From Diplonema papillatum (Eukaryota; Euglenozoa; Diplonemea; Diplonemida; Diplonemidae): a DNA stretch of 64,000 bases. This document shows, piece after piece, positions 1 to 64,000 of the stretch (positions are counted from its first letter, which is position 1; each line of letters opens with the position of its first letter). Under the pieces are notes generated by a model, which searched no databases, was not told the DNA's origin, and saw only the letters and a program-made list of their open reading frames with translations. Position numbers and translations under genes: made by a program. The stretch is taken from positions 1 through 64,000 of the forward strand of contig JAPJBO010000187.1 in NCBI GenBank assembly GCA_030068145.1, given 5' to 3'.

Positions 1-2
1 AG

Positions 3-2493
3 GGCACCGCCGCTGGGCCGTCCGGCCTCTCTGCGCAGCACCTGCTCGACCTGTGGGACGTCTCCGGGTCGTTCAAAGAGGCAGTGGCGGACGCCGTCTG
101 GGCCCTCTCTTCCGGCAGAGTGGCTTCAGCCGCCCGACCGTACCTCTTCGGGGCGAGGCTAGTTCCGCTGGTCAAGAAGTCCGGCGGGATCAGGCCCATT
201 GCGTGTGGAGAGATCCTGCGACGGGTGGCCGGCAAGGTCCTCGCTTCCGACCGGGCGATCAAGGACCTGGGAGCGAACGTCCTTCTGCGGAGTGGGCAAG
301 TCGGAGTCAGCGTTAAGGCGGGGGCCGACGCTGGCGTGCACGCCATCCGCAGGGTTGCGGCCCTGTACCGCGACAGAGACGTGGTCGACAGGGGCATCCT
401 GCAGATCGACTTCGCGAACGCCTTCAACACGCTGCGGCGGGAAGCGATCATCTGCAGTGTCAACCGACACGCCCCCCAGCTGTTGGGGTACGCACTAGCG
501 GCGTACGAGAAACACTCCGCGCTTGTGGTGGGCGACCGGGGTATCTCCTCCCAGTGCGGAGTCCAACAAGGGGACCCCTTGGGACCGCTGCTCTTCAGCC
601 TCGTCATGCACGATGTCGTCGTGCCGCCGAACCCCGGAGAGCAGCCACCCGTCCCGGCGGCCCCGGCTTCGTCGCAGGCGCCCGTCGAGTCCGCCCCCGC
701 GTCGCTCGGCCAGCCGGAGCCTCTCGATGCCGCCGGGGGGCGGCCCACCCCTCCAGAACCGGCTCAGGCCCCAGGTTCGGGGGACCCAGCGGTGCCACCG
801 CCGCCGCCGGTGGGGTCCCCGGCGGCCCCGAGGGCCACGGATGGCGCGCTGAGCCAGGCGGGGCTTGACCTCCTGACGTTCTTCCTGGACGACGGGGCGG
901 CTGGGGGTGAGCTCGACACCCTCGGTCACTGGCTGCAGGGCTTCGAGGACAGAGCGGCCGCGGTCGGGCTCAGTCTGAACCGGGGGAAGTGCAGGCTGTC
1001 CGTTGCCCCCGGCGCCACAATCCCCGAGGCCCTGCAAGGCATCGAGACTTTTCCGCTGGACGATATCCAGCACCTCGGCGTCCCCTGCGGTTCCCCCGAG
1101 ACGATGCGCGCCTTCGTGGAGGAAGCGGCCAAGAGCGCCGAGCGGAAGATGCGGATGATAGCCTCCCTCCCCGACGCACATGTGGCTCTGACTCTGCTGA
1201 AGTTCTGCGCCGGCTTCGTCAGCGTCGTCCACCTCATGCGCGCTGTGGGGGCTGTCTTCGACTTCGCGGCATCGATCAGGCCACGCAGTCTTGCCTGGCG
1301 ACGATCACGGGCATAGAGACGGACGCTTCCGCCTGGGCTCTGGCTTCCCTTCCCGTCAGGCTCGGTGGCCTGGGCCTGCACTCCTGCGCCGACACAGCGG
1401 CGATCGCGCACATCGCGGCTACCTTTGACGGCGAGGCTTGCCTCCCGTCCCTGGTGACCCCCTACGTGCTGCCGCACGCCATGCTTCTGGACGAGGACGA
1501 CACTTTCCTAGCGTCCCTCGAAGACCCGCGCCTTGCACCCTTCGAATCCGTTTTGGAGAAGATCCAGAACGTTCTGCAGGCACGGGATAACTACGGGGGA
1601 CGTGGACAGAAAGTGTGGTCCGCGACAGTTCATGACGAGCGACGCAAGGCCCTCCTTATCTCGATGACTGAGGAGCTGGGCAGGTCAAGGCCGGCTTCAA
1701 GGGTCGGCGCTGGCTCTGAAGCAGGTCCAAGTCCGGGCGCGGATCCAAAGCTGCTCCGCCCAACATGCGTCCGCTTGGCTTTATGGCAACGCGGAGGCGG
1801 ACCCCAGGCTGTGGCTGTTCTCCCGCGGAGCTCGCAGTGGCCATCCGGCTTCGGCTGGGGCTGCCCATCGCCCCCATGCCGAGCATCTGTCGCCTCTGCG
1901 GGACAGGCTCGGCAGACGTCGACGGAGTGCATGCGCGAAGTTGCTTCTCCGGCGGGCGCCGGACGAGAATGCACAACGCACTCCGCGATGTCATCGCTGA
2001 CTTCGCCCGCCGTGGCTTGCTGGCCCCGGCGGTCGAGCGCCCCGTGTTTTCGAACACGGAGCGGAAGCGCCCGGACATCAGCTATGTCCGGGACGGCACC
2101 ACCGTTGTGCTGGACGTCGCCGTCACCTTCCCCCTGCAGCCTTCGAACCCCCAGTACGCTAAGCGGGCGGCGGAGAAGCCAGGGGGGGCGGCGACAGCCT
2201 ACGCAACAGCTGTTAAAGAAGGGAAGTACCGCGGCATAATAGACAACGAGCCAAACCCTCGGGAATGGCTCGCTGTCCCGCTAGTCGTGGACACCTTCGG
2301 AGCGTGGTGTCCTGGAGCACTCACGGAGTTGCGGCAAATAGCTCGCAAAAGCGCCCTCCGTGAAGACCGGACCGCTTCGGCCGCCTGCCAGGACTTCTTC
2401 CAATTGAGCTTTCAAGTAGCCCAGGGGGTGGCAAGAATAGTCATTTCATCTGGCGGGGCGCGACCGGACGAAGCGGTCCACCCCAGGGGGTAG
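3..2493 (+). pseudogene. RT and restriction-like endonuclease polyprotein, frameshifted
   Basis: The translation starts mid-protein and aligns throughout with the intact copy at 3726-6551. Visible RT parts are GGIRPIACGEILRR, motif A (QIDFANAF), motif B (GVQQGDPLGPLLF) and motif C (FFLDDG, the YxDD box). An approximately 80-residue Pro/Ala-rich linker lies between B and C. The frame breaks near 1275 (FDFAAS where the intact copy reads FDFAGVDRATQS) and again near 1700-1770. The third frame gives the C-terminal Cys-x2-Cys...His...Cys finger and the KRPDISYVRDGTT endonuclease motif. With at least two frameshifts this copy cannot make the full protein. Domain assignment is secure; the clade is not. 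Confidence 0.88.
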
Positions 2494-2676
2494 TGTCACT
2501 GCATCGCGGGTTTTTTTACCTGGTCGGACCTGCTTGCTAGCAGGCCAGCCCAGGTCGCAGTGAGACTGGCGTTCACTGTGTGCTGAAGAAGCATTTTTTT
2601 GGGCTCCCGCTCCGGAAGCAACCGGATACCGGCAGCCCCGCTGTACTAACATGTCGAGTACAGTGTCCCGCGCTCC
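2494..2676 (+). other. 3' UTR of element A with a conserved hairpin
   Basis: This is the noncoding tail between the stop codon and the poly(A). It contains a perfect short hairpin, CCTGCT-TGCT-AGCAGG, at about 2529-2544. An outer pairing GACCTG/CAGGTC is also possible. The same position in copies 2 and 3 reads CCTGCA...TGCAGG, so one stem pair has changed on both sides. For non-LTR elements such a 3' structure is the usual recognition site for the element's own reverse transcriptase; that role is inferred here. Confidence 0.6.
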
Positions 2677-2692
2677 AAAAAAAAAAAAAAAA

Positions 2693-3725
2693 GACAGCGC
2701 CAGCGTCGACAACCAAAAATCGTTCTCACCAACTCCCCGTGCCCTACCTTTCGGTCCACAACCAACGTCTTCTTTCTGACTGGAACCTGGTGCACCGCGG
2801 CGGCTCTCCTGACCACTCAGCTGAAGGTCAAGAACAGGAGAGACTGCTTGTTACCGGTCACCGGGTAGCGGGTAGGAAACCGCAGAAGAGCATCGAGTTG
2901 ATGCGAGTGGCGATCGACTGACACAGCCAGAACCACGTTCGTGAACAACGGGCACCATAGTCTGGCACAGAGCAGACCAAAACCCCACCACCGCGCCCTT
3001 CTTGTGTTTACCGCTTCCCGAAGTAACCACCCTCAAAAACAAGTGCCCCAGGGCCAGGCGGCCGCACACAGCGCCACCCGGAGCGTGCACGAAAGCGGCC
3101 ACGGCAGACACGCCACAGAGCGACGCCGCCGGCCGGGCGAAACGACGACGGCCCCAGAGACCAGGTGGTTACTTCGCGGAAGTACCAGATCTTCTTCTCC
3201 ATGAAAGTCTTGAGTTCCATCATCTTTTCTCTTCCCCAAGGCCGGGGAGGCGGGGCGTGAAAACAGCCCCACTGTTCCCCCCAGCCAAAAACTGGCGAAA
3301 CGGGTGAGTCAACTCCCTGAGAAGACCACCGACACACCGCTGTGCCTGCGCTGAAACGAGTGCGGGACACGGCCCAAGCCACTCTGACAGCCCCCCAGAC
3401 GCAAACGCCCTGACTCAAACTCAGGGCTGGAGTCAAAAACCACCAGAAGAAGGCTGCAGAGCAGGCTAACCCTATGTTATCATAGCCATCCCTTGTCTTT
3501 CGTTACTTCCCCCCCTACCCACCCTTTCACCTGTTTTTCATTATCTTCCCGGCATAAGCAGCCCAGTAAAGCTGGCCTCTTCCTCTCCTTTCCTTTTTTG
3601 GGTTCTTCCTTTGATGACGGCACCACCGTTTGCGTTTGTGTGTTCTCATGTCTTCAATTTGTTTCCAAAAAAGAAAGGATAGAAGGAAAAGGTGCCTCAT
3701 CTAAAAAAAAAAAAAAAAAAAAAAA
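2693..3725 (+). mobile_element. Unidentified retroelement tail (C), ends in poly(A)
   Basis: About 1 kb lies between the poly(A) of element A copy 1 and a 23-nt poly(A) at 3703-3725. No convincing protein is encoded. Its position, its poly(A) end and its direct abutment on both neighbours match the other chain members, so it is most simply the 3' part of a third retroelement family. It does not resemble the A or B tails. Confidence 0.5.
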
Positions 3726-6551
3726 GCTGTCGGCAGACAGACGGCCCCGTCGGACGAAGCCACCCTGGCACAGCTCAGAGACCTACACCCGGCCGCCGAG
3801 GAGTGGCAGGGCGACCCAGCGATGCAGATCCCCAACGTGGCGCGGCCCGCGCCGAGCGCCGTGCGGAGGCTGCTCAAGAAGATGCCGAAGGGCACGGCGG
3901 CCGGCCCCTCCGGGCTGTCAGCTCAGCACCTGCTAGACCTGTGGGACAGCTCCGGCTCCTTCAAGGAGGCCGTGGCGGATGCCGTTTGGGCGGTCTCGTC
4001 CGGGAGGGTACCGACGGCCGCCAGGCCATACCTCTACGGGGCCAAGCTGGTCCCACTGGTCAAAAGGACGGGCGGGATCAGGCCCATCGCCTGCGGCGAG
4101 ATTCTGAGGAGGGTAGCCGGCAAGGTCCTCGCGTCCGACCGGGCGGTCAAGGAACTCGGCCAGAACGTCCTCCTGCGAAGCGGGCAGGTCGGAGTAGGCG
4201 TGAAGGCCGGCGCGGACGCCGGGGTCCTGGCCGTCCGGAGGGTGGCGGCCTTGTACCGCAGGGAGGGCGGGGCAAGTAAGGGCGTCCTCCAGGTGGACCT
4301 GGAGAACGCATTTAACTCCCTGCAGAGGGAGGCGATCATCCGCAGCGCCAGCCGGCATGCCCCCCAGGTCCTGGCCTACACCCAGGCGGCGTACGGCAAG
4401 CACTCCATCCTGCAGGTGGGGGACAAGACGCTCACATCTGAGTGCGGGGTGCAGCAGGGGGACCCGTTGGGGCCCCTGCTCTTCAGCCTGGCGATGCACG
4501 ACGTCGTCTCGCCGCCGCCGCCACCGGCCGAAGCAGCGGCGCCGCCGGCCGGCCCGGCGGACCCACCCGGGCCAGGGGAGGGCGTCGTGCCGCCGCCACC
4601 AGTCGGACCTGCAGGCCCAGCAGGCGCGCCGGTCGCGGCGGACGAAGCGGCGCCCCAGGGACAGCCAGCGCGCGAGCTGGCACCAGTTCAAGGGCCACCG
4701 GCAGTCCCGGCCCAGGCCGGCCCCCCCCCGGGGGCGGCAGAGCCGCAGGGGATAGCGCACGTCGACCCCGGACCAGCCCAGGTCCTGCCGGCCCCGGAAA
4801 TCCCGCCGGCGGTCGAGTTGGGGGCCCCAGGAGCCGAGCCCGAGCCGCAGGGCCCGGAGGGACAAGGGCAGCCGGAAGTCGGGGGGCCGGAGGCAGCGCT
4901 CGGCCATTCAGCGTTGAGCCAAGCCGACCTCGATCTCCTGACATTCTACCTTGACGATGGAGTGTCAGGCGGAGACCTCGACGCGATCGCGCGCTGGCTG
5001 CAGGGATACGAGCGGCGGGCAGCGGCCGTCGGACTGCGCCTGAACCGGGGCAAGTGCAGACTGGCGATCGCGGCGGGGGCGGAGATACCCGACGGCCTGC
5101 AAGGCATCGAGACGTGCTCGCTCGACGAGATCGAGCATCTGGGAGTCCCGTGTGGCTCGCCAGAGAAGATCCACGCGTTCGTCGAGCGGGCGGCACAGGG
5201 TGCGGAGAGGAAGCTGAGGATGATAGCGTCCCTGCCCGACGCGCACGTGGCGCTCACGCTAACGAAGTTCTGTGCGGGCTTCGTCGGCGTAGTACATCTC
5301 ATGCGCGCGACGGGGTCCGTCTTCGACTTCGCGGGAGTCGACCGGGCCACCCAGTCCTGTCTCGCGACTATCACCGGGATACAGACCGACGAGGCGGCGT
5401 GGACACAAGCGTCCCTCCCGGTCAGGATGGGTGGCCTCGGCCTCCACAGCTGCGCAGACGTGACAGGGATTGCGCACATCGCGGCGGCACTAGATGGGGG
5501 GACGCATCTCCCCGCCCTCGTGTCCGAGGCCCTGGGGCCACGCCTCACGTGGCAGCAGGACGACACCGTCCAAGCGTCCCTCGCGGACCCGCGCCTTGCA
5601 ACGTATGAGTCCGTCCTGGAGAAGATCCAGGACGTCATGCAGGCGCGGACCCAGTACGAGGGGCGAGGACAGAAGGTGTGGTCGTCCGCCTTGGCCACCG
5701 AGAAGCGGAAGAACCTCCTCGACCTGCTAACGGAGGAGCTCGCCCGCTCGAGCCAACTGCAGGGAGCGGCCCTGTCCCAGGCGCAAGACCGGATCCGGGC
5801 GAGGATCCAAAGCAGCTCCGGCAAGCACGCCTCGGCGTGGCTGTACGGCAACCCGGAAGCGGATACCGGGATGTGGTTGTCCTCGGCCGAACTGGCGGTG
5901 GCAGTACGCCTTCGGCTGGGGCTGCCAATTGCGGCCGCGCCAGGGGAGTGCCGCCTCTGCGGGCACGGGGCGACCGACGTCATCGGCTCGCACGCCCAAA
6001 CGTGTTTCGGCAGCGGCCGCCGGACGCGCCTGCACAACGCGCTTCGGGACATTGTCGCCGACTTCGCACGTCGAGGGCTGCTGGGCCCCTCGATCGAGCG
6101 AGCCGTGTTCGCGAACACGCGGCGCAAGCGCCCGGACATCAGCTACGTCCGGGACGGCACCACCGTCCTACTTGACGTCGCAGTCACATACCCCCTACAG
6201 CTCTCGCAGCCCCACTACGCGACCAGGGCCGCAGCGGAGCCAGGGGGCGCAGCAGCCGCGTATGCTGTTGCCGTCAAGGAGCGTGTCTACAACAGGATCA
6301 TCGCAAATGAGCCGGACCCGCGGGAGTGGCGAGCGGTGCCGCTAGTTGTAGACACGTTCGGGGCCTGGTGCCCAGGAGCAATCACGGAGCTGCGGCACAT
6401 CGCCCGCGCGAACGCCCTCCGTGAAGACCGGACCGCTTCGGCCGCCTGCCAGGACCTCTTCCACCGCTTGAGCTTTTCTATAGCCCAAGGGGTGGCGAGG
6501 ATCGTAATTGCATCTGGTGGGGCGCGACCGGACGAAGCGAATCCACCCTGA
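3726..6551 (+). CDS. RT with restriction-like endonuclease, N-terminally truncated
   Basis: This is an uninterrupted 941-codon frame; the first Met is at 3822, and residues below count from it. RT motif A is VDLENAF (about 158-164), motif B is QQGDPLGPLLF (211-221) and motif C is FYLDDG (about 375-380). Between B and C sits a roughly 135-residue Pro/Gly/Ala-rich insertion (229-362). The C-terminal part has a C-x2-C-x10-H-x3-C finger (Cys710, Cys713) followed by RPDIS (Asp772), LLDVAV (Asp785) and a Lys near 819. This matches the PD-(D/E)xK restriction-like endonuclease of R2/CRE-type retrotransposons, which nicks target DNA for target-primed reverse transcription. The upstream start is missing because the element is truncated, so it is probably not autonomous. 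Confidence 0.88.
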   Translation, partial: AVGRQTAPSDEATLAQLRDLHPAAEEWQGDPAMQIPNVARPAPSAVRRLLKKMPKGTAAGPSGLSAQHLLDLWDSSGSFKEAVADAVWAVSSGRVPTAARPYLYGAKLVPLVKRTGGIRPIACGEILRRVAGKVLASDRAVKELGQNVLLRSGQVGVGVKAGADAGVLAVRRVAALYRREGGASKGVLQVDLENAFNSLQREAIIRSASRHAPQVLAYTQAAYGKHSILQVGDKTLTSECGVQQGDPLGPLLFSLAMHDVVSPPPPPAEAAAPPAGPADPPGPGEGVVPPPPVGPAGPAGAPVAADEAAPQGQPARELAPVQGPPAVPAQAGPPPGAAEPQGIAHVDPGPAQVLPAPEIPPAVELGAPGAEPEPQGPEGQGQPEVGGPEAALGHSALSQADLDLLTFYLDDGVSGGDLDAIARWLQGYERRAAAVGLRLNRGKCRLAIAAGAEIPDGLQGIETCSLDEIEHLGVPCGSPEKIHAFVERAAQGAERKLRMIASLPDAHVALTLTKFCAGFVGVVHLMRATGSVFDFAGVDRATQSCLATITGIQTDEAAWTQASLPVRMGGLGLHSCADVTGIAHIAAALDGGTHLPALVSEALGPRLTWQQDDTVQASLADPRLATYESVLEKIQDVMQARTQYEGRGQKVWSSALATEKRKNLLDLLTEELARSSQLQGAALSQAQDRIRARIQSSSGKHASAWLYGNPEADTGMWLSSAELAVAVRLRLGLPIAAAPGECRLCGHGATDVIGSHAQTCFGSGRRTRLHNALRDIVADFARRGLLGPSIERAVFANTRRKRPDISYVRDGTTVLLDVAVTYPLQLSQPHYATRAAAEPGGAAAAYAVAVKERVYNRIIANEPDPREWRAVPLVVDTFGAWCPGAITELRHIARANALREDRTASAACQDLFHRLSFSIAQGVARIVIASGGARPDEANPP

Positions 6552-6747
6552 TGCAGGGGGAAGAGTCACTGCATCGCGGGTTTTTTTACCTGGTCGGACC
6601 TGCACTCAGATGCAGGCCAGCCCAGGTCGCAGTGAGGTGGCGTTCACTGTGTGCTGAAGAAGCATTTCTTTGGACTACCGCTCCGGAAGCAACCGGATAC
6701 CGGCAGCCCCGCTGTACCAACATGGCTAGTACAGTGTCCCGCGCTCC
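6552..6747 (+). other. 3' UTR of element A, copy 2
   Basis: Nearly identical to the tail of copy 1. It carries the hairpin CCTGCA-CTCAGA-TGCAGG at about 6599-6616, whose stem differs from copy 1 by a compensated base pair. Confidence 0.6.
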
Positions 6748-6760
6748 AAAAAAAAAAAAA

Positions 6761-7525
6761 GCAGGTCTCCCACGCCCGACTTGGAGTCGGTGGCGGCAGG
6801 TGGGATCTGCTACACAGACGCCATCAGCAGTGACGGCTCAAACGACTGGGCCTGACGACGCCGCATCGTTAAACTCCACTGTTATCGAACCCAACGACAC
6901 CATGCAACGTGCTGCTTCAAGACGGCAACGTAACATCACCTACAAACCCACGGCCTTCAAGAAGTGCTGCCAGACAACGCCGATGAACTCGCAGCTGCCG
7001 TGTGCGTGTCCTTGAGCTTCCACATTGTCGCCTCGGCCAAAGCCAGCGTGTGCACAAACAAACGCCGTCGAACTCAGCTCTGCAAAAAAACGACTGTTGC
7101 ACTTGCTACCAAGCACCGCAAACCGCTGCGCCTCCAAAGGCAGCAAGAATATAAACTGAAGCACAAACTACAAATGCACCGACAACAGCAAAAGTGTTCC
7201 ATAAACTGTGCACTGGCTACCAAGGCACCACCAACTGTTGCACCTATATCAAACAAAAAAACATACAAGACAAACCCAGAGAGTTCGGGTACAGCACGAA
7301 GCGACCCACTGTAACCCTGGGTAAACGTTAAAAAGTTACACAATGAAACAAGAGACAAGGAATTCACCCCACCCTAGCCTAGCAAGCAACCTAGCCCCCA
7401 ACAAACTAGCCTGTGCCTTGTGCAGCACACAGTGTCTAACCTGCGTGGCATGTTACTTGACAGTAACACGGCCCAGTAAAGCCGTTTCCCGCCGTGTCGG
7501 GTGTCAACAAAAAAAAAAAAAAAAA
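6761..7525 (+). mobile_element. Retrotransposon B, copy 1 (3' end only)
   Basis: This 5'-truncated copy consists of the last codons and 3' UTR of element B and ends in poly(A) 7509-7525. It starts directly after the poly(A) of element A copy 2. It matches 9843-10608 with only a few substitutions and single-base length differences in A runs, so both copies are recent. Confidence 0.9.
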
Positions 7526-9937
7526 TGGGTTGCTGGCGCCCGGATGAAACTAGCGCATCACAAGACAGAGGCCGTGCTCATCTGTCCACCGGGCAAGAGT
7601 ACGGTACCCCCACGGTTGCGTTTCCGCAATGCTAGGTCGTCCATTCGCATTCCTGGATCCCAACTCCCAGCCTGGATAAGACGCTACAGCCATACTTTTG
7701 TGGCAAATGAAGCGCAATACAGAGTACATGAGGGCAAGCGGGTGGAAGCGGTTAACGGCCACTCTGGTTTCTCCAACGATGACATACATGCCATACATGG
7801 GGAAGTGCGCAACCAGTGGGTCGTCCTTGATCTCACGGAGCCTGTCCGCTGGGTGAAACAGACGAAGTTACTCGGCCTCATCATCGATGACGAGCTGTCT
7901 TTTCACGCACACGCTGAGAGGGCCATAAAGCGCATGGCACAGAGAGGGAACCTCCTGCGCCACCTGTCGGGGAAAGCGTGGGGGTGCAGCACCGCTACGC
8001 TGCGCAGCCTGTACCTAACCTACGTGATCCCCTCTGTGACGTACTGTTTGTCGGTCTACGGGCCCTACTTGCTCAAATCGTCGCGCGCCTACCTCAGATC
8101 CTTTGAGCGACTCCACACGAGCTCGCTTGCGCACATCCTGGGATGCCGCAAAGGCGTTTCTGACTTTGTGGCGACCCGGGAGTCAGGTATTCCGCCGCTG
8201 GAGGTGTACGTGGACGTCAGACTCGGCAGCCTCTGGGAGAGAATGTTGCCCCGCAAGCACCTCTGGCCGGACGTCTTCAGACTGCCGTCCACACTGAGTC
8301 GACGATACACAGAGCTGACGCTGAAAGCCGGCACCCGCAACCTGCCGAGGGAACTCTGGGTGCACAACCCCTTCGCCCCTTGGCACCCACGTCCGGCGGT
8401 AGACATCAACCCCTCCCTGCCCGGCGGAAAAAAGGCAGCAGCACCTTCCGAGAAGAAACGTTCTGTCGAGAGCCAACTGCGTAAGCTCCCAGCCCCGGAC
8501 TGTACGGTGTGGACCGATGGATCCGTACGCAGGGTACAGCCGCCGCCTCCACAGCCCGGTTCTCAAGCAGAACGCAACATATGGCCATGGTCCATGAAAT
8601 GCGTAGACACCTGGACCTGGGGCGGAGCTGCAGCCTTGATTGAGTGCGCGCCCACGATCTCCCTTGCAAACGACCATGGCTTCGAGATCCGCCAGCGAGA
8701 CGCCGTCCGTTCGACCACCCTCTCACACGCCGCTGGACGCTTTCCCTCCAGCCTCAAGGCGGAGACGCTCGCATTGGCCGCGGCCCTCAGGGCCCTCCTT
8801 AGGCTCCTCACGCCCACCACCGCGCCCCGAACGGTCTTACTGCTGTCAGACTCGCAGTCGCTATTGCAACGTTTGGCGAGCGGCCCACAGACGCAGAAGC
8901 AACCCCTCATGGTACACATCTGGACCATGCTCCGTATCCTCACACGGTTAGGATACACAGCAACGCTCCAGTTTGTGTACGGACACTGTGGCCTGCGCGG
9001 AAACGAGGTGACCGACGGACTGGCGAGGCACGCCACTCTCCAACACCACAGAGAGCTGTCGCGGTGCCGGGGTAACCCCACAAGGGAGTGTCCGATCGCG
9101 GCGGAGGATGCGGTGGCGCGCTACAAGGCGTACCTGTCCGCCGTGTCCACCGAGGCCATGGCGCGAGCGGCGTTTGAAAGGGCGACCAAACACCGCATCA
9201 CACTGCCCTACGCCCGGATCGTGGATGGGCGGAACATCAAGCGCCCAGCTCACCTCACGACGCGCGCTGAGCGGGTGATCCGGCAGTTCAGGACTGGTCA
9301 CCACCCGCTAGTGATGACCATGTACGCCCCGGACTACGCCGATCTCGACAAGCAGGAAAGGCGGCGTGCCTATCGCAGCTGTGCACTGTGCGGCAAGCAC
9401 CGCCCGAACGTGCTCGAACACCTGCTCGTTGAATGCGACGATGCGGCTAGCCAGCCACACCGCAGGAGCATGTGGTCGAAGGCTCTGGTCGGCAAGGGGC
9501 CCGAGGCCGCGTCACGCCTGCCGCCCGGAGCTACCAATGCCGACAAGCTGTGGCACGTCCTTTTCAAGTTTCCCGAGCTCGCCCTCGAGTACTTGCAGGA
9601 TGCGGGTTTAATCCCTCGGTTCGTTAACGTGAGACCAGATTGTGGGGAGGCGCTGACCCCTTCCGGCTCAATCTGTGACGGAAGGTCTGTGTGGAGCTCA
9701 CAGACTGTCACCTCGCAGATTAGTGCCCCACAGAGCACTCCGGCTAGCAGACAGCCGGTAAGCCTCAGCCGTGAACCAGTGGACTCGGAAGCCAGCGAGC
9801 CATACCGCAATTTGCACGACGACGGCCCGCCTCTCCGCACCAGCAGGTCTCCCACGCCCGACTTGGAGTCGGTGGCGGCTGGTGGGATCTGCTACACAGA
9901 CGCCATCAGCAGTGACGGCTCAAACGACTGGGCCTGA
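7526..9937 (+). CDS. LINE ORF2 C-terminal part: RT thumb, RNase H, zinc knuckle
   Basis: This is an open frame of about 803 codons that begins at the truncation point; it happens to stay open into the preceding poly(A) and UTR. Residues 6-15 (RMKLAHHKTE) match the segment just after the YxDD box in LINE reverse transcriptases, and VKQTKLLGLIIDDELSF is the usual thumb motif. An RNase H domain follows with the acidic set in order: WTDGS, KAETLALAAAL, LLSDSQSLL and VYGHCGLRGNEVTDGLAR. A C-x2-C...H...C knuckle (CALCGKHRPNVLEHLLVEC) closes the domain order, as in I/Jockey/R1-type ORF2 proteins. The protein would degrade RNA in RNA-DNA hybrids and bind nucleic acid. It is truncated and so non-autonomous. 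A further 160 residues at the C-terminus show no domain I recognise. Confidence 0.85.
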   Translation, partial: WVAGARMKLAHHKTEAVLICPPGKSTVPPRLRFRNARSSIRIPGSQLPAWIRRYSHTFVANEAQYRVHEGKRVEAVNGHSGFSNDDIHAIHGEVRNQWVVLDLTEPVRWVKQTKLLGLIIDDELSFHAHAERAIKRMAQRGNLLRHLSGKAWGCSTATLRSLYLTYVIPSVTYCLSVYGPYLLKSSRAYLRSFERLHTSSLAHILGCRKGVSDFVATRESGIPPLEVYVDVRLGSLWERMLPRKHLWPDVFRLPSTLSRRYTELTLKAGTRNLPRELWVHNPFAPWHPRPAVDINPSLPGGKKAAAPSEKKRSVESQLRKLPAPDCTVWTDGSVRRVQPPPPQPGSQAERNIWPWSMKCVDTWTWGGAAALIECAPTISLANDHGFEIRQRDAVRSTTLSHAAGRFPSSLKAETLALAAALRALLRLLTPTTAPRTVLLLSDSQSLLQRLASGPQTQKQPLMVHIWTMLRILTRLGYTATLQFVYGHCGLRGNEVTDGLARHATLQHHRELSRCRGNPTRECPIAAEDAVARYKAYLSAVSTEAMARAAFERATKHRITLPYARIVDGRNIKRPAHLTTRAERVIRQFRTGHHPLVMTMYAPDYADLDKQERRRAYRSCALCGKHRPNVLEHLLVECDDAASQPHRRSMWSKALVGKGPEAASRLPPGATNADKLWHVLFKFPELALEYLQDAGLIPRFVNVRPDCGEALTPSGSICDGRSVWSSQTVTSQISAPQSTPASRQPVSLSREPVDSEASEPYRNLHDDGPPLRTSRSPTPDLESVAAGGICYTDAISSDGSNDWA

Positions 9938-10591
9938 CGACGCCGCATCGTTCAACTCCACTGTTATCGAACCCAACGACACCACGCAACGTGCTGCTTC
10001 AAGACGGCAACGTAACATCACCTACAAACCCACGGCCTTCAAGAAGTGCTGCCAGACAACGCCGATGAACTCGCAGCTGCCGTGTGCGTGTCCTTGAGCT
10101 TCCACATTGTCGCCTCGGCCAAAGCCAGCGTGTGCACAAACAAACGCCGTCGAACTCAGCTCTGCAAAAAAACGACTGTTGCACTTGCTACCAAGCACCG
10201 CAAACCGCTGCGCCTCCAAAGGCAGCAAGAATATAAACTGAAGCACAAACTACAAATGCACCGACAACAGCAAAAGTGTTCCATAAACTGTGCACTGGCT
10301 ACCAAGGCACCACCAACTGTTGCACCTATATCAAACAAAAAAAACATACAAGACAAACCCAGAGAGTTCGGGTACAGCACGAAGCGACCCACTGTAACCC
10401 TGGGTAAACGTTAAAAAGTTACACAATGAAACAAGAGACAAGGAAATCACCCCACCCTAGCCTAGCAAGCAACCTAGCCCCCAACAAACTAGCCTGTGCC
10501 TTGTGCAGCACACAGTGTCTAACCTGCGTGGCATGTTACTTGACAGTAACACGGCCCAGTAAAGCCGTTTCCCGCCGTGTCGGGTGTCAAC
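9938..10591 (+). other. 3' UTR of element B, copy 2
   Basis: Noncoding tail shared almost exactly with 6855-7508. It contains several short A runs before the terminal poly(A). No conserved hairpin was obvious by eye. Confidence 0.6.
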
Positions 10592-10608
10592 AAAAAAAAA
10601 AAAAAAAA

Positions 10609-10775
10609 CGGACCTGCACTCAGATGCAGGCCAGCCCAGGTCGCAGTGAGGTGGCGTTCACTGTGTGCTGAAGAAGCATTTCTTTGGACTACCGCTCCGG
10701 AAGCAACCGGATACCGGCAGCCCCGCTGTACCAACATGGCTAGTACAGTGTCCCGCGCTCCAAAAAAAAAAAAAA
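10609..10775 (+). mobile_element. Retrotransposon A, copy 3 (3' UTR only)
   Basis: The last 150 or so bases of the element A 3' UTR, including the CCTGCA...TGCAGG hairpin, plus poly(A) at 10762-10775. It starts immediately after the poly(A) of element B copy 2. The sequence matches copy 2 almost exactly. Confidence 0.88.
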
Positions 10776-10901
10776 TTGTGTCTCTCTGGCATGCCTTCCG
10801 GCCCGAAGAGGCCCGTAAAGCCTGCCCGAAAACTGGAACGCGGCTCTCCGGAGCTGCCAAAAGAATGTGGTGCCTCTTGCAAAAAAAAAAAAAAAAAAAA
10901 A
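10776..10901 (+). mobile_element. Unidentified short retroelement tail (X)
   Basis: About 105 bp followed by a 21-nt poly(A) (10881-10901), starting directly after the poly(A) of A copy 3. It is too short to place in a family. It ends against the T run of the reversed LINE D, so two A tails meet tail to tail here. Confidence 0.55.
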
Positions 10902-12818
10902 TTTTTTTGAACTCAGGGACCAGTTTGGAAGCAGAAGCAACGAACGAACGGGGCCTAAGCTAGAAAACTGGCGGCCAGGGGGGAAACCAATCTACACGAT
11001 TAAACGGTAAGACCGGAAACTGGCCTGTCGCAGGGCATTTCCTGCATGCTGACAGTTGAAATAAGGGAGGAAGTGCGGGGTTTAGAGCGTGGGTCTTGGC
11101 GTCAAATGAGGAGTTTACATCTATTGGTTGTATTGGTCGTCTACAAGCAGTCTACTCTTCTGTACAGCATTTACACTTCAGATTCAAAGTCTCCCGTTTC
11201 CTGCAGCATTTGTATGGTTTTTGCGCAGTTTTCCGGTTTAAATAGTTCTGGTAGTCCCAGTTTCTCGGGAAAGAACATCGAACGGGTAGGTTTTGTTGCT
11301 GTACAGTTAATTAGTACGTGTTCTAGTAGGTTTTCTGGCTTTTCCTTGCAGTGCCAGCAGGTACTGCCTCGGATATGCCGTTTTCTGTTTTCATTGCTGC
11401 ACAGGTGTTCTTTGTTCAGGCTCGAATGCCCACATCGTATTTGTAGTAGAAAAGTACGTTGTTTGAGAGAGAGGTTGCCGGGCAGTTTGGCAGGTAGGCT
11501 TTGGTTGGTGGCTCGGTAGTGATGGCCTTGCGGCCTTTTACTGTACCAAGTTCGTCTAACTGATTCGATGGTCCGTGCTTTGACTGAGTTGAGGTCTATG
11601 GGCACCAATTTGATGTTCCCTGGGTGAGGGGGCTTCTTTTGTACAAATTTAGCAATCTTGTCGGCGTCTTCGTTGCCTTGTATCCCGCAGTGGGAGGGAA
11701 CGTGCACGATATGTAATGTTGCGTTTCTAGAGAGCAGGCAGTGCCACCTTTTCCAGATCATTTCGGACGCTTTGTCGTACTGTCTTTTTAGACCCTTTTC
11801 AAGAATCCGTAGTACTGACTGCGAGTCCGAACAGATAGCTATCCTGGGGTGGGTTAGATTTGGTAGCTGTGCTAGGAAATACGGGAGCAACTCAGTCGCC
11901 AGCAGTTGGGCTACCATTTCCGTGCGAAAAACCGAGGCATGTGCACCGCCGCTACATCCTACAGCAAAAGTTGACCCCGAGAGGCGAAATAGTCGTAACG
12001 TGAAACGACCTTTAAGTATTGTTGTGGGGAGTTTGATGGACCTTGTATGGTCGAATCCGGTGATATGTATGACACACGCTGAGCCAGTGTGCAAGTCAAG
12101 GGGGGCTTTTGAACCATCAGTGTATATCAACAAGTCATACGGGCCATTCCGATGGAGGAATAATTCGGTTATCTGTCGGTTGACTAGCGGTGTATTTGAT
12201 TTTTTAACACCTGGGATGTTGGTTGTAAACTTGGCTAACGGTGCCGCTATTTGTTCAGGGGTGAGCGGTTCGGTGATGTGACTTTGTCGGGCCACACCGT
12301 TGAGGCCTGCTTGTTCCAGCACCAATTGAGCTCTTGCCAGCAATTTTCCTTTGTTCCATTGTTGCGCGGCGCACTGTCGTTTGGCCAGCGAATCTTTCTG
12401 TCGCCTTAAGTTTTCTACCAGGGTAACGCACTTGACGTCAGCAATGAGATTGAACGGAAGGACCCGTGTCTCTAGGTGCAGTGCATGGAGAGGGGTGGAT
12501 TGGGGAAGTCCGGACACGATCCTGAGTGCTCTATTGTGATCAGCCTTGAGCAGGCTCATGTTACTATCGCTGATCGAGTGTCCGTAAATCGCCAGGCCAT
12601 ATCACCCATTCCACGAAAAAGTGTCACAGATTTTCCGTCTGAAAAGCAGCCCGTTTTGGGTCAAAATTTTGGAATTTTTGGGAAATTTTTTTTGGGATGG
12701 AAAGAGCTATCCCTGGCGATTATGGGCAAGCAATCAGCTCGCGTGACGACCAAAATCTGGCGTGCAGATGGACAAAAGGTCGGTTTTGGGGCTGTTTCAA
12801 AAACCCAAAAAAACGATT

Positions 12819-12886
12819 TCCGGCGGGAATCGAACCACCGACCCACAAACCCCTGTGTGGGTGTGGTAACCTCTGGACCATGGGCT
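12819..12886 (-). other. tRNA-like segment with Pol III A and B boxes (in M1)
   Basis: On the - strand it contains an A-box-like TGGTCCAGAGG and a consensus B box GGTTCGATTCC at tRNA-like spacing, followed by a T-rich stretch. The cloverleaf does not close cleanly, so I treat it as a SINE-type tRNA-derived head, not a functional tRNA. Confidence 0.6.
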
Positions 12887-13090
12887 AAAAAAATGGCGGA
12901 AATTTTTTTTGTTCACTACCGAGTGAGAATTTTGGACTCATTTTGAGTTCTTCGCAAACCGGGCGAAATAAGCTCTGAGAGAGCAGAAATACCGTCCTGG
13001 GACACTGGAAACGAGTAAATGACGATCTCGCACTTTCCGATAAGAATTCCAACTGAGCAGGCGCTAAAAGCGAATTTTGGCCCGAGGTTT

Positions 13091-13160
13091 GGCAACATAG
13101 CCTAACGGTTACCGCACCCTCCTGGGCCCCTGTAGGCCATGGTTCGATTCCCCCGGTCCG
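13091..13160 (+). other. tRNA-like segment with A and B boxes and T-run terminator (in M1)
   Basis: It contains TAGCCTAACGG (A-box-like) and GGTTCGATTCC (B box), and is followed at 13162 by a long T run that would end Pol III transcription. Stem pairing is imperfect. It points opposite to the tRNA-like segment at 12819-12886. Confidence 0.6.
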
Positions 13161-14009
13161 ATTTTTTTTTTTTGCGATTTTTCGGTGTGAAAAGCAGCCG
13201 TCTGGAAATGATTTTCGAGGTCTTTTTGGGAAATTTTTTGGTTTTCGAGTAGTTCTGGGATGCGCGATTATGGGCAAGCTGCCAGCTAGCCCAGCGATCA
13301 AAATCTGACCCCCTCCTGGATGCAGAGAGAAAAAAAACCGATCTCCAGGACCCCATTTTTTCGGGTGCCGACCTCCATTTCCGGGGGGGGGGTCGGTCAA
13401 AATTTTTATCCGACCAAATATTCGGAAAGCCCTGTCCTCAACGGATTCAAACGTGTCCTCAAAATCTCGAAACCGACCATTTTCGGACCTGCAGATGAAA
13501 ATTTTCGGCAGAAATCCGAAAAAAGCCGAAATCTGTGACACTTTTTCGTGGAATGGGTGATATGTCAGGACGGGGAGGGAATACGTGAGATACAGAGTTC
13601 TAAGGATTTCTTGATGATTCATTGCTAGCCGGGGCTTCAACTCATTTAGAACAGCTAAGCGAGAGTAAAAGCGTTTTCTAATTGTCTGTACATGGGGGTC
13701 AAAAGAAAGAGAGTTGTCCATGATAACACCGAGGTATCTTGCACTAGTGACGTTGGGAATGCATTTGGACACAACTAATAGAATTCTTTCTTGGGTTCGC
13801 ATAACCTGTGCAAGGGTATCATAATCATGAACCTCGAACCCGTTGCATTCTGTTATCAACAACCCATCCAAGGAGTGAAGTTGTTGGTGCTCGAGTGCTT
13901 TTTGTGATAGTTTGAAGGTCAGCGTTTCTTCGTCAAAGAGGTCTGCCGGGAGGAGACCAATGGCCCGCAAAATTGATTTGTCCAGGGTCGTCAATTTCAA
14001 AAAATTATA

Positions 14010-14091
14010 GGCGAGATGGCCGAGTGGTCTAAGGCGTCGCGTTAAGGCCGCGATCTCTTCGGAGGCGTGGGTTCAAACCCCACTCTCGTCA
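14010..14091 (+). tRNA. tRNA-Leu(AAG): tRNA-Leu (anticodon AAG)
   Basis: The cloverleaf closes fully. The acceptor GGCGAGA pairs with TCTCGTC (one G-T pair). The anticodon stem is TCGCG/CGCGA around the 7-base loop TTAAGGC, giving anticodon AAG. The long variable arm expected of a leucine tRNA is present, and the T arm is GTGGG-TTCAAAC-CCCAC. The discriminator is A at 14091 and TTTT at 14092-14095 is a Pol III terminator. There is no intron and CCA is not encoded. The 5' end of LINE D lies immediately upstream. Confidence 0.95.
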
Positions 14092-14095
14092 TTTT
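14092..14095 (+). terminator. Pol III terminator of tRNA-Leu
   Basis: A run of four T directly after the discriminator base. Confidence 0.75.
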
Positions 14096-14129
14096 CCGAG
14101 ACTCCCCCCAGTAGGTCCCCACAGGGGGT

Positions 14130-14370
14130 AAACACCATTCTCACACTTTTTCAACAATTCTTACCATTCTCACACGGTTGCAACAAATGCTACCATTCTC
14201 ACACAGTCCAAACAATTTCTTACCATTCTCACACAGTCGCAACAAATGCTACCATTCTCACACAGTCCAAACAATTTCTTACCATTCTCACACAGTCGCA
14301 ACAAAATGCTACCATTCTCACACAGTCGCAACAAATGCTACCATTCTCACACAGTCGCGCAGTCGCGTGT
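14130..14370. repeat. 29-30-bp tandem repeat
   Basis: About eight copies of a unit of the form CCATTCTCACACAGTCGCAA plus roughly ten bases, with two alternating variants (CGCAACAAATGCTA and CCAAACAATTTCTTA). It begins with CCATTCT like the 30-bp repeat of the K composite, but otherwise differs. Confidence 0.85.
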
Positions 14371-14453
14371 ACACACAAAATAATTAGAAAGCTACAGGGC
14401 AGTGTGGGTTTAGCTACAAAAAGCTACAGCTACTGGGGGGGCCCAAAATAATA

Positions 14454-14773
14454 TCACCCATTCCACGAAAAAGTGTCACAGATTTCGGCTTTTTTCGGAT
14501 TTCTGCCGAAAATTTCCATCTGCAGGTCCGAAAATGGTCGGTTTCGAGATTTTGAGGACACGTTTGAATCCGTTGAGGACAGGGCTTTCCGAATATTTGG
14601 TCGGATAAAAATTTTGACCGACCCCCCCCCCCGGAAATGGAGGTCGGCACCCGAAAAAATGGGGTCCTGGAGATCGGTTTTTCTCTCTGCATCAGGAGGG
14701 GTCAGATTTTGATCGCTGGGCTAGCTGGCAGCTTGCCCATAATCGCGCATCCCAGAACTACTCGAAAACCAAA
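14454..14773 (-). mobile_element. M1 copy 2, first fragment (reverse)
   Basis: Reverse-strand match to M1 bases 13560 down to about 13241, starting at the inverted-repeat end and preceded by TA. It stops abruptly at the K composite; the missing continuation is at 22041-22166. Confidence 0.8.
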
Positions 14774-14819
14774 GTACGTGCGCTCGGCTAAGGCCGGCGC
14801 GTGGCGAGACTGGAGGCAG

Positions 14820-15040
14820 CAGTTAAAGTTCGGGGAACAGTAAAGTTCGGGCTAAGCTAAGTTCGGGCAATGCTGGTGAAGCTAAGTTCGAGTGATGCTA
14901 AGTTCGGGCGTTGCTAAGTTCGGGCGTTGCTAAGTTCTGGTGCTAAGCGCTCAGGCTGCGCTGGTACTAAGAAAAAGTTCCGGCACGAGCGAAGTTCGGC
15001 CAGGGTGGTAAAGTCCGGTGAAGCCAAGGTCGGTGCTCGT
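14820..15040 (-). repeat. 16-bp minisatellite (degenerate)
   Basis: Reverse-oriented, diverged copies of the unit GAACTTWGCTTCRCCC. This copy belongs to the K terminus at 14774 and is followed by a G/C hairpin-like stretch and TACGGCGAAAAGTTTGGCGC, also found in reverse at 17485-17525 and 60905-60935. Confidence 0.75.
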
Positions 15041-15164
15041 GCCCGGGGGGGGACACCCCCCCGGACCCACCGAGTACGGCGAAAAGTTTGGCGCTGGTAC
15101 CCGGGTTTGCGCCCCCCCGGGAGGTGAAGTCCTAAATATGACGTTTGAAACTTTTTTTGCCCAT

Positions 15165-15270
15165 TCTATTACTATTTCAAACTTTTATACCATTCTCCCA
15201 AACTTTTATACCATTCTATTACTACCCCCAAACTTTTACACCATTCTATTACTACCCCCAAACTTTTATT
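15165..15270 (+). repeat. 30-bp satellite
   Basis: Short array of CCATTCTATTACTACCCCCA plus AACTTTTATA. It separates K units here and at 16898-16925 and 18667-18745, and is seen in reverse at 21128-21236. Confidence 0.8.
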
Positions 15271-15949
15271 CGAGACTGGAGGTCCTATGAACATGCAATG
15301 TGAATAGCCTCTATTCGAGCCAACCCGGCTTTTTTTACTGTACTGTTTTGTACTAGATAATAGCGCGGAGCTGGCTTTTTCCGTTTTTCGGCAGCGGCAG
15401 CGAAACAGCGCCACGCGCCCGACAACAACAGAAGCGAAAGCAAACCCCCCCCGACCGACACGGAAGACCGACTCAACAGGCAAACCTGGCACGCCAGGGT
15501 TACCAAAAGACGTCAGAACACCGCACCGGAAAGGGAGGGCGAGCGAAGGACGAAGCCACAACAAAACCAAGGAAAAACAACCATCACTGCACACAACACG
15601 CAGAGCCAAGCAGCATATCAGCAGCGAACCAAAGCAAACCCTTGACAAATTACTATCACAGGCAACTGACAGCGCGACAATCGCCGGAAACACACCGACC
15701 GCGACTGGTAAAGCCTGGCACGCCAGGACATCATTACCAGAAGAGCGGCAAGAAACAAGGGGAGGGCGGGCAAGAAACAATCCCACTGAACCCCCCCACA
15801 ACCATACCAAGAACGAACGAAAGGAAACAGAAAACAAACAAACGCCCCAAGGATGAAGAGAAGGCACAAGGAACCTTAGCACCGTATCCCCAAGCCTAAC
15901 CCGGGTGCGGTTTCCAAATTTTTGAAATTGAAATTGAAATTTCGGATTT
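15271..15949. repeat. K-type terminus and unassigned GC-rich sequence
   Basis: It starts with the K terminus TTCGAGACTGGAGGTCCTAT and the segment CTCTATTCGAGCCAACCCGG, both repeated at 16926 and 60540 and in reverse at about 22010. The remaining 500 bp encode nothing I recognise. Confidence 0.5.
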
Positions 15950-16055
15950 CATGCCTGTATGGTCCACTTCAACAGTGCGACGGTCTCCGGACCCACAGGT
16001 CCGCGGTTCGATCCCCGCGCGAAGTGTTTTTTTCGGTTTGAAATTTTTGAGAATT
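15950..16055 (+). repeat. SINE-like unit with tRNA-like head
   Basis: A B box (GGTTCGATCCC) at about 16004 is preceded by a weak A-box-like TGGTCCACTTC and followed by a T run and TTTCGGTTTGAAAT. A body of the form TTTTTCGGT..GAA follows the tRNA-like heads elsewhere in the window. It is interrupted at about 16055 by a K terminus. Confidence 0.5.
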
Positions 16056-16079
16056 TTTCGAGACTGGAGTCCTATGAAC

Positions 16080-16850
16080 ATGCAATGTTCACCAGAACTT
16101 TGCTTCACCCGAACTTCGCCCGAACTTTGCTTCGCCCGAACTTTGCTTCACCAGAACTTTGCTTCACCCGAACTTAGCTTCACCCGAACTTAGCTTCGCC
16201 CGAACTTTGTTTCGCCCGATCTTAGCTTCACCAGAACTTTGCTTCACCCGAACTTTGCTTCCCCCAGAACTTAGCTTCGCCCGGACTTTGTTTCGCCCGA
16301 ACTTAGCTTGACCCGAACTTTGCTTCACCAGAACTTTGCTTCACCCGAACTTAGCTTCACCCGAACTTAGCTTCGCCCGAACTTTGTTTCGCCCGATCTT
16401 AGCTTCACCAGAACTTTGCTTCACCCGAACTTTGCTTCCCCCAGAACTTAGCTTCGCCCGGACTTTGTTTCGCCCGAACTTAGCTTGACCCGAACTTTGC
16501 TTCGCCCGAACTTTGCTTCGCCCGAACTTTGCTTCGCCCGAACTTAGCTTGACCCGAACTTTGCTTCGCCCGAACTTTGCTTCACCAGAACTTAGCTTCG
16601 CCCGAACTTTGCTTCACCCGAACTTAGCTTCGCCGAACTTTTTCGCCCGATCTTAGCTTCACCAGAACGTCCGAACTTTGCTTCACCCAGAACTTAGCTT
16701 CGCCCGGACTTTGTTTCGCCCGAACTTTGCTTCGCCCGAACTTTGTTTCGCCCGAACTTAGCTTCACCCGAACTTTGCCTTCACCAGAACTTAGCATTGC
16801 CCGAACTTCGCTTCGCCCGAACTTTGCTGTTCCCCGAACTTTAACTGCTG
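16080..16850 (+). repeat. 16-bp minisatellite, main array
   Basis: About 48 units of GAACTTWGCTTCRCCC/M with a few longer or shorter units. Two blocks of about 170 bp (near 16140 and 16330) are near-identical, pointing to higher-order duplication. The array ends in the K terminus TGCCTCCAGTCTCGCCACGC at about 16851-16890. Confidence 0.9.
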
Positions 16851-17053
16851 CCTCCAGTCTCGCCACGCGCCGGCCTTAGCCGAGCGCACGTACTTCCATT
16901 CTATTACTACCCCCAAACTTTTATTCGAGACTGGAGGTCCTATGAACATGCAATGTGAATAGCCTCTATTCGAGCCAACCCGGCTTTTCTTCATGAAAAA
17001 AGTGTATTGTTTTTGGAAAGAGCCGGGCAAGCTTTTTTTTTCCCTCGCAGAAG

Positions 17054-17280
17054 GTATGCGGGTGGCAGAGTGACCGGGCGCCGGCCTTCAGGCCGGTGAG
17101 TCCGGGTTCGAACCACGCCCATGACATTTTTCCGGTCGAAGATTGTTTTCGAGGTTTGTTGCGTTTCGGGGTCAAATGTGCCCGAAAATTGCGTTCTTGG
17201 CGGGTTTCTCAGTATCTCGCGGTATTTGGGTCACCCCGGGAAACGGAGTCGGGCGGCCGAGCTTGCCATCACAGGCCAAA
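17054..17280 (+). repeat. SINE-like unit, tRNA-like head
   Basis: A box TGGCAGAGTGACC and B box GGTTCGAACCA surround a hairpin CCGGCC-TTCA-GGCCGG. The body begins ATTTTTCCGGTCGAAGAT and ends near the GGGTCACCCCGGGAAACGG segment. Nearly the same unit recurs at 17613-17850 and, in reverse, at 21560-21764. The T stem and acceptor do not pair fully, so it is not called a tRNA gene. Confidence 0.65.
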
Positions 17281-17289
17281 CTTGCTACG

Positions 17290-17460
17290 AGAACCGAACT
17301 TTGCTTCACCAGAACTCAGCTTCGTGCGAACTTTGCTTCGTCCGAACTCAGCTGCGCCCGTACCAGAATTTAGCATCGCCCGAACTTTGCTTCGCCAGAA
17401 CTTAACTTCGCCCGAGCGTTGCTTCGCCCGAACTCAGTCCGCCCGAACTTTTGCTTCGCC
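17290..17460 (+). repeat. 16-bp minisatellite, short array
   Basis: Roughly ten diverged units of GAACTTWGCTTCRCCC following the SINE-like unit. Confidence 0.8.
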
Positions 17461-17612
17461 GGGGGGCGGCGGGGGGGGCGCCCCCCACCCGGGTACCAGC
17501 GCCAAACTTTTCCCGCACTCGGTGGGTCGGGGGGGGTCCGGGGGGGGTGTCATGAAAAAAGTGTATTGTTTTTGGAAAGAGCCGGGCAAGCTTTTTTTTT
17601 TCCTCGCAAAAG

Positions 17613-17850
17613 GTATGCGGGTGGCAGAGTGACCGGGCGTCGGCCTTCAGGCCGGTGGGTCCGGGTTCGAACCCCGCCCATGACATTTTTCCGGTCGAAG
17701 ATTGTTTTCGAGGTTTTGTTGCGTTTCCAGGTCCAATGTGCCCGAAAATTGCGTTTTTGCGGAGTTTTTCAATATCTCGCGGCATTTGGGTCACCACGGG
17801 AAACGGAGTCGGGGGGGGGGGCGGGGGGGGCCCGGGGTACTGGCGCCGAA
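17613..17850 (+). repeat. SINE-like unit, tRNA-like head (second copy)
   Basis: A second copy of the 17054 unit, with B box GGTTCGAACCC. It differs by scattered substitutions and a G-rich insertion near 17810-17835. Confidence 0.65.
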
Positions 17851-17864
17851 CTTGCCACCAGAAC

Positions 17865-18610
17865 CCGAACTTTGCTTCGCCCGAACTTTGCTTCGCCCGA
17901 ACTTTGCTTCGCCCGAACTTTGCTTCACCAGAACTTTGCTTCACCCGAACTTTGTTTCGCCCGAACTTAGCTTCACCCGAACTTTGTTTCGCCCGAACTT
18001 AGCTTCACCAGAACTTTGCTTTAGGTTCGCCGAACTTAGCTTCGTCCGAACTTTGTTTCGCCCGAACTTAGCTTCGCCCGAACTTTGCTTCACCAGAACT
18101 TTGCTTCATCCGAACTTTGCTTCACCAGAACTTTGCTTCACCCGAACTTAGCTTCGCCCGGACTTTGTTTCGCCCGAACTTAGCTTCGCCCGAACTTTGC
18201 TTCACCAGAACTTTGCTTCATCCGAACTTTGCTTCACCAGAACTTTGCTTCACCCAGAACTTAGCTTCGCCCGGACTTTGTTTCGCCCGAACTTAGCTTC
18301 GCCCGAACTTTGCTTCGCCCGAACTTTGCTTCGCCCGAACTTTGCTTCACCCAGAACTTAGCTTCGCCCGAACTTTGCTTCACCAGAACTTTGCTTCACC
18401 CGAACTTAGCTTCACCCGAACTTTGTTTCGCCCGAACTTAGCTTCACCAGAACTTTGCTTTAGGTTCGACGAACTTAGCTTCGTCCGAACTTTGTTTCGC
18501 CCGAACTTAGCTTCGCCCGAACTTTGCTTCACCAGAACTTTGCTTCACCCGAACTTTGCTTAGCCCGAACTTTGTTTCGCCCGCCCGATCTTAGCTTCAC
18601 CAGAACTCAC
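17865..18610 (+). repeat. 16-bp minisatellite, second main array
   Basis: About 45 units with the same consensus as 16080-16850. An internal 150-bp block is duplicated (near 17960 and 18420). It ends in the K terminus CTGCTGCCTCCAGTCTCGCC, running to about 18667. Confidence 0.9.
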
Positions 18611-18666
18611 GAACTTTAACTGCTGCCTCCAGTCTCGCCACGCGCCGGCCTTAGCCGAGCGCACGT

Positions 18667-18745
18667 ACCATTCTATTACTACCCCCAAACTTTTATACCA
18701 TTCTATTACTACCCCCAAACTTTTATACCATTCTATTACTATTGC
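18667..18745 (+). repeat. 30-bp satellite
   Basis: About two and a half copies of CCATTCTATTACTACCCCCA plus AACTTTTATA, directly after a K terminus. Confidence 0.8.
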
Positions 18746-18772
18746 AACTCTGGAGACTGAATTCACCCATTG

Positions 18773-20715
18773 CAGGGCTGGTTAGCCACAACTTGCCACA
18801 TTGTGGCCCATTTAGCCACAACTTTAGCCACAATGTTGTGGCTAAATTGTGGCTAAATGTGCAAAAATTTTGATCGAAAAAAAGACCACCCAAAACACGC
18901 TAAACACCGTTTTTTGTGTGGATTTTCGTGTTTTTTGGATGGTTTTGGGTATTCTGGGCCTCATACCCCCCCAACAGACCTCGAGTTCGCTTCTCGTGGA
19001 TTCGAGCGGTTTTTGCCAACTTGCAGCCAAGTGCTGCCAATTTCTGGGGTGACTCAGCCAGAATTCGCTATTATTTTGCGAAATCCGCGGCTTGTGGGGG
19101 TTCTCCCGGATGGTACTGGACCCTTTCGACAATTTCAGGTGGATTCTGTGCGAATAAACGGGGGAAATCCTTGCCAGGCTCCTCGTTCCACACGGTGGCC
19201 ACACGTGACGAAGCTCCCCAACCGGACTTCTAACCGGAGCCGACAACAAGGCACACCGGAAACCGTTCCTCTCCCGACCTAACGGAGCTAAAGGATGGCC
19301 AGGTACATTCATGTTCCCATGTTTCCCTCTCAAAAGGCTAAGGCCCAGGCTCCGTACACTTCAAAAAAAGAAACGTGGCAACCGTGTGGCGACCAGCCTG
19401 CTGTCCAGACCGATTCAATCGCCGGCGACTTTGAACACTGTGGTATTTTCGACAGCAGGACTCGGTCCAAGTCCCGGGGTAGGCTGTCATCGCGGATAAT
19501 GACTTCAACAGTTCACTACGAATGCGACACGATCATGTCCGCAAACCCGTTGCACAGGATTTGCACCGACCCGTGCACCAGTTTGCTGTCGGTTCCTTGC
19601 TACTGTAAAAAGTTTCCGTTCATCGATTACTTGTTGCAACTGTTGCATTGCAAGCAACCTATCCTGGACTCAGGCTGGGGGCTGATTTCACCGTCAAATT
19701 TGATGCCATGATGAGAACGCGAAACCGAGAGTCTGGTAAGCACATGACTGGCGCTTGCACGGTGCAGAGTACGGAAGAGTACACTGCGCAGCGGTGCTGC
19801 CTGCCAAGCGGGTCACCTCCTCCTGAACACCGAGCAGGATGACGGTCACTGGTCTCGCCGCGCCTGGGCAGTGCTACACCGTGCAGTGCACGGCGATGCA
19901 GAGCTGATGCGCACCGGTTGTGATACAACCTGTTCTGCATCTCCCTCGGGTGCGGCTCCGAGCAGCACCAACCTGGTGACCAGGCTCGGTGCGATTCGCA
20001 CTGAACTAAGCCGTGACGAAGAAGAACGAAAAAGCGGATGAGTGGATGAGTGAACGTCGTTGCATGCAGGTCCGCGGCTGGAACAACTTCAATTCAGAAT
20101 GTCAGTGGCATGAATTGAAGGATGTCAAGCTTTCGCAGCCTGAATCAGGACTGCTGAGAGGAAAGGTGAGTCCCAGTCGACTCTCGAGCTGTTGGGAGTG
20201 GCAGTGGCAATAAACCGGGACCGCGGTAGCATGAACCATGTTTGGAACGTGCACGTGACACGAAGATACCCATCCCGTGTTGCGCAGCGCACGGGACCGG
20301 GGAGCCTGGCAAGCATTTCCCCCGTTTATTCGCACAGAATCCACCTGAAATTGTCGAAAGGGTCCAGTACCAACCGGGAAAACCCCCAGTGGGCCCCACA
20401 AGCCGCGGATTTCGCAATAGCGAATTCTGGCTGAGTCACCCCAGAAACTGGCAGCACTTGGCTGCAAGTTGGCAAAAACCACTCGAATCCACGAAAGGCG
20501 AACTCGAGGTCTGTTGGGGGGGTATGAGGCCCAGAATACCCAAAACCATCCAAAAAACACGAAAATCTACCCGAAAAACGGTGTTTAGCGTGTTTTGGGT
20601 GGTCTTTTTTTCGATCAAAAAATTTGCACATTTAGCCACAATTTAGCCACAACATTGTGGCTAAAGTTGTGGCCCAATGGGCCACATTGTGGCAAGTTGT
20701 GGCTAACCAGCCCTG
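18773..20715. mobile_element. J: hAT-type foldback element with ~410-bp inverted repeats
   Basis: The ends are CAGGGCTGGTTAGCC and its complement. CCCATTG flanks both sides (18766-18772 and 20716-20722), a 7-bp duplication that becomes 8 bp if one C is shared with the end. Inverted repeats run 18773-19182 and 20301-20715 with few mismatches. CAGGG ends with about 8-bp duplications are typical of hAT elements. Next to each end is a nested palindromic motif (GCCACAA...TTGTGGC). The roughly 1.1-kb interior encodes no transposase, so the element is non-autonomous. Confidence 0.85.
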
Positions 20716-21127
20716 CCCATTGCTGGCAGCCCTCGGTACAAAGACAAGTACATGCTTGTCACAAAAGCCTTGTGCGAGTCTGCCTCTATTCGACTTGGTA
20801 GTGAAGTTGCCTCATGATGTAAATGTGCCACATTGTGTGGACCATTACGCGGTATCCAAACATGAAAAAGAACGGCTTGTAGTATGGTCAAAACTTGAAC
20901 CCATTACGGTCCCAAAGCTGAACCCCATTCCCAAACTTTAAACCCATTTTGGTGTCACCCAGTGAGTCGGTCACTGAATTACGTTAGTACAGTGATAGGA
21001 GCAGTCACCAAGTCCAGGGTGCCCAACACTTCTACTTTTTTTCCACTTTCCATCCCCAGCCCCGAGAGCCGCGGGCTTTCCAGGGCTGGGTCCCATTGAC
21101 AGCCTGGGAACCATTCCCGCAGCATGT

Positions 21128-21236
21128 TTGCGATAGTAATAGAATGGTATAAAAGTTTGGGGACAGTAATGGAATGGTATAAAAGTTTGCGATAGTAATA
21201 GAATGGTATAAAAGTTTGGGGATAGTAATAGAAAGT
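21128..21236 (-). repeat. 30-bp satellite (reverse)
   Basis: Reverse-strand copies of the 30-bp unit (AAAAGTTTGGGGATAGTAAT...), slightly diverged (GCGATAGTAATAG variants). Confidence 0.8.
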
Positions 21237-21269
21237 ACTTCGCCTCCCCCCCCGGACCCCCCCGCCGCC

Positions 21270-21530
21270 CCCCGGCGAAGCAGAGTTCGGGCGCAGCTAA
21301 GTTCAGACGATAATAAGTTCGAGTGATGCTGAGTTCGGGCGCAGCTAAGTTCTGGTGAAGCAAAGTTCGGGCGCAGCTGAGTTCGGGCGAAGCAACGCTC
21401 GGGCGAAGCTATGTTCTGGCGAAGCAAAGTTCGGGCGCTGCAAAGTTCGGGCGATGCTAAATTCTGGTACGGGCGCAGCTGAGTTCGGACGAAGCAAAGT
21501 TCGCGTGAAGCTAAGCAAAGTTCGGTTCTC
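21270..21530 (-). repeat. 16-bp minisatellite (reverse)
   Basis: About sixteen diverged reverse-oriented units, next to a G/C-rich segment. Confidence 0.8.
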
Positions 21531-21559
21531 GTAGCAGTTTGGCCTGTGATGGCAAGCTC

Positions 21560-21764
21560 GGCCGCCCGACTCCGTTTCCCGGGGTGACCAAATACCGCGA
21601 GATACTGAGAAACTCCGCCAAAAACGCAAATTTCGGGCACATAAGACCCCGAAACCCAACAAACCTCGAAAACCATCTTCGACCGGAAAAGTGTGAGGGG
21701 CGGGGTTCGAACCCGGGCCGACCGGCCTGAAGGCCGGCGCCCGCTCACTCTGCCACCCCCGTGC
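21560..21764 (-). repeat. SINE-like unit, tRNA-like head (reverse)
   Basis: Reverse copy of the 17054 unit. The tRNA-like head is at about 21691-21764 and the body (TTTTCCGGTCGAAGATGG) follows on the - strand. Confidence 0.6.
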
Positions 21765-22040
21765 ATTTTCCCAGAATGAATGAATGAATGAAAAACAAGC
21801 ACCGTTCCTTCAGCCGCTCAGAAGAGCAGCATCCGGAACGGTCAGGCGTTACTAGCCCGTTTGCGCCAAGAGACACGCGCACGAGTGACAGGTCCACAGG
21901 TTAGGGGATAGGAAGGGGGGGGTCGACGAGGGAAATAAGAAAGAAGACGGAAATAAGTAAAGAAATAAAGAAAGAAGGGAAAAAAGCTTACTCTGAACTA
22001 TTATCCTATTCACATTGCATGTTCATAGGACCTCCAGTCT

Positions 22041-22166
22041 CGAAAAATTTCCCAAAAAGACCTCGAAAATCATTTCCAGACGGCTGCTTTTCACACCGAA
22101 AAATCGCAAAAAAAAAAAAAATCGGACCGGGGGAATCGAACCATGGCCTACAGGGGCCCAGGATTC
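22041..22166 (-). mobile_element. M1 copy 2, second fragment (reverse)
   Basis: Reverse-strand match to M1 from about 13238 down to 13113, including the tRNA-like B box. It continues where fragment 14454-14773 stops. It ends in the tRNA-like part, where the 62-bp satellite begins. Confidence 0.75.
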
Positions 22167-23460
22167 GGACAATTTCCCGAGGTGGGACAATTTTCTAATG
22201 CTGGGTTTCGAGGTCGGAAAACCTATTTGGACAATTTCCCGAGGTGGGACAATTTTCCAATGCTGGGTTTCGAGGTCGGAAAACCTATTTGGACAATTTC
22301 CCGAGGTGGGACAATTTTCTAATGCTGGGTTTCGAGGTCGGAAAACCTATTTGGACAATTTCCCGAGGTGGGACAATTTTCCAATGCAGGGTTTCGAGGT
22401 CGGAAAACCTATTTGGACAATTTCCCGAGGTGGGACAATTTTCCAATGCTGGGTTTCGAGGTCGGAAAACCTATTTGGACAATTTCCCGAGGTGGGACAA
22501 TTTTCCAATGCTGGGTTTCGAGGTCGGAAAACCTATTTGGACAATTTCCCGAGGTGGGACAATTTTCTAATGCTGGGTTTCGAGGTCGGAAAACCTATTT
22601 GGACAATTTCCCGAGGTGGGACAATTTTCCAATGCTGGGTTTCGAGGTCGGAAAACCTATTTGGACAATTTCCCGAGGTGGGACAATTTTCTAATGCTGG
22701 GTTTCGAGGTCGGAAAACCTATTTGGACAATTTCCCGAGGTGGGACAATTTTCCAATGCTGGGTTTCGAGGTCGGAAAACCTATTTGGACAATTTCCCGA
22801 GGTGGGACAATTTTCTAATGCTGGGTTTCGAGGTCGGAAAACCTATTTGGACAATTTCCCGAGGTGGGACAATTTTCTAATGCTGGGTTTCTAGATCGGA
22901 AAACCTATTTGGACAATTTCCCGAGGTGGGACAATTTTCTAATGCTGGGTTTCGAGGTCGGAAAACCTATTTGGACAATTTCCCGAGGTGGGACAATTTT
23001 CCAATGCTGGGTTTCGAGGTCGGAAAGCCTATTTGGACAATTTCCCGAGGTGGGACAATTTTCTAATGCTGGGTTTCGAGGTCGGAAAACCTATTTGGAC
23101 AATTTCCCGAGGTGGGACAATTTTCCAATGCTGGGTTTCGAGGTCGGAAAACCTATTTGGACAATTTCCCGAGGTGGGACAATTTTCCAATGCTGGGTTT
23201 CGAGGTCGGAAAACCTATTTGGACAATTTCCCGAGGTGGGACAATTTTCCAATGCTCACCTCGGGAAATTGTCCAAATAGGTTTTCCGACCTCGAAACCC
23301 AGCATTAGAAAATTGTCCCACCTCGGGAAATTGTCCAAATAGGTTTTCCGACCTCGAAACCCAGCATTAGAAAATTGTCCCACCTCGGGAAATTGTCCAA
23401 ATAGGTTTTCCGACCTCGAAACCCAGCATCGGAAAATTGTCCCACCTCGGGAAATTGTAC
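22167..23460. repeat. 62-bp satellite, 17.6 forward and 3.3 inverted copies
   Basis: The unit begins GGACAATTTCCCGAGGTGGG and is 62 bp. Copies run forward to 23256, then the same unit continues in reverse from 23257 to about 23460. Copies are almost identical; the main variation is CTAATG versus CCAATG. Because 62 is not a multiple of three and no stop occurs in any forward frame, the array reads as a long artificial open frame with a 62-residue period. I do not regard that as a gene. Confidence 0.95.
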
Positions 23461-23651
23461 AGGGGGGAGAGGGGCAGCTGAGGCTCAATGTACCGTACCG
23501 TCTCCCGGGGGGCGGTGCCCCCCGGACCCCCCCCTATATTAAAACTCGCGAGAGAAAACGGGTTTGGTGTCTATTCTGAAGGGAAAAACGGGCTGCATAA
23601 GGTTCTGGCCCCAAACCCCACTTGCTATCCTTCTTTTCTTGCTTGCACCAG
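23461..23651 (+). other. Probable intron end upstream of the hAT transposase exon
   Basis: The sequence holds a G/C hairpin (GGGGGGCGGTGCCCCCC, about 23509-23525). A pyrimidine-rich run then ends in TTGCTTGCACCAG at 23651, a good 3' splice site. The upstream exon was not found and may have been lost to the satellite. Confidence 0.5.
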
Positions 23652-25418
23652 GACCGCGATTTCTGTGCTTGGCTGAAGCAGGATGTGACGTATACATCGT
23701 CAACTGTGGTGAGAGAGCTTCTGGAGTTGATCGGCTTGGTATTAGAGAAGCGGCTGTACACCGAGATTAGGGAGTCCCGGTTTTGGTCAGCCACAGCAGA
23801 TGCAACAACCGACGTGACGGGAAAGCACCAACTTGTGGCCACCGTTCGTTACCTCAGGAGAAATGCTGTCCAAGAGCGCTTCATTGGCCTTGAAGTCCTG
23901 CACGATCAAACTGCAACCGGCTACGCAACGAAGATAAAGCAGATGCTGTGTTATCTCCCGAAGGGCTCGTTCGTATCCTGCTCGTTTGATGGGGCTTCGG
24001 CGATGTCTGGGAAGTTTCAGGGTGCCGAGAAGAAGGTTCGCGGTGGGATCAATGCTACTGCGCTCTTCATGTGGTGTTGTGCCCACGTCCTCAACCTCCT
24101 TGCCCAGGATGGCATAAAAGCAGTTGCGTTCATGGGAGACTTCTTCAGAACCGTCCGCGCCCTTTGGCTGATCTTCTCCGACTCCGACATCAACAAGCTA
24201 CTTCTGAGCAGCGTATTCGCAGACCCGACATTTGCAGCGATGTGTGAGAAGGTGAATCGTGCCCTGGTGGAGCCGTCCGATACACGCTGGCTGGCCTACT
24301 GGAGAAGTGTCTCTGTCATCCGTATGCAGTATTCTGCAATACGCGAAGCCCTTAGACGCATCTGGAACGAGCGGAACAGCACCCACGCAGAGCACCTGTA
24401 CAAAGAGGTGAGTAAGCCGCAATTTTTTGCATGTCTTGCACTTGCGTGTGACGTTCTGGAAAAGCTGCATGCAATCTCTCTTGTTTTCCAAGGAACCGCG
24501 ACCACCATCTCGGATGTTTGCAGAGAAGTGGACTCGCTCGAAGCAGAATTGAGGGCACTAAGCTCGGAAGAAAGGGCCAAAAAGATCACGAAATACTACA
24601 CTTGCTGGCGCCGTTCGTTCTTCGAAGCGACCAACGTTGCCGTTACCCCTGCAGCGTTCAGCACATTCCATCAGACTATCGCCTCCCCATACATTGCTGC
24701 ACTCCTCAAGTCCACAACGGTCCGGTTTGAATCCAAGGAAGTTCTTCGGCACTTCGTTGTCTTTGACCGCATTGCGTGGCCAGAGGGCGCGCACCTTACA
24801 AACTGGGGGGATGAACACATCCGGGAGCTCTACAGATACTACAGCAAGCCCGGCCGGGTCACGTACCGACAATATGAAGTGGACGTGCCAGCAACAGACA
24901 CGATGCCTCGACCCACATACAGCACCACTCGCTCGGAAACGAAGACAGACCACGGCACTCCCCTTTTGCACGGAATGACCGAGGCAGACCTGGTGAGAGA
25001 CTGGACCCTACTTAAGGAGGTTCTACGCGCCTCAAGATACTCCAAAAATGCACACGCGGTGTATCAAGCCTTCGCCCCTGATGGCACTGCGAGTGCCCGC
25101 ATGCAGCCATTGAGACAACTGGTCGAACTGGCACAGACCATTGTCAGTTCCTCTGCAGAAAGTGAACGCCAGTTCAGTACCCTGGCCCGTGTAAAGACCC
25201 GACTGCGCAACCGCATGCTGAACACGACACTGCGCGCCCTCTTTTTCATCGAAGACACCGATGAGAAGGAGATGGACGACGCGACTGCGGAGGAGGTAAT
25301 CGACCTTTTTACTTCTGGCTTCGCAGCCGAAGCCCTAAGGGCAGCATGGTTTGCTGGAGAGTCTGAGCCGGTGGAGAAGGTAGCGAAAAAGCGCAAAATT
25401 GACTTGACACTACCCTGA
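23652..25418 (+). CDS. hAT-family transposase, N-terminally incomplete
   Basis: This is an open exon of about 588 codons after a probable splice acceptor. It shows the hAT catalytic set: SATADATTDVTG (first Asp), CSFDGASAMSGKFQG (second Asp) and CCAHVLNL (the C-x2-H motif of the insertion domain). Further on are SDTRWLAYWRSV and the C-terminal dimerisation block SAESERQFSTLARVKTRLRN, which holds the catalytic Glu. A basic tail (KVAKKRKID) could serve as a nuclear signal. hAT transposases cut and paste elements with short TIRs and 8-bp duplications. The N-terminal BED-type finger is not visible, so an upstream exon is missing or lost. The frame is otherwise intact, as in a recently active element or a domesticated gene. 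It could act in trans on element J, but matching TIRs were not found around it. Confidence 0.88.
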   Translation, partial: DRDFCAWLKQDVTYTSSTVVRELLELIGLVLEKRLYTEIRESRFWSATADATTDVTGKHQLVATVRYLRRNAVQERFIGLEVLHDQTATGYATKIKQMLCYLPKGSFVSCSFDGASAMSGKFQGAEKKVRGGINATALFMWCCAHVLNLLAQDGIKAVAFMGDFFRTVRALWLIFSDSDINKLLLSSVFADPTFAAMCEKVNRALVEPSDTRWLAYWRSVSVIRMQYSAIREALRRIWNERNSTHAEHLYKEVSKPQFFACLALACDVLEKLHAISLVFQGTATTISDVCREVDSLEAELRALSSEERAKKITKYYTCWRRSFFEATNVAVTPAAFSTFHQTIASPYIAALLKSTTVRFESKEVLRHFVVFDRIAWPEGAHLTNWGDEHIRELYRYYSKPGRVTYRQYEVDVPATDTMPRPTYSTTRSETKTDHGTPLLHGMTEADLVRDWTLLKEVLRASRYSKNAHAVYQAFAPDGTASARMQPLRQLVELAQTIVSSSAESERQFSTLARVKTRLRNRMLNTTLRALFFIEDTDEKEMDDATAEEVIDLFTSGFAAEALRAAWFAGESEPVEKVAKKRKIDLTLP

Positions 25419-26037
25419 AACCTTGCTGCACCTCCTTGTCCTGTCTTGACTTCTTCTTTTGTTAACTTGTACCCGTCCCTTCCACCAGACCAACCGCACG
25501 TATTCTCCGACTCTCTCTTCCTCCTTGCACCACGAACCGCCGAAGACTCAGAATGGAAGGACAGATGCGGGTGGACGGGCTCTGTACGACGTGAGGGCGA
25601 GAAAAATTTTCTCGCTGACAGAAGAAATTTTTTCGCCAGCATTTTTGGCCTTGCTGGCGGGCAGAATAACCCCTGGGTGGGCGGTCAGAAAAAAAAAATT
25701 GTTTTTTTGCCCCAAATACCCCAAACACACTTTGGAAAATTTTTGTGGGCCCACTTTTGGCAGGGAATTTTGACCATTTCACCTTAGAGAATTTGACCAC
25801 CCAGCCTCCAAGGCAACTGCACTGTAGAGGGGGGGAAAATCTTAGTTTGCGCTACTTGCCTCTCATGTGTTTGATGCTAGCATCAAGTCTTCTTCGCGGA
25901 ATGCAGAGTCTTATTTTCTGTTCTTTTCTTTCTTTCGTTGTCGACAACTTCTTTTTTCACCTTCTACTTTCTTTACCATGGTTTTTTGGACTTTCTGGTG
26001 CCGTAGAGTAGTTCTTCTTTCTCTATGCCGTCGATGT
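25419..26037. other. Noncoding stretch after the hAT gene
   Basis: T-rich and purine-rich runs with no convincing gene and no recognisable hAT end. Confidence 0.4.
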
Positions 26038-26091
26038 TCGTTTAGCATTGAGTTCTTTTAAGTACATGAACCACGTGGATTAACATGCACT
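26038..26091 (+). repeat. 54-bp flanking direct repeat of LINE E (left)
   Basis: It starts TCGTTTAGCATTGAGTTCTT and ends AACATGCACT, and matches 29133-29186 at 51 of 54 positions. It is most simply a long target-site duplication. Confidence 0.7.
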
Positions 26092-29000
26092 GCCTTGAAA
26101 GTCAGGTTATCGGATGACGTCGTCACCTGCCATTGCGTCGTCAAGGTCGAGCATTTGTGGAGCTAGCGGGGTTTGGCTTTCTTGCGATTCCAGAGACTGA
26201 GTCGGCGAGTACGAGGGCGGGCACGTGTGTCCGTTTTTCACTTTCGAGGGCGTTGGTGTGCCCGTGGTCCCCGGTCGTTTCTGAGAGCTGCTTGCCCTCG
26301 GTACCTTCTTCTTCCTTCGATGCACCCCTGAGTCGGGGGTGGTCGCCTTCGTCTTCTTCCGCTTGCGGCCGGCGATCGGGCCTTCCTTCGGGGTGCCTAG
26401 CACCCTTTTCTTCAGCGCTGGTCGTTCGCTGGTTCCTGGCGTTGGTGGCGGCCTTTTGGTCGCCCGTCCGGTCGTCGCCGTCTCCTTTTTCGTTGCCGCG
26501 GGCGGCGCTTGCGCCGCTCGCTTTCCAACTGGCGTTCCCCGTTGTACGCCCACCTGGGTGGGTGAGGAGGGCCTCTTCTTCTTGTTGCGTCCGGGGGTTG
26601 ACGGGACGTTCGGTTCGTTGGACTGGTGGTGGCCGCGGCGGCAACATGCCGCCGGTCGCCTCTGCGTCAGCGTAGGGAGCCTCTTGCACTCTTGGCAGGT
26701 TCCTCTGCCATGCGTGCGGCAGGCATGATGCCCGCTGCGGCAACACGCCGCCGCCGTCTTGCACTCGCCGCACTTCGTCGTGCTGTGCTCTGTGCACACC
26801 GCGATCGGCTGCCCATCGTTCGCGTGGTGATGGTGCCGGCAGCACATCTCTACCGTGGGCACGTCCCTTCGGACGAGTGCTCTGCACGCCTCACACTTCC
26901 CTTTGTGATGGGTCGCGCACGTGACGAGTGCCTTCTCTATATCGACACCCGGCATATGCACGGGGTCTGGGTGCAGTTGTGGTGGGGCAGGCAGGGCCCA
27001 CCTCGCCGCTCTCCCGATCGTCCAGTCAGGGTACGCCGGGCACTGCGTCCCTACATCGCTTCCTTTCACTTGTTCCTCAAGTATCGTCCCCGTGTGTGCC
27101 TCGCGAAAGCGTGGCCTGGGCCGTACACCCGATATCCCCGAGATGCCCATGAACGACAGCGACGTCGTCGGGCACACCCTCTCCCCTCTCATGCAGCTTC
27201 CCAGCCCTTGCTGTGCCGCCAGCTTGTCCAACGCGCTCATCATGCAGCGCAGGACGTTTCCCCGTTCTCTCACCCCCTTCGGCGCATTCCCGTGCAGCGG
27301 CATGCTGAGGCCCGAGAAGAGTTCAAAGTCGATCGCAAGCTCTAGCATTGACGCCTGCCCGCTCTCGGTCCACTGCATGTCAGACAGCCACGCTACCAAC
27401 GCATAAAACGTCGGTAGTCCCCAGGTCTTGTTTCGCTCCCACGTCCATGCCGGGGCAATCCGCGCAAAGGGGTGGTCAAATTTCTCGGCAGGCATCGCAT
27501 CCGCTCTCGACCAGGGGGTCGTGGGGTTCCTGGCTACCCAGCCACGTGCTTCGAGCCCTGCACGTTCCGCAAGGATTTCAGCCATCATCTCCTGGAGCCG
27601 CCTCGATAAGTGGGCGTTCCCCGGTACAACCACACCATGTTCCAGCGTGCATCGGGGCCACTCGGTTCGGTTGGCCGCCATCAGCCCGGCGTGTGCTTCC
27701 CGCCGGCGAATGTGTGAGTATGCGTCGCAGTCCCAGTAGATATGCTGTTCGTTCTCCGTCACGCCGCTCCCACAGTGCTTGCAGCTGGGCGCCTGCGGCT
27801 CAGCTCCAGCCTGCCTCATCCGCGACGTGAACTCCGCCGTGTTCACACCCCCCGCAATCGCAACTCGAATTAGCTTCGCCGTGTGCGCGGAACATTCCCT
27901 CGTCTTCCAGAACGCATTCGTGCGCTCCAAGTCGGCTCTTTCCAGCCCCTGATATCCTGGCCTTCTCGCCATCAGTCGGGCCCACGTCCTCGTTCTCAGG
28001 TCCGCCCTCACTTCGTGCCCCCTCTTCGAGGGCGACGAGGCCAGCGGGTCGAACACTGCACCATTCCGTCGTAGCGTGCGAGATAGGGGCCCAGGCTCCC
28101 ATATGTGTCCACACTCCTCCATGCTCCTCATCGCCAGCCCGACTGGGCCGAGGGGTTGGTCCCCCTCGGCGTACCGCCCCCGGATACTCTCCATCAGAGG
28201 TAGCAGTCGCGGCAGCCTCTCGCACGCCGCGTAGAACGCCGTCGTCACCCGGTACGCTAAACACGTACCGGGGTCCGTCAGGTGGCCCTTCTCCTGGAAG
28301 TTCAGGACCATTTCTCTCGCGCGCTTCGGGTTTGCTCCACCCCAGATCAGACCCATCACCCAGACACGTGACGGACTTGCTAAATCGCAGCAGCGCATTT
28401 CCGCTTCGGAGTCTGAGCGTCGACTGGTGCCTCTGCCTCGTCGAGAATGCGATGGTCTTCTCGAGGTTTGGCTGCATTCCGGTGAGTGTGCAGAACTCGT
28501 CAACAATGTCGACTCCCTTTTGCAGTGCGGCCTCCGACAGCCTGGACAGTAGTGTGGCATCATCCGCGTACGACTAAGGACTCACGCCCTCAGCTTCTTT
28601 TTTGACCGCTTTCATCACTACCGACAGCAGGGCATTGATGAGTATGACGGACACAGGGCACCCTTGAAGGATACCGTTGGTCACACTAAACTCCCTGCCC
28701 ACCCCTAGCGGCAACTTGAAGCGTCTTGCGAGCAGACTGTAAATCGCCCTCAGCGGCTTGAGAACCCGACCGTGCAGTCCTAAGTCCTCAGCCAGGCGTA
28801 GCACTACCTCTCGCGGGACCATGTCGAAACACTTCCGGAAGTCCAGCGCCACACCGTAGAGCGGCTCTCCGTCCAGCAAGGCGTCCTCCACCTCGAGCCC
28901 TATCTCCATCAAGACGTCCTCGATCCGGTGGCCCGGCCGAAAGCCTTTCTGTCCTTCTTCGATCCACCCCTCCTGCCACAGGACAATGTCCGCAAGCCTG

Positions 29001-29132
29001 CGGCAGGCCCACAAGCGGTACACGGCGGACGTGACGGTTATCGGCCTCGTGTGCAGCGGGTCTTGGCTCTCATCTTTCGGCACCATCGACACCAGCGCAG
29101 TTGTCATGCTTGCCGGCCAGTCCCCAGTCGCT
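26092..29132 (-). mobile_element. LINE E, reverse strand, decayed
   Basis: A non-LTR retrotransposon on the - strand bounded by the 54-bp direct repeats. It is 5' truncated within the RT region and has no poly(A). A stop codon and frameshifts break the reading frame. The diverged flanking repeats suggest an old insertion. Confidence 0.8.
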
Positions 29133-29143
29133 TCGTTTAGCAT
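26107..29143 (-). pseudogene. LINE E reverse transcriptase with repeated Cys/His fingers
   Basis: From 29143 down, RT motifs appear in order: RPITVTSAVYRLWACRRL, QKGFRPGHRIEDV, VALDFRKCFDMV (motif A) and NGILQGCPVSVILINAL (motif B). A TAG (28574-28576) then sits one codon before SYADDATLL (motif C). Further down the frame shifts near 28350 (VMGLIWGGANPKRAREM resumes in a new frame). The long downstream frame has CKHCGSGVTENEQHIYWDC (C-x2-C-x9-H-x4-C). At about 26613-26930 three repeats of C-x2-H...C-x2-C...CCR-x2-HH follow, then a Lys/Pro/Thr-rich tail. It cannot make a working RT. Confidence 0.82.
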
Positions 29144-29186
29144 TGAGTTCTTTTAAGTACATGAACCACACGGATCAACATGCACT
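29133..29186 (+). repeat. 54-bp flanking direct repeat of LINE E (right)
   Basis: Partner of 26038-26091, with three differences. Its last bases touch the left flanking repeat of the Penelope-like element. Confidence 0.7.
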
Positions 29187-29223
29187 TCGTTTAGCAGCGG
29201 CTGCCGAATCATGCCGTGGCACC
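29183..29223 (+). repeat. ~40-bp imperfect flanking repeat of the PLE (left)
   Basis: It reads CACTTCGTTTAGCAGCGGCT then GCCGAATCATGCCGTGGCACC. It resembles 33444-33482 (GCAGCGG-TGCC...CCCGT-GCACC) in the same orientation. It may be a diverged target-site duplication or a terminal direct repeat. Confidence 0.5.
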
Positions 29224-29419
29224 GTCCCTTTGTGCGTCTGCTTCGCAGAAAAAGTGTGGGAAAGGAGTCCAGGACTCCGTGGTTTGAAACCATACGGTAT
29301 GGTTCCACTTCCTCCTTCCTTCGTCCGTTCTTCTTTAAAAAAAAAAGGGGGGGTTTTCAAAGTGTGTTGTGGCTCGTAACCAACCGCCACGGGGCACTAC
29401 TTCCACCAGGTGAAAGTGT

Positions 29420-32400
29420 TTACGCTTTCTCGAGAGAGATGATGTAGCCATTCGTTGTGAATCTTCTGGCACATTCCTCCCATGAGAGTACGAATACCTG
29501 CTGGTCGTCGAAGCACACCCATTCGTCATTTTCCTTTAGCACGGTATAGTAATGACCCGCCGTCGCTCTTCCGGTGTGGATGATGAAGCCATTTACCGTG
29601 TAGGAGTCTTCCCCGATCAGAATGGTTGGTCGGATCGGGGTGCGGTCTGGTATTTTGATGTCTTCGCGTGTTTTTTTCGACAGCTGTGCTCGTTGCAGTA
29701 CTACATCCATTTGGTTTGGAAATGTGTAATACTCCTTCGTGAATACCCCTTTTTGTTGCAGGTGCTACAGGGGAAGTCGTCCACTTTGGTTGCTCTCTTG
29801 TTTTTCACTTTCTTTATCAGATCCTCTACTGACTCGGTGTAGGGCTTCTCCCTGTTTTTGAGTTCAACCATCAGGAACGGTTCTGACGCCGGCAGTGCTC
29901 GTGAAGACTCTTCGCATGTTGTACACGTTGTCAGTCGGGAGTATGTCACCGTCGCTTGGTCGTCGTCGTCGTCCGTTACGCAAGAGCGTATCCACGTCAA
30001 CAGTTCGTGCACGTCCCGCTGCGCGGAGTCGTCTGTCGTCGTGTCGAAGACAAGGCTTCGTAGTGTGGCCATTGTTCCGTGGATGTCACGGCCTGCGTCG
30101 AAATCCGTGAACAGCTGCTGCACCTTCAACTGGTGGGTGTTCGGGTGCGAAAGGCCTGCGAGCTGCAGTCGGAAGGAGGTCCTTCGCGCCAGGAACTGAA
30201 CGCTGGCGGCAAAAGAAGGGTTCGGGTTTGTGTGGCGACGTTTTCTGCGGCGAGGTTCTCCCGGGTGGAGGTCTCGGTGAAACATCGGGTGGTTGCGGTG
30301 AATGGATGCTGATGTACGGTTTCTCTTCGTTGGTCGAGCGTCCTTCGTCAAAGGCCTTTCCGACGAAGTGGTAGAACCGTGATAGCACTCGCGCATCCAG
30401 TTCGTACTTCCCGTACGTTTGCGCAACGAACGCGTCGAACGTGTGTCGGAGTTCCCGTCGAGAGAATCCACGGTTGCGGAGTCGGTAGTGGACCTTCATG
30501 ATCTCGACTTTCAGATTTGGCATATTGTTACATATGCGCGCTGCTCGAATCAGAGCGCCTTTGAAGATCGAGGTTCCGGTGTTCCGTGGTACCGTTGATT
30601 CGACGTGCGTGTACTTGATCGGATACCAGGGGAATTCCTCACCCTTGTCCAGGACGGACATCCGAATGAAGTCCGTTTTGGTATCCCTCTCCATCCGGAT
30701 CCGCATCCCCAAAAAGACTACGTCGTCGACACCTTTCGATGTTTCTCCGTACTCCATGCCGTAGACAGATTCCGGCGGTGGTCGAACGCCCCAGGTCAAG
30801 AAGTCATCAATGAATCTGACGCTGTCGGCGTGATTCCTGGCTTCTTCTTGCAATCCGTTTGCGACCAGGCCGTCGATGTACTGCTTTTCGCACCAGTAGC
30901 AGTATAGGTTGGCGAGGTCCGGGCTTGCATTGCCGCCCATGGGGATTCCTGTGACCTGCTGGTAGCACTTTCCGCCGTTCGTGACGAAGGTGTTACCGAC
31001 AATGAATTCGACCAGTTCCCGAATCTCTGCGACACTGTAGGAGGTTGTGTTCGATTCGTCTGGTTTCCCAAACTCGAAACGGTGCTTGGCTCGTTGGGCT
31101 TCCACGTTCGCTCCTTTTTCGGACGTCATGTACTCGAAAGCCTCCGCAACTGCAGACATGACATAGTCAACGATCTGATTCTGCGGAATCTTTGTGTACA
31201 TTTCTTTGAAATCGAAAGTTCGTGGCGTCTTTTTGCGAAGTCGTGCGTAGTTCGTCTTTACGTGCACTGCTACGTCATCGACCGACTCGACGACGAAGAA
31301 ACGACGTATCCCCGTTTGCGAAAACGTCGCTTCGTCCTTGCTTCGGAGCGTGGCTAGAACCAGCTTCAGCAAACCGGAGGCTTCTTGGTGGGCAGGGGTA
31401 GTTGATGCACGTGTCTTCACTCGTTTCTTGTCGCGGCCTTTTTCGTCTCGGTCCTTCTGTTCGTTTTTCTTCTCAATGTTCCCTTTCTCCGACACGCCGG
31501 CAATGTACCGCATCCGTGGCTCGGGTTTATGGAGTTTCGGGATGCCGTAAAGGTACGGTAGGATGTTGGTGTGTGTGAATTGATGTGACTTGTTGAAGTC
31601 ATGGTGTCGTTTGAGCACGTCTTCAATCGACTCGCCAACTTCCTGGTACGTTGAGCTCTCTTGTAACTCGCTCCGTAAAAGTTCCTTGTACTTTTCCTTG
31701 CAGATAAACCCAAAGTCATGGGACGTCTTATCAACAGGGAGAAATACGAGGTGCTCCTGGAGCTTTTTCAGGGTTCGTATGGCGTCTCGGAGTTGAGGTT
31801 CGTCGGTGTGTGCGTTGAGCGTTCCAAGGACGGCGTCGAACTCTTCGACCAGAGTCGTTGTGAATCTGGTCTTCTCCTCCTCGCTCGATTTCGGGAAGTT
31901 CGAGTTCACGAATTCCTCGACGTCGTGCCTTATCGAGTCGTACATCGTCATCGGGCTACTCGCGACTCGGTACTTGCGTCCTTTCCGAAAGAGCGAAAGG
32001 AGGGCTTCGTCGGTCTTCAGGTCCGTTGCAAGTCCTAAAGCGTGTCCACCAAGGTCCGCGCGGTGTGGTGTTAGATGCTGCATGCATGGACAAACCGAGC
32101 TTGAGCTAGTCGGTTGGTTCGCTTCGTAACTTACTTCGGTGACGTTGCTGACGAGGGTTACCAGAGGTGGCTTCAGTCGGTTGCTCACCATGAGGTTTTT
32201 GAGGACGGCCGGGTTGGGGCATGTTTCGCGAACCCGTGCGCGTGACAAGACGCCGGCTATTGCTGTTCGGTCTTGTGCCGGGTGATGGTGTGTCAGCTTA
32301 AAATATCGTCGTGGGGGGGCTGCCGGCTTCTCGGTTCTGTTGCGAATGCGCGTACTGAGGAGCCGCTCGAGGGTACGTACTTTTTCCGTTACGTCCTTTC

Positions 32401-33025
32401 CTCGAACGAAGGTTCTCAGCCACGTGCGGAGGCGTAGGGCACGATTGGGGTGCCATGTTGCCATGTCGTATGTTCCCAACCGGTCCTGTGGGAGTGTCAG
32501 CAGGTGGTCCAATTGTTTCCTCAACCCAGAACAGAAGCCCGGGGAGGTGTCAATGTGGAGTTCACCGTTTACCATGCGGTGCCAGACGTTGCCGTCGGTG
32601 CGTCGTTTGCGGAGGCGTTGCGGTGGACGTTGCCTCTTCTTCTTCTTTGCAGCCTTGCGGTTGACCCTCTCTCCGTGGCGCCGATTCGTCATGTTCAAGG
32701 GCGGGTTTAGCCACTTGATCCAGAAATCTTCGATAGGGAGAGCAACGCGCGCGAAGTCAGCGGGCTGTACGTACAGCCGTTCCGGAACATTCTGTATCGG
32801 ACACGCGTAGAGCTTTCGGCCTCGCTTTCGCAATTGTTGCGACACACGGTTGCCCTTGGAGTTCCGATTTTCCCAGTGCTTGCTGTTTCGCATCTCGGCC
32901 GTCTTCGACGTCTGACCCACGTAGAGGACGGTGCCCCCTTCGTTCAGAAGCACGTAGATCACTCCGGTCGTGCTGTCGGCGACGTCGCTTCGGTCGGTCC
33001 CGCACTTGTTCCGTCCATTTGACAC
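29420..33025 (-). pseudogene. GIY-YIG / Penelope RT / USP-like polyprotein, two frameshifts
   Basis: From Met at 33025, GVIYVL (about 21-26), LYVGQT (34-39) and IEDFWIKWLNPPLN form a GIY-YIG endonuclease. A basic linker follows. RT signatures are YLYGIPKLHKPEPRMRYI, FDFKEMYTKIP (motif A), GIPMGGNASPDLANLY (motif B), VRFIDDFLTW (motif C) and FKGALIRAARICNN, all Penelope-like. The RT frame is open to 30086. USP-like sequence continues in a second frame (30290 to about 29750: AASVQFLARR, AQRDVHELLTWI, CTTC and CSTC pairs). It then returns to the RT frame (29740-29420: RATAGHYYTVLKENDEWVCF). Return to the original frame suggests one ancestral polyprotein with two small indels, one near the Cys box and one in an A/G run near 29750. 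The element is probably dead, though the GIY-YIG-RT part is intact. Confidence 0.78.
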
Positions 33026-33443
33026 CTTCGTGCCGTATCGCTTCCAGAAGTTTTCGATCGCGCTTCTTCTTCGACTTCCGTGATCGTCGTCGCCGTCGTC
33101 AGGGTGGCGGCGGGTGTGGACAAAAGCGGCGAGGAATCGAGTGTCAGATTTGGGCCGTTTTGTTTTTTGTTTTCGCCGTTCTTTTCTGTTGGCGCGTGTT
33201 TTTGCTCTTTTCTTGTTTTTTTGGGGAATGTAGAGGGGGGGGGGGGGGAAAATGTTTCTTGGGTTTGAAGAGCGCGTGGTGCTTGCACCACTGAGGCCAG
33301 GTTATTTAACCGCGGATTTAGTGAAGGATTGTTCAGGAAACGGTCGCGAGCGAAACCCGACCAGGTAACGACCATTTCACTGTCTTCTTTGTTTTGTGAT
33401 GCGAACATCACGAGGTGCTGTCCGAAGACACCGCCCACGTGAG
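33026..33443 (-). other. PLE upstream region
   Basis: The sequence upstream of the GIY-YIG Met is open in another frame but Pro/Thr/Lys-rich, with a 14-nt G run on the + strand (33235-33248). No domain was recognised; it may be leader sequence. Confidence 0.35.
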
Positions 33444-33482
33444 CACTGTTAAGCAGCGGTTGCCAGATACTCCCGTAGCACC
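33444..33482 (+). repeat. ~40-bp imperfect flanking repeat of the PLE (right)
   Basis: Partner of 29183-29223. Confidence 0.5.
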
Positions 33483-33782
33483 TATTCACGGGTTTGCAGG
33501 GGTAAAAAGGAAGCCCGGGTTGGGGAGGGTGGTGGGTTTGGTGCGTAGTATTCTTCTTTTTTTGTTCTTTCTCGGTTCTGGTGGTGCTGCTCCTTCCTTC
33601 TCGTCCTGTGTTGGGTTACGACTTTTTTTGTTCTTTATCGGTTCTGAGCGTTTCCATATGCCTTTTCCTTCCTTTCCTGCTTTGACATGCAGTCCCTTCC
33701 AACCGGGGGGGGGGTCTGGTTTATCCGGCCATCCGGCCAAAGTGGCTGATCCTTAACAAGAGCGCTGGACCCCCCCCAGTAA

Positions 33783-34075
33783 CACTCATTCCACGAAAAC
33801 GTGTCACAGATTTTGCTTCCTCATATCCGACATGTTCAGGTCAAATTTTGAGCAAAATTCGGAAATTTTTTTTGGGATGGAAAGAGCTATCCACGGCAAG
33901 TATCGGCACTTTTTTGGAACTCGATATAGCCAAGAATCTGACCCCCAGATGGCACTTTAGACGTTTTTGGGCCGATTTTCGGTCCTCAAAAAAAACACTC
34001 CTCGCAGGAATCGAACCAAGTACCCCCAGAACCACAAGTGGGCGTGCTACCCGTTAGACCACGGGCGAAAAAAAC
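33783..34075. mobile_element. M1-related fragment
   Basis: It starts with a variant of the M1 end (CATTCCACGAAAACGTGTCA). It shares the interior GGAAATTTTTTTTGGGATGG and GAAAGAGCTATCC and carries a tRNA-like segment where M1 has one. No matching right end was found, so it is a fragment or a diverged subfamily. Confidence 0.7.
34000..34068 (-). other. tRNA-like segment with A and B boxes
   Basis: The - strand has TGGTCTAACGG (A box) and GGTTCGATTCC (B box), followed by a T run. Stems are imperfect. It is a different tRNA-like head from those in M1. Confidence 0.6.
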
Positions 34076-34084
34076 GCGGGCGAT

Positions 34085-34170
34085 TTCATTTTCGGTATTT
34101 GAACCATCCTTCCGGTGGTTCGCGTGCCCCGTCAGGAAGTCTGCGGTTTGACCCCCGCTACACCACCACT
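34085..34170 (-). other. Weak tRNA-like segment
   Basis: The - strand has TGGTGTAGCGG and a degenerate B box GGTTCAAATACC. Too degraded to call a tRNA. Confidence 0.35.
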
Positions 34171-34271
34171 GTAAGCAGAACACGCACTACGAGCTCCAAA
34201 ACGCTCGACGCCCCGAGGAATCGAACCAGCGACCATTTTGGTGGTTTGCGAGGGTCACCTACCAGGGCCGT

Positions 34272-35160
34272 CCTAGAGGTGACCTCAAAACGGTCGCGTC
34301 TTAGATTTGCACTGATATGTATCTACAAACTACTGACACCGACGAAACAAGAACAGCTTCAAGCAAAGCGCGGGTTTCCCCGTCTGTGCGGTCGACTTCC
34401 TCGCTCGCAACCAGAGTTGTTGTCGACAACATATTGTGTTGAGGTCTCCTTGTCTTGAAAGCAAGACACAATGCCAGCTGCAAGCTGCAGTTGGCGTTGC
34501 CTTATTTCGTTCTTTTGCTATCTTCACTTGGTATTCCTGTCGGAGCCTCGAATACGGGTCAAATACATGGTTCTTGAGTGGTTTACACATTCTCGTATTT
34601 CACTCGTATCATTCTCGCATGCGAGAATTTCATGCGAGAATGCGAGAATCATTCTCGCATACGAGTCGGATCGGATGTATGCCTAGAGGTGACCTCAAAA
34701 CGGTCGCGTCTTAGATTTGCACTGATATGTATCTACAAACTACTGACACCGACGAAACAAGAACAGCTTCAAGCAAAGCGCGGGTTTCCCCGTCTGTGCG
34801 GTCGACTTCCTCGCTCGCAACCAGAGTTGTTGTCGACAACATATTGTGTTGAGGTCTCCTTGTCTTGAAAGCAAGACACAATGCCAGCTGCAAGCTGCAG
34901 TTGGCGTTGCCTTATTTCGTTCTTTTGCTATCTTCACTTGGTATTCCTGTCGGAGCCTCGAATACGGGTCAAATACATGGTTCTTGAGTGGTTTACACAT
35001 TCTCGTATTTCACTCGTATCATTCTCGCATGCGAGAATTTCATGCGAGAATGCGAGAATCATTCTCGCATACGAGTCGGATCGGATGTATGCCTAGAGGT
35101 GACCTCAAAACGGTCGCGTCTTAGATTTTCACTGATATGTATCTACAAACTACTGACACC
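34272..35160. repeat. F: 410-bp tandem duplication with palindromic motif
   Basis: Units start at 34272, 34682 and 35092 (CCTAGAGGTGACCTCAAAAC). The first two are essentially identical and the third is short with an internal deletion. Each carries a cluster of ATTCTCGCATGCGAGAAT-type palindromes just before its end. A reverse-oriented relative with the same palindrome is at 44790-44905. Confidence 0.9.
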
Positions 35161-37099
35161 GTCTGTGCGGTCGACTTCCTCGCTGATGTGGTGGTTGCAT
35201 CGAGGAACTTTTGAGCTTTGTCACTTCCCTTTCGTTCTTCTCGCTCCCGAACTCCTTCCCGTTCCCCGCATGGTAGACGGTAAAGTGAGAGACTCCGAAA
35301 TGATGGAATTCCCGACGAAGTTGGCAGCCGGAAACTATTATACGTTTCATCGGGGACCAGAAAGCAAGCGTGCGGCTACAATCCAGCAAGAAGTATGCTG
35401 TAAAGGCTAGACGAGAGGAGGTAGTGTGGAAGACGCCGTTCAGTACGTCGGCTGACAAGCTGAAGCTTATACTTGAATTGCCGGCCTGTCCCTTTCGTTT
35501 GTTGCTTATCGTGATTGAGGCCATTTTCGGTCACAATTTTTGCTGCGTCGTGAAGCCACCTGACTGGGGTCAAGCCTCATTACAGTATGGATATCAAAAA
35601 CTTTGAACCCATTACGTTGTGTAATGTCGTTGCGGGTTGTTGTTCAGAATTCTGGTCTACGGCTCGAAACAGAGGTTGCGATCGCAGTGTCGGCATGTCC
35701 AACATTTCTGAACGGACGCGTCCCTCCTCTTCGTCTTCCCGGTGTGATCGAGTCGTCTTCAACTCGTGTAATGTTTGGTAACCATACTGTAACAGGTATT
35801 GGCCTTGCCTGACTGCTGATATGCATTGCTGTGCATTCTCATACCGGGAATGAACTCGCAGCTTTGGGAGTAGAAACCCGTCTGACGCTGACCGAGCCGT
35901 TCCACGAGTTCAAGGGCGAAGTACCACAGAGGAACGGCCCTCCGTTTCGAAAACGCGGAATGAAGGGCAACGAATGAGCAGGACACGTAGCAGCCTCTTT
36001 TTATTTTGATTTGATTGGTGGTAACTTTTAACACTGCCGCCCGGGTAGTCGATGACCTACAAACTTCTTGGCGGGCTGGGCGGCAAAGATCTGAAATCTT
36101 GGGCTTCCTGCGTGGTGAAGGTGCGATATCGTAATCAGGCAGGAAAATGTCACGCGTGCGTGCCAGGGACAATGGTCGGAGTACGGGAATGGTTGGATTT
36201 CCACAAGCTTCTCGTAAGAGTCTCAACCTGTCGCGTGCCAGGTGGTAGAGTCTGCCGTAGACCACCCCCTCCAATGGCCCTCAGAGCCTGCGGCAGGCCG
36301 CGCAGCGGGGACGATTTTTGCGTAATTTTTCGTACGCCATCTCATGCACAGGGGAGGCAGTAGGTGCGCGGAATGTCCGACCCCGAGGGCAGCCCCGATC
36401 CTGCTCACACACTCGGTCCAGCCCTACATGGCTGCCCTGCACCGGAGCCGGACCCCTACGACCTTTTACCCTCCAGCCCGTTTTTCTGCACTATTTTGTA
36501 CACCGGCTTGATTTCCGAATTCCGTCCCCGGACGAAATCTGTAACAGGAAGCTAATGCCGTGCACTCCGGCTGCACGCGAACACCTGCCGAGGTACGCAC
36601 GCACCAGCGTGTCGATGGTGTGCTGCAAGATCCTCTGACGGTCTCTGAACTCCCTGAGTCGGCCAACCTCCTATCGATTGCGGCTACCCGCGGGCACCAG
36701 GTGCGCCGTGAAGAACGCCGGGCCTCCTTGACAGACAGGGGTCGTGTATGGTGTACAACAGTCAAAGTCGTGGGGGAAAAGAGGAGCCCTACAATCGCGG
36801 AGGAGAGGGGGAGGCAAACCTGGGATAATGACGGCCGCTGTCGCTTTGCCTCACGCTCCTCGCTGCAACGCACCACATTTCGCCGTGCCTGCGCTTCCCG
36901 CTCCTTCTTTTCCATGCGTTCTCGCTCTTCGGCTTTGCTATTTTCTTCCTCGACTCGCTTCTGGACTTCTGAGAGATCAGGCCACGGGTACGGCTTCGTC
37001 CAATCGCTATCATTAATCTATAGGTGGCGGGGTTTGGTGCATACCGCAAGGCAAAGTTCTTGCGCCAGTGTTTTTGATATCGCTCGGTCCACAAAGGCG
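35161..37099. other. No recognisable gene
   Basis: Mixed-composition sequence with short open frames on both strands but no domain, no consistent codon pattern and no repeat that I could match elsewhere in the window. Confidence 0.4.
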
Positions 37100-38330
37100 T
37101 GTCAATACACTACGTTTTCCTTGATTTTCGCCAGTTTTTGCCGTCTGTCCGGAAAGGGACAGTTTGGAGATTTTGAAAAACTTGTTGCGTTGATCACAGA
37201 ACATTCCGAATATATGAGCTGGCACTGGAATGGAGTTGCTGTCGTCGGCATGCGGAAGTGCGCACAAACAAAAGTGAAAATGCCTGCCGTTCATCGCGAC
37301 GACATTGATTTTTCTACTGTGAAGTGGAAGGACGTGGCCGGGACGAAAGCTGATGAAAGAACAACTTGCGTGTTCTATCCCTCATGCGACACCGTGCACG
37401 CCGAGGGTGCCAATTGTTACCGGTGTGGTAACAAAGGCAATCAGACCTGCCTGAAGAGCAGGCTGAAAAACAAGCAGGTGGTTGACCGGCTTGGCCCGGA
37501 GGTAAAAAAACGCTTGGGTGTGTGCCCGTGCGCCTGGGCGACAAGCGGTGGAGCGCTGCTTATCGTCCCTGATCGCCTAGTGGCTGACCAGCTAGAAGAC
37601 CTCGACGACTAGGAACTTCTTGGCGTCGAGACGATGCATCGGCTCTCGCCCCTCCTGGTTTTGCGATCTCAACCGGACTCTCTTAGGGTGCCGTTTGACA
37701 TCGACCTGCGCCGCGTGTGTGAGTGGGTGCCTTTCCTGGGCTACCCCTCATCTGTGGATTAGATACTCAACCGCCTTCGGCACAGGTACGAGGCTTTCCC
37801 GGAGAGGCCAGAAACCGACGGATCGGCACGCAGCCACGAGTTGCGTGTGCTGTGGGGGGTGCTCAGCCACTCTCGCAAGGTCTCGACCCGACCGCTTGCC
37901 GTTCCTCCATCAGCTGATGGTTCGGATGGAAGCTCTTCGGATCGGTCGGGTGTCGAATGAGCACTCGACAGTAGCAACGGCCATGAGGATCTCATACGAT
38001 TCGTACCTGCACGGCGTGCGGTGGGACGAATTCACCGACAAGGTGTTGCGAAGGGCCGTGAAGGCCACTTCGGACTCGTACCGCGTCCAGGACGCGTCCA
38101 AGAAGGTGAAAGAGGGGAGGAAACGCCCTACCCCCAGCTCTTTGCCAAAAAGGTTCGCAAAGAGGCAGTGACTGCCGGAGCCTATTCCCGCCCCAGTGCC
38201 CGGAGGACCCTGTGCACTTGTGGCGCACATCGCGGCAACGCAGACGCGAAAGCCGATGCTGAGCCCGCAGCTATCCCGACAAGCCTAAAATATATGCCCA
38301 CCCTCTCGCTGGTTGCCACTGCTTGACTGA
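37100..38330 (+). pseudogene. Degenerate unidentified coding region
   Basis: One + strand frame reads like real protein over more than 1 kb but is broken by stops at about 37610, 37760 and 37958. The first part (to 37612) has balanced composition and a Cys-rich patch (CVFYPSCDTVHAEGANCYRC). Later parts read FDIDLRRVCEWVPFLGYP and LRHRYEAFPERPE, and a second frame near 38000 reads VRWDEFTDKVLRRAVKAT. I do not recognise the family. The pattern suggests a decayed gene or transposon ORF. Confidence 0.35.
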
Positions 38331-41190
38331 AAGACTGCGGACGACCTGCAACCTCGTGCCCCATCAGCTCAATTCGATGAGGCAAGAAGACTAAAGGTGT
38401 TAGGATTGGATTTTCGGATGTGGAATTGGACTTTCGGCGTCAGGAGTGTTCCGCATTGGACTTCTCTCCGGTATCGTGATTGCTTGAAGGCGCATTAGCT
38501 GCTGCAGAGGTTGGAAACATACGTCATCTCGAACATAGCACAGCAAGTAAACGTCTTTTTGCAAATCGTTCAAAACCTGGTGAGTTGACTGCTCAGTCAC
38601 GGTTTCGTCGTTGAAGCAAAACCACTTCCTGCGGGGTTGTGGTGAAAGAGTGAAAACTCAGCACACTTTTGATTATGAATGACGAAAGCAGCCTTTCCCG
38701 TATCTAGCTATTGTAACTTGTCAACCCGATCGATTGGCCAACGAAGAGAGCCAATGGCACCACCACTCAACATTTTCCCTACAGTTTTCCCGGACAGACA
38801 AGAGGGGGGGTGGGGGATTGCAAGAACGTGCTTGGAATGGGGTGGGGGGGGGGTAAAGGCTGTCTACGGAGACCATTTTTTAGACCCGCAATTCCGAGTG
38901 ATAAAACTGAAAAAATGCCAAAAATCGATACTTGAGGCGGTAGAAAACTGTTTCCGAGTCGGAGTTGGTGGTCAAACGGCCACGAATACCATCTTAGAAG
39001 GCAAACTCAAAAAGTCGTCCCAGGTGTGCCACATTTGGTACCTGGTTGGCCCTTCTCCAGTTCAAGAACCAGTGCAATGTGCTAGCAGGAAGCTGCAGGT
39101 ACCTATTTCTGAGCTGCTATGCCATGGCAATATCTTGGCCCAACCCCAAAGTTCTTCATTTGGGCCCAGTTTCGTTTTTTTTTTTTGTTTGAATTTCGTG
39201 CCGGGCAGGGTGCAAGGGTACCACTTGCCTTCAGTGACCCGCTGGTGTCTCCCTGGTGCGATGTTACCAACCCGTTCAGGGTTGGCGCACGGAAGACGGT
39301 TCTGAATGAAAGGAAACAGCCGTGTGTCTTCGACAATAAAATCTTTGGAGTACGGAAGGTCTCGACTGCCAGCTGGTGTCATTTCTTCGTCTGTTTTCGT
39401 TACGGTGTACTACCTGTAAGCATGGCGTTTGCAGAAGCGCGGAGCAGCTTTGCTTCGTGGGCTGTGGACTCCTCAGCTTTTGCAAGATCAACTAGACTTC
39501 TGGGACGTTGAAACAATTCGGAGAAAACCCTTGCGCTCACTCTAGTACTACTCTTGATAGCCGGGACAATTTTTCACTTCGGTGATTTTTAGTTCACCTT
39601 CTTTGTCGACTTCCAATTTAGGAAGGCACGCCACACGTGTGGTCCACGTCTACCAAGAGCCTTCAGGCTTCGTCGGACCCGAGGTCACAGCACTTCAACA
39701 TCTCGCCATGATTTGCACGTCGTTTACAGGCACGGTAACACGCCTCCACTCCTGGACAACGAGCTTTCCCAAGTATTGGCTGTGTTGTCGACCTGGTAGT
39801 TTTCCCAAGTGTTGTTCGACCCATTTCTGTTGCTTACACCCTACTAGTGCTCCTAGGGATGGTACCAAATGTGGCACAAAAATAATTTCTGGCCAGAAAA
39901 ACGGTAAAAATCATCGCAAACGGCGGAATAAAAACACTTCTGACCATTTCCCCCGGAGGATCATGGAGTCTGAGTCGAACTTTTTTTTTTGTTTTTGCTC
40001 GGAATCAGTCAGGGTATTAGCGACCCTCAAAATCGTGTACAACCTGAAAATTATGTGAGGGATAGCCATTTTCTGGTGGGGAAGCTATGTTGGGCACTTT
40101 TTGTCTCGAAGAAATGTAAAAACAGGGTTCGGCTAGAAGCTCTTCAGAAAAAGCGCAGTTTGCGCGGAAGAAAAGCCTCTGTTCGCTGTTGCACCGTGCC
40201 CATCCCGGTGCAGTGGGTTGGACCCCCGACCGACTGCACCGGGGCACCAGGGGCGCTTCACCGAGGACCCCCGTGTTTCAGATCGTGTCCTCCCCGTCTT
40301 GTATAAGAACGGGTTTGGCTTGTTATTGTTGACTCAGGCCCCGCGCAGCGGCAATTTTTTTTGGATACACTTGTGAGGGGGGGGGGTAGTTTCTTGGCCC
40401 CGCGCAGCGGCAATTTTTTTTTGGGTATGTTTCTTGGTGACGTGTTTATGACTGTCCCCCCCTGATGATGAGACTTTAGCTAGGCCCCACCAGCAGTTGG
40501 ACCCAGTTTGACCCATACACCACGGGGCTGGCCCCCAGGGTTCCTGAAAAAAACGCATATTTCTTTTAAATTTTTCCGTTTTCCAAGGTGGACTAGAGAA
40601 TGTGACACCAGTTTCCTCCCAGATTTTTTTTTGTCAACAACAGCAGCTCGTGCTGGGATTCTTTTTTTTTTTTTTCAAAATGTGAGGATTTGCCTCCTAA
40701 TTGAAACTGACGCTAACCCTATGAATCAGTGCATAATACAGAGACGTGATTTCGGCCAAAAACGGGTGTTTTGCGCATCTGGACGTTTTTTGGCCTGAAG
40801 GCTTTGTACACCCTGACATTTTTTGGCCCTTTAATTTGCGGAATTCTATTTTATGGCCATGCAATTTGTGGACGAATTATTTGATTTTTTGGAGGGCCCA
40901 GAATTAATATTTCTTGCAGAGACAGATGCAAACTATGCCTGCGCCGCAGGCGCGGAAATTTTTGTCACACGAAAGCAAATGCTTGTTTCCGATAGAGGAG
41001 GATGTTCTTGTTAGAAAGTACCTCTGACTGGAGTTTGCGACTGTGGGCAGAGCTTACATACGCCTTAGTTCATGTGTGTACTGGAGAACACCTTGACACA
41101 AGATCCGGACACGATTTTATGTAAATATATATATATATATATTTTTTTTTGCGCATTTGAGGTGCGCAAAAGACCCCCTGTATTATCCTA
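38331..41190. other. No recognisable gene
   Basis: Noncoding by eye, with several long T and G runs (for example 39178-39187, 40379-40386, 40660-40674). A TGCTCGGAAT...AGGGTATTAG segment near 40001 recurs at 41191. Confidence 0.4.
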
Positions 41191-42006
41191 TGCTCGGAAT
41201 GAGGGTATTAGTTTGAAGGCTTCCGGGGTTTGCAGATTTAGACCGTTACTATGGGGTGGTTTTGGGCGGTGTTTCGGTGCCGTTTTCGCCGATGTACGGT
41301 GTCTTGGGGCGGCCGACACATCCACAACTTCGTTCGGCAAAAGAGGGGTCTTCATGGGTCCTTTATGGGTCAATTATGGTCACCCCGTCAGTTTGGCGAC
41401 ACATTTTGCGGGCGTTTTTTCAACGTACACCAGCCTGGATCAAGCTTTTCGGGGTTTTCCGAATGCTTCTGGGTTCCCTGTGGGGTTGGACGCGCTCCAA
41501 AAACAGTCAAAATCGGAAACAGACAGTCTCGTCAGGCAGCTGAAGGGGGGTGACCTGGGGACCTATTTTCCTATGATAATAGGTCCACGGTTTTGGTGTG
41601 CACCGCCGTGCTTACAACAACATTTTTAGCGTTATTTTAAGCAACATCGCGCCGAAGGCGCGACGGAAAATTTGGGCAAAAATAACTCTGCCCCCCTTAT
41701 CATGTGGGCAACTCTTAGCTCGTGTGTGGATGCTCAACTGTCAAACAGGACCTTGGCCCGGTAATGAAGCACAGTGGCTGCCGACCCGAAGCTGAACACA
41801 ATTGAACAACGGCTGGGTCTCAGCAGCGGAGGCTCAGCAGCCTTCCAGCACCTTCAGCACACTGCTAAAACACCACACCCCCCGCCTATATTTACTTTGA
41901 ACACCGTTTTTTGAACATTTTTTTTTTTTTCCCCGGCCAAGTCCGGTTTGCAGATTTAGACCGTCGGTCTAAATCTGCAACGGAAACTAATCCCCTGCTC
42001 GGAATG
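41191..42006. repeat. Possible TIR element around a 33-nt palindrome
   Basis: TTGCAGATTTAGACCG at 41230-41245 is inverted at 41965-41980. Next to the latter, 41948-41980 is a perfect palindrome with one central base. TGCTCGGAATG lies at both outer sides (41191-41201 and 41996-42006). This could be an 11-bp duplication, or part of the repeat, since a variant also occurs at 40001. About 800 bp with no coding capacity. Confidence 0.45.
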
Positions 42007-42074
42007 CATGCTTTTTGTCTTTGCAAAATTTCAAAAAAATTGGACGCGGGTTCAGGTGACATTACCCCCCACTA

Positions 42075-43551
42075 GGCATAGTGGTCAAACGATTCGCATT
42101 ATCGCATATTATCGCATTTTTGGGATTTTGGCGCCGATTATCGCATTTTCATTCGCAGTATCGCATATTATCGCACATTATCGCATGTGCGATAATGATT
42201 ATCGCACGATTATCGCACATTATCGCAGAATCCTTTGGGGCACCCGGAGCGAGGCAGGATGGCTTGACAGGCGCAGAAAGTGAGAAAACGAGTCCGCGGA
42301 GCTCGTCGTGAGCCCTTCTCACTCGCGCCATGCTACCGTGACGCTTCGACAACTGACATCCGACCACTACCAGTATCACCTAACTTGACAACTGCATGGC
42401 TCGATCCCTTCTTGGTCAACAAACGTGCAAGCTCTCTTTCATTGTCTTCATCAACGACTTACCAAACCCGTGTATCCGCAGGACGTACCCTTCGCCCATG
42501 GAAACTGAAGTTTCCCATCAAGGCGTTTAGCCGCCGCCGTAGGCCGTGCCGTGACGTTGTGGGTGTCTATCAAGCTCACAGCTCGTTGTATTTTCTCCTG
42601 CTTCATCCGGAAGTCGTCCAACGAAACAACCTTTGCACTGGTAGGGCGCCGCCTGCCATATCATGACTTCGCACCCACTTCCGTACCCTACTCATGGCCG
42701 AGACCATCGTCAGCAACCCGACGACAGACAGATGCCTCTTGCAATGTCAATCTCTGGGTTGGCGGGTGATGCCGTTTAACAGCAGTTTCGTCCTCCTTGT
42801 GGCGTATCCAGGCAGCGTAAAGAGCATAAACCTTGTCGCCACTTCCCGGGGAAGGCTGAGGCTCCCGTGTCACCAACGCTTAAGTCGTTTTGGTGCCGGT
42901 GCGTGGACATCTCTCACGCCGGGCTTTTGTCTGGTTCCGGCTGTTTCACTGGGGCTCGCCGAACATGGTCTTCCCTCGTAGGTCTTGTTTCGGTGGTTTG
43001 TCAAGATCCAGAATGACACTGTCTCCTGGAGACCCCCAGTGTGCTTCTTGCGTCTGGGGAGCATCTGGACAACTTCAGCTGTCGTAGTACCAGTTGGCAC
43101 GATCGATGGGGCGGCAACGGAATCTGGATGTGGTTGCCAGAAAGGACAGGTTCTCATAGCACTCTTGCTACAAACCCCAGAGAAAGCCACAAAGCTTTCC
43201 CGGAACCCACCCCTACAGGGGTACATCCTCTGTACAAATAGAGTATCATGGATTATCGCATATTATCGTCGTCTTGTTGCGTTAGTGGTATGGTCCTTTG
43301 ACAGAGTGAGCCGATGCCTCTCATCTCACCTTTAAAACACGGCTGAGTCGCGCATGCTCTTGACAGACGCTAACGTCCGACATTTCGCACTCGTCGTCTT
43401 GTTGCGTTAGTGGGGAGTCATTTGCATGCAAATGAGTACCACACTATGCCAGCTTTTCGCTACGCATATTATCGCATGCCGATTATGTGCGATAATCTTG
43501 TGCGATAATGCGATAATTATTATCGCATGCGAATCGTTTGACCACTATGCC
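42075..43551. mobile_element. G: 1.48-kb foldback element with TATCGCA arrays
   Basis: The ends are a perfect 25-bp inverted repeat (GGCATAGTGGTCAAACGATT plus CGCAT) at 42075-42099 and 43527-43551. Just inside each end lie arrays of the short motif ATTATCGCA in both orientations, forming ATTATCGCATGCGATAAT-type palindromes. No transposase is visible and no target duplication is obvious. The interior holds GTCGTCTTGTTGCGTTAGTG twice (about 43269 and 43398). Confidence 0.82.
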
Positions 43552-43619
43552 AATCACGGCAGTCACGGCAAGTGTCAGTGGAACTCCAACCGATGCCTTC
43601 CCATAAGACAACTACCGGT

Positions 43620-44740
43620 AATAAAAATATGTCGGACATGCTCAGAAACTATGTCGGACATGTAAGACAGCTTCTGAAACTTTGTCAAACATGCAAGACA
43701 ACTTTGAAATTATGTCGGACACCTACGACAACTTTTGAAACTATGTTGGACATATAAGACAACTTTTGAAACTGTGTCGGACATACAAGACAACCATAGT
43801 TACGAAAGATTCTTCAAGATATGTAAAATTGAGCGGCCGAAAAAAATCTTCTTCTTTTCACTTCGAAATAGAAAGACTTTTTCTTGTAAAATATAGCCTA
43901 TTTTTTGGTGACTGCATAGATGTGAAAGAAAGCTCATAAAATGATAAATCGGGGTAAAAAGTGAAGCAGCAAAACTTACGCTGTTTGTGCGCCGATGGTT
44001 TTAGGATGAACGAGCTGGATTTCATTGCGTCGAACGTGTTGATTTTGACGTTGAGCTTGTCACAGTTATCGTCAAAGTCAGCGGCTTCCTCGTGAACAAT
44101 GTGGGAAAGCCCCAAAACACCAATGAATTCTTGGCGGCCCTGTTGGCTCAGTGAAAGCAGGCGACCTCGCAAGTTCGAACGGTGCTGTTCGGCATGTGTC
44201 GGGCCGCCTCTTTTGCAAAAAGCTGTCGCAGCGAAGGCAAATGTTCGTACTTCTCCCATTCCTCAGTCGAGACGGCTACTGGAAGCGCTTCGTTGCAATG
44301 GCGTCCGGTGCAGATATGCTGGGTACAGCTTGGCCGGTCCGCCCCGGATTGCTGTCTACCGCGTCGGTAGGCGAGGAGCCTGCGAAAGCTGGATCAGAGC
44401 CCGATCACCTTTTCCTTGGTGATCCAGGCTCTGTTCCAGCTTCTTCTTTTTCTTCGTTTCTGGAACTACGAGAAAGCCACTGATCCTGTGCTGCTTGATT
44501 TCATGCCGAATCAAACGGTCGCCAGCCTATCGGTCGTCCCAGGGTACGGGTTGTCAGAAACCCAACCTCTCGCACAACCTGCTCCAGATCCTTCTTTCCC
44601 GCACGCTTCTTTCTTCCATGTCAATACTTGTAACATGCAGGGTCAAAACCTTGTGCCTTTTTGGGAACTATGAACCTTTGAAACTGTGTCGGACATGTAC
44701 GACAACTTTTGAAACTATGTCGGACATGTACGACATTTCA
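43620..44740. repeat. Repeat block with ~33-bp GTCGGACATG units at both ends
   Basis: About five diverged units (ACTATGTCGGACATGTAAGA plus CAACTTTTGAA) lie at 43628-43795, and two more in the same orientation at 44685-44735. The enclosed 900 bp encode nothing I recognise. The near-palindromic core GTCGGACATGTACGAC echoes the motif arrays of the neighbouring foldback elements. Confidence 0.65.
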
Positions 44741-44789
44741 CTCATCTATTTTTGGTCATTCTATAAATTAGAAATCTTTAAATCAGAGG

Positions 44790-44905
44790 TTAGGGTGTAT
44801 TCTCGCATGCGAGAATGATGCGAGTGAAACGCGAGAATTGTGTAGCCCACTCAAGAACCATGTATTCGACCTGTATTCGAGGCTCCGACAGGAATTGGTG
44901 GAGAT
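44790..44905 (-). repeat. Reverse fragment of the F repeat
   Basis: It contains ATTCTCGCATGCGAGAAT and the stretch complementary to CTCGAATACGGGTCAAATAC and neighbouring sequence of the 410-bp unit at 34520-34620. Confidence 0.75.
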
Positions 44906-45681
44906 CAGTGGCTTATATATGGGTCTGGTGCTCGGACCAAGTCCGAGCAGGGCATTAGCTTCCCATTCCAATTTCTGTCAGCTGACGGAATTTGGAAATC
45001 CGGGCGGCTCAGAAAATACAATAAAAAAGTGCAAAAAACGACCGATGAAAAAAGTCGTGGGGGTCCGGTGGAGGCGTGGGTTAGGAAGCTGGCTGGCGAT
45101 CAAGGGCTGGGCTGGCGGTCAGGGGCTGGGCATCGGTGGGTCGCGCCGCTGGGCGTGGTGGGCTGGCTGGCAGAAGTGGCGGGAGCTGACCCGAGTGAGA
45201 GAGTCGAGGCTCGAAGCAGCAGCCCGGAGTTTTTGACAGATTCTTTCCGAGTTGACGTGGATGACTTTGAAATGGGCTGTTGGCTTCAATGTGGAATGTG
45301 CACCCGGGGGAGCGGGGCGAGGGTCACACAGGTGGCAAACAGGGCCACCAGTACGTTGGTCGTATGTTTAACGCGACAAACGGACTGAGAAGTGCAAACT
45401 CTTTCTCCACCTGAATGTACCGTACCGTTTGTCGGGGGGCAGAGCCCCCTTTTGGAAGGTTCGGGTGGCCGAAACAAAGGCTTCTCGGTTTCAGAGCGGG
45501 AAAAGCAAATTGGCTATCGTTTCGTGAAGCTGGCGGCTAACATTTAGTTGCTGCTGACTTAGGAACCACGGCATTTTGAGCCTCGGGGGGTGCATTATTA
45601 GGCTGCAGGCTCTCTGAATGTCCTTGCGCTCACAGCCACGAAATTTCAAGGGGGTTTTCAGGTCCCATAGTTTTGTTTTAG
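44906..45681. other. No recognisable gene; G/C hairpin
   Basis: Noncoding by eye. TGTACCGTACCGT followed by a CGGGGGGC/GCCCCC hairpin at 45415-45452 resembles the segment at 23490-23530. Confidence 0.4.
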
Positions 45682-48331
45682 ACACGGTTGGCATGTAATA
45701 ATCATTATTAGATTCGATTAGATTTTATTAGATAGTATTAGCCTGATTATTACGTATTATTAGATCTAATAATGGGCAATAACTAATAATTTCTATAATT
45801 TCTAATAATTATTATTACCTGGTAATAATTTCTAACAATTTCTAATAATTTCTAATAATCTAATAATCGCCTGTAGAGAGTCCCAGGATGTGGGAGGATC
45901 CGGGAAAGACTACTCAGTCGGACTAGGATCTTGGCAATGAAGCCGTGAAAATGGAGGGAACCCAGAAATCAAAGTAGCTACACCCAAATCTCAGACTTGT
46001 ACTCAGTGAAAATATCTGATTTAGCTCTCGGTGAAAGTCTCAGATTCAGCTTTCGGTGAAGATCTGCAGATTGTTCCTCCAATCTCAGATTATGCACTCA
46101 GCCCAAAACTCACATGCGAGTTCAAAATCTGCGAGTTTGTGAGCGAAAACCCGGCGCCCGCCCAGAAAACATCACGGTCCCGGACGATGCTCAATGGCGA
46201 CAAACGCAAAGAAGAAGAAACACGAAAACAACACCAGAATCCATGCCAGGCAAGAGACTGGGTGGCCTGGCAGTGCAAGCCAAGCGGTGACGCCAAGGTG
46301 TTTTTAAGCAATGGTATTGTATTAATGTCGCCCCATAATGTACTTCAAGCATTTAAGCCTTCTTCGCTCGCGTGTTCGCGCCTCCTGTCGTGGTCCGATG
46401 ATTCCCAAAAAAAAAGAACGAATGAGCGCAATGCTTGCACAAAGCTTGGCCGTGCACTTCCAGCTCTCAGATGCTCTGTCAGTAGTTTCGCTGTCTCGGT
46501 ACTTTCGCGGTGGTACTGATCGCCCAGCGATAGCTCGACCTTTCCCCCAGCCCAACCGTCCCACCGTTTGGGCACCCTTTCTTTTCGTACCACTTTGGTA
46601 TGAACGTATCGAGGCCGGCAGTGCGAATCACCGCAAGTCCCAGCACTTCATCAAAGCGGTTGTGGGTAAGCCGCGGTGAAAAGGCAGGACGTGACTATGG
46701 TGCTTGCAGAAGACAGCCCGAAGAACCGGCAGAAGATCACAAGCAGGCCGTACATTCCGCGTGCAAATGAACGTGAAATGACACAGGATCTTATTGTCTG
46801 CTTCGGTGGGGTTCCAGCGAATGCCGATCATCAAAGGCCACATGCAACGGACTGTATGCCCAGCGAACGGGATTCGTGCTCAAAAGAAGGTTTCCCATTC
46901 TGCCCTAAGAATACGGGTTCTGGCGGGTAGAGGTCGCATACCCCACATGCCACATCATCGTCCTCTGCCAGGATCTTGCCTCAAACCTCTCCTACCTCTT
47001 TTGGCATCCTTCCTTTTCGACTTAGCAACAAACGGAATTGCGAACGGGGTGAAAGGAACGGTTTGGACGCACGAACACCCACCGTGACGATCACCTTCCA
47101 CTCCTAGGGGCACTTTTGCTGTGAGAATGCATGGGAAAGTCAGGTAATAATGGATTATTACCTGGTAATAATATCTAATAATGGGTAATAATTTCTAATA
47201 ATCAGGTAATAATATCTAATAATTTCAGGAACCAGGTAATAATATCTAATAATTTCTAATAAAATCTAGGGTTTATTCCCTTATAGCCACCACGATTTTT
47301 TTTTATTCCCTTATAGCCACGAAAAAAGAATTTTATTCCCTTATAGCCACGTCAATGTTTTTTATTCCCTTACAGCCACCACATGTTTTTAAATTCCCTT
47401 ATAGCCACGGAAAAAGAAGTTTATTCCCTTATAGCCACGAAAAAAGAATTTTATTCCCTTATAGCCACGAAAAAAGAATTTTATTCCCTTACAGCCACGA
47501 AAAAAGAATTTTATTCCCTTATAGCCACGGGAAAAGAATTTTATTCCCTGACCAGCCTGGACAGCCTGTACCACCCAACCAGACAAGTCAACCAGTCCTG
47601 GTTGCACCAGACACTAAGTCCTGGCTTTAAGGTATCAACGGCAAGGGTCCTCTGAGTCGTGGTTTCAAGGGGAGTTTTCCCCTGTGAAGGGGCCCCTCAA
47701 CAGTTTTCATAACACGGCATCGTAGGTCAAGAAACGGATAAGTGTGTGTTCCTTCTATTTCAGTCTGAACTGCATTTTGCATCCCCTCCCTCTCCCTCGG
47801 ATAGAATGCAAAGGACCAATTTTATGATCGGAAATCAGGCAGCAAGCCTCACGATGTATGGGGACGACAGGGGTATCCTCCTCAGAACTCTCGTGGAGGT
47901 AGGAACATAGTTTTAGACTGATCTTGCGAGGGGTGGGCACCCTATGAACACGAACAGGAGAAGGTGGCTCTCCAGGAATAAAATTCTTTTTCCGTGGCTA
48001 TAAGGGAATAAAATTCTTTTTCGTGGCTATAAGGGAATAAAATTCTTTTTTCGTGGCGGGAATAAAATTCTTTTTTCGTGGCTATAAGGGAATAAAATTC
48101 TTTTTTGCTGGCTATAAGGGAATAAAATTCTTTCGTGGTGGCTATAAGGGAAAAAAAAACGGTTGTAGTCAGTTCGTGGCTATAAGGGAATAAAATTCTT
48201 TTTTCGTGGCTATAAGGGAATATTGAAAATACCGGGTGGCTATAAGATAATTTGCCCTAAAATCTAATAATTTGGGGCGGATTTCGGGAATCTAATAATA
48301 GGTAATAATCGTGATTATCTGCCAACCGTGT
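45682..48331. mobile_element. H: 2.65-kb foldback element with TAATAAT arrays
   Basis: ACACGGTTGGCA at 45682 is inverted at 48320-48331. Next to each end are arrays of TAATAATTTCTAATAAT-type motifs (45696-45870 and 48257-48310, with another block at 47141-47268 before the nested element). The interior (about 45900-47140) encodes no protein I recognise. Element I is nested inside. The right end lies about 100 bp from the end of the USP gene. Confidence 0.7.
47269..48258. mobile_element. I: 1-kb foldback element nested in H
   Basis: The left arm is about nine copies of a roughly 30-bp unit TTATTCCCTTATAGCCACGA plus AAAAAGAATT (to 47545). The right arm (47975-48250) is about eight copies of its complement. 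The ends GGGTTTATTCCCTTATAGCC and (complement) GGGCAAATTATCTTATAGCC match imperfectly. Flanking sequence on both sides is the TCTAATAAT array of H, so it inserted there. Confidence 0.8.
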
Positions 48332-48427
48332 TTAGAGAAACAAAGGTATGGGGTTGCATCCAGTAAGCATGGGTGGGCTCGGCAGAGCTAAAATTGGAAA
48401 TTGCCGATGCTTTAATCCTCGGAATCC

Positions 48428-51400
48428 TTATACGTTTCTCCGATCCAACATTTTTCCGAACACGGTAACGCCAACTCTGGAGACTGGAACCACTCCGTTG
48501 CTGCTGGCAACTCCTCGGGCAAGCATGGGAAACTGGACACACCCCAGTTTCGAATGGTAGCAGCTGCTGGTGTAGTGCCCAACTTGGATGTCCGGGCCGA
48601 GGTGGCAGACTGCGCCCCGGAGTCGGTAGCGAGGGGATGCCGGAGGGCGTGCGGGAAAGGTTGAGCTGTTGTCTGGCTCGGGCTGCGACGACTGCTGCGA
48701 CGCGTTGGGCAGGAACTCGAAGGGTTCCCCTGGCGGTGCGGGCGGCGAGTTCTGTGTCGCCGACAACGTCGGCGACGCGAGCTCGCAGCCCGACAGCGCG
48801 GTCTGTCCCCTCTGTGCGAGATACTTGCTGAGGTCGAAGCCCTCCAACGGGAACTGCAGCGCGTGCCTGAGCCGGAGGGAGCAGGTCGCGCGGCACGCGA
48901 AGCGCTTAACATGTACGAATAGGACGTTCGGCAGTGACCAGATCTCGAACTTCTTCTTCGACGGCACTTCCTCGTTGCAGCGCGGGCACTTCCAAAAATT
49001 GCTGTCCTCCAGCTTCTCGACCCGCGTGAACAGCTCGAGGCAGCTTTCCAGCGTGTACACCTTCTTGTCCTGCGCCGCCTTCTGCTCGAGATGGCTGCAG
49101 TTTTCCCGATCGTGCACCACGATATTCGCCTCTTCATCGAAATCCGTCTCGTCCTCCGTCGTGTTCACGATATCCAACGGCCTTCTCACAGCATCGGGCG
49201 CTGACTTCAGAACGAACTGGAGCGCGCACGGAACGCGGTCTGGCTGCCATTCGACTTTTACGACGATGGGCGATGTTCTGCCTTCGTAGGCGAAGCGGGC
49301 GTGGTGCACTTCGCGCACGATGTCACGGTGCGTGGGCATCACGACGGAGTTCGAGCTATCGGGCAGCGAGTACTTCGAAGCCGCCGCTTCGTTCGCGGCG
49401 CACGAGTTGTTGGACAGCGTCTCGGACACCGCGTTCTCACTGAAGACGAAATCACTCGCGTCGCTTTCCCACTCCTTCCGACCTCCGACGGCCGCTTCAG
49501 TTGGGTCGACGTGCCGGACGTCTCCAGTTGCTGGTGCGGATCCAGAATCTTCCGCGCGGAGTTCCGGCAAGGGGGCTTCAGACGAGCCTTCTGCCGGTCC
49601 AGGTCCAGAGCACGCGGGGATGTTCTCGTTGTTACTGCTGGCAAGGGGGGGTGTTGCGGTGCCAGCGCCAGCGGTGGCCGACGGGTCGGCCGGCTTGCTG
49701 GGTGGGTCGAAGCCGTGGGCGAGGAGCATCTCCTCCGTGACGGCGACTTCTGCGTCGTCGGCGGCGTCGAAACTCTGCGACTTGCCGTCAAAGGCCGGGT
49801 ACGGCTGCATTGTGGCTTCTTCGGCGCGCCTCCGCTCGCGGACGAGCTCGAACGCCAGCGACTTCGGCGTGTGCTCCGTCCAGTCGTGCGGGCAGCAGTC
49901 ATGGTACTGCTCGGTGAGGCACTCCAAGATACGCTCCGGGGCGGTATCTTCCGGCTCCGCCAGCATCTCGAAAAACGTGCAGTCCGGAGCCGTAATCCAC
50001 TCAGCGCCGTGATCCAGCATCATGGCAAGCACGCCTGCGGCTTCACGGTGCTCGCCTGCCGAGGACGGCAGGGTGGGCGACAGGCTGAGCTCGTCCGGTG
50101 TCCTCCTCCTCGGCCGGGGGCGGAGCACAGCGGGGTACGGGTACACGGCGCACCCCTTGCACCGCGCGTTGCAAAAGCAGCTGAGCACCTTCGTCTCGTT
50201 CCAGTACCCACCCAGGATCCTGAACGGCAAATCTTTTCGCGGTTGCTGCGAGCTGTCCTCGTCGGTGTCCGCGTAGTGGACGGGGTCCGTCGCGTCGTAA
50301 CTCATGCCGCACCGCCGGTACACCTCCCGCGTCACGAAATCAGACGACGCATGGCTCACCGGCGCGATGAAAAGGAAAGGATGCAGCGTCGCGCGTGCGT
50401 TGAGATCAACGTGGTTGTTGATGATGACGGGCATCCGCGGTTCTGTGCACGGGACGTTGTAGGCGGGGGATTCGAAGAGGGCGAGCCATCGGATCCTGCG
50501 CCCGTCGAGGGTTGACGTCAGGCGGATGTCGGCGAGGAGGTTGTAGATGTTGACGCCGTCGTCCTTGATCGACGACGGATCGATGACGGCGGAGCCGATG
50601 GTGGTGTCGTACGTCACGAGCGCCCACGTGAACCGCTCGAGGATGGCCGTGTAGTCAATGCCGGCAAGCTCGCACTTCGCGCGGGGCTCGAAGCCCTGCC
50701 TCGCCAGCGTCATCTCCTTCAACAGCCGCAGCGTGCTGAAAGGGGGCAAGTGCCGCTGGTAGAGGATGGGTGCGACCGAAGGGTATCCTGCCGGGAAGTA
50801 CAGCCAGCTGATGAGCTGATTGGGCTCAGAGTCGGGGAGCTCGAGGGACAGCGTCATGAATGGGTCGAAGGTGAGATTCCCTTTGCCGCAGCGTCGGCAC
50901 TGAAGACTCGATTTCAGGAGGCCCATGCAGTGTTGCACGACGAAGGATCGGTTTCGCAGCAGGTGCCGCTTCCAGAACTCCTCGGCCACTTCTTCGACGC
51001 TCGTTGTTTCCAGCGCGGGCGGCTCGAACTTCGGGACGGGGATGCGCTCCGTCACCAGGTTGTAGTCCTCGTGCAGTCCGTCAAGGAGGGTGGCCAGGAA
51101 TTCTTGCGCGTCCTGCTGCTGCAGCTCGGCGAAGGCTGAGTTGTACTTGCCGAGGGCCCTGAAAAAACTTTGGCTCGAAGCGGGGGCGTAGTGAGCCTTC
51201 CACAGCTCGCCGATGAGCGCCCCCGTGTGCGTAGCAAGGTTGCCGCCGGAGCCGAGCGGGTTGTCTCTGTTTATGCCTTTCTGGTAGTCCTGCGCGAAGA
51301 ACTCCGCGAAGAGGGGCGTATGCGCCAGGCACTGCATCACCGAGTTCACGAAGCACTGCACCCCGGTATTGTTGATCAGTCCGACGCGCCCGGGACCGAA

Positions 51401-52027
51401 CACAGCCGGACGCCGGAGCACGGCCACAACAGGCTCGTGCACTTGAACCACTGCATGCGAGTCGCGTCTTAGGAAGGGCCAACCCGCCACTGTCTCCCCA
51501 CATGGAAACAATTGACGGTCGCGCAGTCCCGTCCAACGTCCACGGACTACCAAGTTCGGCAACAGCACATGCGCTTCTACGGCTTCTTGATCGGCGGGGT
51601 AGCCGGATGGGAACGCCAGAGACAAATGTTCAGCCCAGTCACCAAAGGTATCATCACTCCGTTGCACGTAATGGTCTCGATTGCCGCTGATGACTGCTAC
51701 TGCACCCCGGTCCTGCTCCGCTGCGAGCAAGTCGTGGATGCGCCAACGTGCGAGAACGTACCATGTTGAGTCCCCAGCCACGATCACGCGAATCACAGGT
51801 GAGTGGGTACCGCTGTACATGACCATCGTCGGCTTGAACGAGAGCGTCTTTCGCATTACCATGCCTCCCTTTGCGACTCGAATCTGCCCTGTCCACCGCG
51901 ATGCGTCGTAACTGTCTCCCCACTCCACGAACTTCTGGCATTCCTCGAAGGTGCCTTCTTCGTCTGACCGCAAGATGCAGCCGGTACACTTCGGCCGCTC
52001 GAAGAGCACCACGACCGGCCTCCGCAT
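48428..52027 (-). CDS. Ubiquitin-specific protease (USP, peptidase family C19)
   Basis: This is a single 1199-codon exon from ATG at 52027. The Cys box GLINNTGVQCFVNS places the catalytic Cys at residue 225. QQQDAQEFLATLLDGL follows at about 303-318. Zinc-finger Cys pairs are CRRCGKG and CPRCNEE, and LPNVLFVHVKRF is the usual strand before the His box. The His box YRLRGAVCHLGPDIQVGHY places the catalytic His near residue 1151. The enzyme would remove ubiquitin from proteins in cytosol or nucleus. The roughly 700 residues between fingers and His box are Glu/Ser/Pro-rich linker, as in USP4/15-like proteins. The final WxxFDD-type block is not visible: the frame runs on after SCYHSKLG into unrelated sequence, with a GTGTGT donor-like site there (about 48544). 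The true last exon may lie downstream or be displaced by element H. Confidence 0.9.
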   Translation of the reverse strand: MRRPVVVLFERPKCTGCILRSDEEGTFEECQKFVEWGDSYDASRWTGQIRVAKGGMVMRKTLSFKPTMVMYSGTHSPVIRVIVAGDSTWYVLARWRIHDLLAAEQDRGAVAVISGNRDHYVQRSDDTFGDWAEHLSLAFPSGYPADQEAVEAHVLLPNLVVRGRWTGLRDRQLFPCGETVAGWPFLRRDSHAVVQVHEPVVAVLRRPAVFGPGRVGLINNTGVQCFVNSVMQCLAHTPLFAEFFAQDYQKGINRDNPLGSGGNLATHTGALIGELWKAHYAPASSQSFFRALGKYNSAFAELQQQDAQEFLATLLDGLHEDYNLVTERIPVPKFEPPALETTSVEEVAEEFWKRHLLRNRSFVVQHCMGLLKSSLQCRRCGKGNLTFDPFMTLSLELPDSEPNQLISWLYFPAGYPSVAPILYQRHLPPFSTLRLLKEMTLARQGFEPRAKCELAGIDYTAILERFTWALVTYDTTIGSAVIDPSSIKDDGVNIYNLLADIRLTSTLDGRRIRWLALFESPAYNVPCTEPRMPVIINNHVDLNARATLHPFLFIAPVSHASSDFVTREVYRRCGMSYDATDPVHYADTDEDSSQQPRKDLPFRILGGYWNETKVLSCFCNARCKGCAVYPYPAVLRPRPRRRTPDELSLSPTLPSSAGEHREAAGVLAMMLDHGAEWITAPDCTFFEMLAEPEDTAPERILECLTEQYHDCCPHDWTEHTPKSLAFELVRERRRAEEATMQPYPAFDGKSQSFDAADDAEVAVTEEMLLAHGFDPPSKPADPSATAGAGTATPPLASSNNENIPACSGPGPAEGSSEAPLPELRAEDSGSAPATGDVRHVDPTEAAVGGRKEWESDASDFVFSENAVSETLSNNSCAANEAAASKYSLPDSSNSVVMPTHRDIVREVHHARFAYEGRTSPIVVKVEWQPDRVPCALQFVLKSAPDAVRRPLDIVNTTEDETDFDEEANIVVHDRENCSHLEQKAAQDKKVYTLESCLELFTRVEKLEDSNFWKCPRCNEEVPSKKKFEIWSLPNVLFVHVKRFACRATCSLRLRHALQFPLEGFDLSKYLAQRGQTALSGCELASPTLSATQNSPPAPPGEPFEFLPNASQQSSQPEPDNSSTFPARPPASPRYRLRGAVCHLGPDIQVGHYTSSCYHSKLGCVQFPMLARGVASSNGVVPVSRVGVTVFGKMLDRRNV

Positions 52028-53179
52028 GGTGCCAGGCCGGCCAGCTTCCCCTTCCGTCTGGGTTTGTTCGTCTGTGCCCCGGGGTCTTCCACCTCAGCCC
52101 CACCCTCCCCCTTTCGTTGCGGTTGTGCATAAAAGAGGCAACTGTCACGCTGGTGCAAGACCACTTACCCTTACCACAGAAGCTTAGTAGGAGTAGCATC
52201 GAGTTTTGTACTTTTCGGCATAGTGGTGCAGCTTAGTTCGCCGTATTGCATTTTCTTGGTAGCATGATGCACAACAAATGCAAAGTTTGAAGGCAGCAAC
52301 ACGGCCGGTCCAGAGTAAGAAACTCAGAGAGAGAAAGGAACACGAAGGTGTACACAGAGGCTAGAACACCCAGGGGTTGTAGGACCGGGAGCGAAGGGGC
52401 TTCTGAGTGTCAGCGGAGCACAAGACAGCAGAGGAGGAAAGTTCCTTTTAAAAAGCATGGGGAGTCGAGGCGGATGCGGTTCGAAGCTCGAACGATGCTT
52501 CGAGCCTCTGGAGCGATATGCCCGGAGAGGATTTGTTGAGTGGCAAGGAACCCAGTACGGGACAGTGCTCGGATGCTTTCAAGTGGTCGCCGCCGCCTCG
52601 AGGGATGTGAGTCGGCGTGTCCCACGCGCTAAAAGTGTCGCCAAGTCATTGTCCAGACATTGCGCTAGATCGTAGAAAGGAAAGGCAGTGAAAAGTCTTA
52701 GCGCTAAACCTCGCGCTTGTTACAAGAACACGCATGCAGGACACATGGATCAACTGTCATTCCGTGTACAATTGTAAGTGTGTTACGCTCTCGCTTCTGG
52801 TATGCTTCTACAAAGACGGAGCTCTGGAAGTGGAACACAAGCTAAACTTCACGCTCGTTACAAGAACACGCATGCAGGACACTTGGGTGCAACTGTCATT
52901 CCGGGTTCAATTGCAAGAGCGAACTGCAAAAACGCTAGCTTCTATAGGATGAGTTTTTGTGTGTCGGTCAGTCGGGCAGTTCATGTGCGCGAAGCATGTC
53001 GGCAAAAAGAGGTGGTAACGTTCGTTGCACGTTTTTGTCGGACTCTCGACTTGATGAAATGGCGGGAGGTCCGAGTACAGCTGTAACACGCACGAGTACA
53101 CAGTGATACGGGCATGGACCGCTGTACAGCTAGCAACATGGCCCAAGGGCTATCGCATGGGTCGTACGAAAGACAGCCG
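52028..53179. other. Intergenic region between the USP and transporter genes
   Basis: It should hold the USP 5' region and the transporter 3' UTR. A 75-bp direct repeat occurs at about 52705-52779 and 52838-52914 (both contain TTACAAGAACACGCATGCAG), around 80% identical. No gene seen. Confidence 0.5.
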
Positions 53180-56100
53180 TCACGCGGGCAACATGTACAG
53201 GTCAAATTGAGGAACGACATTCATTTCTGTGGCGGTTTCAGCCTCTTCGAAACATGCAACGAAAGCTCTGGTCGGGGTGGAGAGCCTTTCGTAGACGTGG
53301 AACCAGACAAGGCATGTCGGGACTATGAGAAACAGCCAAGAGACAAGCATGAAGCCGTAGGCCTGTGATCGCTCGACGAAAGTGCCGAGTTGACCGCGAA
53401 GAAGGACGAGGCCCCCACGGTACGACTCATCTTGAGCGATGCATCCGTACTCTTTGCCTGAGAGAGCCGTCATCAGAGACCAGCCGGCGACGCCGAGTAC
53501 CAGCGCCAGGAAGAACAAACCGGCTGACGCAAAAACGAAGTGCCGGACACCGTTGCGGTGCGGGAGCAGACAGCAAACGACGAGCAGCACGATCCCGAGC
53601 CCGGAGAGCGTCACAGACGCCGCCAACAATCCGCGCACTGCGGCGAGATCCCTCTCGAGCCCGCCAACCGGGCAGATTTCACCAACCGGCCGGCAGCTGC
53701 CGCCATCGCGGAGCGTGCGGTTCCTGCCACTCGGAACGCAAGCCGGCGGCGGCTCGGCGCGAAGAGAAAAGGGCAAGTTCACAACGAAGAAGCGCGACGG
53801 GGCCGCGGCGCCCGCGTTGTCTTCGGCGAAGACGAGCGTCTGCCCGTTGGCTACAGCGACCCCCGAGAGCTTCGCGAGGCCGCTGCCGGCCCCGGCAACG
53901 GACGGGCCCAGCAGCATCTCCGCCCGAGTCGTGACCGGGACGGGGTCCGCGCTCGGCACGAGCATACGAAGACAGTGGCTTGGGTACGCAAACGCGTCGT
54001 CAACGAGCAGCTCGGGGCGCGAAGCGTGGTTCTGCACGTCGGCGCCGAGGGAGAAGTCGGCGGTGAGCAGGTTTCCCTGCCGGAAGTCGTCCTCGCTCGT
54101 GCCTTCGACGATCAGCGCCGTGTCCGCGCCTTCAAGCCACGCGGCGGCAAGGATCGCCGAGCTGGCACTCGAGAGCACGAGCAGCTTGACCGCCAGCAGG
54201 CCGTACTCGCCGCTCGAAAAATCGACCGCCAGCACCGCGCACCGAGCGACGGAGCTCGCCGCGTCAAGCGGCCGCCTCATGCAAACCAGCAACCTGTCCT
54301 TCCCCTGCGCCAGCGCCACCGCGCCGATCCCCTGAGACGCACTCGCCGCGAAGAACTCCTGTGGGAGCACGGCAACCGTGCCACCGCCCGGTGCGTATCC
54401 GCTTGCCTTCGGCACCAACTCATTGCGAATCCGCCCGTCCGCGTCAAAGACCAAGACCCTCGACCCGACCATGTCCGCCGCCAGATACGTCTCGTTGTCA
54501 ACGATTTGAAGCCCGTGCAGCGAATACACCGCCGGTAAATTATGCGGTAACGCCTGGCATGGTTTGCCGGTCACCGGATCGAGCGGCACCCCTTTCAAAG
54601 TCGAACCCGACGCAGTTGACAGGGCTGTGAATACTGGTTCGGTGACGGAGGTGCTCGGAGGCGAAGCAGAGCGGACGCCCCTCTGCAACCGGACAACGGC
54701 GACCCCGGCTGAGTCAGTATGATCGCGAACCTCAGCGCAGGGAGCCTGCGACAAACCGCTTCGCAAAATGTGCACTTCGCCCGAGCATATGTCCAATGCG
54801 ATGCCTCGCACGGCGGTGTTGTCTGGGAGTGCGTATGTTTCGACCATTGCGCTCGCATTGGCCGGCGTTGTCGGAAAGTAGAAGCTTGGTATCGGCGGCA
54901 TTCGAGCGGGATCCGTCGTTCCGGACAGCGAGAAGTCTACGACGATGCCGTGCGCCTCTGCGTCAAGTCGCTCGAAGTACGAAAACGCACGTAACGGACC
55001 CCTACATCTGCCCGCGTGCTGCACCCTACCAGAGCACGACGGCAGAGCGGAACACGCCTCGAGCCATCTGTTTGGCCGGCACCCAACGAGCGTTGAACAG
55101 CGGGTCCAAGCGACCTCGTACTGCTCTGTCTCGTATTCAGTTGCAACCGAAGAGGTAGCCCAGGAGGGGTCCCTGTCGCATGCTGCCACGAGATCGAAAG
55201 CGCACGACTCGAGGCTCGGCACGTCGCACGCCGGCGGCGGCGTCGCGAACGCGGGCGACCCTTTGAACGCCTCCGAGCAGATGGCTGACAGGCCGAAGCC
55301 GACGTCTTCTCTGCCGGTCGGCTCCTCGTCGTACGCCATGCGGTACCACTGCGCCGAGTTGACCGAGACCAGGACCGCGAAGAACGAGAGGAGCGCCGTG
55401 CCCCACGCGGCAGGCGCCTGCGGCGTGCCCCACGCGGCAGGCGCCTGCGGCCACGGCGTCGCCTCGCCGGCTCCCCGCGCGCCGGCGGCCTCTTTTTCGC
55501 GCAGGGCGCCGACGTCGACTTCGTCGACGCCGCGCTGGCCGCCCCACAACCGCGCGAAGTTCGGCACCGGGCAGCCGCAGGGCAGCGCCTCCGCGCGCAG
55601 GCACGAGAGGCACCCACGCCTCGGCAGCAGGTCCGCCCGGTTCCGCCGCGCGAAAGCGAGCGCCCCGAGCGCCGCGGCGCCGGCAGCCAGCGGGGCCGCC
55701 GCTGCCGCGAACACGCGCCAGCCCGCGGCCGCGAGGCCGACGGCGAGCGCCGGGCCGCCGACGAAGGCGCCGACGACGTACGCCATCGGGAACCACCTCA
55801 AGTTCTCCGCCGTTTCGCCCATGAACTTGGCGCACGCGAGGGGCACCGGCCGCAGGGGCCACACTACGAACCACACGACGGTGCCCAGGCAGTTGAAAAG
55901 GACGTGCTCCAGCGCAACGCGGAGGCCGACGTCGACGTGGTCCCCCGACAAAGCGGAGAGAACGCCTGTGACTGTCGTGCCGATATTCGCGCCGTGAGTC
56001 AGCGGCACCATCTTCTCGATGTGGACGAGACCGATTCCAACGAGCGGTGTCAGCGTCGAAGTGAACACCGACGAAGACTGGACAAGTATGGTTGCCCCGG

Positions 56101-57202
56101 TGCCGAAGAGTAGGAGGATGTAGTTGTCGAGACCGCCCGCGATTCTCAGCAGGGGATGCTTGAACTCGAGATTGAGGAGGTACCGGGTCCAGATGGCGAC
56201 TCTGCCCTGCAGGACGGAAGCCAGCAACTTGACCAACATCAACAGACAGGTCGTGAGCATGGCGAGTGAGACGAAGAGGAGGAGGAGACCAACCTCAGTG
56301 TCCGAGATGGGCGAGGTCCTGAACAAGTGGTGTCCGGACTGCCTGACAATGGTTTCCTTCTCCAAACCGGACAGGACCGCGGGCGACTCCGCCCGTGCTA
56401 TGGCCTCAATGAGGCCTTTGTCGACGGACACGACCCTCCCGGTGACCGGCTTGGTCAGGCGTTTGAGAAACTCGGGCTCTTTTCCCTCTGTTTCGCGTCC
56501 AAGGGCGAGGCCGTCCACTATGGCCTTCGATATTCTCAAGAGGAACCCCGAGGAGACTTCGAGGGGGAGGAAGATGGAGACGGTGAGCCAGTTGAACATA
56601 TCATGGAAGACGGCCGCTGTGAAGGCGCGCCTGTACTCTTCGGCGTTGTTAATGTGGGCGAAGGATACAAGAGTGTTGGTTACCGAAGTTCCGATGTTCG
56701 CTCCCATTACTAAGTAGGCTGCATCATGGGCCGTGACGAGCCCCGACGCGGCCATCGAAATTATGATTGACGTCGTCGTCGAAGATGACTGCATCAACAC
56801 CGTGGCCAGAATCCCAATAGACACTCCTGCAAACGGGTTCGCCAGCAGCTCGCTGTCCCGGAACGTTCTACCCGAAGAGCGTCCCCCCAGAATCTGGAAC
56901 GCGTCGCCCATAAGCCCCAGGGCGATGATGAACAAATACAGGACGCCCACCACGCAGCACAACTTCCCGACGCCCTCGAGTACCGAGACTGTTTTTCCGA
57001 CCGCTGTTTGGTCGCTCCACGATAGCTCGGCTTCGGCTTTCGCGTGGCCCATGTCCTTCAGCCCCCAGTGATCTACGATTCCTCGATCCTGCTCCGCCAC
57101 CAGGCCCGCCCACAAGTCTTCGAATGCAAGCTCGGCTTCATTGTCCGCAGGAGCGAGCGTGTCGCGCCCGAGGGGCGTGCTCCGGAACTCCTTCCACGTC
57201 AC
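53180..57202 (-). CDS. SLC34-type Na/phosphate symporter fused to phytase-like ectodomain
   Basis: This is an open frame of 1340 codons, numbered from the first codon here (GTG at 57202). The frame stays open upstream, so the true start is an upstream exon or Met51. Residues 80-500 form the type II Na/Pi transporter core with its inverted repeats: MQSSSTTTSIIISM (QSSS 138-141) with GANIGTSVTN, and VQSSSVFTSTLTPLVGIGLV (QSSS 375-378) with GANIGTTVTG. One more membrane span is near 601-616. Residues 617-1190 are a Cys-containing, NxT/S-containing region with repeated blade-like motifs: VRGIALDICSGEVHILRSG, SRVLVFDADGRIRNELV, GIGAVALAQGKDRLLVCMRR and LSGVAVANGQTLVFAEDNAG. These resemble the 'esterase-like activity of phytase' family. 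Three spans follow (about 1191-1213, 1219-1243, 1280-1303). It could release phosphate outside the membrane and import it; that coupling is inference. Confidence 0.8.
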   Translation of the reverse strand: MTWKEFRSTPLGRDTLAPADNEAELAFEDLWAGLVAEQDRGIVDHWGLKDMGHAKAEAELSWSDQTAVGKTVSVLEGVGKLCCVVGVLYLFIIALGLMGDAFQILGGRSSGRTFRDSELLANPFAGVSIGILATVLMQSSSTTTSIIISMAASGLVTAHDAAYLVMGANIGTSVTNTLVSFAHINNAEEYRRAFTAAVFHDMFNWLTVSIFLPLEVSSGFLLRISKAIVDGLALGRETEGKEPEFLKRLTKPVTGRVVSVDKGLIEAIARAESPAVLSGLEKETIVRQSGHHLFRTSPISDTEVGLLLLFVSLAMLTTCLLMLVKLLASVLQGRVAIWTRYLLNLEFKHPLLRIAGGLDNYILLLFGTGATILVQSSSVFTSTLTPLVGIGLVHIEKMVPLTHGANIGTTVTGVLSALSGDHVDVGLRVALEHVLFNCLGTVVWFVVWPLRPVPLACAKFMGETAENLRWFPMAYVVGAFVGGPALAVGLAAAGWRVFAAAAAPLAAGAAALGALAFARRNRADLLPRRGCLSCLRAEALPCGCPVPNFARLWGGQRGVDEVDVGALREKEAAGARGAGEATPWPQAPAAWGTPQAPAAWGTALLSFFAVLVSVNSAQWYRMAYDEEPTGREDVGFGLSAICSEAFKGSPAFATPPPACDVPSLESCAFDLVAACDRDPSWATSSVATEYETEQYEVAWTRCSTLVGCRPNRWLEACSALPSCSGRVQHAGRCRGPLRAFSYFERLDAEAHGIVVDFSLSGTTDPARMPPIPSFYFPTTPANASAMVETYALPDNTAVRGIALDICSGEVHILRSGLSQAPCAEVRDHTDSAGVAVVRLQRGVRSASPPSTSVTEPVFTALSTASGSTLKGVPLDPVTGKPCQALPHNLPAVYSLHGLQIVDNETYLAADMVGSRVLVFDADGRIRNELVPKASGYAPGGGTVAVLPQEFFAASASQGIGAVALAQGKDRLLVCMRRPLDAASSVARCAVLAVDFSSGEYGLLAVKLLVLSSASSAILAAAWLEGADTALIVEGTSEDDFRQGNLLTADFSLGADVQNHASRPELLVDDAFAYPSHCLRMLVPSADPVPVTTRAEMLLGPSVAGAGSGLAKLSGVAVANGQTLVFAEDNAGAAAPSRFFVVNLPFSLRAEPPPACVPSGRNRTLRDGGSCRPVGEICPVGGLERDLAAVRGLLAASVTLSGLGIVLLVVCCLLPHRNGVRHFVFASAGLFFLALVLGVAGWSLMTALSGKEYGCIAQDESYRGGLVLLRGQLGTFVERSQAYGFMLVSWLFLIVPTCLVWFHVYERLSTPTRAFVACFEEAETATEMNVVPQFDLYMLPA

Positions 57203-57420
57203 GTATCTGCCGCCGTGCGCGTACCATCGTCGGTCGGGCTTGCCTTCCGGAATGAGCTGCTCGTCGTTGATACCCGCAGTGAGGGTCCTTTCGTCGTCGG
57301 TCGGGTCGGGCAGACCCCCGCCTAAGCACGATCGCAGCTCTCCGACCGTTGTGGCAGGTGTGTATTTTCGTTTCGGATGTCACCTGTTGCGGTTTAGTCG
57401 ACAATTAGTGGTCGTTCGAT
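57203..57420 (-). other. Possible 5' coding extension of the transporter
   Basis: The transporter frame continues upstream of 57202 for about 55 codons (TVGELRSCLGGGLPDPTDDE is readable) to a TGA near 57380, without a Met. AG sites at CCGCAACAG and GGTCGGAG could be splice acceptors. A short upstream Met frame (57456, MAEPHCALS) could be a first exon. None of this is certain. Confidence 0.35.
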
Positions 57421-58817
57421 AAGAAACCCACTTAGGGCACAGTGTGGCTCTGCCATTCGGTTCGGAGGTACGAAGATCTCGTCGGGACATCTACCGCAGA
57501 TATCCTGCCCCACGAACAAAGTACCGCTTTCGAGGGTAGTCGTATCGGCCACCCGTGCAGTAACGACACCAACAGTGATGCACGAGGGATCCCGCTCTAT
57601 TCTCGCTTTTCCTCAAGAGTCGCCACAGACGGCCGGATCATCGTGGTGGCTCGTGGTCATATTCCAACAGGATCACACCGCCGATGCTTGCGAACGACCG
57701 CAAGCCCACTGCACGGGTTACGCGAATTAAAAATGAAGTGTTGATGACTTAAAGGACAAAGAATGCTGGGTAAAGCCTGAGTAGCGACGGAAAGGTAGTT
57801 GAGGGCCGAGACATAGAAGCAGGGGATCAGAAGAAGAAAGCGGAACGAGGAAGAGAAAACAAGGGCCGTCACGGCGGTGGGAGGTGGAGGGGTCGCTTTC
57901 ACGGTGCACTCGTCACTGTAGGCATCAACTGTGTGTGTGTGTGTGTGTTGTCATGACAAGCGATCACTTGTCGTGACAACGACTTTCGTAAACAGACGCG
58001 CAAATTGCTGTCATTGGCAAGCAATGCGTACTCACTGTTGGCAGGCCGGGAGCAAGGACGCTGTCAAAAGACCCGTCACCGACAAACAAACCGGCCATGT
58101 TGCGGTTTCCCGTCACTTGTACTTGGAAATGTGCCTGACCTTGGGTCGTGACTGGTGCATCGAGTGGGTGACTGTTTTCTGACAATCGGTTGGAACGAAC
58201 TCGTGACAAGTGCATCGAGGGTGGATGACTGTTTCTGACACTCGGTTGGAGTAAACCCGACCCTTCTAGGCCATGCCTGCTGGAAGTACTGTCGGCGATC
58301 TGGTAAAACTTTCCGACTCCGGACACGGCACCTGGGCGCACACGGTGAAACGCCTCTGCGGGTTTGGCCTGTTGAACGGATCTGACACGCAGTTCAAACG
58401 TCTTCACGAGTCCAGAGCATCATCGCGGGTGCTGGACGCAGGCGCGACCTGGCGGGCAGCTGCGTTTCAGCGAAGCCAATCACACGATGGCACGATCCTG
58501 TCAGCCTGTCTCCGTCTCATGCGAGGTGAACGCTATGACGCTAAGGCAACGTTCTACCGGGGGCCTAATACACGCCACGGAACGCCGCGCATTTGTCTCG
58601 CGTGTACTCATGTCGTGCAGGAATAACAGAAAAAAGGGGAGAGAACATCGCGCTCGCAGGTGCTGGTGCTGCGCTGATAGACAACCCTCTGATACACTTT
58701 CGCTCCGCGTTCGGTCGAACACTGAGCTTTGCAGATGGCATTGCTGGGCCAGCATCCTTTGCTTGCGCTCGTCCTGTTTTGTCGCAGTTGGCCGGCCCTC
58801 TGGGCGATGCCGCACCT
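57421..58817. other. Intergenic region between transporter and PARN
   Basis: It contains a (GT)9 microsatellite at 57931-57948 and an approximately 59-bp tandem duplication at about 58140-58255 (GTGCATCGAG...GACTGTTT). It should hold the transporter promoter and the PARN 3' UTR. No gene recognised. Confidence 0.5.
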
Positions 58818-61800
58818 TCACCCAACTTTTCTTTTCGTAGCAGGTGGTTCGGGTGTGGTCGGCGATATGGTCGGCGAAGGCGACTCGGCTTCGACGGTAG
58901 CGGGGGCTGCGGTGCTGTCGGCAGGAGCCAGAGGCACGGAGGCAGTCGCGGGCTCCAAGGGACGCTTTAAAGTGCGGCGGTTCGCGTCGTCTGCTGCGGA
59001 ATTGAGCGGTGCCGTCGACGCCGGAGTCACGACCGGGTTTTGTGGGCGCGTCGTCGGCGATCGAGGAACCTTTCGGGTTGCCGGGGCTGACGCGCCGGCG
59101 GCGGCCTTCTTGTGGGGGGAAGAGGTCGGTGGTCGCATAGCCGCGCGCGACGAGACTTTGCGCTTGAGCTGGCTCTTCAACTTCTCGAGCGCTGTCACGC
59201 TGACGCTGGCGCTTGGGGGCGAGTTTGGTTTGTCAGCCTTCTCGGCGTTCGTGGGGGACGTGGTGCTCGGCAGTGTGGCGGGGGAACCGGTGCCAGAGGA
59301 TGACTGCGCCGCGACCAACTGTTTTACGGCCAGGTGCTTGGCCCCGCTGGCGATAATTCCTCCTGCATCATTCCTCGTGTAAGTCAGATTTCCCATGGTG
59401 CTCACACCGCTCAGCCCGACCTGCTGCTGGCGAAGCAACGACTGCTTCACTGCTGTAACGGCTGGGCTTATCTGAAGCGGAGCCAGGCCCTCGCTCAGCT
59501 TCTTGTACAATTCGCTCGGGGGGCAGTCCCTCCGGAACAGCACGATGACTCCCTTTTTCTGGAACTCGACCCAGTACAGCTCTGCAAACTGGTCAACTTT
59601 GCGAACCTCTGCCTGCACGCGCGCAGCATCGACGTGTCCGTTAGCTCCTTCGCCTCTTATTGTGTACGTTGTACTGTGGGTCTCATCCAACGGCGGCAAA
59701 GTAGCAGCAGAGATGTCAAGGTGGTAGGGGGCAGCAAAGATAAAAATCCGATTCACGAAAGCAAAAGAATACGGCGACCCGGGCTCGGCCTTTCTTGTTT
59801 TCTTAAACATGTGTTGGTCCTGCAGCACTCGCGTTGTCGGCGGCGGGGCGTTCTCGCCTTGGATGAGCAAGTACATGCCGAGGAATACGGCTCCGGTCAT
59901 GTACGCGTCGTACCCAGCGTCGTGCTCTCGTGAAGCGGACGATGGGATCAAGTCTTTCAGGATTGGGAACAACAGCTTGAAAATATCCTGCAAGTGCATG
60001 GATCGAAACTTGTTTCCGAGTTCATCCCCTTCGAGGATGCTTCGCTGCAAGTTCTGGCAAACGTTTGCCCGGATCTCGTCGGCCATCTCGCTGGCTTGCC
60101 GAAGCAAGTCACTCTTTTGCTCCAGAATAGACTTTTCCCTGTCCACTGCGACATCTTTGCGCTCATCCCCGCCTGGCGAGCTTTGTCCATCGGGCGTCGG
60201 TGTTAGTACACGGGACGGCGGGTCCTGGCCTTCAACTTGTTGAAGCTGCTTCTCTTTCGTTTCCTTTCGCTGCCTTTCCTTTTCAGCCAAGTCGGCTTTC
60301 AAGCGATCGAGCTTCTTTTGCCTCAGGGTAACAGCTTCGCGTTCAAAAAGAGAGCCCAGGTCTCGAGGATACCACGTGAGAAGGTGCTTTGTGTCGACAA
60401 GAACAGACACCTTGGTTGATATTTGCTTCAGAACCTCCGTGAGATCCTTCGGGAGAGGTTGCTCAAGTTGATGCCAAAGGTACCTGTGTGATGGGTTTGT
60501 TTTGGAACAATGTTCGGACGTATCGTTCAAGACTGGAGGTCCTATGAACATGTAATGGGAATAGCCTCTATTCGAGCCAACCCGGCTTTAATGCGTGAAA
60601 AAGTGTATTGTGTTTGGACTGGATTATAGTGCAGAGCTAGCTTTTTCCTCCCCTGCCGATAAGCGTAGTGCTTGGGCAAAGGCCTTCGGGCATAGTGGCC
60701 CCGCCCATGACATTTTTCCGGTCGGGGATTTTTTTCGAGGTTTGTTGCGTTTCGGGGTCTAATGTGCCCGAATTTTGCGTTTTTTGCGGAGTTTCTCAGA
60801 GAATCTCGCGGTATTTGGGTCACCCCGTCGGCCCCGGGAGAGGGCCGACGGGGGGGACGGACGGTAAAAGGCTGCCCCGGGCCCGGGGGCAGGGGCGGCC
60901 CCCCCGGGTACGAGCGCCAAACTTCTCCCGTACTCGGTGGGTCCGGGGGGGTGTCCCCCTCCGGGTACGCGCACCCGACCTTGGCTTCACCCGGACTTTA
61001 CCACCCTGGCCGAACATCGCTTCGTGCCCGAACTTTTTTTAGTATCAGCGCTTAGCACCAGAACTTAGCAACGCGCGAACTTAACATCACTCGAACTTAG
61101 CTTCACCAGAACTTAGCATTGCCCGAACTTAGCTGCCCGAACTTTACTGTTCCCCGAACTTTAGCTGCCTCCAGTCTCGCCACGCTTAGCCGAGCGCACG
61201 TACTTATTGTCTCAGGCCGAAGTGGTGGGTACAAAAACATACAGAAGATCCAAAAAGCATTGGTGGCCAACGAGTGGCTTGTTAGCGGTGAGCAGCATGT
61301 CCCACACGTCCAGAAAACCTTTTGCAACTTCAAGGTCTTTGATTGACGAATACTGCCCGCGCTGCTTAACTTTGTCCTTCTCGGTGAGGTACTGACTGCG
61401 AGACATGAAAGGAATTCCCTCCTTAATCCAACGATTGAAGTCGAAAGCATGGTCTCCCAGAAACTTCAGAGAAGAGCCGAGACATGAAAACTTCAGATCG
61501 TTCTCGACTTTGACGTTGCTGCCACTCGTGCTGCTGGACCAAGGTCGAGGGGAGATGTAGAACGAGAACGACTTGACGTCGTATTTCTTGCGGTCTTCTT
61601 GGTAAATGTAGCACGCAATGCCGACTTGTGCGATTAGAAACTCTTGCCGTCGCATTGTCGACGTGCGTTCGGCTGCTGCTGCTGATTTATCTTCTAGCTT
61701 GCGCTTGGCACCGCAATGGTGGCAAAAGTTGGCAGCTTCGAGCTGTTCTGTGCCACAGCCGCTGCATCTCCCCAACATGAATCCTCCACCAAACATTGTT

Positions 61801-61997
61801 TGTCGAAGATGTGCATAGCGACTCTTGGCAGGAAGCAGAACGTTGACGCCTTGTTGTCGTTCCCGATGCAACCCAGTGAATTCGCAGTCAAAAGCGATGA
61901 ACGTTGCATTTTTTATTGCATTCGCGACGACTGGCTTTGCCTGCGCGTAGTTCGTCTGGTCCACTTCGATAACCGCAGCAGGCTTGGTTGTCATCAC
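58818..61997 (-). CDS. PARN: Poly(A)-specific ribonuclease PARN
   Basis: Two exons, 61997-61243 and 60483-58818, give 806 residues. The junction CT|GTATGT...CACACAG|G reads LDL-LYLWHQLEQPLPKDL, matching the family at this point. DEDD nuclease residues are FIAFDCEFTGL (Asp37, Glu39), LVGHQCFLDL (Asp250) and HDAGYDAYMTG in exon 2. NRIFIFAAPYHLDIS matches the C-terminal RNA-binding region of PARN. The enzyme shortens mRNA and small-RNA poly(A) tails from the 3' end. Unusual features are a zinc ribbon (Cys78, 81, 92, 95) inserted after the first catalytic motif, a charged coiled-coil-like segment in place of a clear R3H domain, and a roughly 200-residue Ser/Pro/Ala-rich tail. The start MMTTKP is the first Met and fits the family N-terminus. 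Its intron holds a K element. Confidence 0.92.
60484..61242 (-). other. PARN intron (759 nt)
   Basis: Donor GTATGT at 61242-61237 and acceptor CACACAG ending at 60484. Removing it keeps the frame and restores a family-consistent protein. Nearly all of it is a K element. Confidence 0.85.
60534..61204 (+). mobile_element. K element, short complete copy, in the PARN intron
   Basis: It starts AAGACTGGAGGTCCTATGAA and ends CCGAGCGCACGTAC, the two K termini seen at 14774-22045. Inside are a truncated SINE-like body (CATTTTTCCGGTCGGGGATT), a GC-rich hairpin-like segment and a short run of diverged 16-bp minisatellite units (60985-61165). There is no coding capacity and no clear target duplication. 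It lies antisense to PARN. Confidence 0.8.
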
Positions 61998-63880
61998 AGT
62001 TAGCCTTTACCCCCCACCCCGCTCCACCGCAAGCGCCGAATTTGGGTCGCCACGGTGTTAATATTGTTCCCCCCCTCCGGATCTCCGGATTCTTTGGGGG
62101 GTGCTGGTCCTGGGTCCAGAGGATGCAATAATTGGTCCAGAGAGTAACGAACCGCGTTGGTGTATGTGTCCACCCCCCCGGGGCGAGCTACGATTGACAA
62201 GAACTCGTCGAGAGCGAAAAAAAATAACGATTATGATGATGCTCTCCAGGAGCAGAACCAGAGCATTCCATTTCTTTGCCGACTATGGAGGGCTTGTTCG
62301 AGGGTCTCTAAGAATAGATGCCCGCGAAGAGCAGTACCTCCTAACAAACCAAGTGCCAGGCACTGCCACACCTTGGGCATCGCGTTAACGAATAGCCATA
62401 CGAAAAAGAGTAGAGTGGGCAGATAGCGACGGGAATGGAGCCGTTTTGCGAGAGCGTGGTGGAAATTCATGCTTCCAAATAGCGAAGTATCAAAAGGGGC
62501 AAAGAAAAGCCATAGGATGTCTTCCGAAAAACTTGGTTGTAAACTACGCTGCTAAATACTCGAACTCACCGATCGCGTTTTGGCGAGCCGTGCAGCGAGA
62601 ATACCAAGATCGGTCGTTGTAAGACGCGGAGGAAACGAAGGGAGAAACATCTTATCGATGCTGCTCTGCAGCACGGTACACAGGAGTGGGCTACCTGCGA
62701 CGGGCAGATAAATAACGTTTTGTTTAGCACTTTGCCTTTCTTTACTTTACGTTGGTGTCTTCGGGAACTTCCGGCACTCGGCGCGTTGTGGTCGCTCTGT
62801 CCTCCGAGTTGCTTAGACAACACCTGTTGATTACAACCAGGGGTGTGGACGAAGTTGTGCGGTCGGTCCTGACGGTTTTTTAGGAAAGGCATTTCTTTCT
62901 TGAACACGGGTCTGCCGCGCAATTGGAGCACAAAAACTTGGCAAAGCCAAAGGAAATAAGTCAGGTTCAAAAAAAAGAGCTGAAACTTACTATTACCTGC
63001 TGTCGATTGTCACAGAGCACCAACGGTTAAGTGGATGGGTGAAAGCGGCAGCTGTTCGCAAAATACGTGAATAACTACCTCGAGGGTGCAAGGAGCGTCG
63101 GTCGAACCAAGCAAGCTGCGACATGCTTGACATCCGTGTACAACGTGAAACGGTGGTGATAACATTCTGCGTTGGTCTTCAGTATAAAGCGACCAGCATG
63201 CGATTCATGTTGGCGCAGTAGAGAACCGTCAAAGAGAAAAGCGTCGAAACAAATGCGACAGCCTGGCTCGAGGTACCTCTAGAGGCAACATGTGAAGCCT
63301 GATGCTTTCTCAGCTCCTTGTACGTCGTACGCCATCACAAATCGCCCATACTAGCTGTGTACGGTCAAAGACCTCAGTTCCCGCTCTTGCAAAGGCTCTT
63401 CGACGAAGCCAATGCGGAGTCCACCGGAATTCACAGTACCACTGTGGCCCGTGGTCATCTTGTAATTTGCACAGGAATTGCCTTCCTTCACAGACCTATG
63501 AAGCGCGTAGTTTGGTTGGGAGCAAGTTGTCATTCACACACAAACTCAAAATCGTGTCAGAAATGAATCTGCGTGTGTTCGAGGCAACTTGTCACTGGCA
63601 GTAAAAGAAGCATTTTGAGGATTGATGTTCGGGCGGAGGGGTATGACGATGTGCAAAAAGCCTTCTGGAGAAACTACAGATCAAGAGTTTCAAAATGAGG
63701 AGCGCAGTGTCTGAATTCCAGCCCCGATTTTGCTTCGACATACAGTACGTTTTCCGTCTGTAACGGGTGAAGGCGGGAAGTTGTGAGTACCACAGGGGGT
63801 GCCTTAAAACGAGAACCTGTGTGGCAATGCACACCAAAGAAAAAGGAGGACGGGGGTTGTCAAGAATGGTTGGTACTGTA
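61998..63880. other. Intergenic region between PARN and aconitase
   Basis: It should include the PARN promoter and the aconitase 3' UTR. Short open frames only; no domain or repeat recognised. Confidence 0.5.
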
Positions 63881-64000
63881 TTACTTTTGCATGCTGGTGA
63901 GAACGTATTTCAAAATGCCACCGTTGCGGTAGTATTCGATCTCGACAGGCGTGTCGAAGCGGAGGACAGTGATGAAGTTCTTACCGGCAGATGTTGTGAC
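63881..64000 (-). CDS. Aconitate hydratase, C-terminal end (partial)
   Basis: The last 39 codons and stop of a gene that continues beyond the window. The sequence [20 protein letters not shown] followed by YVL is the hallmark C-terminus of AcnA/IRP1-type aconitases, which interconvert citrate and isocitrate using an iron-sulfur cluster (cluster residues lie upstream, out of view). Subcellular location cannot be judged from this piece. Confidence 0.93.

Follow-up and report, generated by a model that had tools for sequence, protein, structure and literature searches.

An SLC34-type phosphate symporter of Diplonema papillatum with a large loop remotely related to phytase-like PF13449 proteins

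Introduction

Two genes or proteins with phytase-like annotations are listed as rising under phosphate limitation. PtPhos2, a secreted diatom protein annotated as 'Phytase-like', is listed with a log2 change of 7.4 without Pi (PMC7283521). In Nodularia, a gene for an 'esterase-like activity of phytase family protein' is listed with log2 values of 5.53 and 3.82 under Pi limitation, next to a metallophosphoesterase (PMC9846622). The alkaline phosphatases PhoX and Psip1 are propeller phosphatases of Pi-starved microbes, of which Psip1 is also present in eukaryotic algae, and a phytase-like domain is counted there as additional to Psip1 (PMC11098088). Among the bacterial PF13449 proteins that we collected, one is fused to GDPD and Exo_endo_phos domains (L094, positions 1-3624) and another to an autotransporter barrel, which would tether the protein to the surface (L095, positions 1-2532). 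Thus, the PF13449 domain is joined to phosphate enzymes elsewhere, and surface tethering elsewhere is probable.

Here, we analyze a gene in a 64,000-nucleotide stretch of D. papillatum DNA (the whole stretch is referred to as the window), in which a domain remotely related to PF13449 shares one reading frame with an SLC34-type symporter. An initial annotation had proposed this architecture and named the phytase-like family; we find that the architecture is real and unusual and that the family was the right one. If the chain is as read, organic phosphate would be met outside and Pi imported by the same protein, which would hold two halves of phosphate acquisition.

Results

A single open reading frame

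The eukaryotic gene appears as one stop-free frame of 1,340 codons (Table 1). The coding signal was analyzed with a codon score for which two neighbouring ORFs served as training set, in 17 blocks of 80 codons, the last of which has 61. The ORF frame ranked first of the six frames in 14 of the 17 blocks, including both blocks across the linker between the transporter core and the loop; the exceptions were residues 81-160, 801-880 and 1201-1280. GC3 was 0.62-0.95 throughout. Nothing in 53180..57202 points to a two-gene boundary, and the continuous coding signal across the junction suggests that the symporter and the large loop form one chain, as first proposed. The same frame is open for another 59 codons upstream of the listed ORF, up to 57379, and the true start is therefore ambiguous; the first ATG corresponds to residue 51 (window position 57052). 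An exon further upstream is possible. Inspection of the sequence by eye revealed no upstream exon that convincingly keeps the symporter frame.

Table 1. Features of the symporter gene and its product, in window coordinates.
Feature	Position	Strand	Basis
In-frame upstream extension, 59 codons, possibly coding	57203..57379	-	GC3 0.68, codon score positive
Single open frame, residues 1-1340	53180..57202	-	ORF list and codon score; GTG is the first listed start only
SLC34-type Na+/Pi symporter core, residues 58-507	55682..57031	-	phmmer to PDB SLC34 member 2a; TIGR01013; PF02690
First QSSS motif, residues 138-141	56780..56791	-	Sequence
Second QSSS motif, residues 375-378	56069..56080	-	Sequence
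Post-core linker, residues 516-597 (82 residues), 11 K/R and 4 Cys in CLSCLRAEALPCGC	55412..55657	-	Sequence; 27-base duplication overlaps linker end
Membrane span, residues ~598-617	55352..55411	-	Hydropathy peak 596-614
Cys-rich part of loop, residues 618-735, 9 Cys	54998..55351	-	Hydropathy; no Pfam match
PF13449-related, propeller-like domain, residues ~736-1150, limits approximate	53753..54997	-	Pfam, profiles, hhalign, MAFFT, predicted model
Best Pfam PF13449 stretch, residues 897-998	54209..54514	-	Pfam
Three membrane spans near residues 1195-1213, 1222-1240 and 1283-1301	53300..53635	-	Hydropathy
C-terminal tail, residues 1302-1340	53183..53299	-	Sequence

The SLC34-type core

The best PDB match of the core was 'Solute carrier family 34 member 2a' (9z60, zebrafish by its name; phmmer E=4.5e-100), with an alignment that spans residues 58-274 and 289-507. 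The stretch left unaligned between the two repeats comprises 14 residues in this chain, as compared to 53 in the PDB chain. PF02690 (Na_Pi_cotrans) matched in two stretches with 105.6 bits against a gathering threshold of 29.1 (E=2.8e-30), which places the core in the SLC34/Na_Pi_cotrans family. The subfamily model TIGR01013 gave 278 bits, below its curated cut-off of 306.15, over residues 86-504 and profile positions 2-415 of 456. Both QSSS motifs are present, in agreement with the SLC34-type core described in the initial annotation, and the alignment to SLC34 member 2a also revealed NIGTS/NIGTT and HD..FNW. The Asp of HD..FNW, which we take to be a mark of electrogenic SLC34 members, is retained. 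The SLC34 core is most likely the part that carries out Pi import itself. Where the chain differs from SLC34 member 2a is in the approximately 800 residues beyond the core, with 1+3 predicted spans around a large loop.

Predicted topology of the C-terminal extension

The hydropathy profile shows one peak after the linker and three near the C-terminus (Table 1), and thereby agrees with the earlier description of about 570 residues between membrane spans, followed by three more spans. For the three C-terminal spans, no significant Pfam family was found (best E 1.8). Directly before the added span, a 27-base tandem duplication at 55393-55451 encodes PQAPAAWGT twice. The C-terminus of SLC34 proteins is cytosolic, and since a single span has been added after the core, the loop would by parity be located outside and the tail inside. 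The three sequons and 18 Cys of the loop agree with an outside location. An additional hydropathy peak, at residues 1002-1020 inside the loop, might be taken for a span; it falls within the region that aligns to the propeller family.

Relation of the loop to PF13449

PF13449 was the sole Pfam family reported for the loop within HMMER's filters, and PhoX was not among the families reported. The score was 23.6 bits on the whole protein (E=5.5e-5), 26.6 bits on residues 617-1190 and 27.9 bits on residues 780-1190, compared to a curated cut-off of 27.6. As the score lay astride the cut-off depending on trimming, the relation was tested independently with relatives taken from plasmid records and bacterial genomes, all of them bacterial and mostly from one subfamily. 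From a set of 80 loci, three with stops in the crude translation (L031, L038 and L083) were left out of a 90-sequence profile. This profile, built without the window, recovered residues 861-986 and gave the loop 12.4 bits, as compared to 2.5 bits for the best of 2,000 shuffled sequences (513 listed). A 24-sequence profile, with members 20-75% identical to the first and C-terminal columns that rest on 23 sequences because L013 is short, gave 14.0 bits, as compared to 3.1 bits for the best of 2,000 shuffles (492 listed). Five other proteins or protein parts of the window were compared with the 24-sequence profile as well, and none was listed.

Alignment by hhalign matched residues 891-1147 to the family (P=90.5%), and MAFFT without any profile placed the motifs in the same order, with 16-23% identity. 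For most of the domain, several methods agreed on the register, and this agreement includes the segment that precedes the DxEG position. A global alignment to the 90-sequence family set, in which many window positions are unaligned, retained 15 of 105 conserved columns. When the SLC34 core and the loop were compared by tblastn with 93 family loci, the loop matched one member (E 0.035). No PDB sequence matched the loop, the profiles of its relatives gave weak PDB matches only (best E 0.017 and 0.014), and NCBIfam yielded no meaningful match to the domain (best E 0.6). Based on the shuffles and the hhalign result, the similarity to the 'esterase-like activity of phytase' family that the initial annotation had noted appears to be real and beyond chance, but remote.

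An AlphaFold model computed with the family alignment, which steered the result, was all-beta and propeller-like, with low confidence (mean pLDDT 48.3, pTM 0.51). In ten-residue blocks of residues 896-1125 the pLDDT was 45-77, apart from one block at 35. A single-sequence model without relatives was uninformative (pLDDT 34.7). The top structural neighbours of the family-guided model were propellers, including NHL domains, YjiK and many others, none of them specific. The repeated blade motifs that were initially described in the loop thus agree with the predicted fold, at the low confidence of that prediction.

Residues conserved in the bacterial relatives

Conserved residues were compared in an alignment with 24 bacterial relatives (numbering of L011) and in another with 21. 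Seven charged or polar residues, D80, D162, E164, E179, N219, E223 and R257, are invariant in 24/24 relatives. In the window, these positions are occupied by Q840, S894, H896, M911, S956, G960 and A989, respectively, so that none of the seven is kept. Six of the lost positions lie in register common to HMMER, hhalign and MAFFT, and the D80/Q840 correspondence comes from the MAFFT alignments alone. Among the remaining invariant columns, G191 is retained as G923 and P182 is replaced by S914. Two more, G60 and S63, were matched in the 24-relative alignment, but the Ser position is Q819 in the 21-relative alignment, so the N-terminal Ser match is unstable. The near-invariant E298 (E1033) and D398 (D1128) are kept in the 24-relative alignment, whereas R299, K363, D368 and E383 are not.

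The 21-relative alignment has 90 near-invariant columns, of which the window retains 22: 13 of 26 with Gly or Pro, 5 of 38 with charged or polar residues (R841, D910, E1033, K1111 and D1128) and 4 of 26 others. Eighteen of the near-invariant columns are acidic; the window is identical at three and acidic at five of them. Every relative in this alignment has 17 or 18 of the 18 acids, which is expected since the columns were picked from those relatives.

We infer that the invariant acids of the family form its active site. Better retention would be expected of an active site, and as the charged positions are not kept better than the rest, the pattern is as a pseudoenzyme would show. Part of the loss may be plain divergence, since only 4/26 of the other near-invariant columns and 22/90 overall are identical; general divergence or an altered site may lie behind it. 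With identity at about 20%, a conserved acid could also be concealed by a slip in the register. Although some near-invariant charged residues are kept, the loss of all seven invariant charged or polar residues makes catalysis by the loop less likely, and it leaves the 'phosphate-releasing domain' and the scavenging chemistry of the initial annotation unsupported.

Searches for similar fusions

No relative was confirmed in viral contigs with the loop and the whole protein as queries, nor in genome contigs with residues 780-1190 as query. A tblastn search of plasmids gave two matches with E 8-9. The tblastn comparison of the SLC34 core with the 93 PF13449 loci, including flanks of up to 2 kb, revealed no adjacent symporter (best E 0.6). 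Among the matches listed from open-access literature, no SLC34/phytase-like fusion is described in titles or abstract openings. A PF13449 domain joined to an importer was seen in none of the viral contigs, genome contigs, plasmids, PF13449 loci and literature listings examined.

Discussion

The analysis established one reading frame, an SLC34 core, remote homology of the loop to PF13449 and the loss of residues that the bacterial relatives keep without exception. The explanation that we favour, and to which we give about an even chance, is that the SLC34 importer carries a degenerate phytase-like propeller outside the cell, as a head with a binding or regulatory role. A eukaryotic Na+-coupled importer would have been extended C-terminally by a membrane module of 1+3 spans, which would hold the loop outside. 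In the loop, a Cys-rich part comes first and then a beta-propeller-like domain that would derive from the PF13449 family. The propeller would be a pseudoenzyme in which the conserved acidic site of the family is no longer formed. It could bind a phosphorylated ligand, a component of the cell wall or a partner phosphatase, or alternatively act as a regulatory or stabilising cap. The domain shares motif order with the bacterial PF13449 proteins over most of its length and is predicted, at low confidence, to be propeller-like, but sits within a symporter chain and lacks their invariant Asp, Glu, Asn and Arg. The Pfam families reported for the loop did not include PhoX.

A different role would follow if the propeller, though diverged, were active as a phosphatase or phosphodiesterase and supplied Pi to the symporter of the same chain, as a scavenger in one polypeptide. 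The rise of PtPhos2 and of the Nodularia gene under Pi limitation and the two bacterial fusions are in line with such a role, as is the retention of E1033 and D1128, but with none of the invariant charged or polar residues and only three of the 18 near-invariant acids in place we regard it as improbable. The loop could instead belong to a different propeller lineage and function in adhesion or assembly, with a likeness to PF13449 at the level of the fold only. Such an origin would account for the full-protein score below the cut-off and for the unspecific range of structural neighbours; it is at odds with the agreement in register among several methods and with the lack of any other propeller family in the Pfam report for the loop (within HMMER's filters), and we consider it rather unlikely. 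Finally, the single frame might stem from two separate genes, or from an intron that is open and was left unspliced. The 5' end of the symporter ORF is ambiguous, and introns seem to occur in this region since the CAF1-family gene next to it is spread over two ORFs. However, the 1,340 codons without a stop and the first rank of the ORF frame in both linker blocks make an artefact of the gene model very unlikely.

A more specific form of the importer with a degenerate head, which we find doubtful, is a phosphate 'transceptor': the SLC34 importer would have captured a scavenging enzyme and dismantled its active site, and the propeller that is left, outside the cell, would gate uptake by sensing or capturing phosphate or phosphorylated ligands. 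Should the head be a pseudoenzyme, the protein would serve as a warning against calling such proteins phosphatases from the family label alone.

Genomic surroundings

The symporter gene is located between two other genes on the minus strand: a ubiquitin C-terminal hydrolase of 1,199 residues in a single ORF (48428-52027) and a CAF1-family ribonuclease (58818-61997). The CAF1 matches fall on ORFs 61212-61997, which also has a zinc ribbon, and 58818-60551, which probably represent one gene with an intron. Tandem arrays with periods of 30, 56 and 16/32 are located outside the long ORFs, at 48000-48222, 58146-58250 and 61056-61169. The first 33 kb of the window contain five mobile-element-like ORFs, at 84-1313 (+), 3822-6551 (+), 11171-12559 (-), 23622-25418 (+) and 30086-33025 (-), with matches to reverse transcriptase (two), RNase H, a hAT dimerisation region and a GIY-YIG protein. 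The window has a single tRNA, a tRNA-Leu (AAG) at 14010-14091 (+), and no other Rfam match.
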